A stretch of 35,355 nucleotides of DNA from Myxococcota bacterium (GCA_029941885.1 JAPYTP010000016.1:1-35355), one strand, 5' to 3'. Positions 1-35,355 are shown, counted from the stretch's first letter. Numbers and translations: made by a program. The notes: generated by a model not told the origin, from the sequence alone.

Positions 1-215
1 CCTTTCGGCAGAACGTCTGGGTCGCGCCCTTCTACGAGGACGATGTCGCACGCCTCGTCCACACCATCGGTGCCGAGCGTGTTCTCAACGGATCGGATTA
101 TCCGCATCCGGAGGGTCTCGCCGAACCGATGGCGTTCGTCGAGGAGCTCGACGGACTCGGAGACGTCGCGACCAAGCGAATCATGCGCGATAATTTCGAA
201 GAGCTCGTGTCGTAG
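1..215 (+). CDS. Amidohydrolase family 2 protein, C-terminal end (partial)
   Basis: The reading frame is open from base 3 and stops with TAG at 213-215, so about 70 C-terminal residues are visible and the gene begins left of the window. The segment contains VLNGSDYPHPEG, which matches the C-terminal metal-site motif (GSD-PHPEG) of Amidohydro_2 TIM-barrel hydrolases and decarboxylases. The Asp of GSD is a metal or catalytic ligand in that family. It is followed by the usual closing helix ending in IMRDNFEELVS. Related enzymes are often found beside LLM oxidoreductases and P450s in catabolic clusters. The substrate cannot be read from this fragment. Confidence 0.85.
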   Translation, partial: FRQNVWVAPFYEDDVARLVHTIGAERVLNGSDYPHPEGLAEPMAFVEELDGLGDVATKRIMRDNFEELVS

Positions 216-300
216 ATCGCGCAACCTGCATTCCCGTTTTCTGCGCGGGGCCGTTCACGGTCGCTCCGCGGCAACGTCATCTGGACTACAGTCGGGCGCG

Positions 301-1449
301 ATGAGCAAGCCCAAACGACAAGAACAAGAAGACGCCCAGGAAGAGATCAGCGAAGTCGCGAAGGATATCCTTCGCATGCAGCTGCCGATCCGGATCCCGG
401 GCCTCGGGCACGTCAACATGTACGCCCTGATCGACAACGACGGCGCCGCCGTGATCGATCCGGGCCTTCCCGGCGAGGATTCCTGGAGCGCGATCGTAAG
501 CCGGCTCGCGCAGGCCGATCTCAAGCCGAAGGACGTCCACACTGTCTTCATCACGCATTCCCATCCGGATCATTTCGGCGGGGCCGTACGGCTGCATCAG
601 GAATCAGGCGCGCGGATCGTGGCGCATCGCGCCTTCCATTTCGGGGGACCCTCCGGGAGTCACAAGCGACACACGGGCCCCGACGCCCACGTCCACGGGC
701 CCGATGATCACCACTCGGAGGCGTCCGTCGACGATCTCGTCGCCCATATGGAATTGCTCGAACGCGATCGCCGCCGTTCCCGGAATCCCCTGACCCGAAT
801 CTTTGGCGCACTCAGACGAATTACCACCCCAGCTCCCTGGAAGGGGCCAGCGGATCGAGCCAAGATTCGGGAGAGCTTGCGCTGGCTCTCCTTCGCGACG
901 CTCGGCCGCTCCAAATTCCTGCCGCCGATCACTCATCATGTCGAACACGGTGACGTTCTCAAACTCGCGGGCCGCGAGTGGTTCGTCCAGCACACCCCCG
1001 GCCACACTGCGGACCATATCTGCCTGCATGACCCCGAAACCGGCGCCTTCATGTCGGGTGATCACGTGCTTCCGACGATCACACCGCATATCGGCGGCGT
1101 CTCCTACCTGTCGGACCCTCTCAAGTCGTTCTTCTATTCGTTGGATCGCGTCGGCGAAATCGGAGGCGTCGACCTCGCCCTTCCCGCGCATGGTCATCCG
1201 TTCGACGACCTGAAGGGCCGCGCCCAGTCGATCAAGGAACACCACTACGAGCGCCTCGACGAGATCCGGGAGATTGCAAACGATATCGGCCGGGCGGATG
1301 TGAATGCCTTCATGAAGCGACTCTTCAAGGAACGAAGCTGGGGCGACATGGCCGAGAGTGAAACCTACGCCCATCTCGAGCACCTCCGGCTCGAGGGCCA
1401 GGCCGAAGCCCATCGCAACGAAAAGGGGCGATTGGTCTACGACATCTAG
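301..1449 (+). CDS. Metallo-beta-lactamase-fold hydrolase with His-rich insert
   Basis: 382 aa. The frame is open further upstream, but homology begins at the ATG at 301, 85 bp after the preceding stop; the upstream extension is Ser/Arg-rich and not protein-like. The metal-binding signature THSHPDH lies at residues 85-91. Later ligands are seen in HTPGHT (about 231-236), SGDH (about 252-255) and PAHGH (about 295-299). Glyoxalase II-type relatives bind two metal ions and hydrolyse thioesters or lactones. A C-terminal helical region follows, of the kind found in MBL proteins with a winged-helix tail. Residues about 113-138 form an insert with seven His, and a basic stretch follows at about 156-190; both lengthen the protein beyond the usual 280-320 aa. 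The substrate is unknown. It converges with the next gene. Confidence 0.9.
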   Translation: MSKPKRQEQEDAQEEISEVAKDILRMQLPIRIPGLGHVNMYALIDNDGAAVIDPGLPGEDSWSAIVSRLAQADLKPKDVHTVFITHSHPDHFGGAVRLHQESGARIVAHRAFHFGGPSGSHKRHTGPDAHVHGPDDHHSEASVDDLVAHMELLERDRRRSRNPLTRIFGALRRITTPAPWKGPADRAKIRESLRWLSFATLGRSKFLPPITHHVEHGDVLKLAGREWFVQHTPGHTADHICLHDPETGAFMSGDHVLPTITPHIGGVSYLSDPLKSFFYSLDRVGEIGGVDLALPAHGHPFDDLKGRAQSIKEHHYERLDEIREIANDIGRADVNAFMKRLFKERSWGDMAESETYAHLEHLRLEGQAEAHRNEKGRLVYDI

Positions 1450-1472
1450 AACGGGGTTCCGGAGCTCGGACT

Positions 1473-2897
1473 TCAGTCCTGTTGCAGGATCTCGAGATAG
1501 CGCGCGCGAAGCGCATGGACCTCGTCGTCGAGCGTCTCCGGGGTCCACGCACTCGTGTCGATCGGGGGCAGGACCGTCGCTTCGATCGTCGCGGGGCGGA
1601 CCACCCGCGCGTCCTTCGGGAACGCGTCGAGCACATTCCTGAACACGACCGCTACGATCGGTACCCCGGCCTGCATCGCCATGTGGAAGGCGCCCTTCTT
1701 GAACTTCCCGAGCCGGGGCGTGGGTGAACGCGTGCCCTCCGGCGCGATCGCGATCGAGCGTCCCTGTTTGAGGGCCGTCACCGCCGGTTCGAGCGCTTCG
1801 ATTGCCGCCGAGGTGTTTGCGCGGTCGATGAAGACGACGCCCGCGGCCGCAAAGATCGGCCCGAGGATCGGGTCCTTGCGAATCTCCATCTTGCCGACGC
1901 CGGTCATGTCGCGTCGCACGATCTTGAGCATGAGGATGGGATCGAGCGCGCTCTGGTGGTTGAAGACGAAGACCGCCGGACGGCTCGCCCAGGCATTTTC
2001 TTCGCCCTCGATTCGCAGATCGATCCCGGCGAGGGAGGTCGCAAGATCGCTCCAGACTGCGCCGGACACGTTCAATGCCTCGCGATAGGAACCGTTCACC
2101 AGACCAGCGAGCACACCGGCTCCCAGCGCCGGCCCCACGCTCGCATAGCTCAGTCCGGTTCGAACGAGGTCCCCCAGGCCCGGCCGACCGCGACTCGAAA
2201 AGCGCCTCACCGGCCAATGCCGTTCCTTCGCGATCTGCGCGAGCTGTCGGTTCGGATTGAGGGGGCGGGGTCGGCCGACGGCTTCGAGAAGCGGCAGGTC
2301 CTCGTGGCTGTCGGTGTAGAAGTAGCTGTCGAGAAGATCGATGCCTACACGCTCCGCGATGTCGTTCGCCGCGACCGCCTTGCCCTCACCATAACAAGTC
2401 GGTCGGACGACCTCGCCCGTGAAGATGCCGTCCTTCACTTCGAGTTCCGTCGTCATCACGTGTTCGATCCCGAGATCGCGTGCGAAGGGCGCTACCTGGT
2501 AGCGAGTCGCCGAAGAGATGATGGCCACCGTGTGACCCGCGCGCTGATGCGCTTCCACAAGGGCACGCGATTCCGGATAGATCTGTCGCGCGAGGTGCTT
2601 CACGAAGACCTCTTCGCCGACCTCCACGAGGACCGATTCCGCAAGCCCTCGGTAGGCTGCCGTTGTCGCCGTCATGAGGCCCGAGAATCCCAGGCGCCCG
2701 ACTCCAAAGGAGAGCGCTCCGAAGAACGTGCCGGCGATCTCGCGCCCCGTCATGCGACCGGTCACGAGACGCTCCCGGACGAAAGAGGTCGCCGAGAAAC
2801 CGGCCAGGAGCGTCTGGTCGAGATCGAAAAATGCGCCGATCTTCGGGCCCGTTGGCCCGTTTCGGATCTCTTTGGTCAGTCGCTTGTGCAGGCCCAT
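1473..2897 (-). CDS. HAD-IB phosphatase / 1-acylglycerol-3-phosphate acyltransferase fusion
   Basis: 474 aa from the ATG at 2897; a GTG one codon upstream is also possible. The N-terminal half is a HAD-IB phosphatase: FFDLDQT (nucleophile Asp about 25, Asp about 27), the ISSAT Ser, a GEGK Lys, and the acidic motif YTDSHED near residues 194-200. The C-terminal half is a PlsC-type acyltransferase with NHQSALD (the HX4D catalytic pair, about 314 and 319) and EGTRS (about 387-391) for phosphate binding. A weakly hydrophobic segment (about 250-268) joins the two. Such fusions are known in mycobacteria and other lineages and probably act in phospholipid or storage-lipid synthesis at the inner membrane. 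Its 3' end converges with the MBL gene 23 bp away, and its start is divergent from the LLM gene. The exact substrate is unknown. Confidence 0.93.
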   Translation of the reverse strand: MGLHKRLTKEIRNGPTGPKIGAFFDLDQTLLAGFSATSFVRERLVTGRMTGREIAGTFFGALSFGVGRLGFSGLMTATTAAYRGLAESVLVEVGEEVFVKHLARQIYPESRALVEAHQRAGHTVAIISSATRYQVAPFARDLGIEHVMTTELEVKDGIFTGEVVRPTCYGEGKAVAANDIAERVGIDLLDSYFYTDSHEDLPLLEAVGRPRPLNPNRQLAQIAKERHWPVRRFSSRGRPGLGDLVRTGLSYASVGPALGAGVLAGLVNGSYREALNVSGAVWSDLATSLAGIDLRIEGEENAWASRPAVFVFNHQSALDPILMLKIVRRDMTGVGKMEIRKDPILGPIFAAAGVVFIDRANTSAAIEALEPAVTALKQGRSIAIAPEGTRSPTPRLGKFKKGAFHMAMQAGVPIVAVVFRNVLDAFPKDARVVRPATIEATVLPPIDTSAWTPETLDDEVHALRARYLEILQQD

Positions 2898-2983
2898 CAC
2901 CCGTCAGGGTATCGCTCGCTATCTTCGAGCGCCCATTCCGGCTGTTCCGCAACAGCCGGACAAGAGATCGCCACGGAGAACCC

Positions 2984-3919
2984 ATGACCCGCCCCCTTCG
3001 ATTCGGAGTCACGCTCCCCCAGATCAAGCGCTCCTGGCAGGAAGCCCGGGCCGCAGCGGTCGAATTCGACCGCCTCGGCTACGACTCCTTATGGGTCTGC
3101 GATCACCTCTACGGCGTGCCCGCCCCCAATCTCCCGATCATGGAAGCCTGGACGCAGCTCGCCGCGATCGCGGCGATCACGGAACGCGCGAAACTCGGCA
3201 CGCTGGTCACTCCGCCCTTTTTCCGCAACCCCGCTGTTCTCGCCAAGCAGATTGCCACGATCGACCAGATCGCGAGTGGTCGAGTGATCGCGGGCCTCGG
3301 CGCCGGCTGGTTCCCGCCGGAATTCGAACAGACGGGTTGTGAATTCCCTGGGACAAGGGAACGGCTGCGCGCCCTCGAGGAGATGGTCGAGATCATGAAG
3401 CGAATGTGGACCGAAGAGAAGGCGACCTTCGAAGGTCGGTACTTCTCGGTCAAGGACGCCGTCTGTGAACCGAAGCCGGCTTCGGCGCCGGAGATCTTGA
3501 TCGGGGGCGGTGGCGAGAAGATTCTGATGGGCATCGCCGCGCGCCACGCCGATACCTGGAACAACATGGCCGTCTTCCAGGCCGATCTCCCCAAGAAGAT
3601 CGAGGCGCTCAGGAAGCGCTGCGAAGAGGCCGGGCGCGATCCAGCCTCGATCGAAATTTCACAGCAATGCGTGGTCGTCATCGGAGAGGACGATGCCAGC
3701 GGCCTCGCCGCGCTCGAAAAAGCCAAGAAGGTCTACGGCGGCCATATGGGCGGCACCCTCGAAGAGCACGGGATATGGGGCTCACCGGAACGGGTGATGG
3801 AAGGAATCGAGCGCCACCGCGCGCTGGGCGTCAGTCTCTTCGTCATCGAGTTCTTCGGTCGGGATACGCGGGCACCCGCACAGCTCTTCGCCGAAACCGT
3901 AATGAAGCACTACGCCTAG
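2984..3919 (+). CDS. LLM class, probably F420-dependent oxidoreductase
   Basis: 311 aa. The ATG at 2984 is preceded by CGGAGAA and begins the family-like MTRPLRFGVTLPQ; the longer upstream frame is not conserved-looking. The luciferase-like TIM barrel shows DSLWVCDHLYG near residue 35, an AKLGTLVTP strand, RVIAGLGAGWFPPEF (about 105-120), and IWGSPERVMEGIE near the C-terminus. This fits the actinobacterial-type F420-dependent subgroup, although FMN use cannot be excluded from sequence alone. Members carry out hydride transfer or monooxygenation on diverse substrates in the cytoplasm. The gene is divergent from the HAD/PlsC fusion, with 86 bp between starts. It ends 45 bp before the convergent cyclase gene with a hairpin between them. 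Confidence 0.92.
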   Translation: MTRPLRFGVTLPQIKRSWQEARAAAVEFDRLGYDSLWVCDHLYGVPAPNLPIMEAWTQLAAIAAITERAKLGTLVTPPFFRNPAVLAKQIATIDQIASGRVIAGLGAGWFPPEFEQTGCEFPGTRERLRALEEMVEIMKRMWTEEKATFEGRYFSVKDAVCEPKPASAPEILIGGGGEKILMGIAARHADTWNNMAVFQADLPKKIEALRKRCEEAGRDPASIEISQQCVVVIGEDDASGLAALEKAKKVYGGHMGGTLEEHGIWGSPERVMEGIERHRALGVSLFVIEFFGRDTRAPAQLFAETVMKHYA

Positions 3920-3920
3920 G

Positions 3921-3946
3921 CGGCGCTCACATTCTCACGAGCGCCG
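3921..3946. terminator. Candidate bidirectional terminator hairpin
   Basis: A perfect 8-bp inverted repeat, CGGCGCTC and GAGCGCCG, encloses a 10-nt loop. It sits two bases after the stop of the LLM gene and 18 bp from the stop of the convergent cyclase gene, so it could end both transcripts. There is no clear T-run on either side, so intrinsic termination is inferred mainly from position and stem quality. Confidence 0.5.
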
Positions 3947-3964
3947 AACTCCGGACGACGGCTT

Positions 3965-4906
3965 TCAGAGCAGCGCGACTGGATTCACGGGCGATCCTGT
4001 TCCTCCCTCAATCCGCAAAGGCAGGACCGAAAACTGGAAATCCCACTGCGAGAGTTCGCGACAGCCGGCCATCAGCTCTCCGAGGTAGAGGTTGTCGAGC
4101 AGATGAACACCCATGGCAACGAGGGTGCACTCGTGTATCGGCATTCCCCAACCCTCGATGGTCGGTAGCGGTACCACGTCGGAAATCGCGTCGCTGCCGA
4201 GGACTGCGATCCCCTTTTCGTGGAGCCACGGAACGCATTCTGGATGGAGCCCGGCCATGCCGACCTCCATCGCGTTCCACGCGCCCTGGTTGTCCCGGCG
4301 AGCGTCGCGGCCCGTCGCGACGAGCAGGATATCCCCCTCGCACACTTCCACGTCCTGGCTGGCGAGTGCGGCGTCGAGCTGATCGGGATTGATGATCTGC
4401 CCGGGTTCGAGCCACGGAACGTCGAGGGATCGTGGAATGTCGATCAGGACACCCCGGGAGACGATGCCATCCTTCGCGCACATCACGCTGTTTCTCTTGG
4501 CACCGGTGCTCTTCACCTCGGTGCCCGCGAAGCCGTTGTACATCTTCCCGTGCTTATGAACGTGACACAGCGCATCGAGATGCGAACTCGCCATCCCGTG
4601 AAAGGCGATCCCGACGAAATCGGCCGTGGTCTCGAGACCGATCTCCGGGATCAGGCAATCGTCGCCGCCGATGATCATCATGTGCAGTGCTGGATGTGGA
4701 TTGTCCGGCGCGGGATCGACGGGGATATTCAGCGCGCAGCTGATCGCTCGTCCATGCCGGACTGCCTGCGCCGCGCCGAGGCGAACCTTGTCGGTGATCA
4801 GGTTGAGTGCGCCGGCCTCATCCTCCGCCCCCCAGCGCCCCCAATTCTTCACGGATTCAAAAATCTCTGCCATCCGCTCTGATGTCGGAATCTCCCAATC
4901 GGCCAT
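3965..4906 (-). CDS. Cyclase family protein (kynurenine formamidase-like metal hydrolase)
   Basis: 313 aa. The ATG at 4906 was chosen because AGGAAGGGGAG lies just upstream; the frame opens 16 codons earlier without a family-like sequence. Residues 103-115 read HGMASSHLDALCH. This corresponds to the cyclase-superfamily metal motif HxGTHxDxPxH, with His103, His109, Asp111 and His115 as likely ligands, but the usual Gly-Thr is replaced. The N-terminal WGAEDEAGALNLIT is typical of the subgroup of about 310-330 aa that is distinct from true kynurenine formamidase (about 210 aa). Members hydrolyse amides or lactones. It is divergent from the epimerase/AOR pair, with 175 bp between starts. The substrate is unknown. 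Confidence 0.9.
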   Translation of the reverse strand: MADWEIPTSERMAEIFESVKNWGRWGAEDEAGALNLITDKVRLGAAQAVRHGRAISCALNIPVDPAPDNPHPALHMMIIGGDDCLIPEIGLETTADFVGIAFHGMASSHLDALCHVHKHGKMYNGFAGTEVKSTGAKRNSVMCAKDGIVSRGVLIDIPRSLDVPWLEPGQIINPDQLDAALASQDVEVCEGDILLVATGRDARRDNQGAWNAMEVGMAGLHPECVPWLHEKGIAVLGSDAISDVVPLPTIEGWGMPIHECTLVAMGVHLLDNLYLGELMAGCRELSQWDFQFSVLPLRIEGGTGSPVNPVALL

Positions 4907-5081
4907 GATCACTCCCCTTCCTCTTGCGCCCCGTTCGCTCGGGACGAGGGCCAATGATGCCCGCGCGGGACGCGTCTGACCACTGCGAATTCATCCCGAC
5001 CGATCCGGTACACGCGGTATGCTCTCGCCCTCGAGGGTCGCCCCATCCACCGGCTGGCCCGGGCACAAAGGAAGGCGGACG

Positions 5082-6176
5082 ATGAGAGTTCTCGTGATGG
5101 GCGGCACCCAATTCAACGGCCTCGCCCTCGTGAATGAGCTCGCCCGAACCGGCCATCAGGTCCTGATCCTGAACCGGGGAAAGACGAAGGCAGATCTGCC
5201 CGCCGGAGTCGAGCGGGTCTACGCCGACCGAACCGACCACGACCAGATGCGCGACGTGTTGGGCGCCGTCGATGTCGACGCGGTGGTCGACGTGAGCGCC
5301 TATCTCCCCGCGGACGTCGAGCTGATGATCGACATTTTTCGCGGTCGAATCGCGCACTATGTATTCATCAGCTCCACGGTGATCTACGCCGCCACCGACC
5401 TGCTCCCGATCACCGAGAACCACCCGGTCGAGCGCGGCGACCGCCAGAACGCGTACGGCCGCAACAAGCTGCTGTGCGAGGACATCCTGATTCGGGAGTG
5501 GCGGGCGAATCGCTTTCCGTGTTCGATCGTGCCCTTCTCGATGGTGATGGGCGCTGGAAATATCCTGCCCGACCGCGAACAGCGCATGTTCCAACGCATG
5601 ATCAAGAATCGTCCGTGCCTAATCCCGGGCAACGGCCGAACGCTCCAGCAGATCGGCCACGCGGACGACCAGGCGCGCGCATTGCGAATGATGTTGGGTC
5701 ATCCCATCACCTTCGGTGAGCGTTACAATCTCACGGGCGGCGATTATTTCAGCCAGGAGGGCTACGTCGACGTCTTCGGTGAACTGCTCGCGCACGAGCC
5801 CAACAAGATCTTCATTCCACCGGCGATGATGGAGGACCTCTGGCATGGACGACTCGAGGTCAAGCTGCCCGAGACCCAGACCAAGGCCGACACCCGATCG
5901 GGCGGCCCGGCAGCCGACCACGTCCAGACGAACCGATTCATGCTCACGATGCTCGTCCAGCAGATTGCACCCAATATCCACCATTGGGATCGAAGCTCAC
6001 TCTTCTCGGTCGACAAGCTGAGACGGCATGTCGGCTGGGAACCGGAGCTTAGCTTCAGGGCCTCGGTCGAGCGGACCTGGCGATGGTACAAGTCCGAGGG
6101 CCTCGACCGGAGCCAGGATTTCGATTTCGCATTCGAGGACGAGTTGATCCGAATGGCGCGCGAACGGCAGGGCTGA
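5082..6176 (+). CDS. NAD-dependent epimerase/dehydratase (extended SDR)
   Basis: 364 aa. The start at 5082 follows AAAGGAAGG and begins directly with the Rossmann strand MRVLVMGGTQFNG, whose glycine motif is at residues 7-13. The catalytic triad can be read as Ser98 (in ISSTVIY), Tyr125 and Lys129 (YGRNK). The length and C-terminal GWEPELSFRASVERTWRWY resemble nucleotide-sugar epimerases and dehydratases. Many such proteins outside sugar clusters act on other hydroxy or keto substrates. It is 33 bp upstream of the AOR gene on the same strand and is probably co-transcribed with it. No glycosyltransferase is nearby, so a role in small-molecule metabolism is as likely as one in surface polysaccharide. 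Confidence 0.92.
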   Translation: MRVLVMGGTQFNGLALVNELARTGHQVLILNRGKTKADLPAGVERVYADRTDHDQMRDVLGAVDVDAVVDVSAYLPADVELMIDIFRGRIAHYVFISSTVIYAATDLLPITENHPVERGDRQNAYGRNKLLCEDILIREWRANRFPCSIVPFSMVMGAGNILPDREQRMFQRMIKNRPCLIPGNGRTLQQIGHADDQARALRMMLGHPITFGERYNLTGGDYFSQEGYVDVFGELLAHEPNKIFIPPAMMEDLWHGRLEVKLPETQTKADTRSGGPAADHVQTNRFMLTMLVQQIAPNIHHWDRSSLFSVDKLRRHVGWEPELSFRASVERTWRWYKSEGLDRSQDFDFAFEDELIRMARERQG

Positions 6177-6209
6177 GTTGGGCCCGCAATTCATGGAGGG
6201 GAGATCCCG

Positions 6210-7934
6210 ATGACGACGGAATCGATCAATCTGCTACGCGTGGACATGAGCAAAGGGAGCATTGCGCTCGCACCGCTCCGCGAAGACTGGCGACTGCTCG
6301 GCGGCCGATCGCTCACCTCACGACTCCTGCTCGAGGAATGCGACGCGACCTGCGACCCGCTGGGGCCGGAAAACGTCTTCGTGTTGGCGGGTGGCGTCCT
6401 CACCGGAACCTCCGCGCCGACGTCGGGTCGGCTCTCGGTCGGCGCCAAGAGTCCGCTCACCGGTGGAATCAAGGAAGCCAACGCGGGCGGCAACCCCGCC
6501 CAACATCTCGCCAAACTCGGCGTTCGAGCGGTCGTCGTGACCGGCCAACCCGCGGACGCGAATGCGCGTTTTGGCCTCGAGATCGACTCCGAAGGGGCTC
6601 GCCTCGTCTCGGCGGACGACCTGAAGGGCCTCTGGACCTATGCGACCTGCGAGCGGCTGACGGAACGCTATTCGAAGAACGCCTCGTTCATCTGCTGCGG
6701 TCCCGCTGGCGAACATCGTCTGGGCGGCGCCTCCGTCGCCTGTACTGATCAGGACAATCGCTATCCTGCGCGACATGCGTCCCGCGGTGGCATGGGCGCT
6801 GTCATGGGCTCGAAGGGGCTCAAGTTCGTCGCGATCGAACCCGGCCGCGCGAAGCTGCGAAAAGCCTTCGAGCACCGCGAGTTCGTCAATGCCTGCAAGC
6901 AGATCGGACAGGCCTACCGAGACGGCGACCAGCTCTTCGCCGAGGGTACCGCAATCGGCGTCAAGCTCGCCGACTCGATCCACTCCCTGCCCTACAAGAA
7001 TCGGATTGCCGGCCAATCCCCGGATGCCGACACCCTCGACGGATATCTGATCAAGGAGACCTTCGAGGAACGCGGTGGCGGGATGCACAACTGCCTGACC
7101 GGCTGCATCGTCCAATGTTCGAATGTGATTCACAACCCGGACGGGACCTACAAGACGTCGGCCCTCGAGTTCGAAACGATGGCCCTACTCGGCGCGAATT
7201 GCGCGGTCGAGAACTGGGAGGATGTCGCTGACCTCGATCGCCTCTGCGACGAGCTCGGACTCGACACGATCGAAACCGGAGCAGCGATCGGCATCTTGAT
7301 GGAATCGGGTGGGATGAAATGGGGAGACGTCAAATCGATGAAGGCGCTCTTCCAGGAGATCTCCGACGGGACCGAGCTAGGCTGCGCGATCGGAGGTGGC
7401 GCGGTCACGACCGCCCGATTGACAGGACACGATCGCGTGCCCGTGGTCAAGGGGCAGGCGATCGCGGCCTGGGATCCTCGGCCGCTCAAGGCGACGGGGG
7501 TGACCTACGCGACGAGCGCGATGGGGGCCGACCATACCGCCGGCCTCGTTCTCGAACCCGGCGTCCCCCTCGAAGATTGTGCGCGAAGGTCCCAGGAAGA
7601 GCAGATCGTGAGCGCAATCTGCGACGGTTCCGGCTTCTGCGAGTTTCTAGGAGCCTCTCCGGACGATATCCGAACGCTCTATGGCCACATGATCGGCCGC
7701 GAGGTCAGCCGCGACGAAATCGCAGACCTCGGCTGGCAGACGCTCGAAGACGAGTGGGAGTTCAATCGCCGAGCCGGGTTCACGGACGCGGACGATGTCC
7801 TGCCGGAGTGTATGCGGACCGACGCCGTCGGGCCGACGAACGAAGTCTTCGACCTCCCGGCCGAAGTCATCGCCGACGCGAAGATCCGCAAGAAGCTCGG
7901 CGCGGCATTCTTCGAGAAACAAGCGACGGGCTAG
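6210..7934 (+). CDS. Aldehyde:ferredoxin oxidoreductase family protein (tungsten type)
   Basis: 574 aa, starting at an ATG after GGAGGGGAG. AOR enzymes oxidise aldehydes to acids, or reduce acids, with a tungsto-bispterin cofactor and one [4Fe-4S] cluster, passing electrons to ferredoxin. The N-domain shows VDMSKGSI, LLGGRSLTSRLL, LTGTSAPTSGRLSVGAKSPL (about 65-83) and NAGGNPAQHLAKLG. A Cys triplet CLTGCIVQC is at residues 295-303. A fourth Cys candidate is C471 or C477 in ICDGSGFC. WDPRPLKATGVTYATS followed by GADHTAGL (about 421-446) matches the pterin/active-site region. It is slightly shorter than archaeal AOR (about 605 aa). No pterin-synthesis, tungstate-uptake or ferredoxin gene is in view. 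AORs are rarer in aerobes, so the context is notable. Confidence 0.93.
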   Translation: MTTESINLLRVDMSKGSIALAPLREDWRLLGGRSLTSRLLLEECDATCDPLGPENVFVLAGGVLTGTSAPTSGRLSVGAKSPLTGGIKEANAGGNPAQHLAKLGVRAVVVTGQPADANARFGLEIDSEGARLVSADDLKGLWTYATCERLTERYSKNASFICCGPAGEHRLGGASVACTDQDNRYPARHASRGGMGAVMGSKGLKFVAIEPGRAKLRKAFEHREFVNACKQIGQAYRDGDQLFAEGTAIGVKLADSIHSLPYKNRIAGQSPDADTLDGYLIKETFEERGGGMHNCLTGCIVQCSNVIHNPDGTYKTSALEFETMALLGANCAVENWEDVADLDRLCDELGLDTIETGAAIGILMESGGMKWGDVKSMKALFQEISDGTELGCAIGGGAVTTARLTGHDRVPVVKGQAIAAWDPRPLKATGVTYATSAMGADHTAGLVLEPGVPLEDCARRSQEEQIVSAICDGSGFCEFLGASPDDIRTLYGHMIGREVSRDEIADLGWQTLEDEWEFNRRAGFTDADDVLPECMRTDAVGPTNEVFDLPAEVIADAKIRKKLGAAFFEKQATG

Positions 7935-7947
7935 GCTCCGGGCCTGT

Positions 7948-8133
7948 CTATCCGGGGGCCGGCGGACTTCCCCAATGCGTCCCGAGAGCGACGTCGACGC
8001 CCAGACGTCTCGTCTCGCGAGTGGCATCGAAGAGATCGCCGTCGGTGAAGTGTTCCCCCATATGGCCCCACGGATCCTTCCAGTAGTCGAAGATCTGTGA
8101 ACCGAGGATATGCCTCCCGGGCGCGCTTCCAAT
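7948..8133 (-). pseudogene. C-terminal remnant of a VOC-family (extradiol dioxygenase-like) gene
   Basis: Between an in-frame TAA at 8134-8136 and a TAG at 7948-7950 the minus strand encodes 61 codons. They include GRHILGSQIFDYW followed by KDPWGHMGEHFTDGDLFDA. This is the conserved C-terminal module of vicinal-oxygen-chelate proteins related to 2,3-dihydroxybiphenyl dioxygenase, with the metal-region His and the GSQ-FDYW-DPWG pattern. It ends with the proline-rich tail usual for the family. No ATG precedes the homologous part, and the remaining N-terminal two-thirds (normally over 200 aa) is absent: only about 100 bp separate the fragment from the stop of the SDR gene. It is best read as a gene truncated by deletion. 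Confidence 0.75.
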
Positions 8134-8235
8134 TTACACAGTCGAATAAATCATTTTACAAGCGCACGCGATCATGAGGGAACCGCGCACAGCGAGCGAC
8201 GGGAAGACGGAGCAGAGGACTGCCGCGGGATGAAC

Positions 8236-9162
8236 CTAGACGAGCTCGAGTTCGGGATGTCGCGCGGCAAGCATGCGATCGACACCGATCTGCCAAGGCA
8301 CCTCACACGCTCCCGCAAGGCCGATTCGCTTGCTGGGGTCCAGCCAATACTGGTGGATGCCATCGGGGCCCGCCTCGACCTTGGCTTCGCGACCGATCCG
8401 CTTGGCGACATAGTTGGCGAGATCCGGAACGGGAACCCCCTCATCACCCCCCCAATTCGAGATCGTCACCGGCACGGACGCCGCCTCGAGCAGGCCCGAG
8501 GTCTGGGCATAGATGTCGTCCTCGTGAATCGGGCTCATCACGTCGCCCTGCCCCCTCGGCATGACCGGAATCGTTACGCCTCCAAGGATCATGTCGACAA
8601 CCATCGACGGAAACCCGCCGTTGTCGCCATAAGCCGCATTCATCCTCGCAATCGTCGTCGGCAATCCGAATTCCTGGGCCGCGAATTTGGCAACGGCTTC
8701 CTGGGAAATCTTCGAGATGCAATAGGTCGGCGCATAGGGCTGTGGTGTCCCTCCGATCGGATCCGTCTCGAGCACGGGCTTCGAATAATCGCGGGGAGCC
8801 GCGTAGATGCCGCAAGTCGACATCATCAGACAAGCCTTGGCTTTCCGGAAGCGCGACATCACATGCCCGGTCCCCCCTGCATTGATCTCGATCGAGGCGT
8901 CGAAATCCTCACCCGGAACGATCGCCGCCGCGAGATGGAGGACATAGTCGAAATCCTCGGGCGTCTTCGACCAGTCCGGCTTCAACAGATCGACGACCGC
9001 GGTCTCGATTCCGGCTTCCTCGCACCGTTGTCGGGTCGAGGCGTCGCTGAAGCGAGCGACCCCGAAGACCTCGTTGCCTTTCGCGAGCCGCGCGGCGAGC
9101 GGAAATGCAATCTGCCCCGCCGGTCCCGTTACCAGAATTCGCTTCCCCTCGATCTTGCCCAT
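8236..9162 (-). CDS. NAD(P)-dependent oxidoreductase, extended SDR/epimerase family
   Basis: 308 aa from the ATG at 9162, preceded by GCGAGGCGACGAG. The glycine motif TGPAGQIA lies at residues 12-19. Ser115 (MMSTCGIY) and Tyr147-xxx-Lys151 (YCISK) supply the catalytic residues. ARMNAAYGDNGG and a C-terminal substrate-binding part follow, as in extended SDRs such as 3-beta-hydroxysteroid dehydrogenase/isomerase-like and epimerase-like enzymes. It probably oxidises or reduces a hydroxyl group with NAD(P) in the cytoplasm. The remnant VOC gene lies directly downstream on the same strand, so the two may once have formed a catabolic operon. The start is divergent from the YdjM-like gene. The substrate is not readable. 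Confidence 0.9.
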   Translation of the reverse strand: MGKIEGKRILVTGPAGQIAFPLAARLAKGNEVFGVARFSDASTRQRCEEAGIETAVVDLLKPDWSKTPEDFDYVLHLAAAIVPGEDFDASIEINAGGTGHVMSRFRKAKACLMMSTCGIYAAPRDYSKPVLETDPIGGTPQPYAPTYCISKISQEAVAKFAAQEFGLPTTIARMNAAYGDNGGFPSMVVDMILGGVTIPVMPRGQGDVMSPIHEDDIYAQTSGLLEAASVPVTISNWGGDEGVPVPDLANYVAKRIGREAKVEAGPDGIHQYWLDPSKRIGLAGACEVPWQIGVDRMLAARHPELELV

Positions 9163-9349
9163 CTCGTCGCCTCGCTAGTCATTGGAAGACCGAATCCTAG
9201 GCGTCGAGCGGGGCCGCCGCACCCGCGCTCGGCGGATGAGACCGCACTCGATTGGCCGACTGCAAGAACGGATCGGCAGAGGGAACCGGCTTGCGAGTCG
9301 GCCCCGTGTCGGCCACGCTCCAACCGCACCGCGCCCCACAGGAGCCCTG

Positions 9350-9391
9350 ATGAGCCTTGCTGACAGCCCCTTGATCGCGAGAGGTGGCTGA
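9350..9391 (+). other. Tiny upstream ORF overlapping the next start (13 aa)
   Basis: An ATG at 9350 follows CAGGAG and encodes MSLADSPLIARGG, ending in a TGA whose last base is the A of the next gene's ATG (TGATG). It could be a leader ORF for translational coupling. It could equally be chance, since the next gene has its own GAGAGG ribosome-binding site at 9379-9384. The peptide has no recognisable features. Confidence 0.25.
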
Positions 9392-10488
9392 TGGAACCGA
9401 TCACCCAGGCACTTCTCGGCGCCGCCACGGCGGAACTCGTCGTGGGTCGCGAGCTGCACGGACGCGCCCTTGGCTGGGGCGCCGCCATCGGGTTGTCGCC
9501 TGACCTGGACGTGCTCCTCGGCGGCTTGCACAACGGCTACGGAGAGTGGCTCTACCACCGTGGGACGACTCATTCGCTCTGGTTCGGGTTCGTCATGGGG
9601 CCGCTGCTCGGCTGGATCCTCTGGCGATGGCGCGACGGAGGCACCGGGCAGAGCCTCCCCGCGTGGATCAAACTCGCGATCGTCGCGCTCGTCACCCACC
9701 CCCTGCTCGACGGTTTCACGCCCTACGGCACACAGTTGTTTGCCCCCTTCTTCCGCGATCGATTCGCGTGGAATGGTGTCGCGATCGTCGATCCCTTCTA
9801 TTCCCTCGTCCTCGCTGCCGGGGTGGCTTGTGCGGCGGCACGGAGCTGGCCGGAAGCCCGACGTCGAAGGTCGCTGCTGCTCTGTCTCGGTCTCTCGACC
9901 AGCTACCTGATCGGGGGCCTCGGCGTGAATCGCTGGGTCGAGAACGATCTACGGAGAGTTCTCGCAAACCCCGTCCTGTCCGAGGGAGGGGGTGCGATCG
10001 AACGCGTGCGTGCCTATCCGACCATCTTCCAACCCTGGCTTCGAAGCTTCGTCCTGCGAACTCCGGACACCGTCTTCGTGGGACTCCATAGCTGGATGGA
10101 GGCCGGCTGCCCCGCATGGCGAGTCCATCGCCGACCGGATCCGAGCCCGACGATCCGGGCCCTCACCTCCACCTGGGAGGGAGAACTGCTCGCATGGTTC
10201 GCCGACGGCGATACTGCAACCTATGTCCACAGCGAACCGAATGGCCTGACTCGCGTCCGCATCGAAGACGTCCGATACAGCTGGGCGAGTCCCGATGCAC
10301 GGGGAATGTGGGGACTCGAAGCCCGGATCGACACGAACGGTCAGATCGTCGGCAGCATCGATCGACTCACCCGTTTCTCTCCGGGCGCCGGGGACTTTAC
10401 GAGGATCGGTCGCCTGCTCAAGGGTCAACTCCCGACCGTCGACGAGGGCTGGCAACGCCCCTCGAATTGCTCGCCGGGTTCGGGATAG
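9391..10488 (+). CDS. YdjM-like membrane-bound metal-dependent hydrolase (DUF457)
   Basis: 365 aa. The start at 9391 has GAGAGG just upstream. The N-terminal part MEPITQALLGAATAEL is the family opening. SPDLD (about 36-40), HRGTTHS (56-62) and a later THPLLD (about 102-107) form the conserved His/Asp motif set of the YdjM/DUF457 group, which are predicted inner-membrane metal-dependent hydrolases. Hydrophobic stretches at about 64-80, 92-104, 135-150 and 160-172 look like membrane segments. The C-terminal 180 residues form a soluble, probably periplasmic, domain with Trp/Arg-rich beta-like sequence. E. coli YdjM is LexA-regulated; I see no LexA box here. Function is unproven for the family. 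Confidence 0.87.
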   Translation: MEPITQALLGAATAELVVGRELHGRALGWGAAIGLSPDLDVLLGGLHNGYGEWLYHRGTTHSLWFGFVMGPLLGWILWRWRDGGTGQSLPAWIKLAIVALVTHPLLDGFTPYGTQLFAPFFRDRFAWNGVAIVDPFYSLVLAAGVACAAARSWPEARRRRSLLLCLGLSTSYLIGGLGVNRWVENDLRRVLANPVLSEGGGAIERVRAYPTIFQPWLRSFVLRTPDTVFVGLHSWMEAGCPAWRVHRRPDPSPTIRALTSTWEGELLAWFADGDTATYVHSEPNGLTRVRIEDVRYSWASPDARGMWGLEARIDTNGQIVGSIDRLTRFSPGAGDFTRIGRLLKGQLPTVDEGWQRPSNCSPGSG

Positions 10489-10554
10489 ACTCCCCGCGGA
10501 ATGGAACCTTCGACCCGCAGCGGTCTTCGTCCGACATCAGGGAGATTTGCGGCA

Positions 10555-10614
10555 ATGTTCTCACTCACGATTCTCGCAGTCTGCGTAGGCTGCGTTCGCG
10601 CGGGTGCAGAATGA
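10555..10614 (+). other. Short hydrophobic leader ORF overlapping yaiI by ATGA (19 aa)
   Basis: ATG at 10555 lies 9 nt after AGGGAGA (10539-10545), a good ribosome-binding site. It encodes MFSLTILAVCVGCVRAGAE and stops with TGA at 10612-10614, giving a 4-bp ATGA overlap with the downstream start. The yaiI start itself has no purine-rich site near it. This small ORF could therefore deliver ribosomes by translational coupling. The hydrophobic, Cys-containing peptide resembles a short signal segment. Expression is unproven. Confidence 0.35.
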
Positions 10615-11060
10615 CTGAAATCTTTATCGACGGAGACGCGTGTCCGGTCAAGGACGAGGTCTACGCGGTCTCTGCCCGGATCGGTCTCGCGGTCGTCGTC
10701 GTCGCCAACCAGCGCATCCACGTGCCCAGGGATCTCGGTGTCGAGATGATCGTCGTCGAGGAGGGACCGGACGCCGCCGACGACTGGATTGCCGAAGAGA
10801 TCCGAGCGAACGATGTCGTCATCACGGCCGATATCCCCTTGGCGGCACGCTGTCTCGAGGTCGGAGCCTACGCCCTCGGCACGAATGGACGGGAGTTCAC
10901 CCTGGACTCGATCGGCGGCGCCCTCGCCACACGCGAGATCAAGGCCTCGATTCGCGAGTCCGGTGTCATGACGGGCGGTCCCCCGCCCATGACCGCACGC
11001 GACCGTTCGCGATTCTCGAACGAACTCGACCGAATCGTCCACCGCGCTGTGCGCGGCTGA
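10611..11060 (+). CDS. yaiI: YaiI/YqxD family protein (DUF188)
   Basis: 149 aa, the typical family length of about 150. The opening MTEIFIDGDACPVKDEVYAV with the DGDACPVK motif at residues 8-15, NQRIHVP (33-39), the acidic block DAADDWI (54-60), ITADIPLA (71-78) and the GGPPP stretch (122-126) are hallmark features of DUF188. The fold is related to PIN/NYN nucleases by virtue of its conserved acidic residues, but the activity is not established. The frame is open for about 165 codons upstream without family-like sequence, so the ATG at 10611 is preferred. It has no strong ribosome-binding site and overlaps the stop of a short ORF by ATGA. It converges with the USP gene, with one base between stops. 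Confidence 0.95.
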   Translation: MTEIFIDGDACPVKDEVYAVSARIGLAVVVVANQRIHVPRDLGVEMIVVEEGPDAADDWIAEEIRANDVVITADIPLAARCLEVGAYALGTNGREFTLDSIGGALATREIKASIRESGVMTGGPPPMTARDRSRFSNELDRIVHRAVRG

Positions 11061-11061
11061 T

Positions 11062-12003
11062 TCAGTTGGGGCTCTGTTCGCCCTCTTCGGTTCGGTGCCG
11101 AGGCCGAACCGTCAAGACGGGGCATCCGGCATGCTGCACGATTCGCTCTGCCGTCCGCCCGAGCAACGCGTTCATGATCGCCGAGCGGCCCTGGGTGCTC
11201 AACACAATCAAATCGCTGCCCCGCTCTTCCGCCAGACCGGTGATCGCTTCGACGACGCCCCCGTCGAGGATTCTGATCTCGGTCTCGCAGCCGTGAGCAC
11301 GAAGCCGCTGGACGGTCGGCTCGAGTCGCTCTTCCAGAGCCGCCCGACGAGCGTCGGGCTGTCTCCATCTTTCGAGTCGCTCGTGCTGGACCGCTTCGAG
11401 ATAGGGCGGCGTCGAGTCCGCGTAGGTGAGTTCGACGCGTGGTCGGTCAGTCCCTGGATAGAGCGCGAGCAGCATCTCCGCTGCGGCCTCGGCATTCGAC
11501 GACAGATCCGTCTGAAGAATGACCTCGTGGAGGGAATCGATCGGCTCGCGATCACTCGGGTGAACCGTCAAGACGGGACAGGTTGCCCGACCAACGATGT
11601 ATTCGGCGGTACTCCCGAACACGAGATGCTTGAAGCCGGTCGATCCGCGCGTGCCCACCGTGATCAGGTCCGCTCCCTCGGCGGTCGCCATCTCGATCAA
11701 TCGCGGGCCGGGCGGACCCATGTCGAGACGGGTATCGATCTGGATCCCCGACTTCCCGGTCTCATCCGCGAGATCGACGAGGCGCTCGAAGGCGAACTGC
11801 TGGACGTTCGCGTGGTTTTCCGGCAATGCGAGTGGCATCGGATAGGGATCGGCGGGTAACGGTTCGACGACGTGACCCAGCACCAGCCTCGCATGATGTC
11901 GGTGCGCCAGGCTACATGCGTGGCGGATGGCGAGATCCGCGGTCTCAGAAAAATCGGTCGCACAGAGAATGGTCTCGATCGCGTGTTCATCTGCATCGTT
12001 CAT
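11062..12003 (-). CDS. Universal stress protein with two tandem Usp domains
   Basis: 313 aa from the ATG at 12003, with GAGGG upstream. Domain 1 (about 9-148) starts with ETILCATDFSETADLAIRHA and ends with the ATP-binding signature GTRGSTGFKHLVFGSTAEYI (G2xG9xGS type) and CPVLTVHP. Domain 2 (about 158-305) starts VILQTDLSSNAEAAAEM and ends with STQGRSAIMNALLGRTAERI and CPVLTVRP. Both domains retain the phosphate-binding glycines, so nucleotide binding is likely. Tandem Usp proteins are associated with starvation, redox and other stress responses. It lies beside TerB-like and DUF4404 genes, which suits a general stress block, and is divergent from the TerB-like gene across a 380-bp gap. Confidence 0.95.
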   Translation of the reverse strand: MNDADEHAIETILCATDFSETADLAIRHACSLAHRHHARLVLGHVVEPLPADPYPMPLALPENHANVQQFAFERLVDLADETGKSGIQIDTRLDMGPPGPRLIEMATAEGADLITVGTRGSTGFKHLVFGSTAEYIVGRATCPVLTVHPSDREPIDSLHEVILQTDLSSNAEAAAEMLLALYPGTDRPRVELTYADSTPPYLEAVQHERLERWRQPDARRAALEERLEPTVQRLRAHGCETEIRILDGGVVEAITGLAEERGSDLIVLSTQGRSAIMNALLGRTAERIVQHAGCPVLTVRPRHRTEEGEQSPN

Positions 12004-12383
12004 GAGATGATCCCTCGCTCGCTTGGCTCGTCGTCGGGTCCCCCCACAGGCATCACAAAGCGCAATACAGGCCGCTGACTGCTTCTACTATTCCGAAGCC
12101 ATGCCTGATGTATAAAGGGAAGTATACAGCCCGTGCCCCATGCCACCGCGCCTCGCCCTCCGTGCGCGGCTTCGAGCCACCTGCACGCCGGACATCGCGC
12201 CAAAACGCGAGGGTTCACGACATGGTCCACTTGCCGCGGAAGGGATCTCGCGCGCGCCACCAGCGCAAGAGCGGCACCCCTCAGCACGCGTTCCGCCACC
12301 ACTAGGATCGACGAGACGATCCACGCCCGAGAGCGGGCCAGGCTCTGCCGCGAGAGACTTCACACACAGGAAGAAATCGCATC
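12004..12383. other. 380-bp divergent intergenic region
   Basis: This lies between the divergent starts of the USP (minus) and TerB-like (plus) genes. Open frames across it are Arg/Pro/Ala-rich with no family features and I do not call a gene. It holds a perfect TGTATA/TATACA inverted repeat at 12109-12128, about 105 bp from the USP start, in a locally AT-rich patch. An ACAGGAAG ribosome-binding site for the TerB-like gene lies at its right end. Confidence 0.6.
12109..12128. promoter_or_regulatory. Candidate operator: TGTATA-N8-TATACA inverted repeat
   Basis: Perfect 6-bp arms TGTATA (12109-12114) and TATACA (12123-12128) flank an 8-bp spacer AAGGGAAG, in a GC-rich surround. The 20-bp footprint and its location between two divergent stress-type genes fit a dimeric repressor site. 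On the minus strand TATACT could also serve as a -10 element for the USP gene. No regulator gene is nearby to pair with it. Confidence 0.4.
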
Positions 12384-13028
12384 ATGTCCTACTCACACCC
12401 CCTGGCCGATCGCGAAAAGGCCCTCGAAACGGTGTTCTTTCGCAAGGAGAGTGATCGTCTGCTGGCGGCCATGCGAGAACGCGACACTCGTCACTCCCAG
12501 TTCGAGGCGCTCTCGGAAGTTCTCGGACTTCGGGATCCGCACATCATCGACCCCCTCCTCGACATCGGCCTCAAGGAGGAGAGCGTCACCGCCCTCCTGA
12601 TGGCGCCACTCGTCGCGGTCGCCTGGGCGGACCGGACCCTCGACAACGAAGAGCGTCATTTCATCCTGGAGGCTGAAAACGACTTCGGAATCGAGCCGCA
12701 GAGCGAGGCTGGCAAGCTTCTGAGCGTTTGGCTCGAACATCGCCCCCATCGCCCCCATCGCGGCCTGATCGACGCCTGGTCGGCCTACGTCTCGGAGCTG
12801 TGCAGGGTGCTCAAAGCCGTGGAGCGTGTGCGCCTGCGCGAGGACGTCGTCCGCTGGTCCTGGCGGATCGCGAGCGCCGTGGAGAAGTCATTCCTGCGCG
12901 GCGGCGCCCCGACCCGGGCCGAGCGTGCGGTCCTCGAGCAGATCGAGCAGGCGTTTCTGATCGACGGCGATCGGGTCGAGACAAGCGAGACCGGAATATT
13001 GAATCAGGCGATCACGTCGACATCTTGA
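12384..13028 (+). CDS. TerB-like (tellurite resistance TerB domain) protein
   Basis: 214 aa, starting at an ATG 9 nt after ACAGGAAG. A central segment, LLMAPLVAVAWADRTLDNEER (about 71-91) followed by an acidic helix, resembles the TerB-like helical domain. In that domain a 'vAwADG.ld..Er..i' pattern carries conserved acidic residues thought to bind metal. The protein is otherwise all-helical and soluble, with a short His-Arg-Pro repeat at about 119-127 coded by a duplicated 9-bp unit. The C-terminal half, GAPTRAERAVLEQIEQAF, could be a second weak repeat of the same kind. TerB-like domains occur in stress and envelope-associated systems. Its divergent USP neighbour supports a stress role; the actual function is unknown. 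Confidence 0.75.
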   Translation: MSYSHPLADREKALETVFFRKESDRLLAAMRERDTRHSQFEALSEVLGLRDPHIIDPLLDIGLKEESVTALLMAPLVAVAWADRTLDNEERHFILEAENDFGIEPQSEAGKLLSVWLEHRPHRPHRGLIDAWSAYVSELCRVLKAVERVRLREDVVRWSWRIASAVEKSFLRGGAPTRAERAVLEQIEQAFLIDGDRVETSETGILNQAITSTS

Positions 13029-13101
13029 CCTGCGGGGCTCGAAGGGCATCGACGTTCGGGCCACCTCGACCGGACCGCCCCCCGTCGCGCTCAACCGCGT
13101 A

Positions 13102-13389
13102 TCAGATCCCGAGTTCACTCAACGCGTGACTGATGCGCCCGATGATGTGAACGGCCTGGGGGTGGTCGATCTTGATCTGTTCGAGATGATGTCGGAGCCG
13201 CTCGATCCAGGAAGTGTCTGCGGTTTCTCCTGCTTCGATCCAGCGGTCGATCTCGTCGTGAAGGCGACGAAGGTCGGGCAGCGCTTCGGCGGGGTCGGCA
13301 TCCGGCTCCAACCCATGAAGGAGCGTGATCAACTCCCCCACGCGTTCTCGAAGACCGTTCGATTCATCCGGAGATTTGGATTGGGCCAT
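13102..13389 (-). CDS. DUF4404 family protein
   Basis: 95 aa from the ATG at 13389, preceded by GAGAGG. The sequence is helical and acidic. It has LRERVGELITLLHGL near the start, a DEIDRWIE segment, and the closing IIGRISHALSELGI. That closing resembles the conserved C-terminus of DUF4404 proteins (usually 85-95 aa, ending in a hydrophobic '-LG/MGI'). Function of the family is unknown. It lies 90 bp downstream of the LLM flavoprotein gene on the same strand and converges with the TerB-like gene. The family is small and of low complexity, so the assignment is by pattern memory. Confidence 0.75.
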   Translation of the reverse strand: MAQSKSPDESNGLRERVGELITLLHGLEPDADPAEALPDLRRLHDEIDRWIEAGETADTSWIERLRHHLEQIKIDHPQAVHIIGRISHALSELGI

Positions 13390-13479
13390 GTCTACCTCTC
13401 GGCGGGAGAAATATCCCTCCAGAGCGACCTCCTCTCCCGGGAGGCCTCACTGGATGCGATTGGGCAAGGAAATCAGCCG

Positions 13480-14592
13480 CTACTCCTCGAACGCCGGAAT
13501 CACGTATTTCCCGATGTGTTCGATCGCATTCATGTTCTGGTCGTGGGTCATGTTGAACGGATTGAGCAGACAGAAGAGCAGATCGCAGCCCGCCGCTTTG
13601 TAGCGCTTGGCAATCTCGATGCACCGATCCGGATCTCCGACCATCGCTGCGCCCGAATCCTTGATGTAGTCGAAGGTCAGCTGATCGATGGCCCCTGACT
13701 CCACGGCGGCCTTCGCGTCCGCCGTATAGTGATAGGTCCCGAGGTCCCCGTCCTTGCCCCACTTCGCGGCATAGTCAGCGGCCTCACCGATGATCCTCCC
13801 ACCGTGACGCGGATACCAGAGCATCGACTCTTCGGACTCCCGATAGGCTTGCTCGCTCGTGGCCGCGCAATGCGCCATCGTGAAGGCGACGACCTGATCG
13901 TTTCGCATCTTGCCCTTCGGCTCGACACATTCCGCTTGACCTCTCTTGTAGGCCTCCACCCGGGGAATGAGGTCTTCGGGCGGCACCCCGACCGCAAACG
14001 ACAAGAGGCCAACACCCATTTTGCCGACTTCATAGTGCCCGTCGACGCTGGTCGTCGCCGTCCAGATCGGTGGGTGGGGATCCTGGATCGGCTTCGGATG
14101 AACCCGCCGCTTGGGCATCTGCCAATACTTGCCCTCGAATTCGTGTTCTTCCTCCGTCCAACAACCGACGATGTGATCGAGCGCTTCGCCCAGCATCTCG
14201 CGGGTCTCGTGGGGGTTGATTCCGAACCCCTCGAGTTCGAGCCGCGTCGCCGATCGACCCGTTCCGAACTCGACACGTCCATCGGAGAGGTTGTCGAGCA
14301 TCGCGACACTCTCGGCGGTCCGCACCGGGTGGTTGTACGGGCTAGGCGTGAGACGCACGCCGTAGCCGATGCGAAGTGTCGAAGTCCGCGCAGCGATCGC
14401 ACCGTATAGAATTTCGGGATTCGAACAATGGGAGAACTCGTCGAGGAAATGATGCTCGACGGTCCAGACGCTGTGAAAGCCCATTTCTTCGCCGAAAACG
14501 GCCTGGTCGACCATGTTCTTGATGACGGCCTGTTCCTTGCCCGGCGTCCAGGGTCTGGGAACTGGGAGTTCGTAGAACATCGCAAATTTCAT
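13480..14592 (-). CDS. LLM class flavin-dependent oxidoreductase
   Basis: 370 aa. The ATG at 14592 follows GCAGGAGACGACG and begins MKFAMFYELPVPRPW, a family opening; the 35-codon upstream extension is discarded. The luciferase-like core shows GFHSVWTVEHHFLDEFSHC (about 40-58), IRIGYGV-type strand LRIGYGVRLTP, NHPVRTAESVAMLDNLSDGR (about 92-111), VEFGTGRS and HPKPIQDPHPPIW. These resemble FMN-dependent limonene/alkanal monooxygenase-like LLM proteins. The substrate would be hydrophobic and the enzyme would need reduced flavin from a partner reductase, which is not seen nearby. It is divergent from the P450 gene, with 98 bp between starts, suggesting shared control. Confidence 0.93.
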   Translation of the reverse strand: MKFAMFYELPVPRPWTPGKEQAVIKNMVDQAVFGEEMGFHSVWTVEHHFLDEFSHCSNPEILYGAIAARTSTLRIGYGVRLTPSPYNHPVRTAESVAMLDNLSDGRVEFGTGRSATRLELEGFGINPHETREMLGEALDHIVGCWTEEEHEFEGKYWQMPKRRVHPKPIQDPHPPIWTATTSVDGHYEVGKMGVGLLSFAVGVPPEDLIPRVEAYKRGQAECVEPKGKMRNDQVVAFTMAHCAATSEQAYRESEESMLWYPRHGGRIIGEAADYAAKWGKDGDLGTYHYTADAKAAVESGAIDQLTFDYIKDSGAAMVGDPDRCIEIAKRYKAAGCDLLFCLLNPFNMTHDQNMNAIEHIGKYVIPAFEE

Positions 14593-14690
14593 GCGTCGTC
14601 TCCTGCCGGGGCCGACTTGGTGTCGGACGCGGGTTAGGCGATTATAGACCGATCTGATGACTCGGCGCCGACCGATCGAGGAGGATCCGG

Positions 14691-15971
14691 ATGTCAAACG
14701 AGGCTGCTGATTCGCTCATGGCTGCCAATTCGCTCATGGCTGCCAATCCGCTCATGGCTGCCGATTCCCCCCCGGCCGTCATCCCGCTCGAGGAGGATGC
14801 CTTCTGGCAGGATCCCTATCCGATCCTCTCCCGGATTCGCGACCAGCATCGGACCGGTACGACCGATGCGGGCCTGAAGGCGATCCTTCGATGGGACGAC
14901 GCAGAGGACCTCTTGAAGGGAGACCTTTTCGAAAACGAAGGCCTCGAGTATATCGAGCGCCGTGGCTTCAGACCTGGAGATGCGCTCTACGAGTGGCGCC
15001 GGCATTCGATCGGTGCGCTCAATGGTGCGGATCACGCTCGAATCCGTTCCCTGGTGAGCCGCGCCCTGACCCATCGTTCGGTCGACGGCCTCCGCCCGCG
15101 GATTCGGGAACACGCGGAGACTCTCTTGCGAAACGGGGACGCCGACGGACGGATCGAAGCGCGAACACAGTTTGCGACCCGCCTCCCCTTCCTCGCGATC
15201 ACCGACTTTCTCGGGATCCGCATGGATGAGGCAGTCGAGGTTGCCGAGAAGATGGGAGCGGGTTCAGCCGACGCCTTCGGCCCCAAAGTGACCCAGGAAA
15301 TTCGTGACAACGCGAACGGAATGTTCGGAGCGATCATGGAGTTCGTCGCCGAGCTCTATGAGGACCGGCGCAAGGCCCCGCGCGACGACTTGCTGACGGC
15401 GCTGATCTCGTCCGAGGAAGGCGGCGATCGACTGAGCCACGATGAACTGATCGTCTTGTTCACGAACATCTTCGGCGGCGCGATCGAAACGACCGCCAGC
15501 GTGATTGCGAGTGGGCTCTACGAAATGGCGCGACATCCGGAGCAGGCGGCCCTACTCCGATCCGATCCGGAGCGCTGGAAGAAGGGAGCCGCAGAGGAGA
15601 CGATCCGGATGCGGCCCGGCTTCTACGCTGCGGGCAAGAAGGCGGTCCGCGCGCACTCCGCCTACGGGCTCGACTTCGAAGAGGGCGAACCGATCAGTCT
15701 TCTGATCGGGGGGCCGAATCGCGACCCGAGTCGATGGCGGGATCCCGACCGATTCGACATCCAACGCGACCCTCGGATCTGGTCCATGACCTTCAGCATG
15801 GGCGAACACTTCTGCTTGGGTCAGGCGCTCGCGCGCTGTGAAGTCCAGGAAGCGATGGTCGCCTTCGTTCTTCACTGTGACGAAATCGAACTCGAAGGAG
15901 AACCACGCTGGCTGCCCCATGTCATGGTCAACCGCCTGGAGAGTCTGCCGATCCGCTATCGGCCACGCTGA
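14691..15971 (+). CDS. Cytochrome P450
   Basis: 426 aa, starting 7 nt after GAGGAGG. The I-helix oxygen-binding motif is FGGAIETTAS (about 261-270), ExxR is E303-R306 (EETIR), and the heme loop FSMGEHFCLG is at 368-377 with Cys375 as thiolate ligand. There is no N-terminal membrane anchor, so it is a soluble bacterial class I type that needs ferredoxin and a reductase; none is in the window. The first 25 residues contain a threefold LMAA(N/D)(S/P) repeat coded by an 18-bp tandem repeat with in-frame ATGs, ahead of the conserved AFWQDPYPILSRIR. The TPR lipoprotein follows by 43 bp. Likely substrates are hydrophobic, but the family number is not readable. Confidence 0.96.
   Translation: MSNEAADSLMAANSLMAANPLMAADSPPAVIPLEEDAFWQDPYPILSRIRDQHRTGTTDAGLKAILRWDDAEDLLKGDLFENEGLEYIERRGFRPGDALYEWRRHSIGALNGADHARIRSLVSRALTHRSVDGLRPRIREHAETLLRNGDADGRIEARTQFATRLPFLAITDFLGIRMDEAVEVAEKMGAGSADAFGPKVTQEIRDNANGMFGAIMEFVAELYEDRRKAPRDDLLTALISSEEGGDRLSHDELIVLFTNIFGGAIETTASVIASGLYEMARHPEQAALLRSDPERWKKGAAEETIRMRPGFYAAGKKAVRAHSAYGLDFEEGEPISLLIGGPNRDPSRWRDPDRFDIQRDPRIWSMTFSMGEHFCLGQALARCEVQEAMVAFVLHCDEIELEGEPRWLPHVMVNRLESLPIRYRPR
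14709..14762 (+). repeat. Three 18-bp tandem repeats at the 5' end of the P450 gene
   Basis: Units at 14709, 14727 and 14745 share the core TTCGCTCATGGCTGCC with two or three base differences in total, and a partial fourth GATTC follows. Each unit encodes six residues (S/P-LMAA-N/D) and holds an in-frame ATG. Copy-number change would alter only the length of the N-terminal tail. Confidence 0.85.
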
Positions 15972-16014
15972 GTCATCCGGCGAAGAAGCAGTTCCTCCCC
16001 GAAGGAGAGACGAA

Positions 16015-17697
16015 ATGCATCGATTCGAACCACTGACCCGAGCGTGCCGCCAGGCAGGCCTGGCGGCCGCCTTACTCACCCTCGTTTCGTGCCTGCCCTA
16101 CAGCCCGGCCCCACCACCGCCCGACGCCGACGCGGCCTCGACTCCACGACTCCTCGAGGGACTCGGCGATCAGAAGCATCCGATCGCCACGACCTCGTCC
16201 CTCGCTCAACAATATTTCGATCAAGGCCTGATCCTCGTCTTTGGATTCAATCACGAGGCCGCGGTCGAGTCATTCGACGAAGCACTCCGCCATGATCCCG
16301 ACTGCGGCATGTGCCATTGGGGGATCGCGCTCGCGCTCGGCCCCAATATCAATCGGCCGATGGGACCAGTCGCTGCAGCACGCGCCTACGCCTCGGCACA
16401 ACGCGCCTTGGCACTCGCCCGCCGGAGCGGAAACAAACGTGAACAGGCCTATGCCGCGGCGCTCTCGACTCGCTACGCCGACCCGCCACCGAACGACCGT
16501 GCCTCTCTCGACCTCGCCTACGCCGGGGCGATGCGCGAACTCCACCTGGCCGATGCGAGCGACGCCGATTCCGCAATCCTCTTCGCCGAAGCGCTCATGG
16601 ATCTCTATCCCTGGGCCTACTGGACTCGGGAAGCGAAGCCGCGCGAGTACACCGAGGAAATCATCTCGACCCTCGAGCTCGTGCTCGAACGCACCCCCGA
16701 ACACGTCGGTGCCAATCACTACTATATCCATGCCGTCGAAGAATTCTTTCCGCACAAAGGCGAGATGGCCGCGGATCGTCTCGGAGCGCTCGCACCGGAC
16801 GCGGGACACCTCGTCCACATGCCATCGCATATCTATTGGCGGATCGGGCGCTATGCCGATGCCGCGGAGATCAATCAACGTGCCTCCGAGGCGGACGAAC
16901 GATTCTTTGCGTGGTGCCGTGGCGGTGCCTTCTATCAGGCTGCCTACTACCCGCATAATGTTCATTTCCTGTGGGCTGCTGCAGCGACGGAAGGGCGGCG
17001 AGATCTCGCCCTGATGAGCGCACGAAAGTTGGCGGCGGTCACGAGCCCTGGCCTGCGCGCGCTGCCCAATCTGCAAGAATTCGTCGCGATCCCGATGCTG
17101 ACCATGGCCCGATTCGGGCTCTGGGATGCGATTCTCGGCGAGCCGGGCCCGTCCGACGAGGACATCTATCTCACCGGGATCTGGCACTACACACGCGGCC
17201 TGGCGGAGCTTCGTACGGGCAAAGCGGATCGCGCCCGGAAGCGGAGAGAAGCCCTTTCGGAAGCGATCGACGATCCGCGAGCCGCTTCACTCATCCTGGC
17301 CGGAGGGACTTCTTCGGCGCGAGCACTTCTCGAGATCGCGCGCGCTCATCTCGATTCCGAAATTGCGGAAGCCGAGGGGGACGGCTCGGCAGCAGTCGCA
17401 CATCTCCGGCGCGCGAGCGAACTACACGACGAACTCCCCTACATGGAACCGCCGCCCTGGTACTCGCCACCCCGCCAGGCCCTCGGCGCCCTGCTACTCG
17501 ACCTCGACCGCGCCGAGGAGGCCGAAGCCGTCTATCTGCAGGATCTCGAACAGTATCCGAAGAACGGTTGGTCCCTGTTCGGTCTGTCTCAGAGCCTGCG
17601 AGCCCGGGGAGAGATCGCCCGAGCCGATTGGGCGCGCAAGGGCTTCGAGGAGGCGTGGCAACGCGCGGACGTCGAACTCAGCCGCTCGCGTTTCTGA
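16015..17697 (+). CDS. TPR-type lipoprotein
   Basis: 560 aa from the ATG at 16015, just after GAAGGAGAGA. The start is supported by a signal peptide ending in a lipobox, LVSC, with the lipidated Cys at 26, followed by a Pro/Ala-rich linker. The rest is helical-repeat (TPR-like), with SLAQQYFDQGLILVFGFNHE (62-81), AAVESFDEALRHDP and WGIALALGPNIN. This matches a family of secreted TPR proteins with a conserved Cys-x-x-Cys/Ala then Trp-Gly pattern. Here residues 97-101 read CGMCH, a formal heme-c attachment motif. HAVEEFF and HMPSHIYWRIGRY (about 265-285) hold further conserved His residues. It is probably anchored to a membrane facing the periplasm. It follows the P450 by 43 bp and overlaps the convergent DUF1330 gene by 20 bp. 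Confidence 0.88.
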   Translation: MHRFEPLTRACRQAGLAAALLTLVSCLPYSPAPPPPDADAASTPRLLEGLGDQKHPIATTSSLAQQYFDQGLILVFGFNHEAAVESFDEALRHDPDCGMCHWGIALALGPNINRPMGPVAAARAYASAQRALALARRSGNKREQAYAAALSTRYADPPPNDRASLDLAYAGAMRELHLADASDADSAILFAEALMDLYPWAYWTREAKPREYTEEIISTLELVLERTPEHVGANHYYIHAVEEFFPHKGEMAADRLGALAPDAGHLVHMPSHIYWRIGRYADAAEINQRASEADERFFAWCRGGAFYQAAYYPHNVHFLWAAAATEGRRDLALMSARKLAAVTSPGLRALPNLQEFVAIPMLTMARFGLWDAILGEPGPSDEDIYLTGIWHYTRGLAELRTGKADRARKRREALSEAIDDPRAASLILAGGTSSARALLEIARAHLDSEIAEAEGDGSAAVAHLRRASELHDELPYMEPPPWYSPPRQALGALLLDLDRAEEAEAVYLQDLEQYPKNGWSLFGLSQSLRARGEIARADWARKGFEEAWQRADVELSRSRF

Positions 17698-18112
17698 ACG
17701 CCTTCATCGTCTGTTCTACATCGAGGCAGTTGACGAGGATCTGGTGTTCGAGGCCGGCATCGCGATGCACGTGAATTTCCGCGTAGGCCTCGCTCTGGGT
17801 CATGTCGGAGAACGACTCGAAGGACGGGTATCTCATCAGACCGACCCAATCCCACTGGAGGTCGCCGTCCCCGATCAGCTGAGTATTCGCCTTGCCGCCG
17901 AAGATGAGCCCACCGCCGAAGCCTTCGATGATCTTCTGGACGGCCGCACCGTAGATCAGATAAGCCTGCTCCCCAGTCAGATCGGTCTCACGTCCGTCCT
18001 GATAGACCGCATGGTCACGAAACTTCAGCAGATTGAGCATATAGAGAGAGCCCTCGGGCTTATTCTCGAGCAATTCCTTCAGTTGATCCGGTCGCGGCTG
18101 GCGGGCGGGCAT
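17678..18112 (-). CDS. DUF1330 domain-containing protein
   Basis: 144 aa. The ATG at 18112 follows TTGGAGGAGCGC; the 36-codon upstream extension is Ser/Arg-rich and is left out. The core MLNLLKFRDHAVY, AYLIYGAAVQKIIEGFGGGLIFGG and WVGLMRYPSFESFSDMTQSEAY is the dimeric alpha/beta ferredoxin-like fold of DUF1330/EthD-like small proteins. Its role is not established, although such proteins are common beside catabolic oxygenases. The 3' end overlaps the TPR lipoprotein gene by 20 bp on the other strand. It is divergent from the nitronate monooxygenase-like gene. Confidence 0.9.
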   Translation of the reverse strand: MPARQPRPDQLKELLENKPEGSLYMLNLLKFRDHAVYQDGRETDLTGEQAYLIYGAAVQKIIEGFGGGLIFGGKANTQLIGDGDLQWDWVGLMRYPSFESFSDMTQSEAYAEIHVHRDAGLEHQILVNCLDVEQTMKAFRNASG

Positions 18113-18245
18113 GATGCGCTCCTCCAAGGTCGAATGGCCTCGATCTGTTCGATGGCGCGAATCCTTCGATTCATCTCTTTCTGTGGTCGACGCACGGAAA
18201 AGAGCAGACGAGCCACTCATCCTACCAGATCCCCAATCCCCGTCG

Positions 18246-18273
18246 GACCGGCTGACCGGCTGACCGGCTGACC
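18246..18273. repeat. 8-bp tandem repeat GACCGGCT, 3.5 copies
   Basis: Three perfect head-to-tail copies of GACCGGCT (18246, 18254, 18262) are followed by GACC. They lie in the 203-bp divergent gap between the DUF1330 and nitronate monooxygenase-like starts, about 43 bp upstream of the latter. The repeat could be replication slippage or could space promoter elements. Confidence 0.8.
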
Positions 18274-18315
18274 GATAGTCGCCTCGGCCGCGGCCCGTTG
18301 CGATAGATTGTCGCC

Positions 18316-19281
18316 ATGAGCCTCAAGACTCCGATCTGTGATCTCCTGAATATCGACGTTCCGATCTTTCTGGCCGGAATGGGCGGCGTCGCCTACGCCG
18401 AGGTCTGCGCCGCAGTCTCCGAGGCCGGCGGCTACGGCACCCTGGGCATGGCAGCGGAACCGCCCGAAGGCATCCGTGCGGAAATGCGCAAGGTCAGGGA
18501 GCTGACCGACAGGCCCTTCGGCGTCGATCTTCTGGCGGCACTTCCGGAACAGATGATGGAAGCGATCGACATCATCATCGAGGAAGGCGCTTCCGCCTTT
18601 ATCGCCGGACTCGGTGTCCCGGGACCCATCGTCGAGAAGTGTCACGACGCGGGTGTCCTCGTCATGAGCATGTGCGGAAAGGTGAGCCACGCAGTCGCCG
18701 CCGAAGAAGCGGGCTGCGACGTCGTCGTCGCCCAGGGAACAGAGGCCGGTGGCCACACCGGCCGTGTCGCCGGAATGGCCCTCATTCCCCAGGTCGTCGA
18801 TGCCGTCGATATCCCGGTGCTCGGTGCCGGCAGTGTCGTCGACGGTCGTGGCATGGCTGCGTGTCTCGCCTTCGGAGCCCAGGGTGTCTGGATGGGCACT
18901 CGATTCATCGCCTCCCACGAGGCCCGCGCCGCTCTGACCTACAAGAAGCGAATCAGCGAAATCGCCGGCGACGACACCTTGGTGACCCGCTGTTATTCAG
19001 GCAAGCCGATGCGTGTGATCTCGAACGACTACGCCAAAGAGCGCGAGCGAAATCCGGATTTGATCCTGCGCTTCCCAGAGCAGATGTACGCCTCCATGCG
19101 GGAAGGAACGATGGCCGCCCTCGGTGGCGCGACCGACGGCATCGAACCCGATCGTCACGCGATGCCCTGCGGGCAAGGCGCGGGCGGAATATCAGACATC
19201 TTGTCCTGCCGCGAGATCGTCGACAAGACGATCGCGGAAGCCCAGCAGGTCGTCTCCCGGCTTGCGCTCTACAGCGCCTGA
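18316..19281 (+). CDS. Nitronate monooxygenase / NPD-like FMN flavoprotein
   Basis: 321 aa. The N-terminal PICDLLNIDVPIFLAGMGGVAY is the FMN-barrel opening of the 2-nitropropane dioxygenase superfamily. GTEAGGHTG (about 141-149) carries the conserved His147, and VLGAGSVVDGRGMAACLAFGAQGVWMGTRF (about 173-202, read in parts) is the phosphate-binding region. Besides true nitronate monooxygenases, the superfamily includes NADH:quinone reductases and enoyl reductase-like proteins, and many in catabolic operons have unknown substrates. It heads a probable three-gene operon with an acyl-CoA synthetase (73 bp downstream) and an SDR. There is no clear ribosome-binding site upstream of the ATG. Confidence 0.93.
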   Translation: MSLKTPICDLLNIDVPIFLAGMGGVAYAEVCAAVSEAGGYGTLGMAAEPPEGIRAEMRKVRELTDRPFGVDLLAALPEQMMEAIDIIIEEGASAFIAGLGVPGPIVEKCHDAGVLVMSMCGKVSHAVAAEEAGCDVVVAQGTEAGGHTGRVAGMALIPQVVDAVDIPVLGAGSVVDGRGMAACLAFGAQGVWMGTRFIASHEARAALTYKKRISEIAGDDTLVTRCYSGKPMRVISNDYAKERERNPDLILRFPEQMYASMREGTMAALGGATDGIEPDRHAMPCGQGAGGISDILSCREIVDKTIAEAQQVVSRLALYSA

Positions 19282-19354
19282 TCGTCTGCATTCCACTCTC
19301 CCGGGTCATGCAAACGGCCTCGACGAGAGTCCGCGGGCGCGCGATGATCCGGCG

Positions 19355-20971
19355 ATGGAACTCAATTTTGCGACCGCCTGGGAGGCGATCTCCGACGAGA
19401 TTCCCCGTTCCGATGCACTGCTCCAAGGGGACACGCGCCGAAACTGGCGAGAATACGAAGACCGCGCAGCAAGACTCGCCTCCGCGCTACTCGCAGCGAA
19501 AATCCCGACTGCGGCCAACGTGGGCCTCGCCCTCTATAACGGACCGGAATATTCCGAGGCGCAGTTCGCTTGTTTCAAGCAGCGCGCCACGCCTTTCAAC
19601 GTCAACTTCCGCTACACCGCGGGCGAACTTCGCTCTCTGCTCGAAGGCGCGGATGCGGAGGCTCTTTTCTTCGATTCGACGTTGGCTGATGCGATCGACG
19701 AAATCCGGAGCGACCTGCCCTCCCTTCGGCTCTTCATTCAAGTTGGCGGCGACGACACACCCGACTGGGCGGAAAGCTACGAGACACTGATCGTGCGGTA
19801 CGGTCCCGCACCCCGGATCGAACGATCGCCGGATGATCTCTGGATGCTCTTCACCGGCGGGACCACCGGCAATCCCAAGGGCGTGATGTGGCCCCACGCA
19901 AACATGATTCTGACCATGAAGGCGACCTACGCCGGCCTGAAGCAGCGCGTTCCCCGAAACCTCGCGGAGCTGGTCGAATCCGTACGCAACATCACGGAGA
20001 GCGGGCGCGTGACCCGGCAGCTGGCCGCAGCCCCACTCATGCACGGCACGTCGGGGATCGCGGCGCTCACGACCCAGATGACCGGCGGCGCGATCATCAC
20101 CCTCGAAGAACGATCCTTCTCGGGAGACGCCCTGTTCCGCACCGTTGAGCGACACGCCGCCACCCACCTCACGATCGTGGGCGACGCCTTCAGCCGGCCC
20201 ATGCTCGAGGCCCTCGAGTCAGCCGTTTCGCGAAAGGACCCCTACGACCTGTCGTCGATCTTTCTCGTGTTGTCTTCGGGCGTGATGTGGAGCGCCCCGA
20301 TCAAGCAGGCACTCCTCTCGTTCAATCCACGCATGCGATTGATGGATTCCCTCGGTTCGTCCGAGGGCGTCGGGTTCGCGGCCAAGCTCGAAAGCGATCC
20401 GGACAAAGCAACGACCGGGCGCTTCAGCCTCGGTGAATTCACGAAAGTCATCAACGAAGAGGGTAAGGAAGTCACACCGGGCTCCGGCGAACGAGGAAGA
20501 CTCGCACTCGCTGGCCCCCTCCCGATTGGCTACTACAAAGATCCTGCGAAGAGCGAGGAGACCTGGCCAACGATCGATGGACGGCGTTATTCGATTCCCG
20601 GCGACTTCGCGACCATCGAAGCGGATGGGACGATCACGCTACTCGGACGGGGCTCGGCCTGCATCAACTCCGGTGGCGAGAAGATCTACCCCGAAGAGGT
20701 CGAGGAAGCGCTCAAATTGCATGAGGCGGTCACGGATTGCAACGTCATCGGAATCGCTGACGAACGCTGGGGCCAGGCGATTACGGCGGTGGTGCAACTC
20801 ACGAATACCCGAGTCGACGATGCGGCGCTGATCCAATCGGTCAAGGAAAACCTCGCGGGATACAAGGCCCCCAAACACATCGTTCGAGTCGATCGCTTGC
20901 AGCGACAGGCGAATGGCAAATCGGACTATCGCTGGGCCGCACGGGTCGCCCATGAAGCTCTCGGCAAGTAG
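19355..20971 (+). CDS. Acyl-CoA synthetase (FadD-like, AMP-forming)
   Basis: 538 aa. The start MELNFATAWEAISDEIPRSD is family-like; the frame is open upstream into the previous gene but with no homology. The ATP/AMP P-loop TGGTTGNPKGV lies at residues 167-177. A GSSEGVG-type adenine motif is read as LGSSEGVGF, and YSIPGDFATIEADG carries the ribose-binding Asp. The C-terminal GKSDYRW supplies the adenylation Lys. FRYTAGELRSLLEGADAEAL is typical of FadD-type enzymes that activate medium or bulky acids such as steroid side chains. It would make the CoA thioester in the cytoplasm for beta-oxidation. It is flanked by a flavoprotein and an SDR. The precise substrate is not readable. Confidence 0.95.
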   Translation: MELNFATAWEAISDEIPRSDALLQGDTRRNWREYEDRAARLASALLAAKIPTAANVGLALYNGPEYSEAQFACFKQRATPFNVNFRYTAGELRSLLEGADAEALFFDSTLADAIDEIRSDLPSLRLFIQVGGDDTPDWAESYETLIVRYGPAPRIERSPDDLWMLFTGGTTGNPKGVMWPHANMILTMKATYAGLKQRVPRNLAELVESVRNITESGRVTRQLAAAPLMHGTSGIAALTTQMTGGAIITLEERSFSGDALFRTVERHAATHLTIVGDAFSRPMLEALESAVSRKDPYDLSSIFLVLSSGVMWSAPIKQALLSFNPRMRLMDSLGSSEGVGFAAKLESDPDKATTGRFSLGEFTKVINEEGKEVTPGSGERGRLALAGPLPIGYYKDPAKSEETWPTIDGRRYSIPGDFATIEADGTITLLGRGSACINSGGEKIYPEEVEEALKLHEAVTDCNVIGIADERWGQAITAVVQLTNTRVDDAALIQSVKENLAGYKAPKHIVRVDRLQRQANGKSDYRWAARVAHEALGK

Positions 20972-21029
20972 CGCCCAACCCCGACCTCGGCATGAGCCAC
21001 GAGAGCGGATCGAATCGGAGTACACACTC

Positions 21030-21878
21030 ATGGGAGAATTGGACGGACGCGTCGCCCTCGTCACCGGTGCGAGCCGAGGCATCGGTGCCGCGATCGCGAA
21101 ACGATTCGGCGCCGAGGGCGCCAAAGTTGCAATCACGGCGAGAACCCTCGAAAAGCACGATCACCTCGCAGGCAACCTCGTCGACACGGCCAGGTTCATC
21201 GAGGAACAGGGCGGTCAGGCCGTCCCGATCGTCGGCGACCTCGCCGATTCGACGATTCTGGATGGCCTCGTTCGGCAAACCGAATCCGAACTCGGCCCGA
21301 TCGACGTCCTCGTCAACAACGCTGCCGCCGCGTTCTATCTCCCCTTTACGGACACCAGCGAAAAGCGATTCCGCGTCGCGAACGACATCAACTTCTACGC
21401 ACCCTGGCGGCTCTCGCAACTCGTCGTCCCCGGAATGCGTGAACGCGGTGAGGGATGGATCCTGAACATCTCCTCCGCCACATCCTTCTGGCCAAAACAA
21501 CCTTTCCAGGCCTTCGATGCGCTCTCGATCCTGTATGGGTCGACGAAGGCAGCGCTCGAACGCTTCACGACGGGACTCGCCGCAGCAGTCGCGAAGGACG
21601 GAATCTGGGTGAACTCCATGGCGCCGGTCGGCGCGGTTCCCACCGAGGGAACGGAGGCGCTCGGAGTCGTTCCGGAAGAAGCCCTGGCCGAAGCGGAGAG
21701 TCGAGAGGCGATGGCCGAGGCATCGCTCGGACTTTGCGTCACCCGCGATCCCGCGATGAATGGCCGCATCACTTTCTGCTCGCCCGTCCTCGAGGAACTG
21801 GAACGCAAGGTTTTCAGTGTCGATGGAAAGACTGAACTCGCCGGACCGCGCGAGGATCAGGCATCGGGATTCCGCTAG
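21030..21878 (+). CDS. SDR family oxidoreductase
   Basis: 282 aa from the ATG at 21030, with GGAG upstream; the longer frame runs back into the synthetase. Classical SDR features are TGASRGIG at 12-19, NNAAA (96-100), Ser148/149 in LNISSATS and Tyr169-GST-Lys173. A longer-than-usual loop between the Ser and Tyr (SFWPKQPFQAF) resembles citronellol- and hydroxysteroid-type SDRs that act on bulky alcohols. It lies 58 bp downstream of the acyl-CoA synthetase and is probably in the same operon. It could oxidise a 3-hydroxyacyl-CoA or another alcohol. Its stop overlaps the convergent cusA stop: the four bases CTAG serve both. Confidence 0.94.
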   Translation: MGELDGRVALVTGASRGIGAAIAKRFGAEGAKVAITARTLEKHDHLAGNLVDTARFIEEQGGQAVPIVGDLADSTILDGLVRQTESELGPIDVLVNNAAAAFYLPFTDTSEKRFRVANDINFYAPWRLSQLVVPGMRERGEGWILNISSATSFWPKQPFQAFDALSILYGSTKAALERFTTGLAAAVAKDGIWVNSMAPVGAVPTEGTEALGVVPEEALAEAESREAMAEASLGLCVTRDPAMNGRITFCSPVLEELERKVFSVDGKTELAGPREDQASGFR

Positions 21879-24800
21879 CGCTCGGGCTCGGCTTCGGCGG
21901 TCGGAAGGTTCCAGCCATGGACGATGGCGAAGCCGACCGGAATCACGATCAGGGTGACGAGCGTCGCGGTCACGACGCCGCCCACCATCGGGGCGGCGAT
22001 CCGTCGCATGGTTTCTGAGCCCGTGCCGGCTCCCCACATGATGGGCAGGAGCCCGATCACATCGGATGCGACCGTCATGAGCAGCGGCCTGGCCCGATCG
22101 GTGGCGCCTTCCACGATCGACTTCCACAGGTCCTCGACGGAGCGAAGGGTACCTGCCGCGATGGCACGGTCTCGCGCCTGGTTCAAGAAGAGCAGCATGA
22201 TGACGCCGGTCTCGGCGGTCAGCCCGAGCAGCGCCAGGAATCCGGCTCCCACTGCGACGCTCAGGTTGTAGTCGAGCGCCCAGAGAAGGACGATTCCACC
22301 GACGATGGCGAAGGGAAGCGACCCGATCACGAGTAGGGTGTCGGAGAGCTTTCGGAAATTGATATAGAGCAATAGGAAAATGATGCCGAGCGCGAGGGGT
22401 GCGATGATCAGGAGGCGATTCTGGGCGCGCTCGAGATACTCGTAACGGCCACTCCACTGCAAGCCGTATCCGGGTGGCAGGTCGACTCGTTCCGCGAGGA
22501 TCTTCCGGGCATTTCGGACGTATGTGCCCACATCGATCCCCTCGAGGTCGATGAAGACTCGCGCGTTGGGCCTCGAGTTCTCCGTCTTGATCGCCGGAGG
22601 ACCTTTCGAGAAGCGGAGCGTAGCGAGTTGCTCGAGGGGAACGCGCACCCCGGTGGGCGTCTGGACGAGGACTCGCCGCAACGAGGCAATATTGTCTCGC
22701 AGCTCCCGGCTGTAGCGGAGGTTGATGGGATACCGCTCGAGCCCTTCGATCGTCTGAGAAATATTCAACCCCCCGATCGCGGTCTGCACGACATCCTGGA
22801 CGTCGCCGACGGTCAGGCCGTATCGGGCAATCTTTTCCCTGTCGATGTCGAAGTCGAGGTAGTTCCCGCCGACCACTCGCTCTGCGAAGACACTGAGTGT
22901 GCCTGGGACGTCGCGTAGCACCGCCTCTATTTCCTCGCCCAGGTCTTCGAGCACGGCGAGATCGGGCCCGGAAATCTTGATGCCGACCGGCGTCTTGATT
23001 CCGGTCGAGAGCATGTCGATGCGAGTCTTGATCGGCATGGTCCAGGCATTCGTGAGACCGGGAATTCGAATCATTCCATCGAGCTCGGCGATGAGTTTCT
23101 GCGACGTCATCCCGGGTCGCCATTCACTCTTCGGCTTCAGCGTAATCGTGGTCTCGATCATCGAAAGCGGTGCGGAGTCCGTCGCCGTATCCGCTCGGCC
23201 GACCTTGCCGAAGACGCGCTCCACCTCGGGAACCGTGGCGATGATCCGATCGGTCTGCTGCAGGAGCTCTCGAGCCTTCGTAATGGAAATGCCAGGGAGC
23301 GTGGTCGGCATGTAGAGAAGATCCCCTTCGTCGAGCGGGGGCATGAACTCCTGGCCGAGGCGCGAAAGCGGATAGACACTCGAGACGAGCAAGAGAATCG
23401 CAACCGCGAGCACGACGAATCGGTGACGGAGAGAGGCGGCGAGAAACGGCCGGTAGGCGAAGAGAACCATCCGGTTGAGCGGATTTCGACTCTCCGGAAG
23501 AATCTTGCCCCGAACCAGCCAGATCATCAGAGCCGGAACGACGGTGATCGAAAGAAGAGCCGCCCCCGCCATCGCATAGGTCTTCGTAAAGGCGAGCGGT
23601 TTGAAAAGCCTCCCCTCCTGTGCCTCGAGCGCGAAGATGGGAAGAAATGAAACCGTCACGATGAGCAGCGAGAAGAAGAGTGAGGGACCCACCTCGACGG
23701 CTGCATCGATGAGAATTTCTGTGCGGGGTTTCTTTCCGCGATCGCGCTCGAGATGTTTATGTGCGTTCTCGACCATCACGATGCCCGCATCGATCATGGT
23801 TCCGATGGCAATCGCGATCCCGCCCAGGGACATGATGTTGGCGTTGATGCCCTGGTGGTACATCACGATGAACGAAAACAGGATACCGAGAGGCAGGAGG
23901 AGAATCGCCACGAGGGCGCTTCGGATATGCAGGAGGAAGGCGAAACAGATCAATGCAACGATCAGTCCCTGTTCCAGAAGCTTGTTGCGAAGATTCACTA
24001 CGGCACGTTCGATGAGAGGAGCGCGATCGTAGACAGTGACGATCTCGACACCGGGCGGAAGGTTTTCGGCGAGCTGGGCGAGCTTCTTCTTGACGTTTCG
24101 AATGGTCTCGAGCGCATTTTCACCGAAGCGCATGATGACTACGCCCGCCGCCACCTCTCCCTCGCCATTGAGGTCCGTGAGGCCCCGACGCAGTTCGGGG
24201 CCGAGCGAGATGGTGGCGACGCTGCGAAGCAGAATCGGGGTCCCGGACTCACTCGCGCCGACAGCGACCTGCTCGAGGTCTTCGATGGAACGGACGTATC
24301 CCCGCCCTCGCACCATGAACTCGGTTTCCGCCTGCTCGAGCAGCTTTCCGCCAACATCGCTGTTGCTGCGCTCGATCGCCCGACGAATCTGGGCGATGGA
24401 GAGCCCGAATGCGGCGAGCTGGTTGGGATCGACCTCGATCTGGTACTGGCGTACGTGGCCGCCGACGCTCGCGACCTCTGCGACGCCGGGGACCGTCTGG
24501 AGTTCGTAGCGAAGATGCCAATCCTGAATCGAGCGAAGCTCGGCCAGATCGTGATTTCCGGTGCGGTCGACGAGCGCATACTCGTAGACCCAGCCGACGC
24601 CGGTTGCGTCCGGCCCAAGCGTCGGCGTTACGCCGGGGGGGAGCCGACCCGACACGAAGTTGAGCGACTCGAGAACTCGACTTCTCGCCCAGTAGAGATC
24701 CGTTCCATCCTCGAAGATGATGTAGACGAAGGAGATCCCGAAAAAGGAGTCGCCGCGAACGACCTTGGCAAAGGGCACCGCGAGCATTGCGGTCGAGAGC

Positions 24801-25003
24801 GGATACGTCACCTGGTCTTCGACGACCTGCGGGGCCTGCCCCGTGTACTCCGTAAATACGATGACCTGAACATCCGACAGGTCCGGAATCGCATCGAGCG
24901 GCGTATTGGCGATCGCGTAGATCCCCCAGGCGACGAGGCCGGCGATCCCGAGCGCAACGAATGTGGGATTCCTCGCTGACCCTTCTACGATTCGTCGAAG
25001 CAT
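21875..25003 (-). CDS. cusA: CusA-type heavy-metal RND efflux pump (Cu+/Ag+)
   Basis: 1042 aa, full length for CusA/CzcA. The N-terminal NPLDAIPDLSDVQVIV-type segment (TPLDAIPDLSDVQVIVF), IAIGTMIDAGIVMVENAHKH (about 399-417, with the TM4 Asp405) and WSGRYEYLERA are subfamily hallmarks. Met565, Met615 and Met664 occur with spacings of 50 and 49 residues, the same as the substrate-binding Met573/623/672 of E. coli CusA. This supports copper(I)/silver(I) rather than Zn/Co specificity. Twelve hydrophobic segments are visible in two blocks. It is the last gene of a minus-strand operon, 5 bp after cusB. Its job is proton-driven export of metal from periplasm and cytoplasm through CusC. Confidence 0.97.
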   Translation of the reverse strand: MLRRIVEGSARNPTFVALGIAGLVAWGIYAIANTPLDAIPDLSDVQVIVFTEYTGQAPQVVEDQVTYPLSTAMLAVPFAKVVRGDSFFGISFVYIIFEDGTDLYWARSRVLESLNFVSGRLPPGVTPTLGPDATGVGWVYEYALVDRTGNHDLAELRSIQDWHLRYELQTVPGVAEVASVGGHVRQYQIEVDPNQLAAFGLSIAQIRRAIERSNSDVGGKLLEQAETEFMVRGRGYVRSIEDLEQVAVGASESGTPILLRSVATISLGPELRRGLTDLNGEGEVAAGVVIMRFGENALETIRNVKKKLAQLAENLPPGVEIVTVYDRAPLIERAVVNLRNKLLEQGLIVALICFAFLLHIRSALVAILLLPLGILFSFIVMYHQGINANIMSLGGIAIAIGTMIDAGIVMVENAHKHLERDRGKKPRTEILIDAAVEVGPSLFFSLLIVTVSFLPIFALEAQEGRLFKPLAFTKTYAMAGAALLSITVVPALMIWLVRGKILPESRNPLNRMVLFAYRPFLAASLRHRFVVLAVAILLLVSSVYPLSRLGQEFMPPLDEGDLLYMPTTLPGISITKARELLQQTDRIIATVPEVERVFGKVGRADTATDSAPLSMIETTITLKPKSEWRPGMTSQKLIAELDGMIRIPGLTNAWTMPIKTRIDMLSTGIKTPVGIKISGPDLAVLEDLGEEIEAVLRDVPGTLSVFAERVVGGNYLDFDIDREKIARYGLTVGDVQDVVQTAIGGLNISQTIEGLERYPINLRYSRELRDNIASLRRVLVQTPTGVRVPLEQLATLRFSKGPPAIKTENSRPNARVFIDLEGIDVGTYVRNARKILAERVDLPPGYGLQWSGRYEYLERAQNRLLIIAPLALGIIFLLLYINFRKLSDTLLVIGSLPFAIVGGIVLLWALDYNLSVAVGAGFLALLGLTAETGVIMLLFLNQARDRAIAAGTLRSVEDLWKSIVEGATDRARPLLMTVASDVIGLLPIMWGAGTGSETMRRIAAPMVGGVVTATLVTLIVIPVGFAIVHGWNLPTAEAEPER

Positions 25004-25008
25004 GGCGT

Positions 25009-26412
25009 CTACATCCCATCCATGGGCATCGGGGTGGATTCGCCCGACGAGGTCGTCGGCATCCCCGGCATGTCCATGCCGCTGTGGGCGGAGTGGTCCA
25101 TCGCTCCTTCTGCTTCCTTCGCCCCCTTGACGGATAGAAATTTCCTCCTGGCCTCCTGCAGATTGCTTTCGCTATCGATCAGGAACTGGCTCGATATCAC
25201 GACACGCTCGCCCTCGGAAAGACCCGAGCGCACTTCGAGCCAGCCGTCTGCCGAATCGAGTCCGATCGCGATATCGCGTGGCTCGAAACGACCCTCCCCC
25301 AGCGCAACGACGGCAACCGATCGGGTGCCCGAGCGAATGACCGCGCTGCTCGGAATGGCGAGCACGCCGGGATGAGGAGACCCCGCGATGACCGTGTTTG
25401 CGAACATTTCCGGCTTGAGGATGCCGGCGGAATTGTCGAGTTCGAGACGCACCTCTGCAGTGCGCGTCTTCGGGTCGAGGAAGGGGGCGATATAGGTCAC
25501 CTCGCCTCGCATCGGCTCGCCCGGCAGATAGCTGAGTTCGACCGTCGCTTCCTGACCGAGGTCGAGCCAGGGCAATTCGTACTCGTACACGTCTGCGAGT
25601 ACCCAGACCTTCGAGAGGTCCGCAATCGTGTAGAGATTCGCGTTCGGACTCACCTCCATTCCGGAGCGCACACCGAGTCGGGTGACGATGCCAGACTCCG
25701 GTGCATAGAGCGTAAGCGTTCTCTTGACCTGGCCTGTTCGCAGCAATTTTTCGATATCTCGCTCCGGGACATCCCAGAGCGCGAGACGGCGCTTCGTGGC
25801 GGCGAAGAGCGATTCACCGCCCCCCCGTACATCGTCGAAGGGACTCGCTTCAGTCGCTTCTCGATAGCGAGCCGCAAGGAGAAGCTCCTCCTGGGTTGCG
25901 ACGAGTTCGGGTGAATAGATTTCGAGGAGAGGCTGGCCGCGCTTCACCTCCTGTCCCACGAAATCGACCAACAGATTCTCGACCCATCCCTGCACTTTGG
26001 TGTGCACATGAGTCACGCGACGCTCGTCGTAGGCAACGCGTCCGACAGCCCGAACGAAGCGAACCATGTCTCGCCTCTCGACCGGGGTCGTTCGCACCCC
26101 GATATTCTGGATCGTGGCGGAGTCGATCACGACCACACCGTCGGTTGCGACATTGGCCCCGCTCGGACACTCCGGAACCAGGTCCATCCCCATCGGCGAC
26201 TTTCCAGGCATCTCGCGCACGTAGGTCGGGTCCATTGGCGCTTTCCAATAGAGGGGTGCGGCGCCACCCGGGCACGGCCCCTCGCGGTGTGAAGCGGTGT
26301 CACCCGGGTTCATCGAGCTCGGCGGGTGGAAAACGAGACCTCGCCCCCACCATCCGGCTCCGAGAGCCAGCAACAGACCGATCGCAACCAACAGCAGTTG
26401 TCGTTTGCTCAT
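25009..26412 (-). CDS. cusB: CusB-type periplasmic adaptor of the RND metal pump
   Basis: 467 aa. Residues about 5-20 form one membrane anchor. Residues 55-81 (YWKAPMDPTYV and PGKSPMGMDLVPE) are the heavy-metal-binding domain common in CusB proteins. Then come the adaptor barrel and lipoyl parts: QNIGVRTTPVERRDM, VQGWVENLLVDFVGQEVKRG and APESGIVTRLGVRSGMEV. A 30-residue C-terminal tail is rich in Met and His (DHSAHSGMDMPGMP), probably a metal-binding appendage. The ATG overlaps the cusC stop by 4 bp (ATGA) and cusA begins 5 bp after the stop, so the three are translationally coupled. It links CusA to CusC and passes metal to the pump. Confidence 0.96.
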   Translation of the reverse strand: MSKRQLLLVAIGLLLALGAGWWGRGLVFHPPSSMNPGDTASHREGPCPGGAAPLYWKAPMDPTYVREMPGKSPMGMDLVPECPSGANVATDGVVVIDSATIQNIGVRTTPVERRDMVRFVRAVGRVAYDERRVTHVHTKVQGWVENLLVDFVGQEVKRGQPLLEIYSPELVATQEELLLAARYREATEASPFDDVRGGGESLFAATKRRLALWDVPERDIEKLLRTGQVKRTLTLYAPESGIVTRLGVRSGMEVSPNANLYTIADLSKVWVLADVYEYELPWLDLGQEATVELSYLPGEPMRGEVTYIAPFLDPKTRTAEVRLELDNSAGILKPEMFANTVIAGSPHPGVLAIPSSAVIRSGTRSVAVVALGEGRFEPRDIAIGLDSADGWLEVRSGLSEGERVVISSQFLIDSESNLQEARRKFLSVKGAKEAEGAMDHSAHSGMDMPGMPTTSSGESTPMPMDGM

Positions 26413-27695
26413 CGAAGTTTCTCCCCTGCGGCCGCTTCGAGGGCGGCGAAGGCGCGCCGTCTATCGGCCTGCGCTCGAACCAGGCGAAGCTCGGCGTCGA
26501 GCAGCCGAACTTGACTGTCGAGAAGGCTCAGGAATTCGATCCGCCCAACTTCATACGCGGAACGACTCGCCTCGAGGGATTGTCTGGCTTGGGGAACCAG
26601 CCCGGTCTCGAGAAGGGCCACCTCGGAGGAAGCCCGGGTGAGCTTCGCATGGGCACGTCGGGTGAGTGAGACGAGCCCAGCACGCACCGCACGAAGATCC
26701 GCCTGCGTCCTTCGAACCTCCGCGTTCTGCTCGGCGACGCGGGATCTCCATTTGGAACGATCGACGGGCAGTCGAATCGTGAAGCCTGCGGAGATGAAGT
26801 CGTCCCCGTCGACCGGATCTCCCGAGACCTTCTTTCGGATGCGGTACCCGATCCCGAAGTCGATATCGGGTAACCCCTCGAGCTCCGCCGTGCGAACGCG
26901 CAACCTCGCAGCCGCGATCGTCTTTCGCGCGGCCGCGAGCCGAGCACTTCGTTCGTCGAGCGAATTGAGCAGCGGCTCGAGAAGAGGGCTTTCGGCCTGC
27001 AACAGGAGGTCATCCGTGCGAGGAAGGCGGGTCATGGCGGGCAGGTCGAGTAATTCGACGAGCAGCGACTCTGCGCGCTCGATGGCTTCGTTCCGACGCA
27101 ACCGTTCCTGGAGGAGCGCCGTGAGTTCCACCTGGGCTCGGAGCACATCCTGCTGAAGCCCACCGCCCACCCTGTATCTCGATTCGGCCGTCGCCGCTAG
27201 CTGGCGAAGCAGGCCGATGTTTCGATCGGTGATTTCGAGGGCGTGCTGAGCGAAGCCGAGCTCGGCCCAGGCCGTCTCGACTGCGCCGTCAGTCAGAAAC
27301 CTTTGATCGTCGACCAGGAGACCGGATGCCTCCGCGCCACTTCTCGCTGCGTCCTTACGACTCGCGAGGAGGCCGGGATACGGGAGCTTCTGACGAAGTC
27401 CAATCTGGTGACCAGAAAGCGGTGTCGACCCGAAGTCAAAATCACCCGTCGGAATGTTGCTTGCTTCGTACGCGAATCGTGGGTCGTCGAGCGCACCGGC
27501 TGAACCGACGCGGTGGCGTGCCGCGATTGCGACGGCCGTCATTCGGTCGAGAGTCGGATTCGCCACCCGAGCGCGCTCGAGACACCAGGCCAACGCGAGC
27601 GGTTGGGGAATCTCCGGTGAGTCGTCGACCGCGCTCGCTACGAGGGGAATCGATCCGAACAACAAGACCGCAACGGCTCGAGTCAGGATTTTCAT
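26409..27695 (-). CDS. cusC: CusC-type TolC-family outer-membrane channel
   Basis: 428 aa if started at the ATG at 27695, which gives a clean signal peptide (MKILTRAVAVLLFGSIPLVASA). An ATG at 27803, preceded by GGGAGTGAGG, would add 36 basic residues and cannot be excluded. The mature part has two repeats of the outer-membrane factor type, with long helices such as AVETAWAELGFAQHALEITDR and RLRVRTAELEGLPDIDFGIGY, and a closing helix SQVRLLDAELRLVRAQADRRRAF. There is no lipobox, unlike E. coli CusC. It forms the exit duct for the CusBA pump. It overlaps cusB by 4 bp. Confidence 0.93.
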   Translation of the reverse strand: MKILTRAVAVLLFGSIPLVASAVDDSPEIPQPLALAWCLERARVANPTLDRMTAVAIAARHRVGSAGALDDPRFAYEASNIPTGDFDFGSTPLSGHQIGLRQKLPYPGLLASRKDAARSGAEASGLLVDDQRFLTDGAVETAWAELGFAQHALEITDRNIGLLRQLAATAESRYRVGGGLQQDVLRAQVELTALLQERLRRNEAIERAESLLVELLDLPAMTRLPRTDDLLLQAESPLLEPLLNSLDERSARLAAARKTIAAARLRVRTAELEGLPDIDFGIGYRIRKKVSGDPVDGDDFISAGFTIRLPVDRSKWRSRVAEQNAEVRRTQADLRAVRAGLVSLTRRAHAKLTRASSEVALLETGLVPQARQSLEASRSAYEVGRIEFLSLLDSQVRLLDAELRLVRAQADRRRAFAALEAAAGEKLR

Positions 27696-27952
27696 CGCCA
27701 CAGCGACCCTCGGCGGCGGTCCAATCCATAGACCGGTGCGCCGCCCAGGAAGCCCGTTGCTCGAGCGAACGCGGAGCCCGCCCAGCTTGGTTCTTCGTGT
27801 CATGACCTCACTCCCAAAATCTCAATCCCGCGGCGCGAGATGAAGCGCGGCGGTCGTTGGCACGGTGCGGGCCAGGGGCGGGCGAATAGCGGACGAGGTC
27901 CGAAACGCAGCTGTGCCCTTGGCGCGCCGAGTCGCTCAGAAATTTCGGGTAT

Positions 27953-28330
27953 TCAGATCAGGAGAGTCGATTTGACGAGCAGGATGTCAGGCGGCGGCAA
28001 GTCGATGTTGCGAGCGATCGACGATGCCGCGCTCTCGAAGGCGGCGCTGAGATCGGGGCCGCGACGCACCGGAGCCACATGGAGGTGGGTCTGTTTGAGA
28101 TTGGAATCGCTCGCCTGGCTGGCGAACGCCTCCGGGGCGAGTTCACAGCCACAGCCCTCGTGCGAAGCAGGCTCTTCCGCAGGCGACGGACCCGAACTCT
28201 CGTCATGACACGAATGCCCGACAGCCGCCGAGTCCGGCGCGGGGTTTTCGACGCAGGCCAGGGCACAAATCGGCGCCTGCAGCACGAAGAATGCTGTCAG
28301 TGTCGCGATGAGCCCAGTTCGTCGCTTCAT
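27953..28330 (-). CDS. Small secreted Cys/His-rich protein at the head of the cus operon
   Basis: 125 aa, starting with a classical signal peptide (MKRRTGLIATLTAFFVLQAP) and a likely cleavage site near CALA-C (22-26). The mature part carries HSCH (39-42), HEGCGC (57-62) and HLH (82-84), set in an acidic, flexible Pro/Glu/Ser region. It ends in PPPDILLVKSTLLI, a tail I associate with small proteins found upstream of metal RND operons. There is no known enzymatic motif. The likely role is periplasmic copper/silver capture or delivery, taking the place of CusF, which is absent. It lies 257 bp upstream of cusC on the same strand. Frame and signal peptide are clear; the function is inferred. Confidence 0.75.
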   Translation of the reverse strand: MKRRTGLIATLTAFFVLQAPICALACVENPAPDSAAVGHSCHDESSGPSPAEEPASHEGCGCELAPEAFASQASDSNLKQTHLHVAPVRRGPDLSAAFESAASSIARNIDLPPPDILLVKSTLLI

Positions 28331-28469
28331 GCGGAACGCCTATTCATTTGCCCTGCGAGTCCTATCGGCCGACCGCCCAGTTGAGCGGAGACCTTACCAG
28401 GGCTGCATGCAGGGCCGCCACAATCGGGTATTCCACCCGAACCGACGCACCACGCACCTCGGCTGCGAT

Positions 28470-29639
28470 TCACGCCTGACCGAAGATCACGGCTCCCGTA
28501 GGAACACCGACACCGCTCGTGACGAGTACGTGCTCTACGTCGTCCGGCTGATTGCAGGACTCCCCGCGGATCAGCCGCACACCCTCGGCAATATTGTTCA
28601 CGCCGTGCATATAGGCCTCCGAGAGCAGGCCGCCGTGGGTGTTGTTCGGAAGCGCGCCACCGATCGTGAGCGAGTCCTCGGTCACGAAATCCTTGGCCTC
28701 GCCCTTGCCGCAAAAACCGAAGGCCTCGAGCTGCATGAGGATCTCGGGTGTGAATGCGTCATAGAGGCACGCCGCGTCCATATCCTTGGGGCCGAGCCCG
28801 CTCATCTCGTAGACGATCTTCGCGGCAAGCTCCATTTCTGGAAGCGCCGCGAGGTCTTCACGATAGAAACTCGTCATCTGTTCCTGCCCCTCGAAGGAGG
28901 CCTGGGTCACGGCGCGGATGACCGCGGGCTTCTGTTTCATGTCCCGGGCCCGCTCGGGTGAAGTGATCAGCAGCGCACAGCCGCCATCGTCTTCCTGGCA
29001 ACAGTCGAAGAGTCGCAGCGGTTCACAGACCATGCGCGAATTCATGTAGTCGTCCATCGTCATGGGCTTCCCGTACATGGCCGCGTTCGGATTATTCTGG
29101 GCGTGCATCCGCTGGGTGATCGCGACATGGGCGAGGTGCTCCGCCGTCGCACCGTACTTGTCCATGTAGAGGGTCGCCTGGAGAGCGATCCATGAGGCCG
29201 GCGTGAGCAGGCCGAAGGGCATGTACCAGGACCAATGGATCAGGTCGCTCGAGATGATACTGCCCGAGACGCCCTGCCCCATCCGCTGCCCGGATCGTCC
29301 ATTCAACGCACGATAGACGACGACGTTCTTCGCCTGACCGGTAGCGACCGCCATCGCGGCGTGGGTGATGAGACCAACCGCAGCGCCACCTCCGTAGTTG
29401 ACCTGGCTCCAGTAGGTCATGTCGCCAATGCCGACCGTCCGAGCGACTTCGACCTCGTCACTCGAGTCCATCGTATAGGTGACGAGTCCATCGACCTCGC
29501 TTGGATCGATCCCGGCATCGTCGATCGCGTTCCGAACCGCTTCGGTGGCGAGTTGGAGCTCGGAGACCCCCGAATTCTTCGTGTACGCGGTCTGACCGAT
29601 TCCGGCTATGGCCGCTTCGTTGTGGAGTGTCGTCGGCAT
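28470..29639 (-). CDS. ltp2: Thiolase-fold Ltp2-like aldolase/lipid-transfer protein
   Basis: 389 aa (M. tuberculosis Ltp2 is about the same length). The thiolase-fold signature starts AAIAGIGQTAYTK and includes NAIDDAGIDPSEVDGL. Where a true thiolase has its nucleophilic Cys, this protein reads NYGGGAAVG (81-89), so it should not make or break a thioester C-C bond by thiolysis. Tyr293 (CLYDAF) and Tyr343 (SEAYMHG) sit where the catalytic tyrosines of Ltp2-type retro-aldolases are expected. It is preceded by ChsH1- and ChsH2-like genes in the order known for steroid side-chain removal. Partnered with the DUF35 domain of ChsH2, it probably cleaves a tertiary beta-hydroxyacyl-CoA to a ketone and a short acyl-CoA. 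The substrate is inferred. Confidence 0.9.
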   Translation of the reverse strand: MPTTLHNEAAIAGIGQTAYTKNSGVSELQLATEAVRNAIDDAGIDPSEVDGLVTYTMDSSDEVEVARTVGIGDMTYWSQVNYGGGAAVGLITHAAMAVATGQAKNVVVYRALNGRSGQRMGQGVSGSIISSDLIHWSWYMPFGLLTPASWIALQATLYMDKYGATAEHLAHVAITQRMHAQNNPNAAMYGKPMTMDDYMNSRMVCEPLRLFDCCQEDDGGCALLITSPERARDMKQKPAVIRAVTQASFEGQEQMTSFYREDLAALPEMELAAKIVYEMSGLGPKDMDAACLYDAFTPEILMQLEAFGFCGKGEAKDFVTEDSLTIGGALPNNTHGGLLSEAYMHGVNNIAEGVRLIRGESCNQPDDVEHVLVTSGVGVPTGAVIFGQA

Positions 29640-29645
29640 GTCGTG

Positions 29646-29658
29646 TTCTCTCGTTTCT
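29646..29658 (-). repeat. Leader element AGAAACGAGAGAA, copy 1 (upstream of ltp2-like)
   Basis: This 13-base purine-rich stretch, reading AGAAACGAGAGAA on the minus strand, sits 7 bases upstream of the ltp2-like ATG. The same 13 bases occur upstream of the chsH1-like gene at 30173-30185. Both include GAGAG and could act as ribosome-binding sites or mark a duplicated leader. Confidence 0.55.
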
Positions 29659-29761
29659 TTCGTGTCGGGCCGGAGCGGCGTGTAGGCTCGATGGATGTGA
29701 TTCGGAATCAGCCGTTAGTCAATCCGAGCGGCGGCGGCCGATTGCAAGAGCAGCGAGCGGC

Positions 29762-30169
29762 CTACGGCAACAACAGGGAGAAGGTCGCGGTCACGTGATT
29801 GCCCCAGGCGTTGTTGCCCGCGACTTCCACGTCGACGCTCTTGCCCTCGGTAGCGACCACCTTCCCGCGGATCTTCAACACGTCTCCGGGCATATTCGGT
29901 CCACCGAGCTTGGTTCGAACCTGCGTCACGATCGCGTCGGGCCCCGCCCAGTCCGTCACATAGCGACTACAGATGCCCTGAGTCGTCAGGATGTTCATAA
30001 AGATATCGGGCAAGCCCTGGGCGACTGCGACCGCCTTGTCGTGATGGACGGGCGTGTAGTCTCGCGAGGCGAGCGCGCCGCCCGCCACGATCGTCGCCGT
30101 GGTTGCGAGATCGAGCGCCGGCAATTCCTGGCCGACCTCGAGTTCGCCTGCGGAGAACGTCTTTTTCAT
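29762..30169 (-). CDS. chsH1: ChsH1-like MaoC-family enoyl-CoA hydratase subunit
   Basis: 135 aa from the ATG at 30169, with GAGAGAAAAG just upstream. The hot-dog fold MaoC motif SRDYTPVHHD holds the Asp37/His42 dyad of hydratase-2-type active sites. LPDIFMNILTTQGICSRYVTDWAGP (about 53-77) matches the conserved ChsH1 segment. ChsH1 alone lacks a full CoA-binding dimer and pairs with the MaoC half of ChsH2. The heteromer hydrates the enoyl-CoA made from a steroid side chain. The gene is 57 bp downstream of the chsH2-like stop and 122 bp before ltp2. The overall trio order equals that in mycobacteria. Related trios also serve other branched acids, so a steroid substrate is inferred. Confidence 0.9.
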   Translation of the reverse strand: MKKTFSAGELEVGQELPALDLATTATIVAGGALASRDYTPVHHDKAVAVAQGLPDIFMNILTTQGICSRYVTDWAGPDAIVTQVRTKLGGPNMPGDVLKIRGKVVATEGKSVDVEVAGNNAWGNHVTATFSLLLP

Positions 30170-30172
30170 CTT

Positions 30173-30185
30173 TTCTCTCGTTTCT
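30173..30185 (-). repeat. Leader element AGAAACGAGAGAA, copy 2 (upstream of chsH1-like)
   Basis: Identical over 13 bases to the element at 29646-29658, and likewise a few bases upstream of an ATG (30169). No third copy precedes the chsH2-like start. The shared leader suggests similar translation control or a duplication. Confidence 0.55.
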
Positions 30186-30220
30186 GTCGATCGCACGGGT
30201 CGTCCGCCCGGCTCGGCGCA

Positions 30221-30238
30221 CAAGCCTAGGCAGGCTTG
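30221..30238. other. Inverted repeat at the chsH2-like stop codon
   Basis: CAAGCCT and AGGCTTG form a perfect 7-bp stem with a 4-nt loop (AGGC). The stop codon of the chsH2-like gene (30226-30228) lies in the stem and loop. The hairpin falls between the chsH2-like and chsH1-like genes; with no T-run after it, mRNA processing or translation control is likelier than termination. Confidence 0.45.
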
Positions 30239-31203
30239 AAGAAGGGAATCTTGAATCCGTCTTCGTCTTCATGAATGAGGACCTCGACGGCCATGCCAAT
30301 CTTCACGTCCTCGGGATTGCAGTCGACCAGGGTCGACGCCATGCGTTCCCCCTCTTCGAGGTCCACGATCACCGAGATCATCGGGTACTCGTAGCCCGGG
30401 AACTGCGGGTAGTGAACGACCGTGAACGTATGGACGGTCGCCTTTCCGCTCGCATCGATCGAATCGAAGCCCTGTTCGCCGCACGCGTCACACATGGGCC
30501 GCGGCGGATGACGCAGTTTTTGACAACCCGTGCAGCGTTGAATCGGGATCACATTCGCTTCGGCGACTCGCTCCCACCACCAGCCGTTGTCGTGGCCCAT
30601 CGGGGGTTTGATTCGCGACGGTTTCTGCGCCACCGCGTCTTCTCCGTCGCCCGAGGACGCCGCCGGCTGCGGGTTCGCCGGCTTGAAGCGCAGGACCCGA
30701 AAGCTCATCGAGCCCAGATCTTCGCCGTCCTGGTTCTCGAAGGTCGTCTTCGTGGTGATGAAATATCCGATGCCCGCGCCGGTCGCCTTCTCCTCCGAGA
30801 TCTCGTCGATCACCGTCAACGATTTCACACGCTCGCCGAGCTTCAAATAGCGCGTGTAGTTCTCTTCGGTATTCGTACCGAGGACGCCCGTGTAGCCATT
30901 GTTCGCGAGCAACTTGTGGAGGCGATGCTGCTCGTTCTTGGGCTCGTCATAGCCCTCGTGCATCTCCCATCCCTCCATGACCCAGGCCTGGAGCATGGTC
31001 GGGGGCGCCACGATCTCACCGTGCACGGTTGCCTTGGCGGCCTCCGGGTCGAGATAGGCGGGATGGGTTTCACCCATCGCGTCACACCATTGGCGGATCA
31101 TCGGCTCGTTGATCGGGTCACGACCGGTCACCGCGGGCCCAATCGGCTTGCCCACGTAGCTCCGGATTTCGGCCTCGAGGGCCTTCTTCTTCTCGTCGCT
31201 CAT
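30226..31203 (-). CDS. chsH2: ChsH2-like protein: MaoC N-domain fused to DUF35 OB-fold/zinc ribbon
   Basis: 325 aa (mycobacterial ChsH2 is about 310). Residues about 15-175 are a MaoC_N-type hot-dog domain: INEPMIRQWCDAMGETHPAY, IVAPPTMLQAWV, YTRYLKLGERV and SFRVLRFKP. A flexible Ser/Gly/Asp linker (about 178-195) leads to a DUF35 domain: four Cys at 224, 227, 238 and 241 (CTGC, CDAC) form a rubredoxin-like zinc ribbon, and an OB fold follows to residue 325. In the known system the first half pairs with ChsH1 and the DUF35 half binds the Ltp2 aldolase. It is the first of the trio here. The methyltransferase gene lies 99 bp upstream on the same strand. Confidence 0.92.
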   Translation of the reverse strand: MSDEKKKALEAEIRSYVGKPIGPAVTGRDPINEPMIRQWCDAMGETHPAYLDPEAAKATVHGEIVAPPTMLQAWVMEGWEMHEGYDEPKNEQHRLHKLLANNGYTGVLGTNTEENYTRYLKLGERVKSLTVIDEISEEKATGAGIGYFITTKTTFENQDGEDLGSMSFRVLRFKPANPQPAASSGDGEDAVAQKPSRIKPPMGHDNGWWWERVAEANVIPIQRCTGCQKLRHPPRPMCDACGEQGFDSIDASGKATVHTFTVVHYPQFPGYEYPMISVIVDLEEGERMASTLVDCNPEDVKIGMAVEVLIHEDEDGFKIPFFKPA

Positions 31204-31302
31204 CGCGGATCCTCGACTCGTGATATCCCACTCGCGCGAGAATGGGGTCCCGACCAGCGGGGTCGCGAGTCTAGCGAGCGAAAAAGCGAAATCGACCGGC
31301 TG

Positions 31303-31917
31303 CTAGACCGATCGCGTCGCGACCCCTCGGTACATCTGGGCGACGATTCCAGGACCCTTCGCTCGAAAGCGGTCGAGGCTCTTCAGCTCGAAGCCGCCCT
31401 CCTCCACCAGTCGATCGATCTTGCGATTGATATTGCAGCCATCGCAGAGGCGATTCCAGAGCGGGTTGATCCGGTCCTGCCAGCGGGCCGTCCCCTCGGC
31501 TTCGGCGCGTCCGTGCTCGATGAACACATACCGTCCGCCGGGCTTCAGAACGCGCCGCATCTCACGCAGGGCGCGATCGACTTCGGGAATCGAGCACAGG
31601 GTCCAGGTCGTGACGACGGTGTCGAATCTTCCGGCATCGAAGGGCAGGCCCCCATCCGCTCGCAGTGTGCGACGCTCGATGGGAAACGACGCGTTGCCGA
31701 TCCGGGACTGGACGGATGCGACATCCGCGACGTCGAGAGGATCCAGTCCCACGAGGGTTTTCACCGCCGGTCCGTAGTAGGCAAGGTTCAGCCCAGTCCC
31801 GAATCCGACTTCGAGCACTTCCCCTTCCGCTTCGGCGATCGTATCGACCCGAAGCGGATTCATCTGCCGCATCGCCAGGTCTTGAAACCTGGGCTTGATC
31901 CAAGTCCTGATCCCCAC
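31303..31917 (-). CDS. Class I SAM-dependent methyltransferase
   Basis: 204 aa, starting at GTG (31917), three bases after the amidohydrolase stop, so the two are very likely co-transcribed. Motif I is VLEVGFGTGLN (34-44), and GLDPLD (about 57-62) follows as the SAM ribose acidic region. TTWTLCSIPEVDRALREMRRVLKPGGRYVFIEHG (about 104-137, read in parts) is the Methyltransf_11 core. CDGCNINRKI (about 163-172) has two Cys. The type resembles small METTL7-like and phospholipid/quinone methyltransferases in proteobacteria. There is no membrane segment. The substrate is unknown. Confidence 0.92.
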   Translation of the reverse strand: MGIRTWIKPRFQDLAMRQMNPLRVDTIAEAEGEVLEVGFGTGLNLAYYGPAVKTLVGLDPLDVADVASVQSRIGNASFPIERRTLRADGGLPFDAGRFDTVVTTWTLCSIPEVDRALREMRRVLKPGGRYVFIEHGRAEAEGTARWQDRINPLWNRLCDGCNINRKIDRLVEEGGFELKSLDRFRAKGPGIVAQMYRGVATRSV

Positions 31918-31920
31918 CGA

Positions 31921-33645
31921 TCAGGCGCTCGCGCCGCCGGGAACCTCGACAGTCGCCGTGTCCCGACCACTGCGGAAGATGGTCCCCGGGCGGGCTCCGG
32001 TATCCTTGCCATCGCGAACGATTTCGATGCCGTTTGCAAAGACGTGCTCGACACCCTTGGCATCCGCGTAGAGGCGACCCGCGCCCGCCGGAAGGTCGTA
32101 TTTGGTGTACGTCTCCCCCAGGCCGATCTCGTCGGGATCGAATACCACGATATCCGCATGCCAACCCTCTTCGATCCGACCACGCTCACGCAATCCGTAG
32201 AGACGCGCCGGAACGTCGGTCAGCTGCCGAACCGCCTCCTCGATCGTGATGAGCTTGCGTTCTCGCACGCCCTCGCTGAGGACCTGGCTCGAGAATGCAA
32301 ACGTGTCGATCATATCGAGATGGGCACCCGCGTCCGAGGCACCGATGATCGTGCGATCGTCATGCCAGAGATCGGCGCGCAACTGCCAGGTCTCATCGTC
32401 CTCGCCCATGGTCGGCGGCATGAAGTACGTCTGGAAATCATCTTCGATTGCGATGTCGATCAGCGTGTCGAAGGGGGTCTTGCCGAGTTCCTGTGCGAGT
32501 TCGCCGATATTCCGACCGCGATACTTCTTGAGGGAGTCCTTCTGGACTTGATCGATGCTGAAATTCTCCCAGTTCGCAAGCAGGTGCATCGGCGAATCGG
32601 GATTCTGTGCGTCCTCGCCGAACTGCTTTCGTTTCACCGGATCATTCAGGAAGGCGATCTTCTCTTCCTTGGACAATCGGAAGAAGGGTGCCCAGTTATG
32701 GAGCGCGTCGAAAACGAAACCCGAATCCAGATTGATTCGAATCGTCATCGGCTGCGGCACCGTCAGCGCGATCACTTCCGCACCCCGCTTGCGCGCGATA
32801 TCGGTCGCCGCCAGCTGCTTTTGCGCATACTCGATATTTGCAGCGTTCGGGACGAGCACGTTCCAGTTGACCGGCCGGTTCGCGGCGAGGGAGATATCAG
32901 CCATGTAATTGGCCTCCTCTTCCCCCCATCCGACGCCAGGCAGGAATTCGACCGTCGTGCCCTCGAAGTCCCGCACCTGGCGGGCCAGTGTGAGCATCTC
33001 GTGCTTCGACGCGTGACGCGAGGGGACCGGATTGCCGTCGGCGTCGTTGTGCGTCGACGAGATGGTCGAAGAGAAGCCCATGCCCCCCTCCTCGAGAGAT
33101 CGGCGAAGCAATGCGACCATCTCCTTCAGCTCGCCCTCGTTGGCCTCGGAACCGACGGCGCGCTCCCTCATCACCGTCCGGCGCAGGGCGGAATGGCCGA
33201 CCATGAAGCCCGCATTCACCGAGAGTCGACCCTCGAGCTGATCGAGATATTCACCGAAGGACTCCCAGTTCCAGGGGACGCCTTGTTCCAGACTCTCGAG
33301 CGGCATGCCCTCCACCCGCGAGAGCATCTTCATCAGATACTCGCCGGCCTCGGGCGAGAGCGGCGCGATACTGAAACCGCAGTTGCCCCCAATGACGCTG
33401 GTCACGCCATGATAGGGCGACGGACTGAGCGTTCCGTCCCAGAATGCCTGGGCGTCGTAGTGGGTGTGCACATCGACGAAGCCCGGCGCCACGATCTTGC
33501 CGCTCGCGTCGATGGTCTGGCGGACGTCTTCGTCGATCGCACCGATTGCGACGATCTGCCCGTCTCGGATCCCGACATCGCCCACGCGCGATGCGGTACC
33601 CGTCCCGTCGACGATCGTTCCGCCCTTGATGAGTACGTCCAGCAT
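31921..33645 (-). CDS. N-acyl-D-amino-acid deacylase-like amidohydrolase
   Basis: 574 aa from the ATG at 33645, which follows AAAGGAAGAG; the upstream 57-codon extension is Arg-rich and not counted. The start MLDVLIKGGTIVDGTG and PGFVDVHTHYD (HxHxD, His60, His62, Asp64) are the amidohydrolase metal ligands. VGHSALRRTVM, MADISLAANRPVNWN, an internal SDAGAHLDMIDTF (the SDAG Asp ligand), and VVFDPDEIG near the C-terminus follow. Length and motifs fit the D-aminoacylase/dihydroorotase-like subgroup of this TIM-barrel superfamily. It hydrolyses an amide or related bond with bound metal. It is divergent from the Rieske oxygenase gene (284-bp gap) and heads the run toward the chsH2-chsH1-ltp2 genes. 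Confidence 0.93.
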   Translation of the reverse strand: MLDVLIKGGTIVDGTGTASRVGDVGIRDGQIVAIGAIDEDVRQTIDASGKIVAPGFVDVHTHYDAQAFWDGTLSPSPYHGVTSVIGGNCGFSIAPLSPEAGEYLMKMLSRVEGMPLESLEQGVPWNWESFGEYLDQLEGRLSVNAGFMVGHSALRRTVMRERAVGSEANEGELKEMVALLRRSLEEGGMGFSSTISSTHNDADGNPVPSRHASKHEMLTLARQVRDFEGTTVEFLPGVGWGEEEANYMADISLAANRPVNWNVLVPNAANIEYAQKQLAATDIARKRGAEVIALTVPQPMTIRINLDSGFVFDALHNWAPFFRLSKEEKIAFLNDPVKRKQFGEDAQNPDSPMHLLANWENFSIDQVQKDSLKKYRGRNIGELAQELGKTPFDTLIDIAIEDDFQTYFMPPTMGEDDETWQLRADLWHDDRTIIGASDAGAHLDMIDTFAFSSQVLSEGVRERKLITIEEAVRQLTDVPARLYGLRERGRIEEGWHADIVVFDPDEIGLGETYTKYDLPAGAGRLYADAKGVEHVFANGIEIVRDGKDTGARPGTIFRSGRDTATVEVPGGASA

Positions 33646-33929
33646 GGCTCTTCCTTTCGCGATCCTTCTCGCGGTTCCTCGCTCGAGTTCGCCGTCCGAC
33701 CCGTCGCGTCGTCCGAGGACGAGCCGCGCCCCGCGCCCGATTCTCAGCGTCGTGAGGACGGTGCCGTCGAGACGCCCAGCGGGCAGGCCAGCGGGGGTTG
33801 ATGCCCGATTCTCCATTTTGGCACAGGGAATCCACGTCGCACCTACCCATTCACCCCGATCCTGAGAAGATTTGCGGAAAAGAAGCCCCTAGAATGATCT
33901 CCAGGCCTAGAGATGGAGAATACCAAGCC
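33646..33929. other. 284-bp divergent gap, no gene called
   Basis: This gap separates the amidohydrolase and Rieske gene starts. Frames on both strands stay open but are Arg/Ser/Pro-rich with no family features. It should hold promoters for both genes. An alternative Rieske start at 33894 would extend into it. I see no strong hairpin or operator. Confidence 0.5.
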
Positions 33930-35285
33930 ATGACCCGCTGCCCCGGCCCCTCCTACCAGGACATCATCGATGCCGATGCTGCCGCACCCCCGGCTGTATT
34001 GCGTGAGACCTCGACGGATTCTCTCGGTGCACACGACTTGCCGGTAGACGTCTATCTGTCTGCGGATTATGTCCGACGCGAAGCCGAGGAACTCTGGCCG
34101 AAGGTCTGGCAGATCGCTGGGCGCGTAGAAGACGTCGCGAACCCTGGCGATTCCTTCGTATATGACATCGGCGAGAACTCGCTCATCATTCTCCGCACCC
34201 AGGCGGGCGAACTTCGCGCCTATCACAACTCCTGCCTCCATCGCGGGACGAGGCTGCGCGACGGCGCCGGCTCTCTCGAGCGGATCCGCTGCCCCTTCCA
34301 CGGATTCACGTGGAACCTCGAAGGCGATCTAGCCGATGTTCCTTGTCGTTGGGATTTTCCCTTAATCGAGGACGATGCCTTTCACCTGCCCGAAGCGCAG
34401 ATCGATACCTGGGGTGGCTTCGTCTTCGTACACCTCGATCCGGAGGCCGCGCCGCTCGAGGACTATCTCGAGGACCTGCCCCGACATTTCGAGCGCTGGC
34501 CCCTCGAGGAGCGGTTCGTCGCGGCACGAGTCGAACGCCGTGTCACCTGCAACTGGAAGATCGCCATCGAAGCGTTCATCGAGACCTTCCATATCATCGG
34601 CGTCCATGCCGCCAACCTCCCCTTCTTCGGAGACGCCAATTCACAATACGACGTATGGCCGGACCAACGTCATCACGACCGAATGCTAAACGCCTCGGGG
34701 GTGCCGAGTCCCCACATTCGACACGAGATGTCAGACCAGCGCGCTATCGACATCGCCGCTCGCTTTGGAATGGTCGAACCCGGAACGCAGGTACCGGAGG
34801 GAGCCACGGCTCGATCGGTCATGGTCGAGGCTTCGCGCAAGCGGATCACGGACTCGACAGGAGTCGATACGAGTGGATTCGGGGACGCCGAAGTCCAGGA
34901 CGTGATCCAGTACAGCCTCTTCCCAAATATCGTGCTCTTCGGGGGGCTCGGATCCCCGCTCTTCTATCGAGCGCGACCCGACGGCGATGACCCGAACTCG
35001 TGCCTGTTCGAGGTGATGCTCCTGCAACCGATTCCGGAAGGAGCGGAGCGACCCGCCCCTGCGAAACGTCGCTGGCTCGAGGAGCATGAAAAGTGGGGCG
35101 ATGTTCCCGAACTCTCCTATTTCGGGCCCGTACTCGACGAGGACCAGGACATCATGCCACGGGTCCAGCGCGGCCTCCGCGCGTCCCGCAGGCCGGGCAT
35201 CAGCCTAGGCGTCTACCAGGAGAGCCGAATCCGGCACTTTCGGAGAACGCTCGAGGAATATGTACCCCGAGCCGAATCCGACTGA
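33930..35285 (+). CDS. Rieske non-heme iron aromatic ring-hydroxylating oxygenase, alpha subunit
   Basis: 451 aa from the ATG at 33930, which has GGAG upstream; the ATG at 33894 would add 12 residues. The Rieske [2Fe-2S] ligands are Cys102 and His104 (SCLHRG) and Cys121 and His124 (CPFHGFTW). The catalytic mononuclear iron site is shown by EAFIETFHIIGVH (214-226), with His221 and His226; a C-terminal acidic ligand is expected in the SRPBCC domain. The length matches alpha subunits. No beta subunit, ferredoxin or reductase follows before the window ends, so partners are elsewhere. It inserts oxygen into an aromatic or polycyclic substrate. It is divergent from the amidohydrolase; the ligand class is not readable. 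Confidence 0.95.
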   Translation: MTRCPGPSYQDIIDADAAAPPAVLRETSTDSLGAHDLPVDVYLSADYVRREAEELWPKVWQIAGRVEDVANPGDSFVYDIGENSLIILRTQAGELRAYHNSCLHRGTRLRDGAGSLERIRCPFHGFTWNLEGDLADVPCRWDFPLIEDDAFHLPEAQIDTWGGFVFVHLDPEAAPLEDYLEDLPRHFERWPLEERFVAARVERRVTCNWKIAIEAFIETFHIIGVHAANLPFFGDANSQYDVWPDQRHHDRMLNASGVPSPHIRHEMSDQRAIDIAARFGMVEPGTQVPEGATARSVMVEASRKRITDSTGVDTSGFGDAEVQDVIQYSLFPNIVLFGGLGSPLFYRARPDGDDPNSCLFEVMLLQPIPEGAERPAPAKRRWLEEHEKWGDVPELSYFGPVLDEDQDIMPRVQRGLRASRRPGISLGVYQESRIRHFRRTLEEYVPRAESD

Positions 35286-35300
35286 CTGCCCGGACGCCGC

Positions 35301-35327
35301 GGACTCCTGGGACTCCTGGGACTCCTG
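35301..35327. repeat. 9-bp tandem repeat GGACTCCTG, 3 copies
   Basis: Three perfect head-to-tail copies of GGACTCCTG follow 15 bp after the Rieske stop. This is short-repeat slippage in non-coding DNA at the window edge, with no other structure visible in the last 70 bases. Confidence 0.85.
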
Positions 35328-35355
35328 GGAAACGGCAGCACTCGTCAGCTGCTCT

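Follow-up and report, generated by a model that had tools for sequence, protein, structure and literature searches.

In a 35,355-nucleotide stretch of DNA from a Myxococcota bacterium (GCA_029941885.1 JAPYTP010000016.1:1-35355, hereafter the window), we find a trio of genes related to chsH2, chsH1 and ltp2 that probably supplies in trans the hydration and retro-aldol steps of a steroid side-chain module now split in two, and that was formerly part of a longer operon. A preliminary description of the window had proposed three such genes in this order on one strand; gene calling returned three minus-strand open reading frames (ORFs) at 28470-31203, in the order ChsH2, ChsH1, Ltp2, with spacers of 56 bp (ChsH2/ChsH1) and 122 bp (ChsH1/Ltp2). 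The trio, its key residues and its upstream neighbours are as follows.

30226-31203, minus strand: ChsH2-like protein, 325 aa (Pfam FAS1_DH_region, zf-ChsH2 and OB_ChsH2_C)
30481-30534, minus strand: C4 zinc finger of the ChsH2 DUF35 part, C224-x2-C227-x10-C238-x2-C241 (from the sequence)
29762-30169, minus strand: ChsH1-like MaoC hydratase, 135 aa from ATG (Pfam MaoC_dehydratas)
28470-29639, minus strand: Ltp2-like retro-aldolase of thiolase fold, 389 aa (NCBIfam NF005892)
28752-28763, minus strand: YDAF motif of Ltp2, Y293 D294 A295 F296 (from alignment)
28611-28613, minus strand: Tyr343 of Ltp2, counterpart of the general acid Tyr344 of TcLtp2 (from alignment)
31303-31917, minus strand: methyltransferase, upstream neighbour of the trio
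31921-33645, minus strand: amidohydrolase, upstream neighbour of the trio

Gene identities and active-site residues

The family matches of the three window proteins are far above chance level. All domains of the ChsH2-like protein exceeded their Pfam cut-offs, and its best PDB matches were M. tuberculosis ChsH2 (4wnb/4w78, E ~2e-31), with a further match to 6ok1_B (E 2e-27), while the ChsH1-like protein best matched M. tuberculosis ChsH1 (4w78_B, E 1.3e-29). The window Ltp2 scored 586 bits against the NF005892 'lipid-transfer protein' model (cut-off 469), and its best PDB match was T. curvata Ltp2 (TcLtp2; 6ok1_A, E 6.6e-138), with which it shares 56% identity. An AlphaFold2 model of this protein, built with 23 natural sequences (mean pLDDT 80, pTM 0.86), showed the Ltp2-ChsH2(DUF35) structure 6ok1 as its top structural match (TM 0.92), followed by Sal-Shy 9myr (0.86). 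Phylogenetic analysis, as the preliminary description had suggested, grouped the proteins with Ltp2/ChsH and not with acetyl-CoA acetyltransferases. The trio is therefore a genuine Ltp2/ChsH relative, as had been claimed. Its order is kept within the genus, with identities of 77-92% for ChsH2 and 90-96% for Ltp2.

A plus-strand ORF at 30103-33801 was rejected as an antisense shadow, hexamer-score gene calling having picked the minus-strand genes. The methyltransferase and amidohydrolase adjoin the trio only in close congeners; as they are absent around it in more distant relatives, we rejected them as parts of the module, and they probably lie outside it. A weak terminator-like hairpin (31314-31293) stands between the methyltransferase and ChsH2, terminators being only modestly more numerous than in shuffled sequence, and a promoter scan found 0 against 1.2 expected. 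Elsewhere in the window, an acyl-CoA ligase (19355-20971) has no close solved relative, and its place beside the trio is not conserved.

The ChsH2-like protein is a MaoC-DUF35 fusion with a CxxC-CxxC zinc ribbon, as first described. Its N-terminal part (residues ~20-180) is a MaoC hot-dog domain, non-catalytic by sequence, with a Tyr at the place of the dyad His (in GETHPAYLD); the known inert ChsH2 also has Tyr there (PMC11321319). The C-terminal part (residues ~199-325) comprises a zinc ribbon and an OB fold (DUF35), and the finger is of the C4 (ChsH2) type, not of the Cys3His (Shy) type, the two types being those defined in PMC12329534. In the 135-aa ChsH1-like protein, the Asp/His dyad noted previously is intact, namely D37/H42 in RDYTPVHHD when aligned with M. 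tuberculosis ChsH1 and with the copy on contig C3 of the same genome. The two proteins thus carry the signature of a heteromeric hydratase, a dyad subunit together with an inert MaoC subunit fused to a C4 DUF35.

The thiolase-fold protein had been said to lack the nucleophilic Cys, and an alignment of 105 Ltp2 proteins agreed, showing YGGGAA at that place. The second thiolase Cys (CxG) is also absent from the window Ltp2, which reads SGVGVPTG there, and the protein does not qualify as an SCP2-type thiolase. In TcLtp2, Tyr294 acts as base and Tyr344 as acid (PMC12329534); His296 contributes to the oxyanion hole, and replacing it lowers efficiency 14-fold (PMC12329534). The equivalents of both tyrosines, Tyr293 in the YD[AH]F motif and Tyr343, are invariant across the 105 Ltp2 homologues, so that the window aldolase combines a base Tyr and an acid Tyr with the absence of the thiolase Cys. 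The oxyanion-hole His of the YDHF motif is, however, replaced by Ala295 in the window Ltp2 and in its whole clade. Since the 14-fold effect marks this His as supportive rather than essential in TcLtp2, the window aldolase is a variant and not a plain Ltp2, and proteins of the YDAF clade should still manage retro-aldol cleavage, though their activity or substrate may differ. Perhaps another hydrogen-bond donor serves the oxyanion, or the substrate is another one. The proposal of an 'equivalent' of mycobacterial Ltp2 consequently stands at the level of family, but plain equivalence does not, given the YDAF motif and other residues close to the active site that are altered throughout the clade.

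The YDAF clade and its ancestral operon

A tree of 110 proteins, built by quick search in IQ-TREE, placed the window Ltp2 inside a 28-member clade (SH-aLRT 100, stem 0.46 changes per column). Its members come from MAGs labelled Myxococcota/Deltaproteobacteria and Candidatus Binatota, together with a single uncultured proteobacterium and a single Steroidobacteraceae. The clade excludes TcLtp2, the gammaproteobacterial enzymes and those of Rhodococcus, Mycobacterium and Streptomyces, as well as the C3 copy of the window's genome. Among the 105 aligned proteins, 30 carry YDAF and 75 YDHF: YDAF occurs in 28/28 clade members and YDHF in 75/77 of the remainder, and the two YDAF proteins outside the clade (L085_6977 and L089_1510) lack most other clade-specific residues. 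Three positions separate the 28 clade members perfectly from the 75 YDHF proteins, namely 295 (A/H), 340 (S/G), which precedes Tyr343 by three residues, and 377 (V/T), whose loop corresponds to that of the second thiolase Cys; positions 169, 170 and 244 do so nearly. The ChsH2 and ChsH1 trees place the window proteins beside the same relatives as the Ltp2 tree does, indicating that the trio travels as a unit. As its nearest relatives outside the window subclade belong to another family (f4) and not to the window's own, the Ltp2 tree makes horizontal replacement within the order possible. Also in the window's family is a genome that shares an identical locus with isolate OFTM73.

No FadE adjoins the trio, which lies mid-contig between other genes, as gene calls around it established; the lack of a FadE28/29-like pair had already been remarked upon. 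The chsE1-chsE2 pair of an igr-type operon is thus missing at the window; in this genome it occurs on contig C3. Clade relatives mostly lie in an operon of seven genes, FadE-ChsH2-FadE-ChsH1-Ltp2-FadA5-type thiolase-SDR, which a TetR gene precedes in some relatives but not all, and the absence of FadE at the window trio is therefore derived. The preliminary placement 'outside the classic setting' is right as to adjacent FadE, but the wider clade does have FadE, thiolase and SDR.

We used the ChsH2-to-Ltp2 distance as a read-out for a FadE gene between them in 46 genomes of the order. The distance left room for FadE in 21 (~1.55-1.64 kb) and corresponded to the trio alone in 25 (~0.43-0.62 kb), 23 of which belong to the window's family. 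Mapped on the sampled Ltp2 tree, the presence or absence of FadE switches at least 3 times. The window subclade, with a support of 100, comprises ten rows (G000-G006, G008, G012 and G053) that have the trio alone, and its sisters carry FadE; the trio-only layout recurs in nine other closely related genomes.

According to the FadE trees, the class of FadE found in the seven-gene operon is absent from the genus, and the three FadE pairs of the genome (contigs C3, C41 and C2) belong to other classes. Contig C41 holds remnants of the operon, with TetR, thiolase, SDR, ferredoxin, two DUF35-like and two thiolase-like genes but without ChsH2, ChsH1 or Ltp2. Its thiolase scores 590 bits on the 'steroid 3-ketoacyl-CoA thiolase' equivalog model, above the cut-off of 515, and matches FadA5 (PDB 4ubv) at E 5e-137. 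The C41 FadE pair was considered as the operon's own pair, relocated, and ruled out, as it forms a separate class in both FadE trees; other genomes, such as G045 and G046, contain this class alongside the operon pair.

Distribution in the genus and proposed function

The trio is not the only such set in the genome, a point that the preliminary description missed. Contig C3 of the same MAG has a full igr-type operon, FadE-ChsH2-FadE-ChsH1-Ltp2 (YDHF), flanked by Nqr genes on one side and a RecQ-like helicase gene on the other, which makes the window trio a second copy. At this canonical site the full operon was seen in two genus genomes (G000, G001). Five others (G002, G003, G004, G007, G008) have FadE, a MaoC-only ChsH2 of 177-208 aa from which DUF35 is gone, FadE and ChsH1, and tblastn found no Ltp2 at the site in these five. 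In a further two (G005, G006) the FadE pair stands alone, ChsH1 and ChsH2 having gone entirely, and G012 likewise has only the FadE pair at its C3-type pair. The canonical site therefore retains the FadE pair without Ltp2 and DUF35 in 7/9 genus genomes, absences that are inferred from incomplete assemblies, all MAGs and 76-95% complete (the window's own MAG is 92% complete with 6% contamination). The window-type trio is present in 9/9 members, though all that was seen of it in G007 is a partial Ltp2, and its aldolase has no other close Ltp2 beside it in 7/9 genomes; a C2-type FadE pair was seen in 7/9. Loss of Ltp2 together with exactly the DUF35 part, with MaoC and ChsH1 kept, indicates that DUF35 and aldolase form one functional unit that can be parted from the hydratase. 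The most economical interpretation is that, for the FadE pair of the canonical site, hydration and aldol cleavage, or at any rate the cleavage, passed to the window trio.

On our preferred reading, the trio derives from the seven-gene operon by loss of its own FadE pair. ChsH1, through its dyad, and the inert MaoC domain of ChsH2 would hydrate an enoyl-CoA whose side chain is short and hindered; what is left of a sterol side chain at the C3 (20-carboxyl-CoA) stage is the likeliest candidate. The DUF35 domain of ChsH2 is predicted to dock the aldolase, which would cut the C-C bond to give propionyl-CoA and a 17-ketosteroid, with Tyr293 as putative base and Tyr343 as putative acid. In the genus, a FadE heterodimer from another locus may serve the trio in trans; the C3 pair is the most probable one, though the C41 or C2 pair could fill this role equally well. 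As a precedent, ChsH2-MaoC and DUF35 of C. testosteroni TA441 are functional when expressed separately (PMC12502768).

The earlier suggestion of sterols, other polycyclics or branched acids as substrates can be narrowed in part: a FadA5-type thiolase and KshA-like and ketosteroid-dehydrogenase-like genes favour a steroid or sterol-like substrate over branched or fatty acids, which are disfavoured. These assignments of KstD and KshA rest on similarity. KstD was sought through Pfam FAD_binding_2, whose matches were mostly delta4-(5alpha)-KSTD-like proteins; the genome has several such flavoproteins, and one tested against 4at0 gave E 2e-108. No protein passes the strict KstD model, and a 569-aa protein matches KstD models below their cut-offs, which leaves a true KstD unproven. 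Five proteins exceed the KshA_C cut-off, and KshA structures were the best PDB match of one tested, although the KshA-like proteins match no NCBIfam model at E<=1e-30. BphC/HsaC-type extradiol dioxygenase domains are also present in the genome and count towards the same preference for steroids.

Other readings differ mainly in the role they give to the YDAF enzymes. We hold it doubtful that the clade is a new functional class of DUF35-docked aldolase that would hold the oxyanion without His and act on a substrate other than the C3 steroid thioester, its genes being a mobile hydratase-aldolase cassette; equally doubtful is a further part of this reading, that the cassette repeatedly parted from its FadE genes and took the place of canonical igr aldolases. 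Slightly less probable still is that the YDAF proteins cleave a different CoA thioester alongside the YDHF Ltp2 and do not replace it; candidate substrates, just as unlikely, would be a sterol side chain of different length, a hopanoid/triterpenoid or another polycyclic isoprenoid. The fixation of A295, S340 and V377 in or near active-site loops speaks for such a division, as does the retention of both versions in the window's own genome, where the complete YDHF operon renders the trio formally redundant, and in several genomes of other families. Both catalytic Tyr and a C4 DUF35 of the Ltp2/ChsH2 type nevertheless remain, and 7/9 genus members have dropped the YDHF Ltp2 while keeping the FadE pair, as replacement predicts.

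That the Ltp2-like protein is a DUF35-partnered thiolase is highly improbable: the fold and the DUF35 partner are the same, but the catalytic Cys, which thiolases keep, is missing, the similarity to thiolases is far lower (E about 1e-22 to 1e-30 against 1e-138) and two MaoC hydratase parts are fused or adjacent. An ordinary igr module whose adjacent FadE pair was missed through an assembly gap or annotation error would suit the FadE pairs flanking most homologues, but the mid-contig position, the nine other trio-only genomes and the absence of the operon's FadE class from the genus oppose it, and synteny in independent genomes refutes it.

Significance and comparison with known systems

Most of what is known of sterol side-chain removal comes from actinobacteria and alpha-, beta- and gammaproteobacteria. 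Our results point to a complete last-cycle machinery, including a distinct aldolase sub-family, that is widespread in an uncultured Myxococcota/Binatota-like lineage. A search that asks only whether FadE is adjacent would overlook such a split module, and the natural His-to-Ala change at a position mutated in the laboratory offers a ready test of the role of the oxyanion-hole His. The chemistry and complex of ChsH1-ChsH2-Ltp2 are already known; in our literature search we found no account of the YDAF clade, its seven-gene operon or its splitting, and, beyond the Sal paper, neither variants of the YDHF-type motif nor steroid degradation in UBA9160-type bacteria.

The closest known systems are the ChsH1-ChsH2-Ltp2 igr set of M. 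tuberculosis and Ltp2-ChsH2(DUF35) of T. curvata (6ok1, 4w78, 4wnb), which share with the trio the domain make-up, the gene order, the ChsH1 Asp/His, the Ltp2 base and acid Tyr and the C4 finger. The trio differs from these in having YDAF instead of YDHF, in its separate clade, in lacking adjacent ChsE1/ChsE2 and in coming from an uncultured Gram-negative lineage. The proteobacterial igr counterpart, ORF40-44 of C. testosteroni TA441, which removes propionyl, likewise has a MaoC-DUF35 fusion, a MaoC protein and an aldolase (PMC12502768); its dehydrogenase pair lies in the same cluster, whereas in the window genome the pair is apart from the trio. Thiolases partnered by DUF35 have the thiolase fold and the partner in common with the window aldolase, but they perform thiolase/acyl-transfer chemistry with a catalytic Cys and have no MaoC partners. 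In Sal-Shy of C. testosteroni (PDB 9myr), a thiolase-fold aldolase is docked by DUF35, as would be the case in the trio; Sal, however, has the Cys of a YDCY motif and Gln352, and Shy is a single homomeric hydratase with a Cys3His finger, where the window proteins have YDAF, Tyr343 and a C4 finger.

Other genes in the window

The following features of the window lie outside the genes for the ChsH2-like, ChsH1-like and Ltp2-like proteins (the trio).

6210-7934, aldehyde:ferredoxin oxidoreductase-type protein (AFOR_N and AFOR_C)
21030-21878, SDR gene
21875-28330, CzcCBA-like RND metal-efflux block with a small Cys/His-rich protein

The efflux block, including the Cys/His-rich protein, separates the SDR gene from the trio in the window's own genome and in genome G001. 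In G002-G005 the SDR gene adjoins the trio, an arrangement suggesting that the efflux block was inserted between the two recently.

Loss of Ltp2 and DUF35 at site A of congeners

At the canonical igr-type site next to the Nqr genes (site A), ChsH2 is reduced to its MaoC domain (177-208 aa) in congeners (loci L189, L225, L226, L228, L229 and L233). Ltp2 is gone together with this truncation, and ChsH1 and both FadE genes are kept.

Other arrangements of Ltp2, MaoC and DUF35

The whole genome to which the window belongs yielded 33 matches to Ltp2/thiolase-like proteins, several of which adjoin a DUF35 protein. Its contig C99 also encodes a 335-aa protein (L165:723-1730) matching both the ChsH2 MaoC domain and ChsH1, likely a fused MaoC-MaoC hydratase without DUF35.

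On contig C74 of G022 (L198), a ChsH2-type protein of 143 aa, the size of DUF35, adjoins an Ltp2 with 73% identity to that of the window; no MaoC gene was called beside this pair.

An Acidimicrobiaceae igr-type operon (L085:6977-9300) carries two tandem Ltp2 genes, one with the YDAF motif of the window clade and one with YDHF. The Ala of this YDAF is probably of independent origin.

Nontuberculous mycobacteria (L063:2067-8164 and similar Mycobacterium loci) have a P450-FadE-ChsH2-FadE-ChsH1-Ltp2 cluster, in which ChsH2 is encoded by two separate genes, MaoC and DUF35, and Ltp2 branches apart from TcLtp2 of T. curvata.
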